From: a virus
Strand: one strand, 5' to 3'
IMG/VR virus record: IMGVR_UViG_3300032240_000787
Span: 1 to 53,919 of that record
DNA length: 53,919 nucleotides
Below the pieces are notes generated by a model, which saw only the letters and a program-made list of their open reading frames with translations, was not told where the DNA came from and made no database searches. Below, piece after piece: positions 1 to 53,919 of the stretch. How positions within the stretch are numbered: the first letter of the stretch is position 1; the number at the start of each line of letters is the position of its first letter. Both the position numbers and the translations under genes were made by a program.

Positions 1-836
1 CATCTGCCTTGGCTGGGGCTGGTCTGTTGGCAAGCGGCCTGACCCTCAACCAAGCGCTGAACATTACGGCCTACACGGTCAGCCAGACATTGACCTCTGC
101 GGCCCGGGCGCAGTTCAACGTGTGGAACGGTGGAGTCGGCTCATTTACCCTGCCGTCTGCGGCATCAGTTGGAAACAACTGGTTCACCATTTTCCGCAAC
201 AACGGATCTGGCATATTGACGCTCACGCCAATCGGCACTGACACCATTGATGGCAATGCAAATCAGCAACTGCAGTTGACCGAATCGCTGGTGCTGGTAT
301 CGAATGGATCATCCGGCTACAACTCGTATGCCTATGGCCGCTCCAACCAGTTCGCCTTCACGCAGTTGACCCAAACAGTCACCGGCGGCACATTGACTCT
401 CACGTCTGCCCAAGGCTCCAACATCATTCAGGAGTACTTTGGCACGCTGACATCCAACCAGATCGTCATCTTGCCCTCGACTGTGCAGTTGTATTCCTTG
501 CAGAATGCAACGACTGGTGCATACACAATGACGTTCAAAACGTCCGCAGTTGGCGGCTCAACTGTGGTTGTTGGCCAAGGCCAGACCGCATTTGTGGTGT
601 GTGACGGCACCAATGTGTACAGCACGACATCAAGTTCTGTTCTGGCACCAACGACTCTGACTCTTTCACCGGGTTCTGTGAGTACGCCGTCGATTAACTT
701 CACCGGCAGTACCAGCACCGGCATGTATCTGCCAGCGTCCAATCAGCTTGGTCTCGCCATCAACGGCGTTCAGCAATTCCTTTTGACGTCCAGTGGCCTG
801 ACGGTGGCAAGTGGCATCTCTGGGGGCACGTTCTAA
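1..836 (+). CDS. Tail-fibre-like structural protein, C-terminal part (5' end cut by window edge)
   Basis: The frame is open from base 3 with no convincing start, so this is the 3' part of a gene. The product is rich in Ser, Thr, Gly and Asn, beta-rich in style, with no membrane segments. Near the C-terminus it carries the segment [17 protein letters not shown] followed by [11 protein letters not shown]. This resembles the 'P-a-i-x-F-x-G-D-t-n-T-G-i-y' repeat common in phage tail fibres. It is probably the continuation of the truncated frame at 53559-53919. The two join in frame if the molecule is circular (1197 nt, 398 aa plus stop). The stop overlaps the next start by one base (TAATG). A fibre or tail role is inferred from composition and context. 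Confidence 0.75.
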
Positions 837-3079
837 TGACAGCGAAGGTCATCCAGCTACAGGTTTTACCGGGCATCCAGCGTGATGGAACGCAGTTTGC
901 GGCCCCAACCTATGTGGATGGGGAGTGGGTGCGCTTTCAAAACAAACTGCCACGCAAAATAGGCGGTTACAAGGGCATCTTTTTGAATGCCAGCGGCATC
1001 TCTCGCGGCATGACCATGACCTCTGTCAACGGCCTGAACTACGTGGTTTCGGGCTATAGCCTTGGCCTTGAGCAGTGGTACACCGACAACGACGATGGCG
1101 TGGGCTACGGCCCGGTTTCGTATACGATTCTTGGCGGCGTGGTCACACTGCAGATCGTCAACAACGGTGGCGGCTCATATGTCTCTGGCACCTACACCGG
1201 TGTCACGCTGACCGGCGGCACGGGGTCTGGCGCGAAGGCGACTATCGTCATTACATCAGGCTCAATCACCAGCGCAACGATCACAACTGCAGGCACTGGG
1301 TATCAGGTCGGCGACTTGCTCAGTGCGTCTGCGGCGTCTCTTGGCGGTCTGGGCAGTGGCTTGTCCTTGCTGGTGTTGCAGAACACCATATGGACTGGCG
1401 GAAGCAGCACCCTCTGGCAGTTTGACATCGGTTATGACTCAACCGGCGGCTCGACCAACAACTTGGTGGCCCACCCCGGGCAGAACCTGACTGCCATCGA
1501 CTCAACGGTAAATTCACGCCCCCTGTATGGCGCTTTCCCGGGCACGTCCCTAACCCCGGTGGGCATCTTTACGCTCACTAGTTGCTACCTGAACGGGAGC
1601 ACCATTGCCATCAACGGCACCAACTACCTGATCGGCATTGGCCAGACCGTGTCCGGCACCGGCATCACGGCAGGAACCACTGTCACGGCTTCTTCGGTGA
1701 GCGTCGGAGCGGTGTTCTTGGGCTATATGTCTGGCACCACATTGACTGTCACGGCGGTCACCTCAGGGGTGCTGGTGGTCGGCCAGACCATCACAGGTGC
1801 ATCTGGGGTCACTGTGACCGCAGGAACGACCATTACAGCCCGGGGAACTGGCACGGGCGGGGTAGGCACCTACACCATCAACAACTCGCAGACAGTGGGC
1901 GGTACGACCAACCTGTTGCAGTTTGGCGGCAGTGGCACCACCTTGGTCACAACATCGGCCTCCATGACCACCGGCACGGTCGATGTCAGCTTTGACAACA
2001 ACATCAGCGTGTCTGGCGGCGTGGTGATGCTCCACCCGTACCTGTTCGTGTATGGCAACAACGGCCTGATCCAAAACTGCGCCGCTGGCAACTTCAACGA
2101 CTGGGTGTCGTCGGACGCCAACGCCAACAACTTGTCCACAGGCAAGATCGTCAAAGGCCTGCCTGTGCGAGGCGGCACGACCTCTCCCGCCGGTCTGTTC
2201 TGGTCGTTGGATTCCATCGTCCGAGTGACCTACACCCCGTCCACAGTCAATGGACTGAACTTCTATTGGAAGTACGACCTGATCACCAGCCAGTCGTCGA
2301 TCATGTCGTCGTCGTGCGTCATTGAGTACGACGGCATCTTCTACTGGATTGGCTCCGACCGATTCCTGTCGTACAACGGCGTGGTGCAGGAAATCCCAAA
2401 CAACCTGAACCAGAACTACTTTTTCGACAACCTGAACTATGCCCAGCGCCAAAAGGTCTGGGTAACAAAGGTTCCTCGATGGGGCGAGATCTGGTGGTTT
2501 TACCCCAAGGGAGACGCCACTGAATGCACGGACGCCATCATCTACAACGTGCGCGACAAGACATGGTACGACGCCGGAGAAGCCCCCGGAGCGCGTCGTT
2601 CTGCCGGGACGTTCTCCGAGGTGTTCCGCAAGCCTATCTGGGGCGGCAACGTGGCCAACACGACCGGCAAGTACACCCTCTGGCAACACGAGTCTGGCAC
2701 GGACGAGGTGTACACCACCAACGTCAACGCCATCCGTTCCTCGTTTGAGACTAACAACTTGGGCTGGGTCACTGGTGGCCCGGGAAACCCGCAACTGTCT
2801 GGCGACAACCGCTGGTTGCGTCTGGAGCGCGTCGAACCCGATTTTGTGCAGAGCGGCGACATGAACATGTACGTGACCGGCCAAGGCTATGCCGATGGCG
2901 AGGTGCAGACATCAGCGCCCTATGTGTTTTCGCCCACAACCCTTAAAATTGACCTGCGTGAGCAGCGCCGCTTGTTGCGTTTGAAGTTTGAGTCAAACAC
3001 ATACAACGGCGACTACTACATGGGAAAGATCCTGCTGAGTGCAGAGATTGGCGACGAACGCTCCACAGGCAATCCGTAA
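836..3079 (+). CDS. Large virion structural protein with repeat modules (tail/neck component)
   Basis: 747 aa. The N-terminus ([31 protein letters not shown]) and the C-terminal half ([24 protein letters not shown]) look like a conserved podovirus structural protein found next to adaptor genes. Between them lie two kinds of inserted low-complexity module. One is a Gly/Thr repeat at about residues 100-175. The other is two copies of a 'vGQtitGxGitaGTxIta' module at about 265-360, also present in the proteins at 40846 and 49865. It is translationally coupled to the upstream fibre gene and to the downstream HNH gene by TAATG overlaps. A tail-tube or stopper-like role is inferred from gene order only. 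Confidence 0.7.
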
Positions 3080-3618
3080 TGATCCCAAAAACAGGAAAAG
3101 AAGCTCGTGCGCTAGGCGTTCCTCGCTATTTCACGGGGATTGCTTGCAAGCGAGGCCATCTATCGGAACGATATGCCGATGGCGGGCACTGTGTGGAGTG
3201 TGACAATCAAAGATTGCGCCCGGAAGGTCAGCACAAGCAAGCCACAAAACGGTATTACGATGCCAACAAAGAAAAGTGCTTTGCTGCAACAAAAGTCTGG
3301 AAAGAAAAATCCGGCATGGGCTACGAGTACACAAAACGCTCTAGAGCAAAAAATCCCAGTTTGATGCATTTTGCAAATGCAAAAAGACATGCGGCCAAGA
3401 TGAATCGAACGCCCGCATGGCTAAATGCCGGGCATTGGCTGGAGATAGAAAGCGTTTACAAGTATTGTTCCGCATTGAGAGTTGTGGGGTTAGACTACGA
3501 AGTCGATCACATAATTCCATTGCAAGGAAAGTTGGTTTCAGGCCTTCATGCGCCATGGAATCTTCAGGTATTGCCTGCCTCTGAAAACGCATCCAAGGGA
3601 AATCGAGTATGGCAATAA
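3079..3618 (+). CDS. HNH endonuclease (homing-type)
   Basis: 179 aa. The C-terminal HNH core is visible: DH at residues 143-144 in EVDHIIPLQGK, H157 in GLHAPWNLQVLP, and N170 in ASENASKGN. An N-terminal Cys/His group (C23, H27, C38, C41) could bind zinc. The family nicks or cuts DNA and often acts as a free-standing selfish gene. It lies between a virion gene and a 78-aa gene, overlapping both (TAATG upstream, 10 nt downstream). It is more A+T-rich than the upstream virion gene, which suggests recent transfer. A packaging-associated HNH role is less likely because it is far from the terminase genes. Confidence 0.85.
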   Translation: MIPKTGKEARALGVPRYFTGIACKRGHLSERYADGGHCVECDNQRLRPEGQHKQATKRYYDANKEKCFAATKVWKEKSGMGYEYTKRSRAKNPSLMHFANAKRHAAKMNRTPAWLNAGHWLEIESVYKYCSALRVVGLDYEVDHIIPLQGKLVSGLHAPWNLQVLPASENASKGNRVWQ

Positions 3619-3845
3619 CATACGATCCTCGCAACATGGAATGGGACTTCTACTGCAGTCTGATGGCAGAGTTGTTCTCAGGAAACCAGATCGGTACAGT
3701 GCCCGAGGATCAGTGGCGCGAGTGGGTGGATGGCATCAACGGCATCGGGTTCTTTGTGCAGTCTGCTATCCCCGACCAGCGCACATGCGAGACATGGCAG
3801 GAGTGGGCCGAGCAGATGGTTGGCATTATGTCGATTGTGGCTTAA
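3609..3845 (+). CDS. Conserved-looking small phage protein, unknown function
   Basis: 78 aa, acidic and Trp-rich (MEWDFYCSLMAELF, EDQWREWVDGING, ETWQEWAEQMVG), probably helical, with no signal peptide or membrane segment. The start lies 10 nt inside the HNH gene and the stop 3 nt before the next large gene, so it belongs to the virion operon. Not recognised as a known family. By position it may be a small accessory of the neighbouring internal virion proteins. Confidence 0.65.
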   Translation: MAITYDPRNMEWDFYCSLMAELFSGNQIGTVPEDQWREWVDGINGIGFFVQSAIPDQRTCETWQEWAEQMVGIMSIVA

Positions 3846-3848
3846 AAA

Positions 3849-6800
3849 ATGGCATCTACTGATACAACCACATATGACCTTTCTTGGATCAATAATGGTC
3901 GAGGGTTGTGGAAAAACCCATACACAGGTGAGGTGGTATGGAACGGTTCAACTCCGCCATCAGAAGCGCTTGTTAAGCCTTCATACTCTTCAGTTGCAGA
4001 TCAAATCATGGCCCAAGGTCTTTCTGGCCAATGGCAAGGTCAGGGGTTTGGCTCGGCGTATGGAAATGCCATGGACATGGCAAAGATTCTTTCTGGAATC
4101 GGCATTACTGACATCAAGCAATTTGGAGAGATTCCAACATACACGCCTGTTCAAATGCGGTATGTGTACCAAGGAGAAACAGCAAAACAAAACCCCGATG
4201 GCACGTTTTCTGTAGATATTCCTGTAAACCCAGATTCAGATTATCCAAGCTATCAAACTGTTACCGTTCCAGCAAATGCAGTCACAAAACAATATGGAAC
4301 AACCCAGACTTCTGGGAATTACGATGCGTTTGTCAGTGAATTTGTTCCTGTAGACCCTTCAAAAGTCACCACTCAAAATGGGCAACTTGTTGCGCAAACA
4401 GGCACAACCTATGGGAACAAAGAAACAGGGCAGGTTGTCCCCAACACCTACAGCGAACGCCAGACTGGCAATGCTTGGGGTGGGACTTATGCTGGCGAAG
4501 GTAGCACTGGATACCGAGTCCAATTTGGCCCGGACGGCACGCCTTATTTTTATACCACGTATCAAGACACCAGTGACAAGGCAGATTTGCTTCCTCTTTT
4601 GGCGGTTGCTGGCGCGGCACTGACTGGTGGCACAAGTCTTGGTTTGCTTGGCGCAGAAGGCGCAATTGATGCAGGGGCAGGATTTTTACCAATTGGTGGA
4701 ACTGCTGGGACTGCACTTACACCTGCAGCAATTGAATCGGGACTTGGGACTGCGGGTTATGGAGTTAGTCAAGGCGCACTTGCATCCGGTCTTTTTGACG
4801 CATCAACAATAGGCGCGGGTGCTGGCGCTGCTGCTGGCGTGGGTGCTCTTGATGCGGCAGGCGCAGGGGCGGCAGGTACAGGAACTGCAAGCGCAGGGGC
4901 CGCGACAGGGTCTAGCGCTGCGGCAGGCTCCGGCGTAGTGGGTACATCTGGCCAATCATTGGCCATGAAGATTGGTACATCGCTGGGCTTCAGTGATCCT
5001 CTCGCGGCTAGGGTGGCTGGTAATGCTCTGTTGCAAGGCTCATTGTCTTCGGCCATGGGCGGCAACTTCGTCACCGGCGCAATCACGGGCGGCATCATGG
5101 GCGGGTTCCCTGCCCAGCAACTTGGCTCCATGGTCACTGATGGTCTGGCAAAAGTAGGTATTGACCTGCCTGTTGGCCAACTGGAACAAAAAGCTATTGG
5201 CAATGCCATCTATGGGACATTGCTCAATGGCGGTGATGTGAGCAAAGGCATCACCAACGCCATCGCAATGTATGGCGGCGAGAAGGTGGCTTACTCCGAC
5301 ACGGTGAACAACTGGCTCAAAAACAGTGACATCACCGGCGCGGCAGCATCCGCAATTCGCGGCGGCTTGGCCGGGGGCATTACTGCCGGGATCAAGGGCC
5401 AAGACATTCTGACGGGCACGGTCTCTGGTGCTGGTGCGTCTGCCGTGGCCACATTGGCCAAAGACTATTTGGTGTCGAAGGACATGGATCCGGCCAAGGC
5501 GGAGTCCCTGTCAAAGTCAGCCGCCGCATTTGCAGCGGCCAAACTGTCTGGCCAATCTGACCAAAATGCCTACATCGCCGCTGTTCTAGCTGGTGGTTCT
5601 GCGGCCAATGCACAGCAGGCCGTCAGCGACATCAACAAAATTTCCATAGCCAAACTTGGTGATCAAGCTGTCATTCAGTCCAGCCTCAGTGCTGATGCCC
5701 TGCAAAAGCAACTTGAGGCGGCTCCGATTGAAGAGAATGCCGCTCCGACACTCAACACCGGGACGGGCACAGATGTACCCCCTCCCGGAGGATTGCCAGA
5801 GGTTGTAGGCAGTTCTGGCTCGTCGTCAGGTTCTTCGGCGGGTTCCTCGACTTCAGAGTCGCCATTGTCAACTGCTGACACCACAAAATCAGCAGATGCG
5901 ACAACCGGCAAGTCTGGCTATTACGACGAAGTCACTGGCAAGTTCATTGAATCCCCTCTTGGCGGTCTACCGGCACCATTGACAAATGAGACATCTGGCA
6001 CTGGCACCGTTGGCGATTACACCAATGTGCAGAAGTTTGATGACGGAAGCACGATCATCACCGACAAAGATGGCAACATCATCGGGTCTACTCCTGCCAC
6101 AATTCAGATCAACGATACCGGCGCAAAGGTTGAGGCGTCTGCTGGTGCCGCGCCTGTTACAGCAGGGTCTCAGCCGCCACCTCCACCAGTAACCCCAGCG
6201 GCGGCAAAACCGCCTGCAACTCCGTCTGGCGGTCTCCCAACGACATCTGGCGGCGGGTACAAAGACCCAACATTCACCGTCACCCCGCAGTTTCTTGCGG
6301 CGGCACCTGTGACTGGGTCTCAATCACAAGAAGGGCAGGAAAAATTGCACCAACTATTCTCATCCCTTACCCCTGCCTTGGCTGCGGTCATGGCAGAGCG
6401 CGGCTTTGCCCCCAATCAACAACCGCAACAGATCAAGACGCCCAGCTTTGAAGAGCAAGCGGCCATGTACGGCTACAGGCCTGATGCACCCGAGTTTTTT
6501 GCTGGCGGCGGCGGAGTTTCAACTGGTCAAAAACTTTTTGATGAGACGCAGAATTTGATGAACAGCATGGCTCCAAAATTCACCGTAAAACCGGGAATGT
6601 TGGAGGCTGCTCCAGTGCAAGAAATGAAGTCCCGCCTGTCGGGCCTCACACACCTTGCACAAGGCCCACTGAAGGCCGCAAAGCCCCTTGGAGGGCTTGC
6701 CCATGGTGGACTGCCAGACAAGTACTCTGAGGCCGCTCCAAGGGGCCATAAGCCCGAATTCATCACCGGCCTGACTGGGTACTATGCTCAGGGCGACGGC

Positions 6801-7175
6801 ACCGGCCAGTCTGACGACATCCCCGCCATGCTCCATGATGGCGACTATGTGATGGATGCCGAGGCTGTTTCCGCCCTTGGGGATGGCTCCAGCAACGCTG
6901 GGGCGCAGGCTTTGGCCAAGTTCCAGCACGCCGTCCCTCACCGCGATGGTGGGCCGGTCTATGGACGCCCTGTCGCGGCCAAGATCGCTGATGGCGAGTA
7001 CGTGTTCCCGGAAGCATTTGTCACAGCGCTCGGGGGCGGCGACAATAGGCGTGGGTCACACATGCTTGACGCTATGCGCGAAGAGTTGCGGGAGCACAAA
7101 AGATCCGCTCCCAACAGTAAAATTCCTCCAAAGGCGAAAAGTCCTCTTGACTACCTCAGGATGGCGAAAGGTTAA
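3849..7175 (+). CDS. Large Ala/Gly-rich internal virion or tape-measure-like protein
   Basis: 1108 aa. The N-terminal 280 residues are ordinary. The middle (about 250-600) is Ala/Gly-rich with glycine-zipper-like hydrophobic stretches such as AIRGGLAGGITAGIKG, suggesting membrane interaction. A Pro/Ser/Thr-rich linker follows. The C-terminus holds SDDIPAMLHDGDYVMDAEAV and ADGEYVFPEAFVTALGGG, a 'DGEYV' motif often seen at the C-termini of podovirus internal or tail proteins. An ejection-protein role is inferred from this tail and from the two similar genes and the muramidase downstream. The first ~900 bp are visibly more A+T-rich than the rest, suggesting mosaic origin. Confidence 0.7.
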   Translation: MASTDTTTYDLSWINNGRGLWKNPYTGEVVWNGSTPPSEALVKPSYSSVADQIMAQGLSGQWQGQGFGSAYGNAMDMAKILSGIGITDIKQFGEIPTYTPVQMRYVYQGETAKQNPDGTFSVDIPVNPDSDYPSYQTVTVPANAVTKQYGTTQTSGNYDAFVSEFVPVDPSKVTTQNGQLVAQTGTTYGNKETGQVVPNTYSERQTGNAWGGTYAGEGSTGYRVQFGPDGTPYFYTTYQDTSDKADLLPLLAVAGAALTGGTSLGLLGAEGAIDAGAGFLPIGGTAGTALTPAAIESGLGTAGYGVSQGALASGLFDASTIGAGAGAAAGVGALDAAGAGAAGTGTASAGAATGSSAAAGSGVVGTSGQSLAMKIGTSLGFSDPLAARVAGNALLQGSLSSAMGGNFVTGAITGGIMGGFPAQQLGSMVTDGLAKVGIDLPVGQLEQKAIGNAIYGTLLNGGDVSKGITNAIAMYGGEKVAYSDTVNNWLKNSDITGAAASAIRGGLAGGITAGIKGQDILTGTVSGAGASAVATLAKDYLVSKDMDPAKAESLSKSAAAFAAAKLSGQSDQNAYIAAVLAGGSAANAQQAVSDINKISIAKLGDQAVIQSSLSADALQKQLEAAPIEENAAPTLNTGTGTDVPPPGGLPEVVGSSGSSSGSSAGSSTSESPLSTADTTKSADATTGKSGYYDEVTGKFIESPLGGLPAPLTNETSGTGTVGDYTNVQKFDDGSTIITDKDGNIIGSTPATIQINDTGAKVEASAGAAPVTAGSQPPPPPVTPAAAKPPATPSGGLPTTSGGGYKDPTFTVTPQFLAAAPVTGSQSQEGQEKLHQLFSSLTPALAAVMAERGFAPNQQPQQIKTPSFEEQAAMYGYRPDAPEFFAGGGGVSTGQKLFDETQNLMNSMAPKFTVKPGMLEAAPVQEMKSRLSGLTHLAQGPLKAAKPLGGLAHGGLPDKYSEAAPRGHKPEFITGLTGYYAQGDGTGQSDDIPAMLHDGDYVMDAEAVSALGDGSSNAGAQALAKFQHAVPHRDGGPVYGRPVAAKIADGEYVFPEAFVTALGGGDNRRGSHMLDAMREELREHKRSAPNSKIPPKAKSPLDYLRMAKG

Positions 7176-7178
7176 AAA

Positions 7179-8240
7179 ATGGCAAACCTCCTGCAAAGTT
7201 CAGAAAGTTCGGCAACAAAAGCGCCGGATTACTACAACACGTACCTAAGCGACCTTGCGACAAAGGGCGCTACGGCGGCGGGTAATGCCCAGTACATTGG
7301 TGCGCAACCACTCCAGCAACAGGCATTTGACCAAGTGGCTGGTGCGGCTTCTGCCTACAAGCCTACGCTGGAGTCCGCAGGGAACACCCTGCAGTCGGCG
7401 GCAGACTACACAAGCCCCCTGAGCGCGGCTCAAAGCTACCTGCAGTCGGCTGAAATGAACCCGGCGCAACGGGCATCTGGCTACATGAGTCCATATGTGG
7501 CCAACGTGGTCAATGCCATCGGTGATGCTGGCCAGCGCAACATCATGCAGAACTTGGCACCGCAGGCCACCGCAGGCGCTGTCGGATCTGGCCAGTTTGG
7601 CTCCAAGCGTGGTGCCGAGGTTCTTGGCCAGACCATTGCCAATGCCAACAAGGACATCCAGAACCAGCAGTACCAAGCCCTGAACAGCGGCTACAGCGAT
7701 GCCTTAAAGACCGCCATGGCGCAGAACCAACTGGAAAGCCAGTTGGGTAGCACTGCAGGCCAGCTTGAGTCCTATGGCCAGCAGAACCTCACAACTGCAG
7801 GCAAGGCCTTGTCCGATTTGGCATCGACCAACCAGAACCTGAGTCTGGCCGACATCAATGCCCTTTCCACTTTGGGTGGCCAGCAACAGACCATCCTGCA
7901 GAATCAACAGAACTACCCTCTGACCAACCTGTCCACATTGGCTGGCATGCTTCGTGGCTACAACGTGCCAACCACAACCACGAAGACCGCAACAGGCTCT
8001 CCGCTGTCAGCGCTGGCCACCATGGGTTCTATTGGTAATGCCGTTACCAACGGCGCTCTGGGAACTTTGTTGGGCGCAAAATTGACTGATTATTTCAATG
8101 GAACTGGCGGCAATACAGACACGACTTCCACTGGAAACACATATGGCAATGCTTCAAACGCTTGGGTGCAAGATCAATCGACTCAGATGCCCAGTTTGAA
8201 TCCCGCTAACATTGATCCTAATGCAGGTTGGAGTATCTAA
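7179..8240 (+). CDS. Internal virion (ejection-type) protein, Gln/Ala-rich
   Basis: 353 aa, helical, rich in Gln, Ala, Asn and Ser. The segment YMSPYVANVVNAIGD followed by AGAVGSGQFGSKRGAE matches a pattern ('mNPYxxxVvdaa...ataaGafGgsr') I associate with a protein seen in many podovirus-like marine and freshwater phages; this is from memory. It sits 3 nt after the 1108-aa gene and directly before another internal-protein candidate. A role in DNA delivery is inferred from context. No enzyme motif is visible. The last ~200 bp turn A+T-rich. Confidence 0.65.
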   Translation: MANLLQSSESSATKAPDYYNTYLSDLATKGATAAGNAQYIGAQPLQQQAFDQVAGAASAYKPTLESAGNTLQSAADYTSPLSAAQSYLQSAEMNPAQRASGYMSPYVANVVNAIGDAGQRNIMQNLAPQATAGAVGSGQFGSKRGAEVLGQTIANANKDIQNQQYQALNSGYSDALKTAMAQNQLESQLGSTAGQLESYGQQNLTTAGKALSDLASTNQNLSLADINALSTLGGQQQTILQNQQNYPLTNLSTLAGMLRGYNVPTTTTKTATGSPLSALATMGSIGNAVTNGALGTLLGAKLTDYFNGTGGNTDTTSTGNTYGNASNAWVQDQSTQMPSLNPANIDPNAGWSI

Positions 8241-8242
8241 TC

Positions 8243-9769
8243 ATGTTCGGAACAAAATCACCACTGTCTACATCTGGCCCTCCCGAATTGGATGTCAAGC
8301 CTGTAAACATCATTGGACAGATTAACCCTGCCGGTCAGGAAGAGCCTGAAATCAGAGATGCACAGCAGGCTGCTCTTGAAGCCCAATTGAAGTACGCCAA
8401 GTCGCTTGAAGAGCGCTATGCCCAGCCTAATTGGTACAGAATTGCTGCGGCCTTTGCAAAACCACAGCTTGGTGGCTTCATAGCGTCGCTTGGCTCTGCG
8501 GCAGATGTGGCTGGTGAAAATCTTGAAATGCAACGTGCAGTTGCTCCGACCATTGAAAGAATGCGTGCTGAAGTTGCCGCTGGTCAGGCTGGCCTGTCTC
8601 AACGCAACCTGCAAGAACGTCTTTCAAAAGAACTTGATTCTGAAGGATGGAAAGATCCTGTCAAGATGATGAGGGCATATCGCCTTGATCCGAAATCTGC
8701 AATTGGTGAAGCAATTGCAAAAAATCCAGCATTCCAACAAGAGCGACGAGCCGAAACTGGGTTCAATATTGGGCTGCAAGAAAAATTCTTGGACAAGCCT
8801 GCATTGATTACAGAGGATCCCGTTTACAAAAACATTTCCCCAACGCAAAAAGATAAAGAAGAGCATTTGAGAAATTTAAATGCTGTTGTGCCTCCCGGGG
8901 TAGATCCTAAGGCGTGGGCAACAATGCCCTACACAGATCGCCTTAATGCCGTTGCAAAATTCCAAGATGAAAAAGCAAAACAAGGCTTGTCAGAAGGAAC
9001 AGCATTTGGCATTGATGCTGAACGCGCACACAATGTCATTGACCAGCTTGCAGATCTTCGGCAGTTGGCTGCTGACAAGTCTTTGGAACCGGTGTTCTCA
9101 TTGGCGAAAAATGGCGACATCTTCTCCATGGTACGCGCTTACATGAACAAGAACCCGGGCAGTCCAAACGATGCAATTGAAGGTCTCGTTGAGGCCGCAA
9201 TGAAGAATGTCCAGAACCCCGACAATGCCACACGGGCAAAAGTTGATAAGTTGGTCAAGGGCATTTATTCACTTGAAATGCGCTTGCGCGGCTCCACCAT
9301 CAACCCAACAGATGCGGCATCTGCTTTGGTCGAAGCTGCCTCTCCGAGTCTTTCAAACTCCAAAGGAGGCTTCATTGGCATTTTGGATCAATTGGCCCTC
9401 AATGCAAGCCGCGATATTGGAAAAGCAAAGCTGTATCACCAATTGCGGGAAAAAGGACTTGTTTCTGGGCAGGCCGCATTCAATGACGCCATGGAAGGTT
9501 ATAGAAGTCAGATGCGGGATTTGTCTCGCCAGTACGCCACACAATACCCTTCGGAAAGTTTCCCTGAATGGTATGGCTTGCGCGGCAAGTCAGAAAAGAA
9601 AAATCCGCCAAATGCAGCGCCTGCACAGCAACCCTCCGCACGTCCAGCGTCTCAATCAAATGCGTCTAGTTCTCCGCCGGTTGTCATAGGTGATGACGAC
9701 CCAAAATATAAAGCACTGAGCGCTGGCCAGCAATACATTTACAACGGCATGGTGCGAACCAAAAAGTAA
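8243..9769 (+). CDS. Internal virion-type protein, helical, unknown function
   Basis: 508 aa from the ATG at 8243, chosen because GGAG lies 9 nt upstream; a TTG at 8228 in the same frame is less likely. The protein is predominantly helical with Ala, Gln, Lys and Glu. A segment near residues 70-95 (FAKPQLGGFIASLGSAADVAGE) may be amphipathic. The C-terminal 50 residues are a Pro/Ala/Ser linker ending in DDPKYKALSAGQQYIYNG. It lies 2 nt after the previous gene and 9 nt before the muramidase gene, so it is one of a set of probable ejection proteins. No known domain was recognised. Confidence 0.65.
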   Translation: MFGTKSPLSTSGPPELDVKPVNIIGQINPAGQEEPEIRDAQQAALEAQLKYAKSLEERYAQPNWYRIAAAFAKPQLGGFIASLGSAADVAGENLEMQRAVAPTIERMRAEVAAGQAGLSQRNLQERLSKELDSEGWKDPVKMMRAYRLDPKSAIGEAIAKNPAFQQERRAETGFNIGLQEKFLDKPALITEDPVYKNISPTQKDKEEHLRNLNAVVPPGVDPKAWATMPYTDRLNAVAKFQDEKAKQGLSEGTAFGIDAERAHNVIDQLADLRQLAADKSLEPVFSLAKNGDIFSMVRAYMNKNPGSPNDAIEGLVEAAMKNVQNPDNATRAKVDKLVKGIYSLEMRLRGSTINPTDAASALVEAASPSLSNSKGGFIGILDQLALNASRDIGKAKLYHQLREKGLVSGQAAFNDAMEGYRSQMRDLSRQYATQYPSESFPEWYGLRGKSEKKNPPNAAPAQQPSARPASQSNASSSPPVVIGDDDPKYKALSAGQQYIYNGMVRTKK

Positions 9770-9778
9770 GGATCAATC

Positions 9779-11278
9779 ATGGCTATTGCTGATGATGAAG
9801 TTGTTGGCTCTGCCAAACCTCAAAATCCAACCGAGTTCGTCAAGGCCTATGGGGCTATTGCCGCCAAGGTTGGGCAAGAAATTGGCGTTGACCCTGCTGT
9901 GCTTTTGGCCAAGTGGGGCATGGAAACCGGGTGGGGGAAACACATCGTCGGTGAGCACAATCTCGGAAATATCAAGGATATGACCGGGCAGGGCAAGCGT
10001 GGGTATGACAAGCAAGAAAACTCCAATGACGCATATTTGTCGTTTGAAGACCCCGAGGGCTGGGCTAGGTACTACTCTGACTTTATCAAGCGTGGCTACC
10101 CCAATGCAATGAACACTGGGTCTGACATATCCAAGTTTGTCACTGGACTGTCCAATGGTGTTAATGGTTCATATTTTGGCCGCACAGACCCGCAAAAATA
10201 TCAGGATGCCGTGTCGGGAGCGCATCAGCTTGCATCAAAAATTTATGGGGCACCGCAAGAACATTCTTCTGAAGGGTCTAATCCGGGTGTTGGCGTTCCT
10301 CCATTGCCATCTGCCAGCAATCCCGTTAATGACCCCAAAGGAAGTCCTGAACCGGCGGAAATCAGCCCATTTTTAGGCCTTATTCCGGGCGCAAAATATG
10401 GCTCCCTTGCGGGAGCCGGGTTAGCTGTTGCTGATGCCAAATTCAATGCCGCATCTGGCGTGAAAGAGGCTTGGGACGCTTTGCGCGGAAGGAGTGCTCC
10501 TACCGTACCAACTCCAGCCGCACCAACTCCAGTTACCCCTGTTGCACCGCCAGTAGCCATAGAGCCAAGAGTTGCAGCCGCTACACCTAAGCATGGAGGT
10601 GAAAACTGGGTCAAAGCATTAACTTCGGTTGACATCCCAGATGCTCAAATGAGCAAAGCAGATCTGGACACGGCAAAAGGCATGAAAACAGCCGTTGGTC
10701 GAGCCGGAGAGCCGGGGTTCACTGGAGGAACCATTACCAAAGGGGGTGTGATCATCACCCCCCAAGCGGCTGCTGAATTAGAAAAAAGAGTTTCAGAGTC
10801 CGAAAGGCTTGCAAATAATGCTCGGTTGATGCGTGAAGCAAAGGCCAGAATCGCAAATCAAGCAGCAGAACAGTCTAGGGCCGCTGAGGCCGCAATGCTG
10901 GCTCGTGGAGAGGCTCAAGCAGCGCAAGCCGCTGCACATGCGCCTGTCCCATCTTCTCCGCTTTGGCAGTATGCAAAGCGGTTGGCCAGCTTTCCTGTCA
11001 GGGGCGCTTTGGCGGGTGCTGGCGCTGGTTTTAGCGCTCTTGATTTCATGAATAGATACAACCGCAAAGATATGTCTGGAGCAGCGATTGCTGGCCTTGG
11101 TGGGGTTGCAGGCACCATTGCTCCATTCGTGGCAAGTGCAGGTGCTTTGCCTGCTATATCTATGGCCGCGCCCTTGTACCTAATGGCTGAAGACCGAATC
11201 AGATACCTTAAAAAGCATCCAGAGGCTCAGACTGTCTCGGAAGATATCTATGACCCCATGGGGAACATTCAAAGGTAA
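9779..11278 (+). CDS. Virion-associated muramidase (GH73/FlgJ-like) with hydrophobic C-terminus
   Basis: 499 aa. Residues 15-160 resemble glucosaminidase/lysozyme-like domains: LLAKWGMETGWGKH with candidate catalytic E49, then NLGNIK at 61-66 and YLSFEDPEGWARYYSDF. Such enzymes cut peptidoglycan locally during DNA entry. A Pro/Ala-rich linker (about 235-270) and a helical region follow. The C-terminal ~90 residues contain Gly/Ala-rich hydrophobic segments (LAGAGAGFSALDF, GAAIAGLGGVAGTIAPF) that could insert in membrane. It is the last gene of the virion operon, followed by a strong terminator. AAGG lies 8 nt before the ATG. Confidence 0.8.
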   Translation: MAIADDEVVGSAKPQNPTEFVKAYGAIAAKVGQEIGVDPAVLLAKWGMETGWGKHIVGEHNLGNIKDMTGQGKRGYDKQENSNDAYLSFEDPEGWARYYSDFIKRGYPNAMNTGSDISKFVTGLSNGVNGSYFGRTDPQKYQDAVSGAHQLASKIYGAPQEHSSEGSNPGVGVPPLPSASNPVNDPKGSPEPAEISPFLGLIPGAKYGSLAGAGLAVADAKFNAASGVKEAWDALRGRSAPTVPTPAAPTPVTPVAPPVAIEPRVAAATPKHGGENWVKALTSVDIPDAQMSKADLDTAKGMKTAVGRAGEPGFTGGTITKGGVIITPQAAAELEKRVSESERLANNARLMREAKARIANQAAEQSRAAEAAMLARGEAQAAQAAAHAPVPSSPLWQYAKRLASFPVRGALAGAGAGFSALDFMNRYNRKDMSGAAIAGLGGVAGTIAPFVASAGALPAISMAAPLYLMAEDRIRYLKKHPEAQTVSEDIYDPMGNIQR

Positions 11279-11327
11279 CTTGATCACGACGGCTGTCTCC
11301 CCGCCGTGAACCCTGAGAGGGGTGATT

Positions 11328-11360
11328 GACCCCCCACTCACGAGGTGGGGGGTCTTTTTT
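11328..11360 (+). terminator. Intrinsic terminator of the rightward virion operon
   Basis: A perfect 10-bp stem (GACCCCCCAC at 11328-11337 with GTGGGGGGTC at 11345-11354), a 7-nt loop and six T residues at 11355-11360. It lies 50 nt after the muramidase stop and faces the leftward genes that end at 11415, so it separates convergent units. A weaker ACGGC/GCCGT hairpin sits upstream near 11288-11309. Confidence 0.92.
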
Positions 11361-11414
11361 ATTTTGTTAATCCAATTAAAAAGCAGATCACAAAAACACA
11401 AAGAAAGAAGTGAA

Positions 11415-11645
11415 TCATGCCTTGTTTCGGATCTGCTGGATGCGCTCGGCCACCAGATGGTTGACTGAGCGTGCCACTTTGATGCACTCGGTGCGCTCGG
11501 CCTTTGCAATTGCTGGGGCACCGGCCTTTACAAATGCGTTTGCCAAGGCCACCAAATCGTCTTCAAGGAAGTTGTAGTTCTCTTCCAAGGTCACCCCCCG
11601 GAAGGCCTCGCCGACCTGCTCAGGCGTCAATGTGATGTCTTCCAT
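11415..11645 (-). CDS. Small acidic protein, unknown function
   Basis: 76 aa from the ATG at 11645, preceded by AAGGGG at good spacing; a GTG six bases further upstream is possible. The product is helical, with an acidic N-terminal half (LTPEQVGEAFRG, NFLEDDLVALANAF) and a more basic C-terminus (VAERIQQIRNKA). It is the last gene of the leftward cluster. No clear terminator follows on this strand. Not recognised. Confidence 0.6.
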   Translation of the reverse strand: MEDITLTPEQVGEAFRGVTLEENYNFLEDDLVALANAFVKAGAPAIAKAERTECIKVARSVNHLVAERIQQIRNKA

Positions 11646-11654
11646 GGTCACCCC

Positions 11655-11822
11655 TTACCACCAGCCAAACCAAATACCCGTGCCATGGATATTGGCAATT
11701 GGGAAAATGAGAGCGCCTGCGATCAGGAACCCCCACGCAGCAATCTTGATGCAGACCACTACGTGGGTAACCCACGAAAGAAGGAGCCATCCTCCAATTG
11801 CAAAAATTAAGAGTTCGTCCAT
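11655..11822 (-). CDS. Small membrane protein, 55 aa
   Basis: An open frame from ATG at 11822 to TAA at 11655. The product is almost entirely hydrophobic, with two predicted membrane-spanning stretches (LLIFAIGGWLLLSWVTHVVV and AAWGFLIAGALIFPIA) and an aromatic C-terminus (GIWFGWW). It fits exactly between its neighbours (3 nt from the upstream gene, 9 nt from the downstream start). Function unknown; a superinfection or envelope role is possible but not shown. Confidence 0.6.
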   Translation of the reverse strand: MDELLIFAIGGWLLLSWVTHVVVCIKIAAWGFLIAGALIFPIANIHGTGIWFGWW

Positions 11823-11825
11823 GGC

Positions 11826-12032
11826 TTACTCCACTCCGGGCAGTTCGTTCTGCTCGGCTTGTTTGTAGTTCTCCACCTTCGCGCCAGCGGCCAGCAATTC
11901 CACCAGATCGGTCTGAGACGCCACATGGGCGTGGATGGTTGCATTGGCCACATGGGCGATGGCTTGGGCTTTGCTGGCGGCGTTCACCAGACGGATGCCG
12001 CTCGGGCCTCCAACGACGTAAATACGGGACAT
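11826..12032 (-). CDS. Small protein, unknown function
   Basis: 68 aa from the ATG at 12032, with GGAG 6 nt upstream; an in-frame TTG at 12044 is less likely. It starts MSRIYVVGGPSG, then a helical Ala-rich segment (AASKAQAIAHVANATIHAHV), suggesting a small alpha/beta fold. It begins 1 nt after the upstream nuclease stop (TGATATG) and is probably coupled to it. Possibly a partner of the nuclease, by position only. Confidence 0.6.
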   Translation of the reverse strand: MSRIYVVGGPSGIRLVNAASKAQAIAHVANATIHAHVASQTDLVELLAAGAKVENYKQAEQNELPGVE

Positions 12033-12033
12033 A

Positions 12034-12825
12034 TCAGACTCCAAATTTGTTTTTCAATTGCCAGAAGGACAGCAGGGCTTGGAACATCTTCCAGCCGCGC
12101 TGAAGGTCTTCTTCGCTCCACTCTTTGACCTTCACGAGGCCCGGGTAAGAGACGGAAGCGAAGACGTTTGCGCACCGTGCATTGGGCATACCCACGCCGA
12201 CTCGATAGGCGGCAAGTTGCATCAGGTGCTCGTCGTATGCCGGGACATCGTCTTCGGGGCCAAACTCTTTCGTTTTGGCGTCCAGCATGATGCCCACGGG
12301 CGCGGACTCGTCGGGGCGGGTGAAGAGGTCAGTCTTCCCGCCAAAGCCCAGAGGGTGCGAGAACGAGATTTCGGTCTCCCACTTCTGGAAGGGATGCGTC
12401 TTGAAGTGCTCAAAAACAACCTCTTCAAACGACTTGGCAATCTCGTCATGCTCGACAGGGCGAACCCCACCGTACCATGCCTCAATCGACTCATGGACTC
12501 TCGTGCCGCGCTCTGCGGCGATCTTTGCGGTCGCTTTGGAGTCCAGCACCACCCGGTCGATGAATTGCTTCTCGGTCTCGCCCTCGACCTTTGGAAGGGT
12601 GAGCGCGGCCAGAAGCAATTGCTCGTTCTTCCAGACGTCCAGACCGGGCTTTGCGGCCACTTTGAGGATCGTGGTGACCGAGGGCACCAGATTCATCTTC
12701 CGGGCGTCCCTGAGGGTCGTAGGGCGGTCTGAGCCGTCCTTTGCCTTCACGGTGTACTGTGGCTTGCCGTCCTCACCGCGATACCAATGAACGGACTCTG
12801 CTGAACGAGCAATGATGGTAGTCAT
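12034..12825 (-). CDS. PD-(D/E)XK exonuclease (RecB/Cas4-like)
   Basis: 263 aa. Motifs in order: LVPSVTTIL (47-54), RGTRVHESIEAWYGG with H111, GFGGKTDLF with D166, GIMLDAKT with D182 and K184, and YDEHLMQLAAYRVG with Q203. These are the H...D...DxK...QxxxY residues of the RecB-type nuclease family used in recombination and DNA-end processing. It sits between small genes and next to the SSB-like gene, consistent with a recombination module. Its start overlaps the stop of the upstream gene as ATGA. Confidence 0.85.
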   Translation of the reverse strand: MTTIIARSAESVHWYRGEDGKPQYTVKAKDGSDRPTTLRDARKMNLVPSVTTILKVAAKPGLDVWKNEQLLLAALTLPKVEGETEKQFIDRVVLDSKATAKIAAERGTRVHESIEAWYGGVRPVEHDEIAKSFEEVVFEHFKTHPFQKWETEISFSHPLGFGGKTDLFTRPDESAPVGIMLDAKTKEFGPEDDVPAYDEHLMQLAAYRVGVGMPNARCANVFASVSYPGLVKVKEWSEEDLQRGWKMFQALLSFWQLKNKFGV

Positions 12826-13070
12826 GCGCTCACCCCTTTCTTCTTCTCCCAGCGCTTTTTGGCAAGGTCGGATTGACGTTCGCGTTGCTCGGGCGTCCAG
12901 ACCCGGCCCCGCTTTTTCTGGCCGATGGGCACGCCAAACAGAACTGGCTGCTCTTCAATTGAAACAACATGCTCTTGGAAGACCGGCGCAGAGATGATGT
13001 TGTCGATGGCCGACTCTAGACGAGCGATTCGGTCGAGCATGGACTGCTTTTCCGCTTTAGAAATAAACAT
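12822..13070 (-). CDS. Small basic coiled-coil protein
   Basis: 82 aa. A helical N-terminal segment (KAEKQSMLDRIARLESAID) is followed by a strongly basic C-terminus (IGQKKRGRVWTPEQRERQSD, KKRWEKKKG), which suggests nucleic-acid binding. GGAG lies 6 nt upstream of the ATG and the stop overlaps the nuclease start (ATGA). By position it may help the nuclease or the SSB-like protein. Not recognised as a family. Confidence 0.65.
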   Translation of the reverse strand: MFISKAEKQSMLDRIARLESAIDNIISAPVFQEHVVSIEEQPVLFGVPIGQKKRGRVWTPEQRERQSDLAKKRWEKKKGVSA

Positions 13071-13098
13071 GGTATTCTCCTGTTTTTAATACTTTTGT

Positions 13099-13734
13099 TT
13101 AAAAGGGGATGTCATCGTCTTCGTCAAATGCCGGGGCGGCTGGGGCGGCAGGTGCAGACTTGTTCAGTCGCTCCCACTCAGGGGTACCCATGATCTTTTT
13201 CTTCAGGTTGTCGCTGAAGGTCTCAAACATGGCCATGTCGGGTTCACCCAGCATGAAGATCTCGTTCTTGTTCACCGCAGTCGGCAGACCGGCCTGCTTG
13301 ATCATGGACGGCACCGGGGTGATGCCGTTGACGTTGACGTACATCTTGCCGTCGTTGCCCTGCTTCTCAATCACATTGAGCATGCACCATGCATCCAAAA
13401 TGGTCTTGAGGTCAAAACGGCGCATCTCCTCTTGCGAGAATGGCTTGCCTCGCCACGACTGCAAGTCGGCACGCAAATTGGCTTTGTCAGACCACGACAG
13501 GGTGTAGTTTTTGAACATGGCGAACGGGCGACCGTCCTGCATCTTCAACGCCTTGCCAGAGTCGTCTTGGCCGTGGATTTCCCAGCCCAGCATAATTTTG
13601 CGCAACATCTTGACTTGGCCAAGATACTCAGACTTTTGCGTGCCCAGATCAATGATCCGGTAACAACGAGCCAAGTGCAGGCCGGGGGGTGTGGACTCAA
13701 ACGATCCACCTTTGTTTTCAACGAAAAAACTCAT
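13099..13734 (-). CDS. Single-stranded DNA-binding-like protein with DDDIPF tip
   Basis: 211 aa from ATG 13734 with GGAGG 7 nt upstream; a longer frame to 13893 has no good start and crosses the promoter. The body looks like a phage ssDNA-binding beta-barrel protein (ARCYRIIDLGTQKS, VKMLRKIMLGWEI). An Ala/Pro linker leads to the acidic end DEDDDIPF, the same kind of tip that bacterial SSB uses to recruit partners. It is next to the nuclease gene. The fold is inferred; the tip is directly visible. Confidence 0.75.
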   Translation of the reverse strand: MSFFVENKGGSFESTPPGLHLARCYRIIDLGTQKSEYLGQVKMLRKIMLGWEIHGQDDSGKALKMQDGRPFAMFKNYTLSWSDKANLRADLQSWRGKPFSQEEMRRFDLKTILDAWCMLNVIEKQGNDGKMYVNVNGITPVPSMIKQAGLPTAVNKNEIFMLGEPDMAMFETFSDNLKKKIMGTPEWERLNKSAPAAPAAPAFDEDDDIPF

Positions 13735-13826
13735 CAGAACCTCCAGATAAAAACGTCCGCAAGGACAACAGCAAGACCAACAACACACGCAAAAAACAGC
13801 ATCTTGTCTTGAAAGTCGTAATCCAT
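13734..13826 (-). CDS. Very small membrane peptide, 30 aa
   Basis: ATG at 13826 preceded by AGGAG at about 6 nt. The frame encodes a short polar N-terminus, one hydrophobic helix (MLFFACVVGLAVVLADVFIW) and ends RF. Its TGA shares one base with the ATG of the SSB-like gene, so translation is coupled. It is the first gene of the leftward transcript. Too short for routine gene calling. Function unknown. Confidence 0.6.
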   Translation of the reverse strand: MDYDFQDKMLFFACVVGLAVVLADVFIWRF

Positions 13827-13842
13827 AACTGACTCCTAAAAC

Positions 13843-13893
13843 CGGCAACATCGCCGTGGACGAACTATAACACAGAATTAAATCGTGCAACAA
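13843..13893 (-). promoter_or_regulatory. Leftward promoter (TTGTTG - 18 - TATAGT) with 5'-terminal hairpin
   Basis: On the minus strand: -35-like TTGTTG (13893-13888), 18-nt spacer, extended -10 TGT-TATAGT (hexamer 13869-13864). An A follows 7 nt after the hexamer (13857). A 4-bp hairpin CGGC-GATGTT-GCCG (13856-13843) starts on the very next base. The same layout is seen at 14145, 19217, 21448 and 24683. It would drive the 30-aa gene, SSB-like, nuclease and small genes. Confidence 0.7.
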
Positions 13894-13895
13894 CC

Positions 13896-13923
13896 TTGCT
13901 CAAACAAAAAGTTTTGTTAAACT
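13896..13923 (+). promoter_or_regulatory. Repressor promoter with embedded inverted-repeat operator
   Basis: -35-like TTGCTC (13896-13901), 16-nt spacer and extended -10 TGT-TAAACT (hexamer 13918-13923). A perfect 7-bp inverted repeat AACAAAA-AG-TTTTGTT (13903-13918) fills the spacer. It also lies just upstream of the leftward promoter. This is where a Cro/CI-like protein would be expected to bind to control both promoters. The ATG of the repressor begins 8 nt after the -10 hexamer, leaving no room for a ribosome-binding site. Confidence 0.7.
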
Positions 13924-13931
13924 GCAACCGC

Positions 13932-14138
13932 ATGACACTGCTTGAATACTTCAGAGACGAACCGAGGGGAGCCAAGTCGGAGATGGCAGAGCACCTGCGC
14001 ATCACGCCGACGTGGCTTTCCCTGATCATGCGCGGACAACGAAAGGCGTCTGCAAACCTGTGCGCACGCATCGAAAAAGCCACACAAGGGCTGGTGACGA
14101 GGGAAGAACTTCGCCCAGACTTGTACGGAAAACTTTGA
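13932..14138 (+). CDS. Cro/CI-like helix-turn-helix repressor
   Basis: 68 aa from ATG 13932. The HTH is visible around residues 14-40: AKSEMAEHLRITPTWLSLIM then RGQRKAS, with C-terminal LCARIEKATQGLVTREEL, as in YdaS/Cro-type regulators. A small DNA-binding protein at a divergent promoter pair is a classic phage switch. No Shine-Dalgarno sequence is seen, and the promoter position predicts an mRNA starting at or next to the ATG, so translation may be leaderless as for lambda cI. No integrase is seen in the window, so lysogeny is uncertain. Confidence 0.8.
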   Translation: MTLLEYFRDEPRGAKSEMAEHLRITPTWLSLIMRGQRKASANLCARIEKATQGLVTREELRPDLYGKL

Positions 14139-14150
14139 GCGTGTTATAGT
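14121..14150 (+). promoter_or_regulatory. Rightward early promoter (TTGTAC - 18 - TATAGT)
   Basis: TTGTAC at 14121-14126, 18-nt spacer, extended -10 TGT-TATAGT with the hexamer at 14145-14150. An A lies 7 nt after the hexamer (14157). A hairpin (TCGC 14158-14161 with GCGA 14168-14171, extended by A14157-T14172) begins immediately. It should drive the structured leader and the ParB-helicase-primase genes. Confidence 0.75.
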
Positions 14151-14156
14151 TTTCAC

Positions 14157-14260
14157 ATCGCTTGGCGGCGATTTTTTGGGTAAACCGAGGCCGGGATTCT
14201 GGCAGTACCCACTGCTCCGCCAACACCGCAAGGTGAGAGTCCCGACCTCGGTTTTTTTTT
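14157..14260 (+). ncRNA. Structured leader RNA / attenuator with three-way junction
   Basis: After the 5' hairpin and a T6 run, a long stem forms between 14182-14199 and 14237-14254: AAACCGAGG pairs with CCTCGGTTT, and CGGGATTC with GAGTCCCG through one G-U pair, with one C/A mismatch. It encloses two hairpins: GCAGT-ACCC-ACTGC (14202-14215) and CACC-GCAA-GGTG (14224-14235), the latter with a GNRA loop. Nine T residues follow (14252-14260), then the GGAG of the next gene. This could be a terminator-attenuator, an antitermination site or a small RNA. The structure is seen in the sequence; the function is inference. Confidence 0.65.
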
Positions 14261-14270
14261 GGAGATGACA

Positions 14271-15080
14271 ATGACAAGAATGGTAAAACTGGAGCACATT
14301 CGCCTTGATGGCGGCACGCAGTTTCGAGATCAGATTGACCAGAACACGGTCAAGCAATACACAGACTGCATGCGCAATGGCGCAAGTTTCCCCCCAATCC
14401 AATGCACCTACGACGGTGTGAATTACTGGATCTGGGACGGCTTCCACAGATACTTTGCGACCCAGTCCGTGGGCTTCAAAGAGATCTCTGTGGAGTACAA
14501 ACCGGGCACCATGGAGGACGCGCAGGACTTGGCCCTGAGCGCCAACGGCAAGCACGGCCTGCCACGCAACAACGCCACCAAGCGTAAGCAGGTTGAGACG
14601 GCTCTGGGCATGGAGCGCCATGCCAACAAATCTGACCGCGAAATCGCCAAGCTGTGCGACGTATCCCATCCCTTCGTGGCTTCAATCCGAAGCCCTGAAG
14701 TCAAGGAGAAGCAGGCCAAGAACCGCGACGCATCTGCGGCCAAGAAGGTGGAATCGGATTCCATCAAGGTTAGTGATGTCGTGCCGAGCACCCCGGTGGA
14801 ATCGGATTCCACGGACTCCAAGCCACCTGTCACGCAGGACTACGGCCCGGACGCTGAAGAACTCAAGGCCATGGAGTTGGCCGAGCAGTCCGACCGCGAC
14901 ACCATGCACAAGATGCTGGAGGCCGACGATGCCTTGGCCACTGCAGTCAAGGAAATCGAGCGCCTGAACTTCCTCAACGCTCAGATGGAGATCCGCATCG
15001 CGGCTCTGATGAACGAAAAAAATGCCGCCATCAAGATGGTGAAAGACCTTGAGAAGCAACTGAAGAAAGCCAAAAAATGA
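14271..15080 (+). CDS. ParB-like nuclease-domain protein with coiled-coil tail
   Basis: 269 aa from ATG 14271, chosen for GGAG 6 nt upstream (ATGs at 14265 and 14280 are alternatives). Residues 8-90 look like a ParB/sulfiredoxin fold with DGGTQFRDQID and IWDGFHR (54-60). An HTH-like segment follows (SDREIAKLCDVSHPFVASI). A linker holds two copies of VESDS, encoded by repeated palindromes (about residues 160 and 176). The last ~60 residues are a coiled coil ending in Lys-rich sequence. Such phage proteins act in DNA binding or transcription control. It overlaps the helicase gene as ATGA. Confidence 0.8.
   Translation: MTRMVKLEHIRLDGGTQFRDQIDQNTVKQYTDCMRNGASFPPIQCTYDGVNYWIWDGFHRYFATQSVGFKEISVEYKPGTMEDAQDLALSANGKHGLPRNNATKRKQVETALGMERHANKSDREIAKLCDVSHPFVASIRSPEVKEKQAKNRDASAAKKVESDSIKVSDVVPSTPVESDSTDSKPPVTQDYGPDAEELKAMELAEQSDRDTMHKMLEADDALATAVKEIERLNFLNAQMEIRIAALMNEKNAAIKMVKDLEKQLKKAKK
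14748..14764. repeat. Palindromic repeat copy 1 (last base differs)
   Basis: GTGGAATCGGATTCCA followed by T instead of C, so 16 of 17 bases match the consensus palindrome GTGGAATCGGATTCCAC. It lies in the linker of the ParB-like gene and reads V-E-S-D-S-I. Confidence 0.85.
14796..14812. repeat. Palindromic repeat copy 2
   Basis: Perfect copy of GTGGAATCGGATTCCAC (8-bp arms, 1-nt centre) only 31 nt after copy 1, in the same linker of the ParB-like gene and the same reading phase, coding V-E-S-D-S-T. Confidence 0.9.
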
Positions 15081-16606
15081 CCGAAGTCCTAGCACAGCGA
15101 GTGTGTGATGATGGATCTACCTTTCCAACTCCACGCCCCTTCCAACTCGACGCCCATCAACAACTCCGTCAGGGGTTCCGCGATGGCCACAAGAACCAAC
15201 TGATCATGGCCCCTACGGGGGCTGGCAAGACCTACCTTGGCCTGCGCATTTGCAACGAGGCCATGCAAAAGGGCAAGCGTGCCGTGTTCCTGTGCGATCG
15301 CACCACGCTGATCAACCAGACCTCTGCCGCCGCCGACGGGTACGGCTTGAGTGAGCACGGCGTGATTCAGGCCAACCACTGGAGACGCCAGCCCGACAAA
15401 CTGCTCCAGATCGCATCTGCCCAGACCATCGCCAAGCGCGAGTACTGGCCGCAACTGGATGTGCTAGTGGTCGACGAGGCGCACACCCAGATGAAAGTCT
15501 GGACTGAGTTTGCCCAGACCACGCAAGCGGCTGTGATCGGCCTGTCGGCCACCCCGTTCTCGACAGGACTGGGCAAAATCTTCACCAACCTGATCAACGC
15601 CACCACCATGCACGAACTCACGCAGTCTGGCGTGCTGGTGCCCATGCGGATTTTTTCCTGCACCAAGCCCGACATGACTGGCGCGGCCACCGCCGGTGGT
15701 GAGTGGACGGACAAGGCCGCAGAAGAGCGCGGCATGGACATCGTGGGCGATGTGGTCACTGAGTGGATCAAGTTCTCCGAAGGCCGCAAGACCATCGTGT
15801 TTGGTGCCACCATAAAGCACTGCGAGGAGTTGGCCCAGCAGTTCATCAATCAGGGCATCATGGCCGCTGTGTTCACTTCGGAGACCACCGCCAAGGAGCG
15901 TGAAGCCCTGTTGCAGGACTACCGCCGCCCCGACAGCTACATCCGGGTGCTGATCAGCGTGGAAGCCCTTGCAAAGGGTTTTGACGTGCCTGACGTGGGT
16001 TGTGTGTGCGATGCCCGGCCACTGCGCAAGTCGTTGTCCACGGCCATCCAGATGTGGGGTCGTGGCCTGCGCTCGTCGCCTGAGACCGGCAAGAAAGACT
16101 GCTTCCTGCTGGACTTCAGCGGCAACATCATTCGTTTTGCCGAGGACTTCACCGACGTGTTTTTCAACGGGCTGGAATCGCTTGACTCCGGCGACAAGCT
16201 GGACAAAAAGATCCGCAAGGACGAGGACATCGAGGTGCGTGGGTGCCCCAAGTGCGGCTACACCCCGTTCCACAAGCGTTGCATGGCATGCGGCTACGAG
16301 CGCGTGCAGAAGAACGCATCCGAGGCACTGCCCGGGCACATGCAAGAGATCACCATCGGTGAGGGCAAAAACAAGAAGGTGCTGGCCAGCAACGCCGAGA
16401 ACCTCTGGCACCAACTGGTGGCCTATGCCAAGATTCATAGCGCCCCTGAAAAGCAACAGGGCAGAGCGTGGCATTTATTTAAGAAGATCACCGGCCAAGA
16501 GCCGACATGGCGCTTCACCACCGCCCCGCAGGTCGAGATCTCTCGCCACACGTACAACAAGATCACGCAACTAAACATGGCGTGGAAGAAGGGGATGCAA
16601 CGATGA
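15077..16606 (+). CDS. Superfamily 2 DEAD/DEAH-type DNA helicase with zinc ribbon
   Basis: 509 aa. Walker A APTGAGKT at 45-52, DEAH at 133-136, SAT at 157-159, VEALAKGFDVPDV near 295-307 and motif VI QMWGRGLR at 325-332 are all present. A four-cysteine zinc-ribbon-like element (C390, C393, C402, C405) follows the helicase core, then ~100 residues without a recognised domain. The order resembles phage RecQ/DEAD-type replicative or repair helicases. It is coupled by ATGA overlaps to the ParB-like gene and the primase gene. It probably unwinds DNA at the phage origin or during recombination. Confidence 0.92.
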   Translation: MTEVLAQRVCDDGSTFPTPRPFQLDAHQQLRQGFRDGHKNQLIMAPTGAGKTYLGLRICNEAMQKGKRAVFLCDRTTLINQTSAAADGYGLSEHGVIQANHWRRQPDKLLQIASAQTIAKREYWPQLDVLVVDEAHTQMKVWTEFAQTTQAAVIGLSATPFSTGLGKIFTNLINATTMHELTQSGVLVPMRIFSCTKPDMTGAATAGGEWTDKAAEERGMDIVGDVVTEWIKFSEGRKTIVFGATIKHCEELAQQFINQGIMAAVFTSETTAKEREALLQDYRRPDSYIRVLISVEALAKGFDVPDVGCVCDARPLRKSLSTAIQMWGRGLRSSPETGKKDCFLLDFSGNIIRFAEDFTDVFFNGLESLDSGDKLDKKIRKDEDIEVRGCPKCGYTPFHKRCMACGYERVQKNASEALPGHMQEITIGEGKNKKVLASNAENLWHQLVAYAKIHSAPEKQQGRAWHLFKKITGQEPTWRFTTAPQVEISRHTYNKITQLNMAWKKGMQR

Positions 16607-17472
16607 CATTCATTGACTTTGCACGCGCTCATGGCGTGGACATCGACCCGGGCAAGCTGTACGCATCCGACAAGATCCGCCGCACCGGGACGGTGGATAA
16701 GCCCCGCTCGGGCAACGGCGCGTACTGGTGGGACGGCAAGCGCGGCTGGGCATTCAACTGGTCTGGAGAAGCCCGGACGATTTGGTACGAAGACCCCAAT
16801 GCCCAGCCATGGACAGATCAGGAAAAGCGCGACTGGATGCTCAAGCGCCAGACGGCCAATGCCCAGAAGGATCGCTCCTACGAGGTGGCCGCACAGAAGG
16901 CCGACATCATCCTGCGCTCGGCCAAAAAGTCCAAGCACAACTACCTGCACTTGAAGGGCTTCCCAGACCTTGAGGCGCTGGTGCTGGACGAGACCCTGCT
17001 GGTGCCCATGCGCAATGTCGTGACCAACAAGCTGCAGGGTTACCAGCAAATTTTTTGGAACATGGACGAGCGCAAGTGGGAAAAGAAAATGCTCACCGGA
17101 ATGCGTGCCAAGAACGCAGTGCTGTTTATGGGCGATAGGAAGGCCGAGGAGGCGTGGTTGGTCGAAGGGTATGCCACAGGCCTATCCGTCCACGCCGCGC
17201 TCCGTAGCGCCGGTTTAAGCGCGTCTGTGGTGGTCTGCTTCAGTGCTGGGAATCTCGTGCAGGTGGCCGACCAGATCCCCGGGCGCAAGTTTTGTTTTGC
17301 GGACAATGACGAGAGCCAGACGGGCGAGAAGGCGGCAAAGTCTGCTGAATTGCCCTATGCCATGGCGGACACCGTCGGGTGGGATGCCAATGATCTGCAC
17401 AAGGCCAAGGGGCAATACGCTGTGATGGCCAAGATCATGGAGTGCCGACTGAAATCCCTTGTACACTCCTGA
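16603..17472 (+). CDS. Toprim-domain primase
   Basis: 289 aa from the ATG overlapping the helicase stop (ATGA). Residues 182-245 contain the Toprim signature: WLVEGYATGLS with E188, VVVCFSAGNLVQVA and KFCFADND with D234 and D236. The N-terminal part (GAYWWDGKRGWAFNWSG) resembles the front of DUF7146/Toprim-type phage primases. It would make RNA primers with the adjacent helicase. No classical CHC2 zinc finger is visible. Since no DNA polymerase is seen, extension would rely on the host. Confidence 0.85.
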   Translation: MTFIDFARAHGVDIDPGKLYASDKIRRTGTVDKPRSGNGAYWWDGKRGWAFNWSGEARTIWYEDPNAQPWTDQEKRDWMLKRQTANAQKDRSYEVAAQKADIILRSAKKSKHNYLHLKGFPDLEALVLDETLLVPMRNVVTNKLQGYQQIFWNMDERKWEKKMLTGMRAKNAVLFMGDRKAEEAWLVEGYATGLSVHAALRSAGLSASVVVCFSAGNLVQVADQIPGRKFCFADNDESQTGEKAAKSAELPYAMADTVGWDANDLHKAKGQYAVMAKIMECRLKSLVHS

Positions 17473-17485
17473 GCCTCTGAGGGTC

Positions 17486-17633
17486 GTGCTGGTGGACTGA
17501 AAACACCAGCGCCAACACGCATGGGGATTGCAGCGATAGGCATGGAGCGGGTTTACGCTATCAGTCGCGGATCGGACAAGGCCTACTAAGCCCTAGCCCC
17601 TTTCCACGCAGTCCCCAGCCGTGTTGGTGGCGC
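17486..17633 (+). ncRNA. Structured non-coding region after the primase gene
   Basis: The 306-nt gap 17473-17778 has no convincing gene but strong pairing potential. A hairpin GCTGGTG-N9-CACCAGC (17488-17494/17504-17510) comes first. A long-range stem joins CCAACACG (17512-17519) to CGTGTTGG (17620-17627), and GGGGA (17523-17527) to TCCCC (17612-17616) after a 3x3 internal loop. GATAG/CTATC (17535-17539/17558-17562) pairs inside. A further GGCGC...GCGCC hairpin lies at 17629-17647. The outer stem and first hairpin share bases, so they may be alternatives. It could be a ncRNA or a replication-origin structure; function unknown. Confidence 0.45.
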
Positions 17634-17721
17634 AGCGGGTTAGCGCCGCTGTCTTCTGCTTGTGCATGAATTGCAAAAAACACTGCTTTATGTGGGCCAC
17701 CAACTTCACCTATTGACAAAG

Positions 17722-17749
17722 TTGCCCTGACAGGCTTTTTCTGTAAAAT
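17722..17749 (+). promoter_or_regulatory. Possible promoter of the Pro/Gly/Met-rich gene
   Basis: TTGCCC (17722-17727), 16-nt spacer and TAAAAT (17744-17749), with an A 7 nt downstream (17756) and the gene start at 17779. A better -35 hexamer (TTGACA, 17713-17718) lies too far upstream for this -10. No 5' hairpin follows. AAAGGA lies before the ATG. Confidence 0.45.
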
Positions 17750-17778
17750 GGCCCCAGCCCATACACAAAAGGATTGTC

Positions 17779-18699
17779 ATGGCCAACATGCTCACCAGCA
17801 GCACCAACACGGGTGCCCTGCCACAGACTCCCGCTCAACAGCCCAGTACGACTAACTCCACGACGACGTACAACCCGTCGCAGGACATGTATAGCGTCGG
17901 CTCGGCCAACAACCCATTTGGAGCGCAACAGGGCGGTATGTATGGCTCCCCGCCGCCATCCACGCCGACTGGCATGACGGGCATGGGCGCAATGGCCCCC
18001 CAGCTTGCTCAGAATTTTGGTAATGTGATGGCGTCCAACATGAGCAACCCATTTGGTGGTTCACCGACAACATCAACAACTACTACCCCGGCCACTGGCA
18101 TGACTGGAATCGGGGCGGCAGCAGGTCAAGTCGGTGCAGGACTTGGGAACGCGCTTCTGGGCAACACGACCACCATTTCGCCTGACTTGCAGAGACTGAT
18201 GGCGATGTATCAAGGCAATCCGCAACCAACAGGTGAGACATTTATTGAAGGTCTTGGCTTTGTTCCGTCCATGGCACCACCAACGACAATCTCGCCCGAA
18301 GTCATCCAGAAGTATTTGGCAAGCGGGATGACGCCCCCCAGCCAATTGCCTACTTCACAGCCCGGGCCTGTGCAGACATACAACCCCGACTTTGACTACA
18401 ACTCTGGTGGATTTAATCCAAGCAAACCTATCGAAAGCGTGATCCCGCAGTACACCCCCACGCCAGCGCAGTACCCCGGTGCGCCTATCGGCATGCCGCA
18501 GCAAATGCCCTTCCCCGGCATGATGGGCAACCCCATGGGGCCAAAGGGCTTCCACCAGCCTCCTATGCGCCCCAATCGCGCTCAGATGCTGATGGAGATG
18601 CGCAATCGTGGAAACCGTCCAAACGGTGTTTTTGGCATCAACCCCAATCCCGGGATGCAACGCCAAGACTTTGGGTTTGGGCCTGATTTCAACAATTAA
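17779..18699 (+). CDS. Pro/Gly/Met/Thr-rich low-complexity protein, unknown function
   Basis: 306 aa. Almost the whole product is low complexity: Thr/Ser-rich N-terminus, repeated NPFG (NNPFGAQQGG, SNPFGGSP), TGMTGMG/TGMTGIG repeats, and a Pro/Met-rich C-terminus (PIGMPQQMPFPGMMGN). No membrane segment or enzyme motif. Base and codon use match the neighbours, so it looks like a maintained gene. It sits alone between two structured non-coding regions and has its own promoter and 3' hairpin. It resembles virion or disordered scaffold proteins more than early proteins. Not recognised. Confidence 0.75.
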   Translation: MANMLTSSTNTGALPQTPAQQPSTTNSTTTYNPSQDMYSVGSANNPFGAQQGGMYGSPPPSTPTGMTGMGAMAPQLAQNFGNVMASNMSNPFGGSPTTSTTTTPATGMTGIGAAAGQVGAGLGNALLGNTTTISPDLQRLMAMYQGNPQPTGETFIEGLGFVPSMAPPTTISPEVIQKYLASGMTPPSQLPTSQPGPVQTYNPDFDYNSGGFNPSKPIESVIPQYTPTPAQYPGAPIGMPQQMPFPGMMGNPMGPKGFHQPPMRPNRAQMLMEMRNRGNRPNGVFGINPNPGMQRQDFGFGPDFNN

Positions 18700-18704
18700 T
18701 CCCC

Positions 18705-18727
18705 AAATGCGACATAGTGTCGCATTT
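18705..18727 (+). terminator. 3' hairpin after the low-complexity gene
   Basis: Perfect 10-bp stem AAATGCGACA/TGTCGCATTT with a 3-nt TAG loop, 6 nt after the stop codon. The stem ends in TTT but no U-tract follows, so it may be a weak bidirectional terminator or an RNA end-stabiliser. Confidence 0.6.
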
Positions 18728-18735
18728 CAAAAATG

Positions 18736-18765
18736 TTGACATGCTTTAAAGCGTGTTGATACAAT
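18736..18765 (+). promoter_or_regulatory. Strong sigma70-like promoter for a candidate ncRNA
   Basis: Consensus -35 TTGACA (18736-18741), 18-nt spacer ending GTGTTGA, and -10 TACAAT (18760-18765). An A lies 7 nt downstream (18772). No coding sequence with a start and ribosome-binding site follows; instead an RNA-like structure with a terminator does. Confidence 0.75.
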
Positions 18766-18771
18766 CCGCAA

Positions 18772-18889
18772 AACAGCAGGAATGGAAGCCCTGCTGAAAA
18801 GCTGTTAGGTCAGACTCCGACCCCTAGTGGGTTTGTTGCATCGAAAGGTGTGGCGCTTCCAACGGGGTCTGTCTTAACAGCTTTTTTTT
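18772..18889 (+). ncRNA. Candidate free-standing small RNA with intrinsic terminator
   Basis: Predicted length about 118 nt. A 5' hairpin CAGCAGG/CCTGCTG (18774-18780/18790-18796) is followed by a long stem: AAAAGCTGTTA (18797-18807) pairs perfectly with TAACAGCTTTT (18875-18885), then AGAC/GTCT (18812-18815/18871-18874) and GACCCC/GGGGTC (18819-18824/18864-18869). Inside is CATC-GAAA-GGTG (18839-18850) with a GNRA loop. Eight T residues (18882-18889) end it. The preceding consensus promoter and the U-tract make an independent transcript likely. No known RNA family was recognised. Confidence 0.65.
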
Positions 18890-19191
18890 CGTCCAGAACT
18901 TCTCGTACTCCGCACGACAGCAGGGGCCGCAAGTGGGGCCGCTCGGAAGAAAACCGCGACACGGTATGACTTCGGTCTAGGGGGCAGTTCCCGAACAATC
19001 CGTGCGGCTGGTCGAATCGTCAAGCCGGGGGCATACGGTATCCAATCCGTAGCATGACGATCCCGTTCATCGGGGGTGAAGCACCTTTCTCCTTCCTTAC
19101 TCCACCGCCGTGGGGTAGGGGGGGTCTTTGGGTGAAAGGATTGAGAGGGGGGACAAGGGAGCAAAAAAAAAGGGACACGACCCAGTTTTTT
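18890..19191. other. Unassigned ~300-nt intergenic stretch
   Basis: No gene with a start and ribosome-binding site is apparent. Visible elements: the direct repeat GGGGCCGC (twice, 18916-18935 region), small hairpins TACGG/CCGTA near 19035 and TACTCCAC-CGCC-GTGGGGTA near 19102-19121, then a G/A-rich tract with A9 and T8 runs up to 19193. It may be untranslated RNA, an origin or a decayed gene. I see nothing that decides. Confidence 0.4.
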
Positions 19192-19243
19192 TTGACCACA
19201 AACTCTAATTTGAAGTTAAACTGCACAGACCACAAAATCGTGG
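19192..19243 (+). promoter_or_regulatory. Middle-operon promoter with 5'-terminal hairpin
   Basis: TTGACC (19192-19197), a long 19-nt spacer and -10 TAAACT (19217-19222). The seventh base downstream is A (19229), and hairpin CCAC-AAAATC-GTGG (19230-19243) begins on the next base. It is followed directly by GGATTACAGGA, shared with the leader at 24711. It drives the gene series from 19262. Confidence 0.65.
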
Positions 19244-19261
19244 GGATTACAGGAAAAAATC

Positions 19262-19540
19262 ATGACCGAAGCAGAAGAGATGGAAGAGTTGATCTGGAAG
19301 CGCCGCAAGGACAAGTTTGTCTCCGAGGGGTGCCCGGAGCCACAGGCACACGAGTTGGCAGCGACGATGATGCTCCGCGACCGCGAGGACGACCCTGACT
19401 GCCTGCGCACTTGCTTTGAGTGCAAGCACCTGAAGGGCAGGCACTGCGAGGGCATCACAGACCGTTTTGGCAAGCCCACCACGCAGATGCGGTTCATCCT
19501 GCAACGCTGCCCCACATTCGTTTTGAAGGGAAAGAAATGA
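19262..19540 (+). CDS. Small Cys-rich (zinc-binding-like) protein
   Basis: 92 aa. An acidic/basic helical N-terminus (MTEAEEMEELIWKRRKDKF) is followed by a Cys/His cluster, CLRTCFECKHLKGRHC, and a last Cys near the end (LQRCPTF), which suggests a zinc finger. First gene of the operon from the promoter at 19217. The stop overlaps the RuvC-like gene start (ATGA). It may bind DNA or a partner nuclease. Not recognised. Confidence 0.7.
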   Translation: MTEAEEMEELIWKRRKDKFVSEGCPEPQAHELAATMMLRDREDDPDCLRTCFECKHLKGRHCEGITDRFGKPTTQMRFILQRCPTFVLKGKK

Positions 19541-19992
19541 GAGTCCTTGGAATTGACCCCGGTGCGTCTGGCGCACTGGTGCTGTTGGAGAACGGCCAGC
19601 CCATCGAGTGGACAGAGATGCCCACGCTCAAGATCGGCAAGGCCACGCGAGTCAACGCCGCCGCGCTGGCCGACTGGATTGCATCGGTGTGTTGCACGCA
19701 GGTGTATGTCGAGCAGGTGCATGCGATGCCCGGGCAGGGTGTGGTGTCCATGTTCAACTTTGGGCACTCGTGCGGCACCGTTATGGGCGTGCTGGGGGCT
19801 ATGTGCCTGCCCTACGCCATGGTGACGCCACAGGAGTGGAAGAAGGCCGCAGGGCTGATCGGCACCGACAAGGACGCCGCCCGGTCACGCGCAATTCAGA
19901 TCTGGCCGAAGTGGCGTGATCTGGACAAAAAAGGCAAAGGACAAGCACTGGCTGACGCCGCCCTGATCGCGGCGTATGGAGAACTGACATGA
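19537..19992 (+). CDS. RuvC-like Holliday junction resolvase
   Basis: 151 aa from the ATG overlapping the previous stop. RNase H-fold motifs are visible: GIDPGASGALVL with D7, VYVEQVHAMPG with E59, and C-terminal ALADAALIAAYGE with the last acidic residue. A basic stretch TPQEWKKAAG and the length fit phage and bacterial RuvC-type resolvases. It would cut branched DNA made in recombination before packaging. Coupled by ATGA to the next gene. Confidence 0.9.
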   Translation: MRVLGIDPGASGALVLLENGQPIEWTEMPTLKIGKATRVNAAALADWIASVCCTQVYVEQVHAMPGQGVVSMFNFGHSCGTVMGVLGAMCLPYAMVTPQEWKKAAGLIGTDKDAARSRAIQIWPKWRDLDKKGKGQALADAALIAAYGELT

Positions 19993-20615
19993 CAAAAAAC
20001 GAAGCATTGAAGCAGGCGCTGGAGGCGATACAAAGCGACCTCGGCACTTACAACATTCCACCAACTTCTAAGATGCTGGAAGCCATCACCGCCATCAAGC
20101 AAGCCCTTGAGCAGCCTGTGCAGGAGCCTGTGGCTTGGGCGGATATGGGCACTCGTGATGTGGATAACGATGTTGGTCTTTCGTGGACTCCGGGTTACTT
20201 TCACACGCAACCCCTCTATACCACCCCACCCGCACAGCGTCCTTGGGTTGGTCTGACGGATGAGGAGACGGAGACGCTGATTCACCGATTTGGCGGTGAC
20301 CCGTGGACACTGTTGGACGAGGTTACAGCAAGGCTTGAAAAGAGGAACACAATGGATAAAGACGGATACCACGGCCATGACACCAATGCTTGGCGCAAAG
20401 ACGCAAGTGAATACGAGCGCGGGTTCATTGACGGTATGCAAAAGCAGATGCAGTCAAGCGTGGACAAGGCGGTCAACGCAATGTCACAGCGGCAATGGGC
20501 TGGGCTGACGGACGAGGAGATTCAAACCATCGTTAACAAGGTGGCAAGTGATTACCAAACTAGCGACACATTTGCCCGAGCCATTGAGCAAGCCTTGAAG
20601 GAGAAGAACACATGA
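19989..20615 (+). CDS. Phage accessory protein with repeated GLTDEE motif
   Basis: 208 aa. The N-terminus (NEALKQALEAIQ) is a helical motif common in phage accessory proteins. YFHTQPLYTTPPAQRPWVGL is a segment seen in many phages of Burkholderiales. The motif QRxWxGLTDEE occurs twice, ~100 residues apart (QRPWVGLTDEETETLI and QRQWAGLTDEEIQTIV), suggesting internal duplication. Function unknown. Coupled by ATGA overlaps on both sides. Confidence 0.7.
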   Translation: MTKNEALKQALEAIQSDLGTYNIPPTSKMLEAITAIKQALEQPVQEPVAWADMGTRDVDNDVGLSWTPGYFHTQPLYTTPPAQRPWVGLTDEETETLIHRFGGDPWTLLDEVTARLEKRNTMDKDGYHGHDTNAWRKDASEYERGFIDGMQKQMQSSVDKAVNAMSQRQWAGLTDEEIQTIVNKVASDYQTSDTFARAIEQALKEKNT

Positions 20616-20782
20616 CGCTTGACGAACAGATCATGAGATTGTCCGCAGGCAGGATGCACCTTGGCTGGTTTATGGACTGGTTCGATCAAGATGAAAAGTG
20701 GGAAAGCTACCTGCGATGCGCAGTGCTGTTTCACGCCTACGACGAACTGTTGAAAAAGAAAATGAAGGAGAAAAACAAATGA
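20612..20782 (+). CDS. Small protein, 56 aa, unknown function
   Basis: It starts MTLDEQIMRLSAG and ends in a Lys-rich helix (LLKKKMKEKNK); the middle is aromatic (MHLGWFMDWFDQDEKWESYL). Both ends overlap neighbours as ATGA, strong evidence that it is translated. No domain recognised. Confidence 0.65.
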   Translation: MTLDEQIMRLSAGRMHLGWFMDWFDQDEKWESYLRCAVLFHAYDELLKKKMKEKNK

Positions 20783-21120
20783 CCGTATCGCAAACTGACA
20801 TCAATAATGCCGTGGACTACATCTACAGCCATGGCCAGAAGTATGCCCAAGCAAAGGGGCACCTGACCTACTTGGAAGAATTCCGCAAGAGCAAGAAGTC
20901 GATGCTCATGAAGACCGCCATGGCCAACGGCATCAAGACCGCCGCCGCCGCCGAGATGGAGGCCTACGCCGATGTGGAGTATGTGGAGTTGCTCAAGGGC
21001 ATTGCCGCCGCCACAGAGGCCGCAGAAGGCCTGCGCTGGGGGTTGGTAGCGGCACAAGCCCGGGTGGACGTCTGGCGCTCTCTGGAGGCCTCCAATCGCT
21101 CGATGGATAGGCTGGGATGA
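20779..21120 (+). CDS. Helical phage protein, unknown function
   Basis: 113 aa from the ATG overlapping the previous stop; a longer upstream frame is the previous gene in another frame. All-helical: VDYIYSHGQKYAQAKGHLTY, KKSMLMKTAMAN and Ala-rich segments. It lies directly before the Ref-like nuclease (ATGA overlap). Proteins of this look often sit beside Ref-type genes in phages, so a recombination accessory role is possible. Confidence 0.65.
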   Translation: MTVSQTDINNAVDYIYSHGQKYAQAKGHLTYLEEFRKSKKSMLMKTAMANGIKTAAAAEMEAYADVEYVELLKGIAAATEAAEGLRWGLVAAQARVDVWRSLEASNRSMDRLG

Positions 21121-21389
21121 ACAACAAATTGACCAAAACCGAGCGCCTGCATCTGGCCCGGGTGAAGGAACTGCCCTGCAGTGTCTGTGACGCCCCCGGG
21201 CCGTCCGATGCTCACCATGTCAAACAGCACCGCCAGTACACCTGCGTGGCCCTGTGCAAGTCCTGCCACCAAGGCGCTCTCATGGGCCTGCATGGCCAGC
21301 GCAGGGCATGGGCCATCGCCAAGATGGACGAGATGGACGCCTTGAATGTGACCATCCAGAGGCTCGTGGAATCGGATTCCACACATTAG
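21117..21389 (+). CDS. Ref-like HNH nuclease / zinc-binding protein
   Basis: 90 aa. CSVCDAPGPSDAHHVKQHRQ (C21, C24, H33, H34) and ALCKSCHQGALMGLHG (C47, C50, H51) form the HNH/zinc core seen in phage P1 Ref (a RecA-dependent nuclease) and related small proteins. The C-terminus RLVESDSTH is encoded by a 17-bp palindrome found five times in the genome and looks like an added tail. Last gene of its operon; the next promoter follows at 21448. Confidence 0.75.
   Translation: MNNKLTKTERLHLARVKELPCSVCDAPGPSDAHHVKQHRQYTCVALCKSCHQGALMGLHGQRRAWAIAKMDEMDALNVTIQRLVESDSTH
21366..21382. repeat. Palindromic repeat copy 3
   Basis: Perfect GTGGAATCGGATTCCAC covering the last codons of the Ref-like gene, again read V-E-S-D-S-T, then H and stop. 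Confidence 0.9.
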
Positions 21390-21447
21390 GGAAAGTACCT
21401 AGAAAAATATTTTGAAAAAGTGTTGTGTTGGTTCTTTAACTTCGTGT

Positions 21448-21475
21448 TAAAATTCATGCACGGTCAACGAGACCG
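21448..21475 (+). promoter_or_regulatory. Extended -10 promoter with 5'-terminal hairpin
   Basis: TGT-TAAAAT (hexamer 21448-21453), A at 7 nt (21460), and hairpin CGGTC-AACGA-GACCG (21461-21475) starting on the next base. GGATTACCAAGGA follows, containing the ribosome-binding site. The -35 region is weak. A second inverted repeat TTTAAC/GTTAAA overlaps the -10 and could be an operator. Confidence 0.72.
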
Positions 21476-21493
21476 GGATTACCAAGGATTAAC

Positions 21494-21787
21494 ATGACCA
21501 CCATCACCACCACCCCCGCTTCTGCTGACGAATTGGGCACTTTGCTGGCTCAAATCGCCAGTCTGACCAAGCAGGCTGACGCCATCAAGGACGCCATGAA
21601 GGATGTGGCCACCCGTAGCGACACCAAAGTTTTTGAGGGTTCGCTCTTCAAAGCGACCTTCATCGAGGCCAACCGTAATGTCGTTGACTACAGCGCCCTG
21701 ATCGCCGAGTTGGGTTGCACCGACGAGCAACTGGCTCGTTTCACCAAGACCACTGCGGTCTTCAGCATCAAGACAACCGCACGCTGA
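21494..21787 (+). CDS. Small phage protein, unknown function
   Basis: 97 aa. Thr-rich start, then a helix (LGTLLAQIASLTKQADAIKD), a basic beta-like part (GSLFKATFIEANRNVVDY) and SALIAELGCTDEQLARFTKT. The coiled coil followed by a beta element resembles small phage accessory proteins, but no family is certain. First gene after the 21448 promoter, with AAGGA before the ATG. Confidence 0.65.
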   Translation: MTTITTTPASADELGTLLAQIASLTKQADAIKDAMKDVATRSDTKVFEGSLFKATFIEANRNVVDYSALIAELGCTDEQLARFTKTTAVFSIKTTAR

Positions 21788-21794
21788 TCAACCC

Positions 21795-21810
21795 GGGGGC
21801 TTCGGCCCCC
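21795..21810 (+). terminator. GC-rich UUCG hairpin in an operon gap
   Basis: GGGGGC-TTCG-GCCCCC, a very stable hairpin 7 nt after the stop of the 97-aa gene. No T-tract follows (ACAAG), so it may stabilise RNA ends or give partial termination rather than full termination. Confidence 0.5.
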
Positions 21811-21819
21811 ACAAGAAAT

Positions 21820-22167
21820 ATGTTCCAAAACACTTTTTGTTCACAATGCGGCCAGTCATTTGGCACAGGCAACAGCGGCTACAGCCACTGCAAAGATCAC
21901 AAGGAAAAAACAATGAAACGCAATTTCCGGCTTGCTTTCAATGCACTCAAGAAGCTGGGCGTGCCAGTGTATGAGCGGGACGACATGGACGGTCGATTCC
22001 AGATCAGCGCGGAGGATCCTGAGTCGTACAAGTGGTGCAACTACTACGCCATCAATCACGACAACTGGATCTTTGGCGTGAACCCTCAGGTCGAGGGAAC
22101 TCTTGCCAAGTACGGCCTGTTCAGCGAATGGATCAACCCGGGTGAACTGGGCGTTTATAAACTTTGA
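21820..22167 (+). CDS. Phage protein with N-terminal zinc knuckle
   Basis: 115 aa from ATG 21820, chosen because the N-terminal CSQCGQSFGTGNSGYSHCKDH resembles a zinc knuckle seen at the start of many phage proteins. The start would move to 21913 (after KEKT) if the knuckle were not translated. The rest (FNALKKLGVPVYERDDMDG, NHDNWIFGVNPQ) is a small alpha/beta domain. Function unknown. Confidence 0.65.
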   Translation: MFQNTFCSQCGQSFGTGNSGYSHCKDHKEKTMKRNFRLAFNALKKLGVPVYERDDMDGRFQISAEDPESYKWCNYYAINHDNWIFGVNPQVEGTLAKYGLFSEWINPGELGVYKL

Positions 22168-22177
22168 GGAGAAAATC

Positions 22178-22372
22178 ATGGAAGACATCGTCATCAAAAC
22201 CAAATCACAATACGACAAGGTCAGCGTGACCGAGTTCGATGGGTGCCTGTGGTTGCACCTGACCATCCGCAATGGCACCTGCCACGTCACGCTCACCAAG
22301 GAGCAGGCCAATGACTTGATCATGGGCCTGCAAACAGTCGTCGCAGTTCTGGAGGAACAACATCATGACTGA
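22178..22372 (+). CDS. Small phage protein, unknown function
   Basis: 64 aa from ATG 22178 with GAGGAG 7 nt upstream. It reads as beta strands (VSVTEFDGCLWLHLTIRNG, CHVTLTKEQ) followed by a C-terminal helix (ANDLIMGLQTVVAVLEEQ). Overlaps the next gene by 8 nt. Confidence 0.6.
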   Translation: MEDIVIKTKSQYDKVSVTEFDGCLWLHLTIRNGTCHVTLTKEQANDLIMGLQTVVAVLEEQHHD

Positions 22373-22652
22373 GAAAAAAGAACTGTCGGGCTTGGCCCGT
22401 CAAATCCTTGGCGGCTCCGGGGCCGTCGACTTCTATACCCAACAGGAATTCGACGCCGCCCTGACGGTGGCCAAGGCCGAGATCATGACGGTGGCCATCC
22501 AGACCAGCAGGCAGGCCATCTTTATTGAGCGTCAGGCCTGCGCAGAACTTGTCGCAAAGCTGGCGGACGAAGAGGATGAGGGTTCGGTAGCCACGGCCCT
22601 CAGGAGCGCCTCTGAGGCCATCCTAGACCGCATCCCATCGCAGAGGCAGTGA
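22365..22652 (+). CDS. Small helical protein, unknown function
   Basis: 95 aa: LSGLARQILGGSGAVDFYTQ, then long helices (QEFDAALTVAKAEIMTVAIQ, EVATALRSASEAI-like). Overlaps both neighbours closely within the operon. No domain recognised. Confidence 0.6.
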   Translation: MTEKKELSGLARQILGGSGAVDFYTQQEFDAALTVAKAEIMTVAIQTSRQAIFIERQACAELVAKLADEEDEGSVATALRSASEAILDRIPSQRQ

Positions 22653-22653
22653 C

Positions 22654-22839
22654 ATGCGATTCATCTCAAATACCCTGCTGGCGGCTTTGCTGATCGTGGC
22701 ATGGCTCGGCTTGATCGACCTGTCGAGCCGTCTTGCAAAATCCGAGCACCGAGTGGACTGTTCAATTTCTGAGTTCCACCCGGACATCACCCCAAAAGAA
22801 CGTGAAGCATGCAGAGAACGCAGGAGAAATAAATCATGA
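22654..22839 (+). CDS. Small membrane-anchored protein
   Basis: 61 aa with one N-terminal hydrophobic helix (ISNTLLAALLIVAWLGLIDL) and a polar, basic C-terminus containing two Cys (VDCSISEFHP, EACRERRRNKS). One base after the previous stop; ATGA overlap with the methyltransferase gene. Possibly an envelope-associated phage peptide. Not recognised. Confidence 0.6.
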   Translation: MRFISNTLLAALLIVAWLGLIDLSSRLAKSEHRVDCSISEFHPDITPKEREACRERRRNKS

Positions 22840-24194
22840 GATTCGGTTCTGTCTGCTCTGGTATCGAAGCCGCCAGCGTGGCGTGGCATCCGCTTGGATG
22901 GCGTGCCGCTTGGCTGTCCGAGATTGAGCCTTTCCCTAGCGCCGTGCTGGCGCATCATTACCCGGATGTCCCCAACCTTGGCGATATGACTTTGTTGCCC
23001 GAGCGCATCTTGTCTGGAGAGGTTGAAGCACCTGATGTTTTTTGTGGAGGAACACCGTGCCAAGCATTTAGCGTCGCAGGTCTTCGCAAGTCCCTTGAGG
23101 ATGCTCGGGGGAATCTTTCACTCACTTTTGTAGGAATCGCAAATGCAATTGACCATGTTCGATCTATTCGATCAACTCCTCCAGCAATCGTCTTCTGGGA
23201 AAACGTGCCCGGAGTCCTCAGCACTAAGGACAATGCCTTCGGCTGCTTTCTTGGAGCACTTGCCGGGGAAGATGATCCGCTCATCCCATCAAGGGAAAAA
23301 TGGACGAACGCAGGTTGTGTGTATGGCCCCCAAAGAACAGTCGCGTGGCGAGTCCTTGACGCCCAATATTTCGGAGTGGCCCAACGCCGCCGACGTGTGT
23401 TCGTTGTCGCAAGTGCTAGAGACGGGTTCGATCCCGCAGCGGTTCTTTTTGAGTTCGGTGGCGTGCGCCGGGATACTGCGCCGAGCCGAGAAGCGGGGCA
23501 AGGATTTACCCCCGGCGCTACAAGCAGCCCTTCAAGCAGTAGCTGGTGGGATGGCGGCGATGTAGATGCAACACTGACAACCAAAAGCGATGACCAGCGA
23601 ATGCCCGACAAGGCGAACGCGCAGTTGGTGATGCAGCCCATTGCTTTCCACCCAACGCAAGACCCGATCAGCAGCAAGGATGGCAGCACCCACGCAATGG
23701 GCACGGGCAATGGTCAAGGGTGCGCCACAGTGGCGGTGATGCAGCCCATCCCAATCGACACAATGAATCACATTGGTCGGGGCGATAACCACAGCATGGG
23801 TGACTTTGTGCCCGGCGCTCCAAGTTTCACCCTGACCAAGGGGCACAGCCATGCGGTGGCGACGCCGATGGATTTCGACCTTGCTCAAATCACCAGCGCG
23901 GCAAACCGCTCACGGGTCAGCCCCGAACTGCCAGCCAGCACAATCACCAAGGGCAGCGACATGCATGTGGCCAACACAATGGCCGTGCGCCGCCTGACGC
24001 CAGTGGAGTGCGAACGCCTGCAGGGCTTTCCTGACCAGTACACGGCTATCAGTTGGCGCAAGAAGCCTGTCGATGAGTGCCCAGACGGCCCGCGCTACAA
24101 GGCGCTGGGCAATAGCTGGGCCGTCCCGAATGTCCGATGGATTGGCCAAAGAATTCAAAATGAAATTGAAAAAAGCAAAAAGCAAAACAAATGA
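22836..24194 (+). CDS. DNA (cytosine-5) methyltransferase
   Basis: 452 aa. Motif I FGSVCSGIEAAS, motif IV GGTPCQAFS with catalytic C75, motif VI ENVPGV (122-127), motif VIII QRRRRVFVVA (183-192), a variable target-recognition region (~200-385), motif IX RRLTPVECERLQGFPDQY and motif X YKALGNSWAVPNVRWIG are all in order. It transfers a methyl group from SAM to cytosine, probably to protect phage DNA from host restriction. No partner restriction enzyme is seen. A second conserved-looking frame lies inside the gene at 23143-23565. Confidence 0.95.
   Translation: MRFGSVCSGIEAASVAWHPLGWRAAWLSEIEPFPSAVLAHHYPDVPNLGDMTLLPERILSGEVEAPDVFCGGTPCQAFSVAGLRKSLEDARGNLSLTFVGIANAIDHVRSIRSTPPAIVFWENVPGVLSTKDNAFGCFLGALAGEDDPLIPSREKWTNAGCVYGPQRTVAWRVLDAQYFGVAQRRRRVFVVASARDGFDPAAVLFEFGGVRRDTAPSREAGQGFTPGATSSPSSSSWWDGGDVDATLTTKSDDQRMPDKANAQLVMQPIAFHPTQDPISSKDGSTHAMGTGNGQGCATVAVMQPIPIDTMNHIGRGDNHSMGDFVPGAPSFTLTKGHSHAVATPMDFDLAQITSAANRSRVSPELPASTITKGSDMHVANTMAVRRLTPVECERLQGFPDQYTAISWRKKPVDECPDGPRYKALGNSWAVPNVRWIGQRIQNEIEKSKKQNK
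23143..23565 (+). CDS. Overlapping gene inside the methyltransferase (phage GILRRAEKRGK family)
   Basis: 140 aa in a different frame, fully within the methyltransferase gene. AGGA lies 7 nt before its ATG. The product has a recognisable order: LTMFDLFDQ, SSSGKTCPES, SLSQVLETGSIPQRFFLSSV, ACAGILRRAEKRGKDLPPAL. I recognise this as a widespread phage protein family usually encoded next to cytosine methyltransferases, with 'LS-x-VLE-x-vP-x-ryfLS-x-AC-x-GILRRAxxRGk'. Its conserved part is read from the bases that encode motif VIII and VASARDGFDPAAVLFE of the enzyme. Family function unknown. Confidence 0.6.
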   Translation: MQLTMFDLFDQLLQQSSSGKTCPESSALRTMPSAAFLEHLPGKMIRSSHQGKNGRTQVVCMAPKEQSRGESLTPNISEWPNAADVCSLSQVLETGSIPQRFFLSSVACAGILRRAEKRGKDLPPALQAALQAVAGGMAAM

Positions 24195-24643
24195 GTCACG
24201 AAGCAAAACAGTTTTATCTTGACCAGATCAGTCGCAAGCCAAAGTCCAACCGATTCGTCGAGCAGTTGATGATGCGGCACTTCCCGGTGTCTGGCATCCA
24301 GATCCGCACCCAGTTGCTGGAAGAGGGCTACATCGTAGTGGTGGAACAGGAAGCCGCAAAGGATGGCCGGATCTATTCCAAAGTCATGGCCACCGGCAAG
24401 AAGCTACCCAAGCCAGAGATGGAGCAGGCCTACAGCGCCACATGGGAGGACGGCACCCCGAAGTCCCATGGCAATGCATTCGACTGGCGCAACTACGGGA
24501 GCGCCATCCTAAATGACCGTGCATTCCGAATGGCCGAGATGGCCAAAAAGAACTCCACCGGCACTGGTGTGGACGCACGCAAGCAATTCACGATCTACAG
24601 TCGATCGCGGCCAGATGCACGCCGGGGCGCTTCTCCGGCATAA
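24191..24643 (+). CDS. Phage protein, unknown function
   Basis: 150 aa, coupled to the methyltransferase by ATGA. It starts MSHEAKQFYLDQISRKPKSN. A middle beta-like part (LLEEGYIVVVEQEAAKDGRI) and FDWRNYGSAILNDRAFRMAE are the most ordered parts. The C-terminus is basic and probably disordered (SRSRPDARRGASPA). No domain recognised. Last gene before the next promoter. Confidence 0.65.
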   Translation: MSHEAKQFYLDQISRKPKSNRFVEQLMMRHFPVSGIQIRTQLLEEGYIVVVEQEAAKDGRIYSKVMATGKKLPKPEMEQAYSATWEDGTPKSHGNAFDWRNYGSAILNDRAFRMAEMAKKNSTGTGVDARKQFTIYSRSRPDARRGASPA

Positions 24644-24682
24644 GGGTTTGTCCCTATTTGCTATATTCCTGTAATTCCGTGT

Positions 24683-24710
24683 TAGAATTCACGTACTGCG
24701 AAATTAGCAG
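24683..24710 (+). promoter_or_regulatory. Extended -10 promoter with 5'-terminal hairpin
   Basis: TGT-TAGAAT (hexamer 24683-24688), A at 7 nt (24695), and hairpin CTGC-GAAATTA-GCAG (24696-24710) starting on the next base, followed directly by GGATTACAGGAGA with the ribosome-binding site. Sequence around the -10 resembles that at 21448 (CCGTGTTAGAATTCA versus TCGTGTTAAAATTCA), while the hairpin sequence differs. Confidence 0.72.
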
Positions 24711-24728
24711 GGATTACAGGAGATTCAA

Positions 24729-24935
24729 ATGACAAGATTCACAGACCGCACGATCCGCAAAGCAGGCCAGTGGGTGAAGATTACCCGAGACAACAAGATG
24801 AAGACCTTCACTCTCGCTCGTGGCTACGAGGGCGACTGGAAGTCCATTGAACTGGAAACCCTTTCTTTCAAGTGGGTTGCCAACTGGGCTGAAGCCACCG
24901 AGCGTGCGCTCCGTTCTATGTCCACATACGCCTGA
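24729..24935 (+). CDS. Small basic protein, unknown function
   Basis: 68 aa: MTRFTDRTIRKAGQWVKITR, then TFTLARGYEGDWKSIELE and a C-terminal helix WVANWAEATERALRSM. First gene after the 24683 promoter, with AGGAGA about 8 nt before the ATG. No domain recognised. Confidence 0.65.
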   Translation: MTRFTDRTIRKAGQWVKITRDNKMKTFTLARGYEGDWKSIELETLSFKWVANWAEATERALRSMSTYA

Positions 24936-24945
24936 GGAGAGCACC

Positions 24946-25182
24946 ATGGAAGGAAGAGTCATTCAACGCGCATACCAAGGCGGTGCCCGTCCCACGGTGG
25001 AAACTTACCGTTACCCCAAGGCCGAGTTCGGCCCCATAGATTGGGACTGGTCAAAGGGCTTCCCGATGCCCGTGCAAACCGTCACTGTGGCCGGGTACTA
25101 CGACGTCGAGGGCCACGAGCAGTGGCTTGAGGCCAAGTGGCAAATCATCAACGAGTGCCGTGTCAACAGGGTGGCGGCATGA
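24946..25182 (+). CDS. Small aromatic-rich protein, unknown function
   Basis: 78 aa from ATG 24946, preceded by GAGGAG; the longer frame upstream lies over the previous gene. Residues such as YRYPKAEFGPIDWDWSKGFP and VAGYYDVEGHEQWLEAKWQI are Trp/Tyr-rich. Coupled by ATGATG to the next very small gene. Not recognised. Confidence 0.6.
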   Translation: MEGRVIQRAYQGGARPTVETYRYPKAEFGPIDWDWSKGFPMPVQTVTVAGYYDVEGHEQWLEAKWQIINECRVNRVAA

Positions 25183-25286
25183 TGTGGCCATTCCCACCAC
25201 CCGGAGGGCCAACGCCATGGACTCCGGCCCAAGAGCAGGCCTACCAGCAAAAACGCCTGAGCGAAGCACCTGAGGCACCCCTATGA
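25179..25286 (+). CDS. Very small Pro-rich protein, 35 aa
   Basis: It starts MMWPFPPPGGPTPWTP and ends in a short helix (AQEQAYQQKRLSE). Start and stop both overlap neighbouring genes as ATGA, which argues that it is a real coupled cistron rather than a gap. Function unknown. Confidence 0.55.
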   Translation: MMWPFPPPGGPTPWTPAQEQAYQQKRLSEAPEAPL

Positions 25287-25984
25287 CCACACAGCTTGTG
25301 CGCGACATCATGAAGGCCGTCATTGAGACTGGCTTTGATCCCACTGAAGTGCAGTGGTTTGACGTCTCCAAAGCCTATGGCGGCGAGAACTCCGTCAACA
25401 TCAAACACCTTGCGACGCATCGCCCACCGTTTGAAAAAAACTTTGTGGTCTACGGCGGCTCCAGCAAAAATCACCCGTATTACGAGGTGATGATGCTGAT
25501 TGTCGGCACGGATCCAGAAGAGGGAATCGTCATTGACATCAGCAAGGGCACGCCCGGAAAGTTCAACACATTCCCGCCACTGGTCTACGCCGTCGATGAT
25601 GGCCAGATCCGATATGGCCCCGCAGATGAAAACCACGATGTCCCGCAGGACGTGGCCGAGTTGATGCTATCGCTTGTGGCCATGTGGTTTGAATCCATGG
25701 ACACTGGGTGCGATTCATACAGGCCCAGTGTGGCGCAGACATTCACCAACCGGCGCAAAATTGCGCAGGGCAAGACGCCCAGCTACGACTGGACTACAGT
25801 CGTGGTGACTGCAACCCCACCAAGGGCAGAGCCAAAGGGCGGCACACACGCCAGCCCACGATTGCACGACCGCAGGGGCCATATCAGGCGATTGCGCTCA
25901 GGCAAAAATGTGTGGGTAAAGGCCCATAAAGTGGGTGATGCCACACTCGGAACGATCTTTCACGACTACCAGATTGGAGAATGA
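25283..25984 (+). CDS. Phage protein with basic C-terminal motif, unknown function
   Basis: 233 aa. The N-terminal ~180 residues form a mixed alpha/beta region (VVYGGSSKNHPYYEVMMLIV). The C-terminus THASPRLHDRRGHIRRLRSG followed by KNVWVKAHKVGDATLGTIFHDY is a motif I associate with phage and plasmid accessory proteins; the HxRRGHxRRLxSGkxvWV pattern suggests nucleic-acid binding. Function not established. Confidence 0.7.
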   Translation: MTTQLVRDIMKAVIETGFDPTEVQWFDVSKAYGGENSVNIKHLATHRPPFEKNFVVYGGSSKNHPYYEVMMLIVGTDPEEGIVIDISKGTPGKFNTFPPLVYAVDDGQIRYGPADENHDVPQDVAELMLSLVAMWFESMDTGCDSYRPSVAQTFTNRRKIAQGKTPSYDWTTVVVTATPPRAEPKGGTHASPRLHDRRGHIRRLRSGKNVWVKAHKVGDATLGTIFHDYQIGE

Positions 25985-25985
25985 C

Positions 25986-26252
25986 ATGGCAACAGCCAAA
26001 AAAGCGCCTGCAAAGGCCTTAAAACCCGCCGCCAAGGCCAAGGTACCAGCAACAGCGAAAAAGCCCTCCACGGCCCCAAAAAAGGACGAGGAGTTCCGCA
26101 TGCCCACGGAGGTCAAGGATTGGATTGATCAGGCCATGAGCCGCATGAAGAGCATGCAAGGCAAGATCGACCGGCTGGAGACCGAGAACAAGGAACTCAA
26201 ATCCTACAAAAAGTGGGCGGAGCACCGCATTCTGGGGAGCAGCCGTGAGTGA
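25986..26252 (+). CDS. Histone-H1-like Lys/Ala/Pro tail with coiled coil
   Basis: 88 aa from ATG 25986 (GGAGA just upstream). The first ~35 residues are Ala/Lys/Pro repeats like the tails of H1-type bacterial proteins (ATAKKAPAKALKPAAKAKVP). An acidic patch and a coiled coil (MKSMQGKIDRLETENKELKS) follow. It could bind DNA through the tail and dimerise through the coil. It lies just before the terminase operon. Confidence 0.65.
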   Translation: MATAKKAPAKALKPAAKAKVPATAKKPSTAPKKDEEFRMPTEVKDWIDQAMSRMKSMQGKIDRLETENKELKSYKKWAEHRILGSSRE

Positions 26253-26448
26253 AGGCATCGAAATCTATCACGGCGATGTCGTGTATCTGGAGGGCACCTA
26301 CACCCGGGAGCACTTCAGCCGCATCATGGCCACGCTGGAGCGCATCGACAACGCGAACAAGGATCTGGCCGCAGATCACAAGACCATGGACAAGACCGCT
26401 CCCGCCATGGAAGACGAGTGGAAGCAAAGCCCCAAGTCCATTGGCTGA
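26245..26448 (+). CDS. Small acidic protein, unknown function (GTG start)
   Basis: 67 aa starting at a GTG that overlaps the previous stop by 8 nt. The product is acidic with a helical core (HFSRIMATLERIDNANKDLA). An in-frame ATG appears only much later, so the GTG start is preferred. No domain recognised. Confidence 0.55.
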   Translation: MSEGIEIYHGDVVYLEGTYTREHFSRIMATLERIDNANKDLAADHKTMDKTAPAMEDEWKQSPKSIG

Positions 26449-26499
26449 AATCCAACTGAGAGTTACACTTCGCACCATGCACTGAAAGATCGTGCGAAG
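26441..26499 (+). promoter_or_regulatory. Late promoter with overlapping 8-bp inverted repeat
   Basis: TTGGCT (26441-26446), 17-nt spacer, TACACT (26464-26469). A perfect inverted repeat CTTCGCAC (26468-26475) / GTGCGAAG (26492-26499) overlaps the -10 and the start region. An alternative hairpin TGCAC-N9-GTGCG begins just after A26477, the eighth base past the -10. The repeat may be an operator or a 5' RNA hairpin. It would drive the terminase and late genes. Confidence 0.6.
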
Positions 26500-26509
26500 G
26501 GAACAGACA

Positions 26510-27034
26510 ATGACCGAGAAAAAGCAAGCCGCGCCAAAAAAACCAACGGGTAGGCCGTCCACATACGACCCTGCTATCGCAAAGCAGATGTGTGAGCAAC
26601 TCAGTGAGGGAATTCCACTGAGGGAGATATGCAGACAAGAAGGCTTCCCGCTGTGGAGGACGGTGTACAACTGGATGGCGAAAGACCCAGATCTTTCTTC
26701 AGCCATCGCACACGCACGTGACGTGGGCTACGACGCCATGGCCGAGGACTGCCTGACCATCGCGGACACCCCGATGCTGGGCGAGGAGATCAGCGAGAGC
26801 GAGGACGAGGATGGCGTCAAGCGCATCACCATCAAGAAGGTGGATATGCTTGGCCACCGCAAGCTGCAGATCGAGACGCGCCTGAAGTTATTGGCCAAGT
26901 TCAATCCCAAGCGCTACGGAGACAAGATCACCCATGCCGGTGATGACGTCAACCCGGTGGTCATTGAGCAAAACCACAACATCTTTGGCGAACTGCTGAA
27001 GAACCTGAAGATGCAACGCCAAGCTGAGAAATGA
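26510..27034 (+). CDS. Terminase small subunit
   Basis: 174 aa from ATG 26510 (AAGGG upstream; a GTG at 26492 is less likely). The N-terminus contains GRPSTYDPAIAKQMCEQL then SEGIPLREICRQEGFP and RTVYNWM, an HTH typical of small-terminase proteins. The middle is acidic and the C-terminal part helical (LQIETRLKLLAKFNPKRYG). It recognises phage DNA and loads the large subunit. ATGA overlap with the large-subunit gene. Confidence 0.9.
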   Translation: MTEKKQAAPKKPTGRPSTYDPAIAKQMCEQLSEGIPLREICRQEGFPLWRTVYNWMAKDPDLSSAIAHARDVGYDAMAEDCLTIADTPMLGEEISESEDEDGVKRITIKKVDMLGHRKLQIETRLKLLAKFNPKRYGDKITHAGDDVNPVVIEQNHNIFGELLKNLKMQRQAEK

Positions 27035-28470
27035 CGCTGGCGCTGGACATCCTGCTGGACGACAAGACCCAGCGCGAATACAGCGCCATGACGCCTTATG
27101 GGCAGGCGGCATTCAACTGGCAGTTCAAGTGGCTCAACGAGCAGGCGCTCAAGCACCAGATCGAGCCGTCGGGCGACTGGTGGAACATTTGGCTGTTGCT
27201 GGCTGGCCGTGGAGCCGGTAAGACCCGGGCCGCTGCTGAGACGCTGGCCGCATGGGCATGGGAGCAACCGGGCACTCGATGGCTCGTCTCCGCCCCCACG
27301 AGCGGCGACTTGAAGTCCACATGCTTTGAGGGCGACTCAGGCCTAATCAAAGTGATTCCACCCCTGCTGGTGGCAAAGTACAACTCGTCCCTGCACGAGA
27401 TCACACTGGTCAACGGGAGCCTGATCAAAGGGATTCCAGCGTCGGAGCCTGACCGCTTCCGGGGGCCGCAGTTCCATGGCGGCTGGCTGGACGAACTGGC
27501 GGCTTGGGAGTACCTGCGCGAGTCGTGGGACATGATTCAATTCGGCATCCGTCTGGGCACGCGCACCAAGCTGATCTGCTCGACGACGCCCAAGCCCAAG
27601 GAAGTGGTGCTGGAACTCATTGGCCGCGAGGGCGACGACGTGGCGATCACCCGCGCCAGCACATACAGCAACATCAAGAACCTTGCGCCGTCGTTCCAGA
27701 AGCAGATCCTGCAGTATGAGGGGACGAACCTCGGGCGGCAGGAGATCCATGCGGAGATCATCGACCCGGAGGAGGGCGGCATCGTCAAGCGCGACTGGTT
27801 CCGCCTGTGGCCATCGAACAAGCCGTTTCCCAAGCTGGAGTACATCATCCAGTCCTACGACTGCGCCACGAGCGACAAGACGATCAACGACCCGACAGGG
27901 TGCATCACGCTGGGTGCATTCAAGCCGCTGGATGGCGGTATGTGCGTCATGGTGCTGGACTGCTGGCAGGAGCACCTGCAGTACCCAGACCTGCGCCCCA
28001 AGGTGATCGACGAGTACGAGGTGGTCTACGGCGAAGGCAAGGACAAGAAGCGGGTCGACCTACTGCTGGTGGAGGACAAGAGCGCTGGCATCTCGCTGAT
28101 ACAGGACTTGCAACGCGCCCACCTGCCTGTGCACGCCTACAACCCGGGCCGCGCCGACAAGATCCAGCGCCTGTCCATCGTGGCCAACATCATCAAGGCC
28201 GGTCGAGTCTGGGTGCCGGAGAGCAGCAACAAGAAGGGCTATGTCAAGGACTGGGCCGAGGGCATGGTCAGCCAGATCTGCAGCTTCCCAGAGGGCACGG
28301 TGCATGACGAGTTCGTGGACTGCATCAGCCAAGGCCTGCGGTACATGCGCGACGCCGGGTGGATCAGCATCGACGCACCACCCCGGGACGATCTCGACGA
28401 GGACGACATCTTCGACGCCGACGAGTACAACCAACGGGCACGGGCCATGACGAACCCGTACTCGCAGTGA
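27031..28470 (+). CDS. Terminase large subunit
   Basis: 479 aa. ATPase: Walker A GRGAGKT at 59-65, Walker B GGWLDELA with D154 and E155, coupling motif CSTTPKPKE near 183-191. Nuclease: D277 in IIQSYDCATSDKT and LLLVEDKSAG with E348 and D349, then a late acidic region (FVDCISQGLRYM). It packages DNA into the prohead using ATP and cuts concatemers. The stop codon is followed at once by a copy of the repeated palindrome. Confidence 0.96.
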   Translation: MTLALDILLDDKTQREYSAMTPYGQAAFNWQFKWLNEQALKHQIEPSGDWWNIWLLLAGRGAGKTRAAAETLAAWAWEQPGTRWLVSAPTSGDLKSTCFEGDSGLIKVIPPLLVAKYNSSLHEITLVNGSLIKGIPASEPDRFRGPQFHGGWLDELAAWEYLRESWDMIQFGIRLGTRTKLICSTTPKPKEVVLELIGREGDDVAITRASTYSNIKNLAPSFQKQILQYEGTNLGRQEIHAEIIDPEEGGIVKRDWFRLWPSNKPFPKLEYIIQSYDCATSDKTINDPTGCITLGAFKPLDGGMCVMVLDCWQEHLQYPDLRPKVIDEYEVVYGEGKDKKRVDLLLVEDKSAGISLIQDLQRAHLPVHAYNPGRADKIQRLSIVANIIKAGRVWVPESSNKKGYVKDWAEGMVSQICSFPEGTVHDEFVDCISQGLRYMRDAGWISIDAPPRDDLDEDDIFDADEYNQRARAMTNPYSQ

Positions 28471-28487
28471 GTGGAATCGGATTCCAC
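28471..28487. repeat. Palindromic repeat copy 4
   Basis: Perfect GTGGAATCGGATTCCAC starting on the base after the large-terminase stop codon. It continues in the terminase frame as V-E-S-D-S-T before a second stop (TGA). Confidence 0.9.
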
Positions 28488-28498
28488 CTGACTGGAAA

Positions 28499-28544
28499 CT
28501 GACTCAGGCCGGGTGTGGACTGAGTCAGCGGGGGAAGGCATAAT
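28499..28544 (+). promoter_or_regulatory. Hairpin overlapping a possible promoter
   Basis: Perfect 9-bp inverted repeat CTGACTCAG/CTGAGTCAG (28499-28507/28520-28528) with a 12-nt loop. A promoter-like TGGACT (28516-28521), 17-nt spacer and CATAAT (28539-28544) overlap its right arm. An A lies 7 nt beyond (28551). The gap after the terminase gene may both reduce read-through and start the next transcript. Confidence 0.45.
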
Positions 28545-28569
28545 CGGTCAACATCCCACGAGGGCACCC

Positions 28570-31500
28570 ATGGCAAAGAAACCTTACCGCGACCCGAAGA
28601 CCACCAAGATTGAGGACTGGAAGTGGAAGGAACTGCCTGCCGTTCTCAAATCTGTGCCGCTGACGGCAATTCCCGACTACATCCAGAAGGGGTATGGCGG
28701 CTTCATGAACGAGCAACTGTCGCGTGCCAAGGCCGGAGAGTTGACTCCCCGGGATCTGCTCAAGGCATACACCATCACCCAGTCGAGCATTGGCCGTGGT
28801 GGACTGTCACATGCGACGGCCACCAAGACTGGCATGCGCCTGCCAAACACCGGCGAAGAAATCAGGCCGGAAGGTGCGTTCGCTGAGTGGCTTGGGTCGC
28901 CCATGGGCCAAAAGTATTTGGACATGGCGTCGCGTGGTGAAGTTGACCCACGGGTGCTGAGTGACATCCAGCAGAAGTTCGCCCCGTTTGGCAAGCAGAA
29001 CCAACTGGCCGAGCAGATGACATATGCGGTGCAAAACATGCCGGGCATGGCCAAGACATTAAACAGCGCCATTACCGGGCCGACTGAAGACTACCGGGAC
29101 TGGGCGGAGCAGATGAAGGGCATTGCAGGGGCCAAATCGGGCTTTGTAGGCTCGATGTTGGGCCGGGGTGACTTACCTACACTGGACGCCCGTCAATTGA
29201 ACCTACACGCCCTTCCGGCCAATGTGGGCATCTCGTCGATCATGAACCGTGGCAAGGGCAAGGGCGCTCGTGAGGCTGTTGACCGCCTAATTGCGCGGCA
29301 GAATGCCATGGGGTTATCAATTGACCCGTCTCTCAAGCCGCACTACCAGCATTTGGCGCATCATGCTGTGTGGGATGCTGTGGGCAACAACCAGACAACG
29401 CACGGCGACATCATCAAAGCTATGCGCGGGTATGACAAAGGCGGACGAGCAGAGCCAACGCAAGAGCAGATGCTTGCAGAACTCCAGCAAGCCAACCGCC
29501 CATACTTCGGTGGTGCTGGCACCAAAAAGTACGCTGGAGCCAAGAAACGCGCAGAGCAGGCTGACGTGAACCTGTTGCCCGATCCCAAGACTTATGCGGC
29601 GGTGCAGGGCTTCCTTGGCACGCCACCCAACGAGCAGGGCTTCAGCGTCCTGCACCCCGACGCGGCAGGCATCCGGCAGGCAGGCGAGGCAGGCTTCTAC
29701 GGCGGCATCGGAACGCAGTTGTTGCCCCTTGCAAGCGCCCTAAAGACTCGTGTTGGACAGTTGCCCCCAGCCGACCCACGCATGCGTCAGGCTGGCGTCA
29801 TCAAGCTGCCGGGAGGCAACTGGCTGAGTGGTAGCGTAGAAAAGTCATTGGCTGATCTAAAGCGCCCTGACCGTGCAACTGGTGGTCGAAGTGACCCCAA
29901 AGCAAGTATGGCTGAGATGAAGGCTACATACACGCCAGAAGTCCTTGCAACTATGTCGCCTGAGACAAAAGCGCATGTTGCAACAGCCATGCAGGATTTA
30001 GAGCGCAAGATTGCTTTGAATGATTGGGTCGACCGCAACCTGACCAACTACGTCAAGAAGCAGATGGCCACGCCGGACGACCCGGTGCGCAAGCTGGCCG
30101 AGCAAGGCATATTGCATAAACCTCAGGCACCATATTCCTATCAAAACGCCACTGAAGCCGCAAAGAAAAGAGAAGCCTATGGCGGCAGTAGGCAAGCACA
30201 ATCCAATTTGGCAAGGCAATGGGAAGATGAGTCCGACTTAGCCATCAATGCGCCGACTGCAAGTACCATCAGGACAAATGAATCCCTGTATCGGGACAAC
30301 CCATGGATTGAGAAACTGTCGCCGGAAGATCGCGTTTATGTGTTGAACAAACCGGGTTATCGAGAGCCTGAAATCAATAGCCTTGGCTTCGACCACATCA
30401 TGGACGTACTCCGCGAAGATGTCGCCGCTGGGCGCATCCGCCCTGAGCAGTTGAACAAGGTCAGCATGGAGCAGGCAGTGCGCCGTACCCATGAGTACGA
30501 CCAAGAGATAGCCAAGAGGATGCGTGAAGCCGCCATCAAGAACACTGAGGGCATGCCCGTCCACAAGGAGTACCCAGAGGGCTACAAGTGGATTGAATTA
30601 AAGTTGCCAGAAGCCAAAGTGCCAGAGGGGGCAACATGGGAAGAGTACAACGGCATTCAACGTCTTTTTGGCCCTAAAGGCGAGTCACTTAGTTTGGGCG
30701 CTACCAAAGATGAGGCAATCAAATTATTGAATCGGGAAGAGCGTGAAAAGGTTCTTGAGGACGCCTTGAAGTACGAAGGCGAGACCATGGGCCACTGCGT
30801 TGGCGGGTACTGCCCTGACGTGCTGGAAGGCCGCTCCCGCATTTATTCCCTGCGTGATGCCAAGGGTGAGCCGCATGTGACAATTGAGACCGAGCCAAAC
30901 CCACAACCATATCCTGTCAGCGGAGAAGCGTTTGCCATGCTTCCGCAGGCAACCAAGGCTCAGTATGGGCAACATGTGCGCGAGTGGCGGCAACGCAACC
31001 CTCACATTCAAGAGTTGACAGACGAGCACACAGCGCAGGCTTTACGTGAAGCTGGTGTGCCGCCTTTGCCTGATCGCATCGTCCAGATCAAGGGCAAGCA
31101 GAATGCCGCACCCAAAGAAGACTACCTGCCGTTCGTGCAGGACTTTGTGAGGGGCGGTAACTGGTCTAAAGTTGGTGACTTCCATAACACTGGCCTAATT
31201 CGCAAGAGTGACTTGATTGACAAGTTTTCGCCAGATGAGTTGGACGCAATTGGCGCTGGAGAATACTTAACTAAAGCCGAGCATGATGATTTATTGCTCA
31301 AGGCATTGCAGCCACCACTTGAAGGCAAGAAGCGTGGCGGCGTGGTTAAGATGGTCAAGGGCAGCGACCAGATGGCAATTGACGCGATGAATTTGGCCAC
31401 ATGCGGCTGCAACGTACAACACAAAGCCGATGGAGGCACCGTGAAACCATTCGATTACGAGAACCCCAGTCACGTTCAAAACGTGGCGAACATTGCGGCC

Positions 31501-34308
31501 AAGCACCGCGACTTCAACAAGATCCCTGATGTGGCCAAGCACTTGGCCGGATCCCTGTCGCAGGGCAGCTACAAGATCATTGAAGACCCCCGCATTCAGA
31601 GCGCCATCAAGCAGGCTGGCCACAGCGGTTACTTCATTAACCACAAGAACGGCAAACAGCAAATTGTCCAGAAGGCTGACGGCGGCATGGTGAGTTCAAT
31701 TGAGCAAATGAAGGCTCAAATGATGGCACGTCGGGCACCGGCTTCACTGAGCCAACTGCAGTCCATTGGCGTAAACGAAGCCCCAAGCCTTGGCGTGAAG
31801 GCTTATGTGCCCCCTCGTGGCCAATCCATGGATGGCACGATGCCTTTTGGCGGCGTGGACATGAGCAGACTCAACCCCGGGCAACAACTGATGTCTGCAC
31901 AGCCGCCTCAGCAGCCCCAAGGCGCTCCCGGTGGCCCTCAGGCTGGCCCCAGCGGCCCTACGCCGCCCATGGGCAACATGTTGCAGATGACCCCACAGGG
32001 CCAAGCAATGGCCGCTATGGGCGGCAACCAGCCACCACAGCAGCCTCCCCAGCAACCCCCGCAGGGCATGGCCGATGGTGGCGGCGTGAATGGCAACATC
32101 CAGTTGAATGTGCCCTTCTCGACCGGCGGGAACAACAATCAATCCAGTCAGTCTGGTCAGGTGACATCACTGAGCGACATGGTGGGAAGCAACTCACTAA
32201 TGCCCCAGCCGTACCAACAGCCATCTTCCAATGACCAGCAGTCGTCCCAACAGAACGACCAGCAGTCCTACCAGCAGGACGCACAGCAAAGCGACCAAAT
32301 CCCGCAGTCGGGCATGGATCGCACGCCCATTGGCGACAAGACGGGTGGCCCCATCGGATATGCAGGCGGTGGCCGCACAAGGATGCCATCTGTTGACCAG
32401 ATGAAAATGGAGTTGTCCAACAAAAAAAAAGTTCCGTGCATGACGGACAGTCATGGCTACGCTGATGGTGGTCAAGTGTTTGAAGAGACCGAGCCGCCCA
32501 AGCAGACCGTGAAGGCGTACAAGCTGTTCCGTGCCGACAAAAAGAAGCCCGGGAAACTGTTTCCGTTGTTTGTGGACGCCAACACGCCCGTTGAGATGGG
32601 CAAATGGCTGGCCGCAAAAGAAGGCGAGATGCGCGGCAACAAGGTCAAATCCAAGATCGGCGACCTCGCGTACCGTCCGGGCTGGCATGCAGGCGACCTG
32701 CCCATTGCCACCCACATCGGCGAGAAGTCTCACCCCAAGCTGACCGCTCCTGACGCTCGTCCTGAGCACCATGTGTGGGCCGAAGTGGAGATGCCCCACG
32801 ATGTTGACTGGCAGTCAGAAGCCAACAAGCGCGGAACAAACACCCGTGGAAACATTATCCCGGTGAAGGCGCACATCACTGACCAGATCCCTCACGGTGG
32901 CCACTACCGTTACAAGACCAACCCCAACATGACCGGCAATTGGCTGATCGGTGGGGCAATGAAGGTCAATCGCGTGCTGTCGGACGCCGAAGTCAAGAAG
33001 ATCAACAAAGCCGCTGGCACTGCAGACCTGCCCCGCTTGAAAAAGCAAAAGCTGTCCGACTTTGGATTTTCCAATGGCGGTAGCACCACCAAGGGGTATG
33101 TCACTCACACTCCGCTCAATCCGCACCCGGAGGTCGGAAATCGCTTTGTGGCAACGCCTCAAGGCAACCTTGCAAACCGCAAAAATTTCAACATTGAAAA
33201 ATACGAGAACAAAGGTTCAATTGTTCCAATCCCATACGATGCGACGACCCGCGACATGCTGGTGTCGGAAATCTCCGGCCACCAACTGCAACGCCCCTTG
33301 TTGACCGAGGGCGGTTTTGATTACTCGCTGGACAAGGGAAACATGGCTCAAAACATTGGCGGAGCATCTAATCTTGGGATTGCCAGCCGTGTGCAAAAGC
33401 GTGTTGACCAAGCCGCACAAGAGCATCCCGGTGATGTTTTTCTTGTGCCAAACACAATGAGCGACAGCGATTTGGTGAAGAACTATCCAGAGAACTTTTC
33501 TCACCACCCCGTCCACATCATCATGGACTTGATGGAACAACGCCAACTGAACAAAAAAACCCTTGACGCTTTGACCAAAGACCTGCGCAGTCAAGTTGAA
33601 CTTGTCAGAACGCCAAAGGGGATTGTCAAAACCCAGCCGTACAAAAACTTTGTCGGCTTCGGTCATCCTGAAATGCACGACCAGATCAGGTTTGGCGGCA
33701 GAAATTTGGAAACAACCGCTGGCAATTTGCGCAAAAAGATTGTGGAGCGACTGGGTCAAGTCAACATGCAAAAGCTGTTGGACTACAACATTGGCGACGT
33801 GCGTGCTGGCATCCTTGATCCCAACATCATGACCGACCCCAAGGCATACATGGGCCACACATTTGTGAAGGCAAAACCCGGAGCGCCACTGCGTCTGAGC
33901 AAACATGGCTCTTACGACACCGACTACACCGGCAAGAATATGGGCGGCATGGGAGGCAACCGCCCTCTCGAAATTATGATGCCTGATGTGTATGAGGACA
34001 TTGAAAAAGAACTTTTGCAACGTCCAAAAAAGAGCGAAAAATCATCTTTACAGCAACGTGCTCAGGTGGTTGGCGCACTGGAAAAGCGCAAAGAGCGTTT
34101 TGCCCAGCCAATCAATGCCCGTGTTATCAACAACGCTGGCCTGTACGAGGAAGGGTTACGCAACGGCGAGTTCGACCCAAAGAGCATTGAATCTGTTTTG
34201 GCGTATTTCAAACGCAAGGGCGGATACAAAAAGGGCGGAAAGGTTAAACTTCACGCCAATCAAGACACCATGGCCCTTGAACTGAGCCGTAAGAAGAAAG
34301 CCAAATGA
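28570..34308 (+). CDS. Giant multi-domain 'polyvalent' phage protein
   Basis: 1912 aa from ATG 28570 (GAGGG 5 nt upstream). N-terminal ~700 residues: helical, unknown. A PcfJ-like segment lies at about 738-780 (MGHCVGGYCPDVLEGRSRIY then SLRDAKGEPHVTIE). Residues ~1107-1255 are Pro/Gln/Gly-rich linker. Residues ~1313-1495 form a domain (KAYKLFRADKKKPGKLFPLF, GWHAGDLPIATHIGEKSHP, HYRYKTNPNMTGNWLIGG) that I associate with polyvalent proteins of phages. A further unknown domain ends in KKGGKVKLHANQDTMALEL. Related 'KGG...D-x-M' motifs occur near 930 and 1270. It may be packaged and delivered with DNA; inference only. ATGA overlap with the portal gene. Confidence 0.75.
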   Translation: MAKKPYRDPKTTKIEDWKWKELPAVLKSVPLTAIPDYIQKGYGGFMNEQLSRAKAGELTPRDLLKAYTITQSSIGRGGLSHATATKTGMRLPNTGEEIRPEGAFAEWLGSPMGQKYLDMASRGEVDPRVLSDIQQKFAPFGKQNQLAEQMTYAVQNMPGMAKTLNSAITGPTEDYRDWAEQMKGIAGAKSGFVGSMLGRGDLPTLDARQLNLHALPANVGISSIMNRGKGKGAREAVDRLIARQNAMGLSIDPSLKPHYQHLAHHAVWDAVGNNQTTHGDIIKAMRGYDKGGRAEPTQEQMLAELQQANRPYFGGAGTKKYAGAKKRAEQADVNLLPDPKTYAAVQGFLGTPPNEQGFSVLHPDAAGIRQAGEAGFYGGIGTQLLPLASALKTRVGQLPPADPRMRQAGVIKLPGGNWLSGSVEKSLADLKRPDRATGGRSDPKASMAEMKATYTPEVLATMSPETKAHVATAMQDLERKIALNDWVDRNLTNYVKKQMATPDDPVRKLAEQGILHKPQAPYSYQNATEAAKKREAYGGSRQAQSNLARQWEDESDLAINAPTASTIRTNESLYRDNPWIEKLSPEDRVYVLNKPGYREPEINSLGFDHIMDVLREDVAAGRIRPEQLNKVSMEQAVRRTHEYDQEIAKRMREAAIKNTEGMPVHKEYPEGYKWIELKLPEAKVPEGATWEEYNGIQRLFGPKGESLSLGATKDEAIKLLNREEREKVLEDALKYEGETMGHCVGGYCPDVLEGRSRIYSLRDAKGEPHVTIETEPNPQPYPVSGEAFAMLPQATKAQYGQHVREWRQRNPHIQELTDEHTAQALREAGVPPLPDRIVQIKGKQNAAPKEDYLPFVQDFVRGGNWSKVGDFHNTGLIRKSDLIDKFSPDELDAIGAGEYLTKAEHDDLLLKALQPPLEGKKRGGVVKMVKGSDQMAIDAMNLATCGCNVQHKADGGTVKPFDYENPSHVQNVANIAAKHRDFNKIPDVAKHLAGSLSQGSYKIIEDPRIQSAIKQAGHSGYFINHKNGKQQIVQKADGGMVSSIEQMKAQMMARRAPASLSQLQSIGVNEAPSLGVKAYVPPRGQSMDGTMPFGGVDMSRLNPGQQLMSAQPPQQPQGAPGGPQAGPSGPTPPMGNMLQMTPQGQAMAAMGGNQPPQQPPQQPPQGMADGGGVNGNIQLNVPFSTGGNNNQSSQSGQVTSLSDMVGSNSLMPQPYQQPSSNDQQSSQQNDQQSYQQDAQQSDQIPQSGMDRTPIGDKTGGPIGYAGGGRTRMPSVDQMKMELSNKKKVPCMTDSHGYADGGQVFEETEPPKQTVKAYKLFRADKKKPGKLFPLFVDANTPVEMGKWLAAKEGEMRGNKVKSKIGDLAYRPGWHAGDLPIATHIGEKSHPKLTAPDARPEHHVWAEVEMPHDVDWQSEANKRGTNTRGNIIPVKAHITDQIPHGGHYRYKTNPNMTGNWLIGGAMKVNRVLSDAEVKKINKAAGTADLPRLKKQKLSDFGFSNGGSTTKGYVTHTPLNPHPEVGNRFVATPQGNLANRKNFNIEKYENKGSIVPIPYDATTRDMLVSEISGHQLQRPLLTEGGFDYSLDKGNMAQNIGGASNLGIASRVQKRVDQAAQEHPGDVFLVPNTMSDSDLVKNYPENFSHHPVHIIMDLMEQRQLNKKTLDALTKDLRSQVELVRTPKGIVKTQPYKNFVGFGHPEMHDQIRFGGRNLETTAGNLRKKIVERLGQVNMQKLLDYNIGDVRAGILDPNIMTDPKAYMGHTFVKAKPGAPLRLSKHGSYDTDYTGKNMGGMGGNRPLEIMMPDVYEDIEKELLQRPKKSEKSSLQQRAQVVGALEKRKERFAQPINARVINNAGLYEEGLRNGEFDPKSIESVLAYFKRKGGYKKGGKVKLHANQDTMALELSRKKKAK

Positions 34309-36827
34309 TGGACGAACTCGACCCAACTTTGGAGCCTCAGGTCGCCGAGCAGGACGATGGCAGTGCCATTGTCGATCTGCCCGAAATCCAGATGGAAGAG
34401 CAGCCCGACGGGTCTGCCATTGTCACCTTGGACGACGGCCCGGAGGAGAACCCGGACTTTTACTCCAACATGGCCGAATCGTATGACGACTACGAACTGG
34501 GCCGACTAGCGATGCGCTACCTCGACCTCTTGGAAAAAGACAAGAGTGCTCGACAGCAACGCGACAAGCAGTACGAAGAGGGCATCAAGCGCACTGGCAT
34601 GGGCAATGACGCCCCGGGTGGCGCTACCTTCATGGGCGCGTCCAAGGTGGTTCACCCAGCCATGGCAGAGGGCTGTGTGGACTTTGCGGCCAAAGCCATC
34701 AAAGAGATGTTCCCGCCTGATGGCCCTGTCCGCACCAAAGTGCTGGGCAAGATGGACGAGTTGAAGCAGGAGAAATCAGAGCGCAAGCGTGATTTCCTGA
34801 ACTGGCAGATCACCGAGCAGATTGAAGAGTTCCGTGACGAGCAAGAGCAACTGCTGACTCAACTGCCTCTGGGCGGCTCACAGTACTTCAAGCTGTGGTT
34901 TGACGAGCAGAAGAAGCGCCCATGCGTGGAGTTTTTGCCAATCGACCGGGTGATCCTACCGTTCGCCGCCACCAACTTCTACACCGCCCAGCGTGCGGCT
35001 GAAGTCCACGAGATCACCGAGTACGAGTTCAAGCGTCGGGTATCTGGCGGCATGTACCGTGACATCAATCTAGTGTCTTCGACCATGGAGCCGGAGCAGA
35101 CCAAGTCACAAAAAGCCAACGACAAAATTGAAGGCAAAAAGTGGGAAGACAACGAGGACGGCCTGCGCGAGGTCTACCACGTCTATACCCATCTGGAGTT
35201 GGGGTACGACAAGTACAGCAAGGGTGAGATGGCCCCGTACATCCTCATGATTGACAAGTTGGATCAAGAGGTGGTTGGCCTGTACCGCAACTGGGAAGAA
35301 GAAGACGAGACCATGTCCAAGCTGGACTGGATTGTGGAGTTCAAGTTCATCCCATGGCGCGGTGTCTATGCCATCGGCCTGCCCCATCTGATCGGTGGCC
35401 TGAGCGCGGCCTTGACCGGCTCCCTGCGTGCTTTGCTGGACAGCGCACACATCAACAACGCCGCCACGATGCTGAAGTTGAAGGGCGCAAAGATGTCTGG
35501 CCAGAGCCAGCAGGTTGATGTGACCCAGATCGTGGAGATCGAAGGCGCACCCGGCGTGCAAGACATCCGCCAGATCGCTATGCCCATGCCGTTCAACCCG
35601 CCCAGCGAGGTGCTTTTTAAGCTGCTGGGCTGGCTTGATCAAGCGGCCAAGGGGGTTGTGTCCACCAGCGAGGAAAAGATCGCTGACGTGAACTCCAATG
35701 CACCTGTGGGCACCACTCAGGCTTTGATTGAGCAGGGCGCGGCGGTGTTCTCGTCAATCCACGCCCGTCTGCATGAGTCGCAAGCCCGTGTGCTGAAGAT
35801 CTTGTGCCGCCTCAACCGCTGGCACTTTGAAGAGATGCGCAAGGGCGACATAGTTGCCGATCTGGAAATCAACCGAGAAGACTTTCAGAAGAACACCGAC
35901 GTCATCCCGGTGTCTGACCCTCACATCTTCAGCGAAACCCAGCGCATGGCCCAAATGCAGGCCGTGCTGGCGCTGGCTGAGAAGCATCCCGAAAACTTTG
36001 ACATGAATGCTGTGTTGAGCCGTTCGCTCAAGCAGATGAAGATCCCCAACATCAACGAGTTGATGAAGGACGTGCCAGCCCCCGAGCAACGCACCTCTGC
36101 GGACGAGAACGCCGCCATGCTGATTGGCCAGCCGTCCTATGCGTATATGCAACAGGATCACATTGCGCACATTCAGGATCACCTGCAGTTCGCCATGAAC
36201 CCGTTCTTGGGCCAGTCGCCATTTGCGGATCCCAACTACCTGAACAACCTGATCGAGCACCTGAAACAGCACATGACGCTTTGGTACCTGAACCGAAGCA
36301 ACGGCTATGTGGCTCAGACTCGCGGTGGAAAACCTGTGGACAACTACGACAACCCAGTTTTGACTGGCACCATCGACCAGTTGTACACCACGGTCGGCGC
36401 TCACGTTCTGCTGGACACCAAAGATGTGTTCCAACAGTTCCAGCCAGCGTTCCAGCAACTCATTCAGCAGGCTCAACAGCGCAAACAGCAGCCCCAGCCA
36501 CTGCCGCCGGACGCACAGGTGGTCAAGGACACCAGCATGGCCGAAACCCAGCGCAAAGCGCAGGCAGACCAGCAACGTGCCCAAGAGGCGCAGGCCAAGA
36601 TTGCCGCACAGGCCGCAGAGCACGACAAAGAAATATCGGCCAAAATTGCCATTGAGAATGCCAAACTCACCGGGCAAGTGATTCAAGAGAATGTTGCCCA
36701 GCAAAACGCCATGCAGATGCACAGTGTGGAGCAAAACAACGACATGCAAAAGCATATGATGGATGCTATGCAACAACCCGCAGCACCTGCTGCACAACCT
36801 CAAGGAGTGCCAAATGGCAGTGTCTGA
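34305..36827 (+). CDS. Portal protein
   Basis: 840 aa. The size and pattern fit P22-type podovirus portals: acidic N-terminus, YLDLLEKDKSARQQRDKQYE, ATFMGASKVVHPAMAEGCVD, WKFIPWRGVYAIGLPHLIGG-type wing, LLGWLDQAAKGVVSTSEEKI, and a long Gln/Ala-rich helical C-terminus, as in barrel extensions. It forms the dodecameric DNA channel at the head vertex. It follows the terminase and polyvalent genes. Confidence 0.9.
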   Translation: MMDELDPTLEPQVAEQDDGSAIVDLPEIQMEEQPDGSAIVTLDDGPEENPDFYSNMAESYDDYELGRLAMRYLDLLEKDKSARQQRDKQYEEGIKRTGMGNDAPGGATFMGASKVVHPAMAEGCVDFAAKAIKEMFPPDGPVRTKVLGKMDELKQEKSERKRDFLNWQITEQIEEFRDEQEQLLTQLPLGGSQYFKLWFDEQKKRPCVEFLPIDRVILPFAATNFYTAQRAAEVHEITEYEFKRRVSGGMYRDINLVSSTMEPEQTKSQKANDKIEGKKWEDNEDGLREVYHVYTHLELGYDKYSKGEMAPYILMIDKLDQEVVGLYRNWEEEDETMSKLDWIVEFKFIPWRGVYAIGLPHLIGGLSAALTGSLRALLDSAHINNAATMLKLKGAKMSGQSQQVDVTQIVEIEGAPGVQDIRQIAMPMPFNPPSEVLFKLLGWLDQAAKGVVSTSEEKIADVNSNAPVGTTQALIEQGAAVFSSIHARLHESQARVLKILCRLNRWHFEEMRKGDIVADLEINREDFQKNTDVIPVSDPHIFSETQRMAQMQAVLALAEKHPENFDMNAVLSRSLKQMKIPNINELMKDVPAPEQRTSADENAAMLIGQPSYAYMQQDHIAHIQDHLQFAMNPFLGQSPFADPNYLNNLIEHLKQHMTLWYLNRSNGYVAQTRGGKPVDNYDNPVLTGTIDQLYTTVGAHVLLDTKDVFQQFQPAFQQLIQQAQQRKQQPQPLPPDAQVVKDTSMAETQRKAQADQQRAQEAQAKIAAQAAEHDKEISAKIAIENAKLTGQVIQENVAQQNAMQMHSVEQNNDMQKHMMDAMQQPAAPAAQPQGVPNGSV

Positions 36828-36963
36828 ACAAGAGCAAAAGAGCATCAACGTGCCCCAGCACAAGCGTCTCGCCATGGGTGAGAAGCTGACCGGCCAGAGC
36901 ATGAAGTCGGGCAACAACGGATCCAAGCCGCAAGGCGGTTTGGCTCAAGCCAAGAAAAAATGA
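36814..36963 (+). CDS. Small Gln/Lys-rich protein, 49 aa
   Basis: ATG 36814 with AAGGAG upstream inside the end of the portal gene (14-nt overlap). The product (MAVSEQEQKSINVPQHKRLA to PQGGLAQAKKK) is polar and disordered with a basic end. Coupled by ATGA to the next small gene. Function unknown. Confidence 0.6.
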   Translation: MAVSEQEQKSINVPQHKRLAMGEKLTGQSMKSGNNGSKPQGGLAQAKKK

Positions 36964-37139
36964 TTCCATTGGTTATCCATGTGATTAAACTGCGACAGGC
37001 AGAGATTGCGCATTCCCTCGCCTTGGGAACCGCATTCAACTGGGAGTCGTACCAGCGCATGGTCGGTGAGCATCAGGGACTGCAGTACGTCCTTGACTCC
37101 ATTGACAAGATGCTGGATGAAGAACGAAATCAAGAATAA
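36960..37139 (+). CDS. Small helical phage protein, 59 aa
   Basis: ATG overlaps the previous stop. It reads IKLRQAEIAHSLALGTAFNW then SYQRMVGEHQGLQYVLDSID, a pattern that recurs between portal and capsid genes in related phages ('lRQAEI...sLA.G.A.nwe.yqr.vG...gl'); this is from memory. Probably a head-assembly accessory. Function unknown. Confidence 0.65.
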   Translation: MIPLVIHVIKLRQAEIAHSLALGTAFNWESYQRMVGEHQGLQYVLDSIDKMLDEERNQE

Positions 37140-37215
37140 GCCCCACTCCGGGGCCGAGGCCGCACTGCAAAGTGCTTTAACGATGCACCTGAAATATGGT
37201 GTTTTAGGAGAGTGA
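37117..37215 (+). CDS. Possible very small protein, 32 aa
   Basis: An open frame from ATG 37117 (MKNEIKNKPHSGAEAALQSA) to TGA 37215, overlapping the previous gene by 23 nt. No good ribosome-binding site. Its stop overlaps a GTG of the next gene. It may be a coupled cistron or only leader sequence. Confidence 0.35.
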   Translation: MKNEIKNKPHSGAEAALQSALTMHLKYGVLGE

Positions 37216-37217
37216 GT

Positions 37218-37673
37218 ATGAGTGAGAAAGAACCGATTCCGACGATTGACGGAGCCGCAGGTATGTCTGATCCAGTTGAACTGGCTTGGGCATTCCCGGA
37301 AGTCAACCCGGGTCAAAGTCCGTTTGGTGGGCGAGTGATCGTCCAGTTGCGCCGCATCAAGAAAAAGGCGGGGCGCATCATCATCGTTGATGAGACCAAA
37401 GAGGCTGAAAAGTGGAACAACATGATCGGCAAGGTGGTTTCGATTGGCCCGTTGGCCTTCAAAAACCGCGAAACCATGTCGTCATGGCCGGAAGGTAGCT
37501 GGGCGCAAGTCGGCGACTTCGTGCGTGTGCCTCGATGGGGCGGCGACCGATGGGAGCGCAAGGCACCAGACACCGAAGAGGGCGAAGATCCCGTGCTTTT
37601 CATGACCCTGAATGACCACGAACTGATTGCAAAGGTCACTGATGACCCGCTTTCGTTCAAGGCTTACGTTTAA
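37218..37673 (+). CDS. GroES-like co-chaperonin
   Basis: 151 aa from ATG 37218 with AGGAG 7 nt upstream (a GTG at 37212 is possible). The central beta-barrel looks like Cpn10: SPFGGRVIVQLRRIKKKAGR, IIIVDETKEAE, IGKVVSIGPLAF and VGDFVRVPRWGGDRW, ending with HELIAKVTDDP. It would cap host GroEL during folding of capsid or other phage proteins. Its place just before scaffold and capsid genes fits. It is longer than host GroES (~97 aa) because of terminal extensions. Confidence 0.75.
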   Translation: MSEKEPIPTIDGAAGMSDPVELAWAFPEVNPGQSPFGGRVIVQLRRIKKKAGRIIIVDETKEAEKWNNMIGKVVSIGPLAFKNRETMSSWPEGSWAQVGDFVRVPRWGGDRWERKAPDTEEGEDPVLFMTLNDHELIAKVTDDPLSFKAYV

Positions 37674-37685
37674 TTGGAGGAAAAC

Positions 37686-38642
37686 ATGTCCACAGAAGAC
37701 AAAAAAGACATTGAATTGACCATTGAAGAGGAAAAAGACGGTTCTGCGCTGGTGGAACTGCCCGAAGGCGTTGAATTGCCCGAGGAAGACCTCTCAAGAG
37801 CCTCTGGTGGCGACGAAGATGACCATCCAGACGACTCAGACGCTGTCCGAGCGGCCAAAAGAGCGCGTCGCAGGGCCAAAAAAGACCTGATTCGCAAGAC
37901 GAATGAGGAAAAAGACATCCGCTTGCAGCAACTGCAGCGCGAAAACGAAGAATTCAAGCGCCGCCTGTCCAGCGTGGAGCGGGAGACCAAGCACGGTCAG
38001 ATCGCACGCATTGACAAGGGCATTGAAGACCAGAATGTGCGGCTGGAATACGCCAAAATGAAGCTGTCCGAGGCCGTTCAGGCTGGGGATGGCGATGCCA
38101 TGGTGGAGGCGCAAGCCCTCTGGAATGAGGCTCAGAACGCCGCCCGGGAATTGGCGCACCTGCGCCAGCGTGTTGAGCATGATGCCCAACAGCCCCAACG
38201 TGAAGTGCCCCAGATTGACCCGGACGTTCAGCGCAATGCCGCCGACTGGATGCGCCGCAATAGCTGGTATCGCCCAGACACATCAGACAAGGACAGCAAG
38301 ATCGCCAAAAAGGTTGATGAACTGCTTGTCACCGAAGGCTGGAACCCAACGGATCCCGATTATTGGGACGAATTGGACTCCCGCTTGCAAAAAGCATTGC
38401 CCCATCGCTACAATGGGGCATCAGGCAGTGATTCCACTGTCAGGAAACCGAGGAACGTAGTGGGAAGTTCAGGTCGTGAGGCTTCGGCCGCATATGGTGG
38501 TAACAACCGCACACAGTTCGTGCTTTCACCCGAGCGGGTCAAGGCAATGAAGGAAGTGGGCGCTTGGGACAACCCTGCGCGTAAAAAAGCCATGATTGAC
38601 AACTTTATCAAATACGACCGCGAAAACGCTGGTCGCCGCTAA
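37686..38642 (+). CDS. Scaffolding protein
   Basis: 318 aa from ATG 37686 (GGAGG upstream). Highly charged: an acidic N-terminus (DKKDIELTIEEEKDGSALVE), then a long basic/acidic coiled coil (RAAKRARRRAKKDLIRKTNE). The C-terminus contains DYWDELDSRLQKALPHRYNG and AKSGREASAAYGG-like basic parts with FVLSPERVKAMKEVG. Position between portal-side genes and capsid, plus length and charge, fit a phage scaffold that shapes the prohead and is removed later. No protease gene is seen. Confidence 0.7.
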   Translation: MSTEDKKDIELTIEEEKDGSALVELPEGVELPEEDLSRASGGDEDDHPDDSDAVRAAKRARRRAKKDLIRKTNEEKDIRLQQLQRENEEFKRRLSSVERETKHGQIARIDKGIEDQNVRLEYAKMKLSEAVQAGDGDAMVEAQALWNEAQNAARELAHLRQRVEHDAQQPQREVPQIDPDVQRNAADWMRRNSWYRPDTSDKDSKIAKKVDELLVTEGWNPTDPDYWDELDSRLQKALPHRYNGASGSDSTVRKPRNVVGSSGREASAAYGGNNRTQFVLSPERVKAMKEVGAWDNPARKKAMIDNFIKYDRENAGRR

Positions 38643-38663
38643 TCAATACTTGGAGAACTGACA

Positions 38664-39212
38664 ATGACCGAATCACGCCTTAAAAAATCCCTGAATGCTG
38701 GCGGACGCCATGATCGCGCAAGCGAGGACGCAAGCCGAGCAGCACCAGAAGATAAGTTCATTTCAAATCAGGAACGTCGCAAGATGTGGAGTGAGGAATG
38801 GACGCAATCAGCCTTGCCAAAACTGCCCAACATGGATGGGTGGCACCTTTGCTGGCTTTCGACAACCAACAGCTACGACTCCATCGACAAGCGGATTCGC
38901 CTTGGGTACGTTCCAGTTAAATCTGAAGAGTTACCGGGCTATGAAGACTATCGAGTGAAGGCCGGAGAGCATGTTGGCTACATCTCATGCAACGAGATGT
39001 TGCTGTTCAAACTCCCCATGGACATCTACCAAGAGGTCATGCTCTATCAGCACCACGAGAAGCCTCGTGAGGAAGCTGACAAGATCCGTGTCCAAATTGA
39101 GAGCCTCCAAGGGCAGCGTGACAGCAACGGCAAGTCGCTGGTGAACGTCGAGGGTGAAGGTCTTGGTAATTTTGATCAGCATGCACCCAAACTGCCGGTA
39201 TTCTCCGGCTAA
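38664..39212 (+). CDS. Head-region phage protein, unknown function
   Basis: 182 aa, GGAG upstream. It starts with a disordered basic segment and then reads GWHLCWLSTTNSYDSIDKRI, LGYVPVKSEELPGYEDYRVK and VGYISCNEMLLFKLPMDIYQ, as seen in conserved proteins between scaffold and capsid in several phage genomes. Probably an accessory of head assembly. Function unknown. Confidence 0.7.
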   Translation: MTESRLKKSLNAGGRHDRASEDASRAAPEDKFISNQERRKMWSEEWTQSALPKLPNMDGWHLCWLSTTNSYDSIDKRIRLGYVPVKSEELPGYEDYRVKAGEHVGYISCNEMLLFKLPMDIYQEVMLYQHHEKPREEADKIRVQIESLQGQRDSNGKSLVNVEGEGLGNFDQHAPKLPVFSG

Positions 39213-39227
39213 CCCAAGGAGTTTCAA

Positions 39228-39842
39228 ATGAGTTCTACCTCTGCTCCGTTTGGCTTGCGTCCTGCGTTCCATCCTTCTGGTCTGGATCGCGCACAGGCGC
39301 TTGCTGGCGGTATCGTGTCGGGCTATAGCACCGACATCCTCAAGGGCGCACCCGTGCGCTACAACAGCACTGCCGGTACATCCGTCGCCGCTGGCACCAT
39401 CACCAACGCAGCCTCTGGCGGCGCATGGTCTGGCGCTTTCGCTGGCGTTGAGTGGACTGACACCACTGGCCGTCGTCGTATCAGCAACTACTGGCCTGCC
39501 AGTACCACGTACCAGACTGGTTCGTGCGTTGCCTACTTCTACAACGACGCCAACATCGTGTACGAAATCCAGTCTGACGCGACCATCGCTCAGACCTCGC
39601 TGGGTGGCGAATACGACTTCAGCGCCGGTACAGGCTTCACCGTGACCTCTGGCTCGACCACTACTGGCCTGTCTTCGACAGCGTTGGGCGTGTCCACCGC
39701 CAAGTCCAACGGCTCTCAGGGTCAGATGCGTGTCGTTGACATCGCTCCCTACCCGGACAATAACTGGGGCGATTCCTATGTGATCGTCCGTGTCGTCAAC
39801 GCTCAGTCTCAGTACTTCGGTTCTGTGACCGCTATCGTTTAA
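39228..39842 (+). CDS. Putative capsid decoration/stabilising protein
   Basis: 204 aa, beta-rich with Ser, Thr and Gly. It starts SSTSAPFGLRPAFHPSG, a start often seen in phage proteins placed just before the major capsid protein. It lacks Cys clusters or membrane segments. A capsid surface role is inferred from position and composition. Confidence 0.65.
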   Translation: MSSTSAPFGLRPAFHPSGLDRAQALAGGIVSGYSTDILKGAPVRYNSTAGTSVAAGTITNAASGGAWSGAFAGVEWTDTTGRRRISNYWPASTTYQTGSCVAYFYNDANIVYEIQSDATIAQTSLGGEYDFSAGTGFTVTSGSTTTGLSSTALGVSTAKSNGSQGQMRVVDIAPYPDNNWGDSYVIVRVVNAQSQYFGSVTAIV

Positions 39843-39855
39843 GGAGGGCTAAACC

Positions 39856-40770
39856 ATGGCAGCCCCAATGCGCAGTACAGACTTTCGCTCAATCGTTGAG
39901 CCTATCCTCAACGAATGTTTCGACGGAGTCTATGACCAACGTGCCGACGAATGGAGCCGTGTGTTCCGCGAGGAAGACGGCATCCCCCGCAACTACCACG
40001 AAGAACCCGTCCTGTACGGTTTCGGCGCGGCTCCTCAGTTGCCCGACGGCACCCCAGTGACCTACCAACAAGGTGGCGTCCTGTTCCTCAAGCGCTACGT
40101 GTACAAGGTGTATGGCTTGGCCTTCGCCCTGACCAAAGTGCTGGTGGAAGACGGTGACCACATCCGTATCGGCCAAGTGTACGCACGCCATCTGGCACAG
40201 TCTCTGGTGGAAACCAAAGAACTGTTGTCGGCCAACGTGTTGAACACCGCCTTCAACAGCAGCTACCCCGGTGGCGACAACGTGCCCCTGATCAGCACTG
40301 CCCACCCCATCGTGAACGGCACTTTCAGCAACCAGTTGGCCACCGCCGCTGTGCTGTCCCAGACCTCTCTGGAGCAGATGCTGATTCAGGTTCGCCAAGC
40401 TGTGGACAACAACGGCAAGAAGATCCGTCTGGTGCCCCGCCAACTGGTGGTCGCCCCCGGCAACATTTTCCAAGCTGAAGTTCTGTTGAAGTCGGTGCTC
40501 CGTACCGGCAACGCCAACAACGACATCAACCCCGTCAAGTCCATCGGCTTGCTGGACGAAGGTGCCGCTGTTCTGTCGCGTCTGACCTCTTCCACCGCAT
40601 GGTGGGTGCAGACTGACGCCCCAGAAGGCTTCAAGCTGCTGATGCGCCGTCGTCTGGAGAAGACCATGGAAGGTGACTTCGAAACCGACTCGATGCGCTA
40701 CAAGGCCACCGAGCGTTACGATGTCGGCTATACCGACCCACGCTGCGCTTACGGTACCCCCGGTATCTAA
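39856..40770 (+). CDS. Major capsid protein (Mu gpT-like, HK97 fold)
   Basis: 304 aa. The sequence looks like the Mu major-head-subunit family: YKVYGLAFALTKVLVEDGDH, GRHLAQSLVETKELLSANVL-type helices, VPLISTAHPIVNGTFSNQLA, LVPRQLVVAPGNIFQAEVLL and MRYKATERYDVGYTDPRCAY. It builds the icosahedral head. Codon use here shows strong C-ending bias (for example Ala, Val and Asn codons), as expected for an abundant protein. Followed by a good terminator. Confidence 0.85.
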   Translation: MAAPMRSTDFRSIVEPILNECFDGVYDQRADEWSRVFREEDGIPRNYHEEPVLYGFGAAPQLPDGTPVTYQQGGVLFLKRYVYKVYGLAFALTKVLVEDGDHIRIGQVYARHLAQSLVETKELLSANVLNTAFNSSYPGGDNVPLISTAHPIVNGTFSNQLATAAVLSQTSLEQMLIQVRQAVDNNGKKIRLVPRQLVVAPGNIFQAEVLLKSVLRTGNANNDINPVKSIGLLDEGAAVLSRLTSSTAWWVQTDAPEGFKLLMRRRLEKTMEGDFETDSMRYKATERYDVGYTDPRCAYGTPGI

Positions 40771-40783
40771 GCAAAGCAGGATG

Positions 40784-40812
40784 GGGGTGAAGTTAAACTT
40801 CACCCCTTTTTT
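40784..40812 (+). terminator. Terminator after the major capsid gene
   Basis: 9-bp stem GGGGTGAAG-TTAAA-CTTCACCCC (40784-40792/40798-40806) followed by six T residues (40807-40812). Likely keeps capsid mRNA abundant relative to the genes that follow. Confidence 0.9.
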
Positions 40813-40845
40813 CTAACCTCGTCAAACTTTTCATGGAGAACGACG

Positions 40846-41829
40846 ATGCCTCAATTTTCTGATGATCTTTTCATGGGCGCAGGCGCTACGTACATGGGTA
40901 CGGGCAATGCTGCCGCCACTTCTGTTTTCACTGGTACCATCGCCAGCACCACGCTGACAGTCGTCTCGACTCAGTCTGGTGAACCTTTGGTTGTTGGCCA
41001 GTACATCACGGGTTCCAGCGTTACCGCCAACTCGTACATCACTGCAGCCACCGGCCAAAACTCCAGCGGCCAGAACACCTATACGCTGTCTCAGTCGTCC
41101 ACCGTGTCGTCCAACACGACCATGTACGCCGCTGGCAATGCGTTGCTGGGTGATCCCTCCCCGATGTCTTTGGGTGTTGGCCCTCTGGGTCGCATCTATG
41201 TGTACGACATCATTCCCCAGACCTTGCAAGCCGCCAACATCGCAGCATCGCAGACACCCGCAGCCGCTGGTGCCCTGACGCTGACTGCTGGCACTTCGGC
41301 ACGATCTGTGGTGCGTGCTGATGGCACAACTGTGATCCAGTTGGACGTTCCTCGCGCTGTGTCGATCTTCCTGACCTCTGGCGGTACTGCTCGTACCTAC
41401 ACTGTTTCCGGCTATGACTACTATGGTCAAGCAATGACGGAAAACATCACCACTGTGGCCAACGCAACCACTGCAGGCAAGAAAGCCTTCTACCAAGTGA
41501 CCTCTGTCACTGGTGCTGGTGGCGGCTCGACAACCGCTGTGACTGTTGGTACCACTGACGTGCTGGGTTTGCCTGTGCGCGTGATTGATGCTGGTTACAT
41601 CATCAAGGTCAGCTTCGCTGGTGCTCTGTTGCAGAACGCCGGTACCCTGACTGTGGCAGACATGACTGCGACTGCAACCTCTACTACTGGCGACGTGCGC
41701 GGCACCTTCTTGCCTACCACGAGCGCATCAAACGGCTCCAACCGCTTGGTCGTGGCTATCGCAGTTCCCGGCATTGCCGTCGGCCCCAACGCTACCCGCG
41801 CTGGTGCTCTTGGCGTAACTCAAGCCTAA
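40846..41829 (+). CDS. Virion structural protein with repeat module
   Basis: 327 aa, Thr/Ser/Ala/Gly-rich, beta-type. Residues ~25-85 include VVGQYITGSSVTANSYITA, a variant of the module also found in the proteins at 836 and 49865. A later part (VRADGTTVIQLDVPRAVSIF, GYDYYGQAMTENIT) may be a conserved head- or tail-surface domain. Located directly after the capsid terminator. Precise role unknown. Confidence 0.65.
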   Translation: MPQFSDDLFMGAGATYMGTGNAAATSVFTGTIASTTLTVVSTQSGEPLVVGQYITGSSVTANSYITAATGQNSSGQNTYTLSQSSTVSSNTTMYAAGNALLGDPSPMSLGVGPLGRIYVYDIIPQTLQAANIAASQTPAAAGALTLTAGTSARSVVRADGTTVIQLDVPRAVSIFLTSGGTARTYTVSGYDYYGQAMTENITTVANATTAGKKAFYQVTSVTGAGGGSTTAVTVGTTDVLGLPVRVIDAGYIIKVSFAGALLQNAGTLTVADMTATATSTTGDVRGTFLPTTSASNGSNRLVVAIAVPGIAVGPNATRAGALGVTQA

Positions 41830-41841
41830 TAGGAGGCCATC

Positions 41842-43083
41842 ATGGGTCAATTCAAACCAATGGTCAAAATGATGACCGACGAGCCTTCAGTCATTCTGAA
41901 GCTCAAAAAAGGCGGCAAAGTTGCCAAGAAGGCCGATGGCGGCTTCATGCCTATGGCCACTCCGCAGCCTGCTCCCATGGGCATGCCTGCTCGTGGTGGC
42001 GATATGCAAGGCGCTGCTCCTATGCGCCCCGGCATGATGGATCGCATTCGTGCGATGCGTGCGGCTCGTCCTCCCCGTTCCCCAGCGGCTATTGGCGCAA
42101 TGGGCGGCATGAACCCCAACATGATGAAAAAGGGTGGCAAGGCCATGGCCAAGCATGAGGATGCTGCCCAAGACCGCGCCATGATCAAGAAGGCTCTGGC
42201 TGGCAAGAAATTTGCCACTGGCGGCAAGATTGATGCAGTCATGGACAAGACCACCATCAAGGGCAATGCAGGCAAGTTCTTGAATACCAAGGTGATGGAC
42301 GGCGACAAGAATGACGGCGCCAAGGGCACCAAGGGCGTTAAGTCTGGCAATGCTGGTGGTTACGCTAATGGCGGCACCATCTCTGGCAATGCTGGCAAGT
42401 TCTTGAACACCAAAGTCATGGACGGTGACAAAAACGACTCGGCCAAATCCACTGGCAAAGGCGTCAAAATGGGCAATAACGGCGGCTATGCCAAGGGTGG
42501 CACCATTGGTGGCAGCAACTGGGAAAACCGGCCTGCTGACACCGCAAAACCCGGCAAATCGGGTGGTGCAACTGGTGGTGTGCGCAATGGCAATGCTGGC
42601 GGCTACAAGAAAGGTGGCGCAGCAAAAAAAGCCTATGCCACGGGGGGTAACGTCGTAGACGATGGCCGCGCCGTGGCAATGCCCAAAAAGCATGTCTCTT
42701 GTCCTGTAGCAAACAGCCTGCAGTCTGGCACTTTCAAAAAGGGTGGCAATGTGGGCCGCTATCGTGATGGCGACAGTGTGGAATCCGATTCCACCCCATC
42801 CAATTCCTCAAACATGAGGAGTTTGGCTCGGGGCGGCAAGGCAAAGAAGTATGAGGCTGGTGGATCCACCAACCCCAATGACAAACTCATTGTGAAAGAT
42901 CCAAAAGCCGTTGCTGACAAGGCCAGCCGTGAACTTGAAGATGCTTTGAACCCGTTGTCGTTCATCCAAGAGATGTATGGCAAAGCCAAAGACTATCTCA
43001 AGCCAGCGCCAAACAGCGTGACAAAAATCGAGAAATCGACGACAGTCACTCCACCCGCAAAAAAGCGCGGCGGTAGCTGCTAA
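41842..43083 (+). CDS. Highly basic Lys/Gly repeat protein, probably internal virion
   Basis: 413 aa, very rich in Lys, Gly, Ala and Met, with many 'xGG' turns (KKGGKVAKKADGGF, KFATGGKID, YKKGGAAKKAYATGG). Three tandem repeats of 39-42 aa occupy about 138-259. The palindromic repeat copy 5 adds VESDST near residue 313. The last ~60 residues are a different, more ordered segment (ELEDALNPLSFIQEMYGKAK). The charge suggests DNA binding inside the head, but this is inference. Confidence 0.65.
   Translation: MGQFKPMVKMMTDEPSVILKLKKGGKVAKKADGGFMPMATPQPAPMGMPARGGDMQGAAPMRPGMMDRIRAMRAARPPRSPAAIGAMGGMNPNMMKKGGKAMAKHEDAAQDRAMIKKALAGKKFATGGKIDAVMDKTTIKGNAGKFLNTKVMDGDKNDGAKGTKGVKSGNAGGYANGGTISGNAGKFLNTKVMDGDKNDSAKSTGKGVKMGNNGGYAKGGTIGGSNWENRPADTAKPGKSGGATGGVRNGNAGGYKKGGAAKKAYATGGNVVDDGRAVAMPKKHVSCPVANSLQSGTFKKGGNVGRYRDGDSVESDSTPSNSSNMRSLARGGKAKKYEAGGSTNPNDKLIVKDPKAVADKASRELEDALNPLSFIQEMYGKAKDYLKPAPNSVTKIEKSTTVTPPAKKRGGSC
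42253..42618 (+). repeat. Three tandem coding repeats (~120 nt each)
   Basis: Units at 42253-42375, 42376-42501 and 42502-42618. Each begins T-I-x-G and ends with GGYxxGG. Units 1 and 2 share GNAGKFLNTKVMDGDKND exactly in protein but differ at synonymous sites; unit 3 is diverged in its middle. Confidence 0.85.
42778..42794. repeat. Palindromic repeat copy 5
   Basis: GTGGAATCCGATTCCAC, the palindrome with C instead of G at the single central base (its reverse complement). In frame in the basic repeat protein as V-E-S-D-S-T. Confidence 0.9.
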
Positions 43084-43087
43084 ACAA

Positions 43088-43112
43088 GTAGGGGCTTCGG
43101 CCCCTGCTTTTT
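43088..43112 (+). terminator. Terminator after the basic repeat gene
   Basis: Stem GTAGGGGC-TTCG-GCCCCTGC (43088-43107, 8 pairs with one G-T, UUCG loop) followed by five T residues. It separates the basic protein gene from the large structural gene at 43128. Confidence 0.85.
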
Positions 43113-43127
43113 ATTCATAGGTGAATC

Positions 43128-45722
43128 ATGTCCCAACTCGTCGTCTACACAGGCCCAAGCAGCCAATCTGACAATCAACTGCGCACGCAGACTTCTCAAC
43201 GCTCTGCTGGCTATGACCCGGTTGACAAACTGCGCATTTCCGCGCCTCAAGCGCTGATCGACACTGACTTTGAATATGGCCAACAGCCAACAAAGTGGGA
43301 GTCGATCGCCCTTCAAAATTCTCGCCAAAGCTGCTACTACATTCCCCAGCAGCCCTTGACAATCACTGGCGTCACTGGCGCTGGCACCACCACCGTGACC
43401 ATCACAGGCACTTTTGTCGTCGCGGCAAACTCACTGATCTACGTGCAAAACGCCTCTGATGCCAACGCAAACGGATGGTGGTACACCGTCGCAGGTGGCA
43501 CTAATACCATGACGGTGATCACCACCAACACGGTGGCATCTGGCAACCAGTACAACGCTGCCCTGACCTATGTGTATCTGGGATACTTCTATTCCTCGTG
43601 TGGTATGCCTGTTGGCGTGAACGCCATCACCAACGTGGGCACCACTTGCACGGCCACCACCACCAACCCGCATGGTTTGTCTGCTGGATCGTTTGTCTAT
43701 GTGACCAACACCACAGCAACCACCAACGCCCCCAACGGCGCATGGGTTGTGGCGACTGTTCCAACGGCCAACACATTCACTTTCACTGTGGCCGTAGCCC
43801 CGACTGGCACGATTGCCAACTCTGCGGCTTCCAACGTGATCTATGCCCGTCCCGCTGGTTATGTTGAGTCCCGTTCGTTTGACGGCGGCGTGGCTTTCTC
43901 TGCTGGCGCAACTGTGCCCAACAGCCAACTAATCCGCCAGACTCGCCGGTATTTCCGCTACCAGTCTGGCAAGGGCATTCAGTTCTCGACCGGCACTTCA
44001 ATGTGCCCAGCGCTGTTCACCACCAGCTTGACCTCATCTGGCACCACCGTGACCGTCAGCACCCGGTTTGCGCACAACCTTGCTGTTGGTTGCACGATTG
44101 TGGTCACTGGGGCTGATCAAACAGCCTATAACGGCACTTTTACCATTGCGACGGTACCAAGCCCTACCACCTTCACATACACGGCCTTGACGACCCCTTC
44201 TGCGTCTCCTGCAACGGGTTTGATCATCAAGGTGAGTCCGACCAACTGGTATGGCTCGTCCAACCGAGTTGGCATGTTCGACCAGCAGAACGGCATGTTC
44301 TTTGAGTACGACGGCCAAACCCTGTATGCAGTGTGGCGCAACAGTGTTAATCAGATTAACGGAACCGTGTCTGTAACCCAAGGTTCATCTGCTGTGACCG
44401 GCGCCGGCACGCAATTCAGCACTCAACTGCAACCCGGTAGCTTCATTGTGATCCGTGGCCAGTCGTATCGCGTGGTGAGCATCGCAAGCGACACGTCGAT
44501 GTATATCAGCCCTGAGTACCGTGGCACGACTTTGGCTGGTGCTTTGGTCTCCAAGACGATTGATACCCGTGTCGCTCAGTCTCAATGGTTTGACCCTCTG
44601 AATGGCCTTGGCCCATCGGGGTATAGCCTTGATCTGACCAAGATGCAGATGTGGTTCATCGACTTCTCGTGGTATGGCGCTGGCGTGATTCGTTGGGGTG
44701 TTCGTACAACAGGCGGAGCAATTGCCTATGTGTACACCCAGCAGAACAACAACCAGCGTTTTGAAGCCTACATGCGCTCCGGCAACATGGCTTCGCACTA
44801 TGAGTCAAGCGGCCTTACACCAGTCACTTACCTGACTGCCACATTGGCTTCCGGCACTGGATCTGGCGGCACCATCAACGTGGCCGATACGTCTGGTTTC
44901 GCACCGTCGGGCAACATCAAAGTGCAGGCGGCAGGTCAGACTGGCGTGGTGGAATACATCAGTTATTCGTCTAAAACTTCGACGACGTTGACCATCAATG
45001 CTCGTGCGCAAACTGGCGGTACTGGCTCTGCACAGATTTTCACCTACAGCGCCACGGCTCCGATTGGCGTTGAATATGCATCGCCAGACACTGCGGCGTC
45101 CCTGTCGCACTGGGGTTCTTCGGTGATCATGGATGGCCGATTCGACGACGACAAGTCGCTGATCTTCAACTATGGCACGACCACTGCTGTTTCGACGTCC
45201 AGCACGACGCCTGTTGTGCTGTTGGCCATTCGAATTGCTCCTGCCGTGGACAACGGCCAGACCGGCTTGTTAGGAGCCAAAGAAATCATCAACCGCATGC
45301 AACTGCAGTTGGACTCTCTGGGTATCGTGACCACCGGCAACACCTACCTGATCAACCTGATCCTGAACGGTTACGCTTCTGGCGCTCTGTCTGGCGGTTT
45401 TATCGCTCCAATTCAGCAGGCCAACGGCATCACCTCTTCGTTGGCGCAGATTGCTGTGAACACCAATGCCGTGAACGTGACTGGCGGCGAGTCGGTGGCG
45501 GCGGCTTATTGCAACGCAAACGGTGTGACCACCTTGGATTTGTCCGGCGTGCGCGATCTGGGCAACTCCATCTTGGGTGGCGGCACCAGCAATACGGTGC
45601 CTACCTCGCAGGCTGGTTTCTACCCTGACGGCCCGGACATCATGTATGTGGTGGCCCAAGCGGTGAGCGCAACAGCAGGCACCATCTTGGCCCGTTTGTC
45701 TTGGAAAGAAGCGCAGGCATAA
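43128..45722 (+). CDS. Large virion structural protein
   Basis: 864 aa. It starts SQLVVYTGPSSQSDNQLRTQ then DPVDKLRISAPQALIDTDFE, a form seen in large structural proteins of tailed phages of aquatic bacteria. Two Ig-like modules of the 'PHGLxxGxxVyV...NGtftvatVpsxxtFtYt' type are visible (about 185-230 and 305-345). MRLQLDSLGIVTT-like and ISAAYCNANGVTTLDL-like C-terminal parts are ordered. A tail, neck or head-surface role is likely; it is among the longest virion proteins here. Confidence 0.7.
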   Translation: MSQLVVYTGPSSQSDNQLRTQTSQRSAGYDPVDKLRISAPQALIDTDFEYGQQPTKWESIALQNSRQSCYYIPQQPLTITGVTGAGTTTVTITGTFVVAANSLIYVQNASDANANGWWYTVAGGTNTMTVITTNTVASGNQYNAALTYVYLGYFYSSCGMPVGVNAITNVGTTCTATTTNPHGLSAGSFVYVTNTTATTNAPNGAWVVATVPTANTFTFTVAVAPTGTIANSAASNVIYARPAGYVESRSFDGGVAFSAGATVPNSQLIRQTRRYFRYQSGKGIQFSTGTSMCPALFTTSLTSSGTTVTVSTRFAHNLAVGCTIVVTGADQTAYNGTFTIATVPSPTTFTYTALTTPSASPATGLIIKVSPTNWYGSSNRVGMFDQQNGMFFEYDGQTLYAVWRNSVNQINGTVSVTQGSSAVTGAGTQFSTQLQPGSFIVIRGQSYRVVSIASDTSMYISPEYRGTTLAGALVSKTIDTRVAQSQWFDPLNGLGPSGYSLDLTKMQMWFIDFSWYGAGVIRWGVRTTGGAIAYVYTQQNNNQRFEAYMRSGNMASHYESSGLTPVTYLTATLASGTGSGGTINVADTSGFAPSGNIKVQAAGQTGVVEYISYSSKTSTTLTINARAQTGGTGSAQIFTYSATAPIGVEYASPDTAASLSHWGSSVIMDGRFDDDKSLIFNYGTTTAVSTSSTTPVVLLAIRIAPAVDNGQTGLLGAKEIINRMQLQLDSLGIVTTGNTYLINLILNGYASGALSGGFIAPIQQANGITSSLAQIAVNTNAVNVTGGESVAAAYCNANGVTTLDLSGVRDLGNSILGGGTSNTVPTSQAGFYPDGPDIMYVVAQAVSATAGTILARLSWKEAQA

Positions 45723-45723
45723 C

Positions 45724-46476
45724 ATGGGAACGTACTCTTCCGTAACTCGCTCGGGGGCTTTTGAGCCTTTTGAGTTGCAGGTGGCTCGTGGCCAAATTCA
45801 AGGTCACACAGCGGTCAACATTTTTGGCTTCAGCACCACAGTCGGATCGACTGCACTTGGGCCGTTATGGGAGGGTTTGACGCTATCTGGGGGGTCTTAT
45901 GCATACCCCGGCGCCGCAGCCCAGTTGGTGCTGGCCAGTGATTCGGCTTCCGACACGTCGGCTCTCAGCATCCGCATTGATGGCCTTGGTGCTGGCTTTG
46001 TTCCGTTGACTGAGACTATTGCGCTGAATGGCACCTCCAACGTCACCACCACAAATTCGTTTTTGCGCATCAATCAGATGTCAACAACGAACGGTTTGAA
46101 CGTCGGCAACATTACCGCAAAGATCAGTAGCACCACTTACGCCAAGATCAGCGCAGGCATTGGCCAAACGCAGATGTCCATTTACACCGTCCCGGCAGGA
46201 TATACGTTTTATTTGTCATATCTGCAGGCAGACGCAAGTATTGGCTTCACGTCAAGCAACTACATGAAGTTTGCTGAGTACAACAAGGACAACACCACTG
46301 GTGAAATCAATTTGTTAAACCAGTCGACCTTTGTGCAAGCGTTCCAGTTCCCATTCACCTGCCCAGTCCCGCACTTGGAAAAGACTGACATTCAATTTCA
46401 GGTTGTGTCAAACACTGGAAGCCCGTTCACCGCCAACATTTATGCTGGCGGCATTTTGATCAAAAACCCGGACTAA
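45724..46476 (+). CDS. Virion structural protein
   Basis: 250 aa. It starts GTYSSVTRSGAFEPFELQVA then GQIQGHTAVNIFGFSTTVG. This recalls a family of phage structural proteins with 'FelQVArgqI-x-GH' and an 'LNGTxxVxTxxxfLRiNxm' core (here IALNGTSNVTTTNSFLRINQ). Starts 1 nt after the previous stop. Function is structural by family resemblance, from memory. Confidence 0.7.
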   Translation: MGTYSSVTRSGAFEPFELQVARGQIQGHTAVNIFGFSTTVGSTALGPLWEGLTLSGGSYAYPGAAAQLVLASDSASDTSALSIRIDGLGAGFVPLTETIALNGTSNVTTTNSFLRINQMSTTNGLNVGNITAKISSTTYAKISAGIGQTQMSIYTVPAGYTFYLSYLQADASIGFTSSNYMKFAEYNKDNTTGEINLLNQSTFVQAFQFPFTCPVPHLEKTDIQFQVVSNTGSPFTANIYAGGILIKNPD

Positions 46477-46480
46477 GACT

Positions 46481-47083
46481 ATGCCAGCAAAATCTCAAGC
46501 CCAGTTCCGCCTCATGAAGGCAATTGAACACAACCCTAAAGTCGCCAAGAAGGTCGGCATGTCTTCGGCCAAAGCAGCCGAGTTCACCGAGTCCAACAAG
46601 GGCAAGAAGGCCTACAGCAAGCTGCCGGTCAAGAAGGCTTATGGCGGATCCATGGATGATGATGGGTATAGCCGAGCAGGCACTTCACGCAATCGCTTGG
46701 CTCGTGATGCTCGTGATTACGACAGCGACATTGATTATTACAACGATGTCAATGGCCGTGACGATGATGACGATCAACAACAAACCCCTTCTCCTAAAAA
46801 ACGACTTTTTGATCGCATAGGCAAACAATACGTTGCTGCCAACAAAAAAATCCAAAAGCAAAAAAACGAAGCAAAAGAGGCCAAAGACGAAGACGCCTTG
46901 AAAAGGCTCAAAGATCGAGAAGAAAGAATTGGTATTGGATATGTCACAAGGATTGCTCCAATAAGCCATGCTAATAATTCCCAAATGCTCGAAAAAAGAA
47001 GAAAAGAGTGGTCTGAAAAAATTGGCAATGGCAAGCCTGCACCGTTCAAATCTGGTGGCAGTTCAAAAAAAACTTGCTGGTGA
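46481..47083 (+). CDS. Basic virion-region protein with DUF3008-like start
   Basis: 200 aa. The start MPAKSQAQFRLMKAIEHNP resembles small DUF3008-like proteins ('MPAKSkaQqrlm'), followed by KKVGMSSAKAAEFTESNKGK. The middle is acidic, and the second half is strongly charged, helical and A+T-rich in DNA (KKIQKQKNEAKEAKDEDALK), ending FKSGGSSKKTCW. The sharp composition change near 46780 suggests a mosaic gene. Function unknown. Confidence 0.65.
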   Translation: MPAKSQAQFRLMKAIEHNPKVAKKVGMSSAKAAEFTESNKGKKAYSKLPVKKAYGGSMDDDGYSRAGTSRNRLARDARDYDSDIDYYNDVNGRDDDDDQQQTPSPKKRLFDRIGKQYVAANKKIQKQKNEAKEAKDEDALKRLKDREERIGIGYVTRIAPISHANNSQMLEKRRKEWSEKIGNGKPAPFKSGGSSKKTCW

Positions 47084-47086
47084 AAT

Positions 47087-47476
47087 ATGAAAAACGGTCT
47101 GTACGCCAACATCCACGCCAAGCAGGAGCGCATCAAGAATGGCTCCGGCGAGAAGATGCGCAAGCCCGGAACCAAGGGTGCGCCCACCGCCAAGGCTTTC
47201 AAAGAGTCGGCCAAGACCGTCAAAATGAAGGACGGTGGCCCAAGTCTGGCCATTGGTCGTGGCGAGAAGTTGCCTGCAGATCAGGGCGCTGGCTTGACCG
47301 CCAAAGGTCGCGCCAAGTACAACCGCGAGACTGGATCGCACTTGAAGGCTCCACAGCCTGAGGGCGGTGCTCGGCGTGACTCTTTTTGCGCGAGAATGGA
47401 GCCTGTGGCTCAGAAGAGCGAAAAAGGCAGTCGAGCGCGTGCGTCCATGCAGCGTTGGAACTGCCCCGGATGGTAA
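47087..47476 (+). CDS. Conserved phage protein with KDGG and RWNCPGW motifs
   Basis: 129 aa. NGLYANIHAKQERIKNGSGE, MRKPGTKGAPTAKAFKESAK, MKDGGPSLAIGRGEKLPADQ, GLTAKGRAKYNRETGSHLKA and the C-terminal SFCARM...RASMQRWNCPGW match, from memory, a conserved phage protein family (DUF6321-like) common in phages of aquatic bacteria. Function unknown; virion context. The KDGG turn is shared with neighbours. Confidence 0.7.
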   Translation: MKNGLYANIHAKQERIKNGSGEKMRKPGTKGAPTAKAFKESAKTVKMKDGGPSLAIGRGEKLPADQGAGLTAKGRAKYNRETGSHLKAPQPEGGARRDSFCARMEPVAQKSEKGSRARASMQRWNCPGW

Positions 47477-47485
47477 GGGAACAAC

Positions 47486-48556
47486 ATGGCGTACTCAGGA
47501 ACAGTCGGTCAAACGGTCATCACGGTTCAAAACCTGATTGACAACGGAGCACGCCGGTGCGGAAAGCTGGCGGAAGAACTCACGTCTGAGCAAGTCCTGA
47601 GCGCCAAGCAGTCGCTGTTCTTTGTCTTGAGCAACCTGATCAACCAAGGCATCCAGTACTTCGCCATCAAAAAGCAAGTCTATGGCCTGAACCCTAACCA
47701 GTATGAGTATCTGCTACCCGTGGGTGGCAATGACGTCCTAAATGCCCTCTACCGCTGGATGACAAGGCCTACAGGCTCGTATACGTCATCGGCTGGGGGT
47801 ACGGTGGCCAATGTGGCCGATAGCGACACCACGACCTACTGCCAACAGACCAGCGCCAACGGCAATATCGTGGTTGACTATGGGGCAAACAACCAGTACA
47901 TCGGCTCAATTGGCATCATGCCCTACGTGTCCGGCGGGGGTACGGCCACATGGAGTTACAGCTTCCAGTCATCGCCAGACAACATCAATTGGACAACCCT
48001 GTACACCGCCACCAGCGTGACCGTGACAGACGGCCAGTGGATCTGGCAGGACATCGACCCGGGTGCCAATGTGGAGTTCTACCGCATTGTGGCTTCTGGG
48101 GGCACCACCTTGGCCCTGCGCGAGTGGTACCTTGGGGTGAACTCCACCGAGATCACCATGGCTCGTCTGAACCGAGACGACTACACCAACCTGCCCAACA
48201 AGAACTTCACAGCCAACCAGCCTTTCCAGTTTTGGCTAAACCGCACCATCCCGCAGGCCACCATCACCCTGTGGCCAACGCCCCAGAATGCGTTTTACCA
48301 GATGACCGTGTGGTATTCCAGCCAGATTCAGGACGTCGGCGCTCTGAGCGGCCAATTGGCCATTCCCGACCGCTGGTTGCTGGCCATCCAGAACATGCTG
48401 GCTCACCAGATGAGCCTTGAGTTGCCTGCGGTTGATATGGCTCGGATCCAATACCTTGAGGCTCAGGCCGAGAAGTACTTCATCATGGCCGAGCAGGAAG
48501 AGCGCGACAAGTCACCAATCTACTTCGCACCCAACATCGGCGTGTACACGAGGTAA
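47486..48556 (+). CDS. Head-tail adaptor-like protein with inserted F5/8C-like domain
   Basis: 356 aa. The N-terminal helices (VQNLIDNGARRCGKLAEELT, LSNLINQGIQYFAIKKQVYG) and the C-terminal part (QPFQFWLNRTIPQATITLWP, GQLAIPDRWLLAIQNMLAHQ) resemble podovirus adaptor proteins. Between them (~90-225) is a beta-sandwich-like insert: ADSDTTTYCQQTSANGNIVV, YSFQSSPDNINWTTLYTATS and FYRIVASGGTTLALREWYLG, similar to F5/8 type C (discoidin) domains. These often bind sugars. The insertion is inferred; it could give the neck an adhesive surface. Confidence 0.7.
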   Translation: MAYSGTVGQTVITVQNLIDNGARRCGKLAEELTSEQVLSAKQSLFFVLSNLINQGIQYFAIKKQVYGLNPNQYEYLLPVGGNDVLNALYRWMTRPTGSYTSSAGGTVANVADSDTTTYCQQTSANGNIVVDYGANNQYIGSIGIMPYVSGGGTATWSYSFQSSPDNINWTTLYTATSVTVTDGQWIWQDIDPGANVEFYRIVASGGTTLALREWYLGVNSTEITMARLNRDDYTNLPNKNFTANQPFQFWLNRTIPQATITLWPTPQNAFYQMTVWYSSQIQDVGALSGQLAIPDRWLLAIQNMLAHQMSLELPAVDMARIQYLEAQAEKYFIMAEQEERDKSPIYFAPNIGVYTR

Positions 48557-48559
48557 GCC

Positions 48560-48838
48560 ATGCCACGCTTCCTCAATACCGAAGGCAATGCGTCCATCGC
48601 CATCTTTGTGTGCGACCGATGCAAGATGAAGCGCCCCATCATTGAGGCTATGCCAGACCCCAACTTCCCGGGGCTGAAGGTCTGCCAACAGGGGTGCGCC
48701 GACGACAAGGATCCGTACCGACTTCCAGCGCGTAAAACAGAGCGAATCACGCTCCAATATCCACGCCCGGATGTATCATTGGACGACCTCAGTGGTGCCG
48801 AAATCCCCTATGGTGGGTATGTGGACAAGACCCCTTGA
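48560..48838 (+). CDS. Conserved phage zinc-binding protein
   Basis: 92 aa. A Cys cluster FVCDRCKMKRP and VCQQGCADDKDPYRLPARKT, ending YPRPDVSLDDL, recalls a small phage protein that follows adaptor genes in several genomes (from memory). Two CxxC-like pairs could bind zinc. Function unknown. Confidence 0.7.
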   Translation: MPRFLNTEGNASIAIFVCDRCKMKRPIIEAMPDPNFPGLKVCQQGCADDKDPYRLPARKTERITLQYPRPDVSLDDLSGAEIPYGGYVDKTP

Positions 48839-48862
48839 TGGGCACATTGACAAAGGAAAATC

Positions 48863-49864
48863 ATGGCTCAGATAGGCTACACCCCAATCCAGATTTACTA
48901 CAGTTCCACCACCACCAATGCGCCGGTGGCTGGCAACTTGGCCTATGGTGAGTTGGCCATCAACATCACCGACGGCAAGCTGTTCTACAAGGACAATGCA
49001 AACGCGATTCAGGTGATCGGCTACAAGCTGTGGCCCATGACATCGGTGACCGGCACACTTGCCATCGCCAACGGCGGAACGAACGCCACAACAGCCTCTG
49101 GAGCGCGTACCAGCTTGGGTGCGACCACGGTCGGTAGCAACTTCTTCACGCTGACCAACCCAAGCGCAGTTACCTACCTGCAGGTCAATGCCGACAACAC
49201 AATCACCACAATGAACGCGGCGACGTTCCGCTCGGCGATTGGTGCTGGCACTGGATCTGGATCTGTGACTTCTGTCGGCGGCACGGGCACTGTCAACGGG
49301 ATCACCCTGACAGGCACCGTAACCTCATCGGGCAATTTGACTTTGGGCGGCACCCTGAGCGGTGTCAGCCTGACCACTCAGGTCACTGGAACTTTGCCGG
49401 TGGCCAATGGCGGCACGAACCTAACTTCCTACACCGCAAACGGCATCGTCTATGCATCTGGAATTGGAACTCTGGCGACCAGTTCTTCGTTCACATATGA
49501 CGGAACCAACTTTGCTGTTGGCGGATATATTCGCGGCGCGTCCGTCACCATCACTGGAGCGGCAGGTGGCACGATCACGCCAACTTCTGGCACGACCAAC
49601 CAGTACACCGTCACCGCCTTGGGTGCCGCCGCTACCTTTGCAATCCCTTCTGGAACGCCTATTGATGGCCAGAAGTTGACTTTGCGCATCAAGGACAACG
49701 GCACAGCGCGAGGATTGACATGGACGACATCGGCTGGCGGATATCGAGTTGTTGGTTCTGTTTTGCCCACCACCACGGTCGCAAACAAGACCATTTATGT
49801 CGGCTGTATCTACAACAGTGCTGACAGCTATTGGGATGTCGTGGCGGTTACCCAAGAGGTCTAA
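48863..49864 (+). CDS. Tail fibre protein
   Basis: 333 aa. The N-terminus (TPIQIYYSSTTTNAPVAGNL, AYGELAINITDGKLFYKDNA) is a common phage fibre attachment segment. Repeats of the type G-T-L-x-vANGGTN follow (LAIANGGTNATTASGARTSL and LPVANGGTNLTS), typical of fibre shafts. The C-terminal part (GTPIDGQKLTLRIKDNGTAR) looks like a fibre or baseplate domain. AAGGA lies 6 nt before the ATG. Probably part of host recognition. Confidence 0.8.
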   Translation: MAQIGYTPIQIYYSSTTTNAPVAGNLAYGELAINITDGKLFYKDNANAIQVIGYKLWPMTSVTGTLAIANGGTNATTASGARTSLGATTVGSNFFTLTNPSAVTYLQVNADNTITTMNAATFRSAIGAGTGSGSVTSVGGTGTVNGITLTGTVTSSGNLTLGGTLSGVSLTTQVTGTLPVANGGTNLTSYTANGIVYASGIGTLATSSSFTYDGTNFAVGGYIRGASVTITGAAGGTITPTSGTTNQYTVTALGAAATFAIPSGTPIDGQKLTLRIKDNGTARGLTWTTSAGGYRVVGSVLPTTTVANKTIYVGCIYNSADSYWDVVAVTQEV

Positions 49865-50869
49865 ATGGCAACCAAAACCATATTCATCACCACTACGGGG
49901 ACAAGCACATTCACTGTCCCTTCGGACTTCCTGTCGCTTGTTTCTGTTGAAACAATTGGCGCTGGTGGTGGATCGGCTGCAAACAACCAAGGTGGTGGTG
50001 GTGGAGCGTATGCCGCTTCAACTGCTGTCACTGGGCTTTCCCCCGGTAGCACTGCGTACTACAGTTTGGCTGCTGGTGGCGCAGCCTCTGGAGCAGGTAA
50101 CGCAAACGATACTTGGTTCAACTCTTACGCAAACACCAACCCAACCACTTTCAGCACCACTGGAACCATTGCGGGAACAACACTGACTGTCACCAGTGGT
50201 ACTGGCGTTCAAATTGGTCAAGTAATTACTGGTACAGGCGTTACTGCTGGCACAGTGATTACTGCTGGTTCTGGCCTTTCTTGGACTGTTAGCCCATCTC
50301 AAACTGTTGCATCAACCACCATCAGTTCCACTGGAACCACGCTTGGGGTTTGGGTTAAAGGCGCTCAAAACTCCGGCCCCGGAGGTACACCAAGAGTTGG
50401 CACCACACAATTTAGCGGCGGTGATGGCGGCGCAAAATCAGGTGGTGGCACTTCTTCTGGGGGTGGTGGCGGTGGCGCTGCTGGCCCCGGCGGTGCTGGT
50501 GGCAACGGCGCTGCTGGCGGCGTAAGTATTGGCGGCGGCGGTGGCTCGGGCGCTGGTACATCTTCAGCAGGCGTGGCGGGTTCAGGCTCAACTGGCGGCA
50601 CTGCTCCAACTGGAGGCGGTAACGGCGGCACGGGTACAAATACTGCAAGTTCATCAAACGCTGGCAGTCCCGGCGCTATATGGACTCAAACTTCCAATGG
50701 AGCGACTGCTGGCCCGGGCGGTGGTAGCGGCGGCATTACCAACGGAACAACAGGCGGCAGTGTTGGTTTGTATGGCGCTGGTTCAGGTTCTGGTAACACT
50801 GGCGGTCAGGGCATCATCATCTTCACGTACACCGCCGCAAATGCAGGCAACTTTTTCTTGATGTTTTGA
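49865..50869 (+). CDS. Glycine-rich tail-tip adhesin-like protein
   Basis: 334 aa. Immediately follows the fibre gene. N-terminal beta segment (IFITTTGTSTFTVPSDFLSL), then GAGGGSAANNQGGGGGAYAA. Residues ~90-140 contain IGQVITGTGVTAGTVITA, the shared virion module. Residues ~180-320 are poly-Gly stretches (SSGGGGGGAAGPGGAGGNGA and similar) as in phage adhesins that form polyglycine-II bundles. The end (GGQGIIIFTYTAANAGNFFLMF) is hydrophobic. Receptor binding is inferred by analogy. Confidence 0.7.
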   Translation: MATKTIFITTTGTSTFTVPSDFLSLVSVETIGAGGGSAANNQGGGGGAYAASTAVTGLSPGSTAYYSLAAGGAASGAGNANDTWFNSYANTNPTTFSTTGTIAGTTLTVTSGTGVQIGQVITGTGVTAGTVITAGSGLSWTVSPSQTVASTTISSTGTTLGVWVKGAQNSGPGGTPRVGTTQFSGGDGGAKSGGGTSSGGGGGGAAGPGGAGGNGAAGGVSIGGGGGSGAGTSSAGVAGSGSTGGTAPTGGGNGGTGTNTASSSNAGSPGAIWTQTSNGATAGPGGGSGGITNGTTGGSVGLYGAGSGSGNTGGQGIIIFTYTAANAGNFFLMF

Positions 50870-50891
50870 AGAAATTATTGGGGCAGTACAA

Positions 50892-51113
50892 ATGGAAAAT
50901 CAGCAAATTTTTAACATGGTTGTGAGCATTGCGGCATTCTTTGGCGGCTGGGTTCTCAACAACATTACTCGGTCGATTGAGCGTCTGGACAGGGATGTGC
51001 GCAACATGCCCATGAATTACATCTCCAAGTCTGATTACCACCGAGACATCGACGAGATCAAAAACATCTGCAAGCAGATCTTCGACAAACTGGACAACAA
51101 GGCGGACAAGTAA
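50892..51113 (+). CDS. Small membrane protein (lysis region, possible holin-like)
   Basis: 73 aa with one N-terminal membrane segment (FNMVVSIAAFFGGWVLNNIT), then charged helix (SIERLDRDVRNMP, DYHRDIDEIKNICKQIFDKL). It starts the lysis-side gene group. It may be a holin accessory or a membrane-tethered coiled coil. Overlaps the next gene as TAATG. Confidence 0.6.
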   Translation: MENQQIFNMVVSIAAFFGGWVLNNITRSIERLDRDVRNMPMNYISKSDYHRDIDEIKNICKQIFDKLDNKADK

Positions 51114-51616
51114 TGGAGCCGATTACTACCGCCCTCGCTGCTTTTGCCGCAGTTCAGAAGGCGGTGGAAGTCATCAAAGAGGCCAAAAAAACTGTCACCG
51201 ATGTGGCCAGCCTTGGCCCCATGATTGGCGGCTACTTTGAAGCCAAGCACACAACAGTCAAAGCATTGAAAGAGGCCAAGAAGGCCGGAGGCTCCAACCT
51301 TGGCAAGGCCGTTGAAATCGAACTGGCTTTGCTTGGGCAGGCCGAATTTGAAGAAGAGTTGAAGAATCTGTTCTGGCCGCACTACATGGATGTCTGGGAG
51401 AAGATCCAGCAACGTGTGGCGCAGATGAATCAGGAAGACAAGATCGCCGCCCGTGCAGCCCGTGACAGGGCCAAGCGATTGCAAGAGGAAAAAGACGAGA
51501 TGTTTGAAATCGTCATTGTCGTTCTTGCGATTGTTCTGTTGTTTGGCATGGTCGGCTTTGGCATGTACATGATTTACGACTACCGGCAACCTGTTAAATG
51601 GAGTGCAAAAAAATGA
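51113..51616 (+). CDS. Helical protein with C-terminal membrane segment
   Basis: 167 aa. Ala/Lys/Glu-rich helices (ALAAFAAVQKAVEVIKEAKK, LKEAKKAGGSNLGKAVEIEL), a coiled coil with basic residues (AARAARDRAKRLQEEKDEMF) and one C-terminal membrane helix (VIVVLAIVLLFGMVGFGMYM). Similar proteins appear in phages of aquatic bacteria near lysis genes. Function unknown. ATGA overlap with the holin-like gene. Confidence 0.6.
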   Translation: MEPITTALAAFAAVQKAVEVIKEAKKTVTDVASLGPMIGGYFEAKHTTVKALKEAKKAGGSNLGKAVEIELALLGQAEFEEELKNLFWPHYMDVWEKIQQRVAQMNQEDKIAARAARDRAKRLQEEKDEMFEIVIVVLAIVLLFGMVGFGMYMIYDYRQPVKWSAKK

Positions 51617-51885
51617 ACCAGCCTGAGATCAAAGAAAATTTTCTGTATCACTTTGCCTACCTGTGGTCGGTATCCACAATCGGGTATCTGTTCTTGGTTA
51701 CCTTTGTGACCATCCCGGACAAGAATCAGCGCACGGTGGACACCGCCTTGGGTTTCTTGCTGGGAACAATTATTGCTGGCCTGATCGGGTACTTCTATGG
51801 CTCTAGCCACGGAAGCAAAGAGAAGGACGCAACTCTCAAGGATGTGGTCGAGCATGACTTAGAGGAACGCGATGCCAATCCCTAA
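51613..51885 (+). CDS. Two-helix membrane protein, candidate holin
   Basis: 90 aa from the ATG overlapping the previous stop; an ATG at 51598 would add five residues. Two membrane segments (AYLWSVSTIGYLFLVTFVTI and GFLLGTIIAGLIGYFYGSSH) with a charged C-terminus fit a class II holin-type topology. Such proteins open the inner membrane to let the signal-less endolysin reach peptidoglycan. It is directly followed by the spanins and endolysin. Confidence 0.6.
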   Translation: MNQPEIKENFLYHFAYLWSVSTIGYLFLVTFVTIPDKNQRTVDTALGFLLGTIIAGLIGYFYGSSHGSKEKDATLKDVVEHDLEERDANP

Positions 51886-52336
51886 CCCGTGGGTCATCCT
51901 CGCTTTTGTGTTGGCGTTGGCTGGCGCTTTCGGATCGGGCTATTGGCGCGGAGGGCACGAAGAGCGCCTCAAACAGCAAGCTGAAATCGCCAAGCTGAAT
52001 GCCGAAGCGCGTGAGGTTGAGCATGTGATGACGGGCAAGGTAAACGCACTGGCCCAAAAACTGGAGCAAGCAAATGAGACTGCCAAAACTGAAAGCGCTA
52101 AACGCAACGCTGCTATTGCCGATGGCACTCTGCGGTTGTCAATCCCCAGCACCGTATGTGCCGCCGCAGGCTCCACCTCTGCCCCCGCAGATAATGAAAC
52201 AAGAGCCTATCTTGACCCAGAGACTGCTCAGGCTCTTGTCGCCATCACCGACGCCGGTGACGAAGCAATCAGGAAACTGAACGCTTGCATCGACACTTAT
52301 GATTCAGTTTTTAATTCACAGAAAGGCCAAAAATGA
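51872..52336 (+). CDS. Rz: Rz-like inner-membrane spanin
   Basis: 154 aa with an N-terminal membrane anchor (WVILAFVLALAGAFGSGYW) and a long coiled coil (RLKQQAEIAKLNAEAREVEH, LAQKLEQANETAKTESAKRN), the Rz pattern. It pairs with the embedded Rz1-like lipoprotein to fuse inner and outer membranes at lysis. The start overlaps the holin-like gene by 14 nt; the stop overlaps the endolysin start (ATGA). Confidence 0.85.
   Translation: MPIPNPWVILAFVLALAGAFGSGYWRGGHEERLKQQAEIAKLNAEAREVEHVMTGKVNALAQKLEQANETAKTESAKRNAAIADGTLRLSIPSTVCAAAGSTSAPADNETRAYLDPETAQALVAITDAGDEAIRKLNACIDTYDSVFNSQKGQK
52074..52280 (+). CDS. Rz1: Rz1-like outer-membrane lipoprotein spanin (embedded frame)
   Basis: 68 aa read in another frame inside Rz. 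GGAG lies 7 nt before its ATG. N-terminal signal with hydrophobic core (TLLLPMALCGC) and a lipobox-like LCGC, predicting lipidation at C22. The mature part begins QSPAPYVPPQAPPLPPQIMK, the Pro-rich feature of Rz1 proteins. The embedded position is the classical Rz/Rz1 layout and is a Gram-negative host marker. Confidence 0.82.
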   Translation: MRLPKLKALNATLLLPMALCGCQSPAPYVPPQAPPLPPQIMKQEPILTQRLLRLLSPSPTPVTKQSGN

Positions 52337-52860
52337 AAGACAACTGGACAAAATCCTGCGACTTGGTCATTGAGTCTGAGGGCGGCTACAAGCTAACCAC
52401 GATCCCCGGCGACCTTGGTGGCCAGACTTATGCTGGCATCGCCCGTGTTCCCAACCCCCACTGGGAAGGCTGGGCACTGATTGACAAGGGCGACATGCCG
52501 CCCAAGGAGATGGTTTGGGCTTTCTACAAAACCCAAGTCTGGGACAAAGTGCGCGGTGATGAACTGCCGGTGGGCGTGGACTATATGGTGTACGACTTTG
52601 CGGTCAATGCAGGCATCTCCAGAGCCGTCAAAACGCTCCAGCAGGCCGTCGGAGCGGTCGCCGATGGGGCACTAGGCCCAGCCACGCTCAAGGCCATTGA
52701 AGGCTATCCTGCCGAGGAACTGATCAAGAAGTACAGCGAGGTCAAAGAGGCGTTCTACCATGGCATCGTGGCCTCCAAGCCCGAGCAAGTGAAGTTTCTC
52801 AAGGGCTGGCTGAACCGAGTGGCTCATGTAGGGATCGTGGCCGACACCATGCTGGCCTAA
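52333..52860 (+). CDS. Endolysin (GH108 muramidase family)
   Basis: 175 aa without signal peptide. IESEGGY near residues 13-19 contains the EGGY motif with candidate catalytic E16; GGQTYAGIARVPNPHWEGW, YDFAVNAGISRAVKTLQQAV and ADGALGPATLKAIE match the GH108 catalytic plus peptidoglycan-binding-3 layout. It degrades peptidoglycan at lysis. Coupled to Rz by ATGA. Confidence 0.92.
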   Translation: MKDNWTKSCDLVIESEGGYKLTTIPGDLGGQTYAGIARVPNPHWEGWALIDKGDMPPKEMVWAFYKTQVWDKVRGDELPVGVDYMVYDFAVNAGISRAVKTLQQAVGAVADGALGPATLKAIEGYPAEELIKKYSEVKEAFYHGIVASKPEQVKFLKGWLNRVAHVGIVADTMLA

Positions 52861-52914
52861 AACCCTATCCATTTGGCCCGGTCGGTGGGACAATACTGAC
52901 AACTGAGGACTGAA

Positions 52915-53556
52915 ATGACGACCACAAACTCATGGGTCATGACTTACGACTCGCTGACAAGTTCGGTGCTCCAGTATCTGGAGCGCTCGGACACGGCTGT
53001 GGTCAACGCCATCCCCACCTTCATCACCCTGTGCGAGTTTGAGATCGCCCAGAACATCAAGACGCTTGGCCAGATGGAGGTCTTGGACTCCACCATGCAG
53101 ATCAACAACCCGATCATTCCCAAGCCTGCTCGGTGGCGCAAAACAACCTCAATGACGCTGACAAACAGTGGAAGCAAACAGCCCATGTTCGTGCGCAAAC
53201 TGGAGTACCTGAACAACTATGCTCAGGACGTCACGGCCACAGGCATCCCGCTGTATTACGCAGACTACGACTTTGACCATTGGCTGGTGGCCCCGACCCC
53301 GGACAAGGCATATGCTTTTGAGGCGTTGTGCTACACCCGCCTCCAGCCCCTGTCATCAACCAATCAGACCAACTGGCTGACCCAGAATGCGCCTAACGCC
53401 ATGCTGTTTGGCACGCTCAAGCAGACCGCGCCATTCCTGAAGAACGACGCCCGTCTGGCGCTGTGGAAGCAGATGTTTGATGAGTCGCTAGCCGCTTTGA
53501 AAACCGAGGACACTCTGCGCATTGCAGACCGTTCTGCTGTTGCTGTGGATAACTGA
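52915..53556 (+). CDS. Phage adaptor protein (SU10-like head-tail connector)
   Basis: 213 aa. The order DSLTSSVLQYLERSDTAVVN, FITLCEFEIAQNIKTLGQME, NPIIPKPARWRKTTSMTLTN and PLYYADYDFDHWLVAPTPDK fits a podovirus adaptor family (SU10 adaptor-like) that sits below the portal. It is placed after the lysis genes and before the fibre-like gene, continuing the late operon. Followed 2 nt later by the truncated gene at the window end. Confidence 0.7.
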   Translation: MTTTNSWVMTYDSLTSSVLQYLERSDTAVVNAIPTFITLCEFEIAQNIKTLGQMEVLDSTMQINNPIIPKPARWRKTTSMTLTNSGSKQPMFVRKLEYLNNYAQDVTATGIPLYYADYDFDHWLVAPTPDKAYAFEALCYTRLQPLSSTNQTNWLTQNAPNAMLFGTLKQTAPFLKNDARLALWKQMFDESLAALKTEDTLRIADRSAVAVDN

Positions 53557-53558
53557 TC

Positions 53559-53919
53559 ATGACTACATACACCAACCCCTTCACTGGCCAGACCATCAAC
53601 CCATCGGCAGTTGGGTATCAGTCTCTGTCCCTGACAGCAAACACTGTCTTGCAGTGGCCCATCAACGGCATCACAGGCACCCCGGCCAGCAACATCATTG
53701 ATGTGACAGCCACTTCGTCTGGCACAGGCACGGGGTGGCTCTTGGAGTTGCCACCGGCCCCACAGGTGTCCACGGGCCAGTCATTGATTGTGCGCAACAT
53801 TGGGTCAAACACCTTCACGGTGACCGACACATCGGGCAACACCATTGTGGCTGTGACTTCCGGGGTGGCCGAGTTCATCTTTTTGACCGACAACAGCACC
53901 ACCAACGGCACATGGGCCA
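53559..53919 (+). CDS. Fibre-like structural protein, N-terminal part (3' end cut by window edge)
   Basis: 120 codons plus one base, open to the last base. It starts TTYTNPFTGQTINPSAVGYQ, then beta-rich, with repeated turns (DVTATSSGTGTGWLLELPPA, SLIVRNIGSNTFTVTDTSGN) like the left-edge fragment. The leftover base plus the first two bases of the window complete a Thr codon, and the frame continues into 1-836, so the two pieces are probably one 398-aa protein. Confidence 0.8.
   Translation, partial: MTTYTNPFTGQTINPSAVGYQSLSLTANTVLQWPINGITGTPASNIIDVTATSSGTGTGWLLELPPAPQVSTGQSLIVRNIGSNTFTVTDTSGNTIVAVTSGVAEFIFLTDNSTTNGTWA

Follow-up and report, generated by a model that had tools for sequence, protein, structure and literature searches.

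The stretch of DNA considered here (hereafter, the window) corresponds to the 53,919 nucleotides of IMG/VR virus record IMGVR_UViG_3300032240_000787. From the letters of positions 13,843 to 24,710, it had been proposed that five promoters each present an A exactly 7 nt after the -10 hexamer, followed on the next base by a short hairpin, raising the question of whether messages of this phage begin with a selected RNA structure and, if so, what such a structure would do. Inspection of the five promoters, base by base, confirmed the position of the A and the stem sequences in each case, as well as an extended -10 at four of the five. Membership in a single class held only in part. Four of the promoters (sites 1, 3, 4 and 5) belong to a single, sharply delimited class recognized by a near-palindrome, TnTAAYN5GTTAnA, that covers the -10 and is present in the window only at these sites (13864 on the minus strand, 19217, 21448 and 24683). 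At each of the four, the hairpin indeed begins on the base after the predicted +1. By contrast, site 2 falls outside this class, with its stem taking in +1 itself.

At site 1, on the minus strand, the palindrome TTTAATTCTGTGTTATA (13866-13882) overlaps the -10 TATAGT (13869-13864), with the predicted +1 A (13857) and the 5' hairpin CGGC-GATGTT-GCCG together spanning 13843-13857. This hairpin lies in the leader of a 30-amino acid ORF at 13825 and of a gene beginning MSFFVENKGG. The same promoter and hairpin are also present in one relative (L276) and in a contig (L345) of a Burkholderiales metagenome-assembled genome (MAG), while the ortholog in MW202545.1, a close relative judging from its sequence, contains a different stem, CGATC(A)/(T)GATCG, and related loci a CGGTC/GACCG stem. 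The three remaining members of the class are on the plus strand. Site 3 (19204-19243) comprises the palindrome TCTAATTTGAAGTTAAA (19204-19220), the -10 TAAACT (19217-19222), a predicted +1 A at 19229 and the hairpin CCAC-AAAATC-GTGG (19230-19243), upstream of a gene that starts at 19262 and whose relatives (family 2) mostly present CCAC/GTGG stems. Site 4 (21435-21475) includes the palindrome TTTAACTTCGTGTTAAA, the -10 TAAAAT (21448-21453), a predicted +1 A at 21460 and the hairpin CGGTC-AACGA-GACCG (21461-21475), and precedes a 97-amino acid-encoding gene starting at 21494. In relatives, CTGC, CCGC, CTGAC, CGGTC/GATCG and ACAGC stems are found at the same place; Limnohabitans phage DC33 and phage zth2-2 contain the 97-amino acid-encoding gene but not the cassette promoter. 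Finally, site 5 (24670-24710) contains the palindrome TGTAATTCCGTGTTAGA, the -10 TAGAAT (24683-24688), a predicted +1 A at 24695 and the hairpin CTGC-GAAATTA-GCAG (24696-24710), upstream of a gene starting at 24729 that encodes a 68-amino acid protein and that has a relative in L002.

Site 2 (14145-14172, plus strand), with a -10 TATAGT, an A at 14157 and an ATCGC/GCGAT stem followed by U6, corresponds to the leader of a small structured RNA that ends in a terminator upstream of a ParB-like gene. In the single relative containing this site (L276; 92% identity), the stem is unchanged. Sites 1, 3, 4 and 5 lack a terminator-type U run and as such do not present the combination of G+C stem and U run of an intrinsic terminator or attenuator. 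Two further plus-strand promoters, previously described as close variants, are of other types and lack the palindrome. One (18760-18796; -10 TACAAT; hairpin CAGCAGG-AATGGAAGC-CCTGCTG) drives a conserved structured RNA whose stem letters vary among relatives while the loop TGGAA is kept. The other (26464-26500; -10 TACACT; hairpin TGCAC-TGAAAGATC-GTGCG) precedes the terminase small-subunit gene, with the hairpin reading TGCGC...GCGCG (L105 and L182) or TGCGC...GCGTG (L212) in relatives. Because the stems change yet pairing is kept, both can be considered as real 5' hairpins. Rfam covariance models yielded no matches in the window at gathering score; a mir-320 match obtained at a relaxed threshold (18690-19270) was dismissed as a chance match. 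A megablast search of the region against phage records returned the methyltransferase gene only.

A motif-plus-structure search of related IMG/VR phages, as the original prediction had called for, revealed the cassette upstream of 51-57 gene families, in the order palindrome, -10, 6-7 nt, A, hairpin, Shine-Dalgarno sequence and start codon. The base preceding the stem is A in 155 of 168 cases, and the base before that is C in 136 of 168, generating an initiator-like CA. The spacing of exactly 7 nt between -10 and A held in the window; in relatives, this distance is 7 nt (~70%) or 8 nt (~29%), with the A adjoining the stem in nearly all of them in either case. Loops are mostly 5-6 nt long and often begin with AA, the stems have a median dG of about -5.5 kcal/mol, and the distance from the 3' end of the hairpin to the start codon is mostly 18-21 nt, i.e., approximately to the upstream edge of the 30S footprint. 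Leaders read GGTTTAA..AGGAG or GGATTACAGG. A weak -35 lies some 19 bp from the -10.

In the window, a hairpin of at least 4 bp directly follows 602 of 24,000 A positions (2.5%), as compared to all four palindrome promoters. When extended -10 sites from 101 loci of related phages and the window were considered, the hairpin started 7 nt after the -10 at 34 of 136 sites and 8 nt after it at 12 of 136, with all other offsets containing approximately 1-2 hairpin starts each. Among loci fetched by protein alone, first pairing fell exactly at +2 in 46 of 50 leaders of at least 26 nt (5.8 upon shuffling). Compensatory changes in the stems are strongly in evidence. In the covariation analysis, 100% of cells were paired, as opposed to 85.8% upon shuffling, and double changes numbered 27 rather than 6.8, with slid controls giving 9-61%. 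The arm-swap test gave 145 versus 64 or, when CTGC stems were left out, 41 versus 7.6. Scanning of IMG/VR with matched stem arms gave hits concentrated at a single position (71/77 and 19/33), which was not the case for mismatched arms (0/4 and 1/6). Stem variants containing G-U pairs or internal loops still form the hairpin. Pairing is thus conserved irrespective of sequence, as expected of a 5'-terminal stabilizing stem-loop, and the covariation, arm-swap and arm-scanning results agree in pointing to selection on such a hairpin. An equal frequency of the hairpin after host promoters would have spoken against this; in a comparison that covered part of this question, cellular genomes showed a flat distribution of hairpin offsets. 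Likewise, across 150 genomes from the order that probably includes the host, palindrome-like sites were no more common than a reversed-pattern control. The initial observation is therefore confirmed, more strongly than was visible from the window alone.

The presence of the hairpin follows leader length. A hairpin was found in 146 of 148 leaders of at least 26 nt and in only 2 of 12 leaders of 24 nt or less, where it was weak. Short leaders without a hairpin are to be expected if the hairpin exists so that RNA at the 5' end is not left exposed. That the palindrome promoters lacking a hairpin are those of the helix-turn-helix gene described below was considered and rejected, this being true of only two (L143 and L150); the remainder precede a family of 200-amino acid proteins (MDxLEExHYF) and a family starting MKSKYT. 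A 150-amino acid ORF was seen in one relative only.

Divergent from site 1 is a Cro/YdaS-like helix-turn-helix gene (13932-14138, plus strand), the product of which matches Pfam PF15943 (E=7e-14; 51.8 bits against a cut-off of 30), Cro proteins in the PDB and the phrog_35 repressor. Of 21 related records, 16 encode a homolog, which in most cases adjoins a palindrome site, although in three records (G002, G007 and G009) the gene is present without an exact palindrome. Positive long records each contain 2-9 motif matches, palindromic sites being counted on both strands, distributed over separate promoters. Such adjacency and co-occurrence suggest that the -10 palindrome is probably the operator of the adjacent protein, which would then regulate the palindrome promoters together. 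A bidirectional promoter, in which the left arm would double as the -10 for the opposite strand, is not favored, with the completing base being just 53% conserved. MerR-like activation, brought to mind by the weak and distant -35, was rejected because the dyad is not located within the spacer but overlaps the -10.

Of the three functions originally put forward for the hairpin, namely, protection from 5'-end-dependent decay, marking of phage RNA, and tuning of start and escape, the first fits best, and it is reasonably probable that a 5'-terminal stem-loop leaving one nucleotide unpaired limits RppH- and RNase E-dependent decay of these phage mRNAs. The cassette would be a dispersed promoter and leader employed by a set of phages that come from freshwater and probably infect Burkholderiales. 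Given the canonical spacing and the CA initiators, host RNA polymerase would start at the A located 7-8 nt downstream of the -10, in which case the stem would begin no more than ~4 nt from the 5' end of the message. The first element transcribed would be a hairpin of 4-5 bp with a 5-6 nt loop, spanning +2 through approximately +15; after it would come some 18-21 nt of mostly unpaired RNA containing the Shine-Dalgarno sequence and start codon. The message would thus offer one unpaired 5' nucleotide, the hairpin and then only RNA covered by the initiating 30S subunit; access of RppH and RNase E should therefore fall. With the 5' end denied both to RppH, for which a single unpaired nucleotide would be too few, and to the 5'-phosphate pocket of RNase E, mRNA life would be prolonged. 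RNase E/G is encoded in 41 of 41 genomes of the probable host order, assigned as Burkholderiales from one MAG. Escherichia coli RppH requires two unpaired 5' nucleotides. The Bacillus subtilis enzyme needs at least two (PMC3997798; PMC4227774). Stabilization by 5' stem-loops is on record for ompA and papA mRNA (Emory 1992; Bouvet 1992; Arnold 1998; Bricker 1999; all as cited in PMC3997798) and for T7 gene 10 mRNA (Mertens 1996, as cited in PMC2254391), while in the betaproteobacterium Cupriavidus necator, the T7 gene 10 stem-loop raised mRNA and reporter levels 1.5-3-fold (PMC6146998). Counting against protection from decay are the shortness of the stems, the "direct entry" of RNase E independently of the 5' end (PMC4191395) and a large E. 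coli library in which hairpin height proved unimportant for decay relative to translation rate, the length of single-stranded RNA and the first four nucleotides (PMC11541907).

Other explanations for the hairpin were weighed against the same evidence. Conceivably, the hairpin serves translation rather than decay, insulating the ribosome-binding site by preventing upstream RNA from pairing with the Shine-Dalgarno sequence and by setting how far this sequence lies from the 5' end. The position of the hairpin at about the edge of the 30S footprint and its absence from most short leaders, where there is no room, are in line with such a role, yet an insulator need not begin at +2, whereas the register seen here is locked to the predicted transcription start; this explanation is accordingly considered unlikely. 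That the hairpin is instead a mark read in its loop or at the 5' end by an RNA-binding protein of phage or host origin, for example, to favor phage mRNA, would account for the loops of mostly 5-6 nt, often AA-initial, and for the appearance of hairpins at several promoter types in the group, including those of the non-coding RNA and the late gene. As hairpins of a single genome differ freely in their stem letters and over much of the loop, which argues against a sequence-specific binder, and as a candidate binding protein was not found, such marking seems distinctly improbable.

A dyad acting in the DNA, either as a second operator or by tuning open-complex formation or promoter escape, would suit an element in the initially transcribed region, adjoining a promoter that does contain a DNA dyad over its -10. 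Unrelated stems in one genome nonetheless rule out a single sequence-specific protein, the hairpins retain G-U pairing of the RNA type as well as forms with bulges or internal loops, and some palindrome promoters lack the hairpin, such that a DNA-level role is very improbable. Lastly, 4-bp hairpins are common enough in the window for chance or reader selection to be raised, an explanation refuted by the four of four palindrome promoters and by all tests in relatives, and hence of negligible probability.

While single stabilizing 5' stem-loops are known, their systematic use in an invariant register throughout a group of phages appears to be new. In the literature searched, nothing relevant to a phage-wide +2 hairpin was encountered, although absence there is no proof. 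If protection from decay is indeed the function, a genome-wide, position-locked and sequence-free hairpin rule would be evolutionary evidence that phages must beat 5'-end-dependent decay, and the overhang on which selection settles would be one nucleotide. A broader proposal, advanced tentatively and more doubtful than not, is that almost all messages whose leaders exceed ~25 nt carry a cap-like hairpin leaving exactly one 5' nucleotide free, other messages having short, ribosome-covered leaders, so that the phage transcriptome would collectively resist 5'-end-dependent decay as host mRNA is turned over. In practical terms, the palindromic -10, the A and the +2 hairpin provide a simple signature by which promoters, transcription starts and gene starts could be called in many freshwater phages that have not been cultured, with the set of cassettes offering a candidate regulon for the Cro-like protein.

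Several known systems invite comparison. The promoters of the N4 virion RNA polymerase are template DNA hairpins with a 3-nt loop, located upstream of +1. As in the present case, a hairpin is tied to the transcription start, but here it lies downstream of +1, has a 5-6 nt loop and accompanies a sigma70-type -10. Cro/YdaS-type regulators with dispersed operators similarly involve a small helix-turn-helix gene divergent from an operator-like dyad overlapping a -10, whereas here the operators are putative and number 2-9 motif matches per positive long record. The SAS and ESAS elements of Cluster K mycobacteriophages are also short, inverted repeat-containing elements found upstream of a subset of genes (PMC3203893). 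The leaders considered here do not, however, contain the conserved asymmetric GGGATAGGAGCCC found at the start codon in SAS, nor do they share an arm consensus lacking pairing support, as do ESAS, the arms of which are conserved 17-bp repeats whose variation gives no support for RNA pairing (PMC3203893); here, the arms vary, pairing is kept and position is tied to +1. Closest are the ompA, papA and T7 gene 10 leaders, in which, according to the literature, a hairpin a few nucleotides from the mRNA 5' end is likewise followed by an unpaired Shine-Dalgarno region, and in which pairing and nearness to the end matter and letters do not. Those cases concern single genes or one promoter class and one sequence, whereas here, short stems of changing letters, fixed at +2 and coupled to a palindromic promoter, recur at several promoters per genome and upstream of more than 50 gene families.

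Base-by-base reading of the five promoters of the window, with -10 hexamers at 13869-13864 (minus strand; site 1), 14145 (site 2), 19217 (site 3), 21448 (site 4) and 24683 (site 5), revealed in each case the A lying 7 nt past the -10 and the stem originally predicted, with the extended -10 (TGTTAnAnT) being found, as claimed, at four of the five. The stem was also predicted to begin at +2, taking the A as +1 from its spacing; folding from the A bore this out for sites 1, 3, 4 and 5 but not for site 2, where the stem (ATCGC/GCGAT, followed directly by six T) includes +1. Site 2 is kept in one relative, with identical stem letters. Directly 5' of the ParB-like gene, positions 14157-14255 hold either a small RNA or a leader subject to attenuation, with ACCGAGG..CCTCGGT as outer stem and a run of T; it is 92% identical in the related locus L276. 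The window, an IMG/VR virus record 53,919 bases long, also carries genes for helicase, primase, methyltransferase, terminase and tail proteins.

The -10 is overlapped by a near-palindrome, TnTAAYN5GTTAnA, found in the window only at sites 1, 3, 4 and 5 (five matches, one perfect palindrome being counted twice; 0.01 expected). A 4-bp hairpin follows 2.5% of A positions in the window versus four of four palindrome promoters. When sites in related phages were chosen by -10, A, hairpin, Shine-Dalgarno and ATG alone, leaving the upstream region unconstrained, 135 of 155 contained the left palindrome arm (T, T, A and A each 92-97% conserved), showing that hairpin and palindrome promoter occur together. 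A weak TTG lies some 19 bp 5' of the -10 in these sites. A distinct perfect 8-bp inverted repeat about one G, GTGGAATCGGATTCCAC, is present in three copies within or ending coding sequence (14748-14764, with T as last letter, 14796-14812 and 21366-21382).

Across related phages, 199 sense-orientation palindrome promoters precede 67 protein clusters; the hairpin is present at 168 of these, in 57 clusters, a few of which are spurious ORFs (51 families in a stricter set). The motif appears in 14 of 19 long records (2-9 matches each, palindromic sites counted on both strands), in which the reversed control motif gave zero matches. The annotated relative MW202545.1, with a terminase 82% identical, also contains the cassette of palindrome, -10, A, hairpin, Shine-Dalgarno and start codon, and its site 1 ortholog bears the stem CGATC(A)/(T)GATCG, as opposed to CGGC/GCCG in the window.

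Because some loci (L103-L206) had been chosen for containing such a hairpin, relatives of the 97-aa gene following site 4 (start 21494; 374 stretches, 80 kept) and of the 68-aa gene following site 5 (start 24729), retrieved by protein alone, serve as the fair sample, and this sample agrees with the hairpin-chosen loci. At its 136 extended -10 sites, hairpins start at offset 7 in 34 cases and at offset 8 in 12, with about 1-2 starts at any other offset. Pairing first occurs exactly at +2 in 46 of 50 leaders of at least 26 nt (5.8 when shuffled). In other phages (loci L039, L041, L043 and L273), the 97-aa gene comes with a different leader, containing GCAGGC...GCCTGC-type repeats, and no palindrome promoter. 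L273, Limnohabitans phage DC33 (PQ492659.1), is filed under Inoviridae, which looks wrong given its 39 kb genome and 9.4 kb gene.

That stem letters change while pairing is kept was upheld by paired-cell, shuffle, slide and arm-swap comparisons. In 41 distinct hairpins with 6-nt loops, stem cells were paired in 100% of cases versus 85.8% upon shuffling, although these hairpins were selected for pairing, making the shuffle and slide controls, not the 100%, the fair comparison. Cells differing on both sides numbered 27 versus 6.8 in shuffled controls, and a shift of the partner by 1-3 columns lowered pairing to 9-61%. Of 182 sites not chosen by pairing, 145 had a hairpin, a number that fell to 64 when 3' arms were swapped (at most 76 in 1000 swaps); among the 78 with non-CTGC stems, 41 hairpins became 7.6. 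Pairing is thus under selection. Many sites scored as lacking a perfect stem present, at that position, a hairpin with G-U pairs, a bulge or an internal loop (e.g., CGGTC-AACGA-GATCG and CTGAC-ACA-GC-AAATCC-GC-ATA-GTCAG), while most of the remaining hairpin-less sites are palindromes read on the opposite strand.

The predicted leader is mostly 33-36 nt long, comprising the A, a hairpin of about 14 nt and 18-21 nt including the Shine-Dalgarno. A 5' hairpin is found in 146 of 148 predicted leaders of at least 26 nt and in two of 12 of at most 24 nt, both weak, with the share of short leaders being uncertain since 11 of the 12 come from pattern-chosen loci. Promoter and hairpin are therefore separable, the hairpin appearing just where RNA 5' of the ribosome site would otherwise lie exposed.

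Scans of IMG/VR for GTGTTAnAnT, a free gap of 0-30 and stem arms around N6 yielded 77 distinct matches for ACTGC-N6-GCAGG (gap 6 or 7 in 71) and 33 for ACCAC-N6-GTGGG (gap 6 or 7 in 19). Exchanged, unpairable arms gave four and six matches, zero and one of them at these gaps. The 64 distinct matches to the former pattern in cellular genomes (257 Gb) were scattered over gaps, nine being at gap 6-7; one is L212, a phage-like contig in an uncultured Burkholderiales MAG. In 150 Burkholderiales genomes, the palindrome motif was not commoner than its reversed control. An offset-7 hairpin was seen at four of 35 readable palindrome sites, one of which (L345, from the same MAG) is the phage's own site 1; the remaining sites may hold a small hairpin excess. 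The presence of two contigs bearing phage-type promoters makes this MAG a weak hint of the host.

Two promoters originally termed close variants, judging from few sequences, look like other promoter types bearing true 5' hairpins. At the late promoter (26464), TGCAC...GTGCG is replaced in relatives by TGCGC...GCGCG and TGCGC...GCGTG, the loop being common to all. The RNA at 18760 has CAGCAGG/CCTGCTG as first stem, with ACGTCGG/CCGACGT, CACCGG/CCGGTG and TTGCA/TGCAA about a TGGAA loop in relatives. Positions 18734-18960 (possibly to ~19110) correspond to a conserved structured RNA, with the variable-stem 5' hairpin and TGGAA loop followed by GCTGTTAAGTCAGACTCCGACCCC; it recurs in some 18 related loci, with ~68-91% identity across the part that matches, and belongs to no Rfam family.

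The ORF at 13932-14138 encodes an HTH protein of the YdaS/Cro family. Since the -10 dyad adjoins this Cro-like gene, the palindrome is suggested to be an operator, for which the adjacent protein is a candidate. A homolog is present in 16 of 21 related records, near the palindrome in most palindrome-bearing ones, as in the window; three records contain the gene and no exact palindrome. Across 13866-14138, the gene diverges from the palindromic promoter, as it also does in the majority of related records. Gene and promoters possibly constitute an undescribed phage regulon.

As to function, the hairpin seems somewhat likely to protect against 5'-end-dependent decay. The leader would leave one unpaired 5' nucleotide. 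RppH of Escherichia coli has the same requirement as that of Bacillus subtilis, namely, at least two unpaired 5' nucleotides. For the B. subtilis enzyme, this has been reported (PMC3997798, PMC4227774). Studies cited in PMC3997798 and PMC2254391 found ompA, papA and T7 gene 10 mRNAs to be stabilized by terminal stem-loops, and in a betaproteobacterium, the T7 gene 10 stem-loop raised mRNA level and expression (PMC6146998). RNase E/G was found in all 41 searched genomes of the likely host order. Direct entry by RNase E (PMC4191395) argues against a large protective effect, as does a library study assigning little weight to hairpin height (PMC11541907). It is unlikely that the hairpin instead insulates translation; recognition by a protein is improbable, and action of the dyad at the DNA level even more so. 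A stabilizing 5' stem-loop as such is a device of known kind. Literature searches found no description of a position-locked, sequence-free hairpin rule applied at numerous promoters within a phage group. The nearest genome-wide analogue is the ESAS of Cluster K mycobacteriophages, where, unlike here, variation does not support RNA pairing, according to its authors (PMC3203893).
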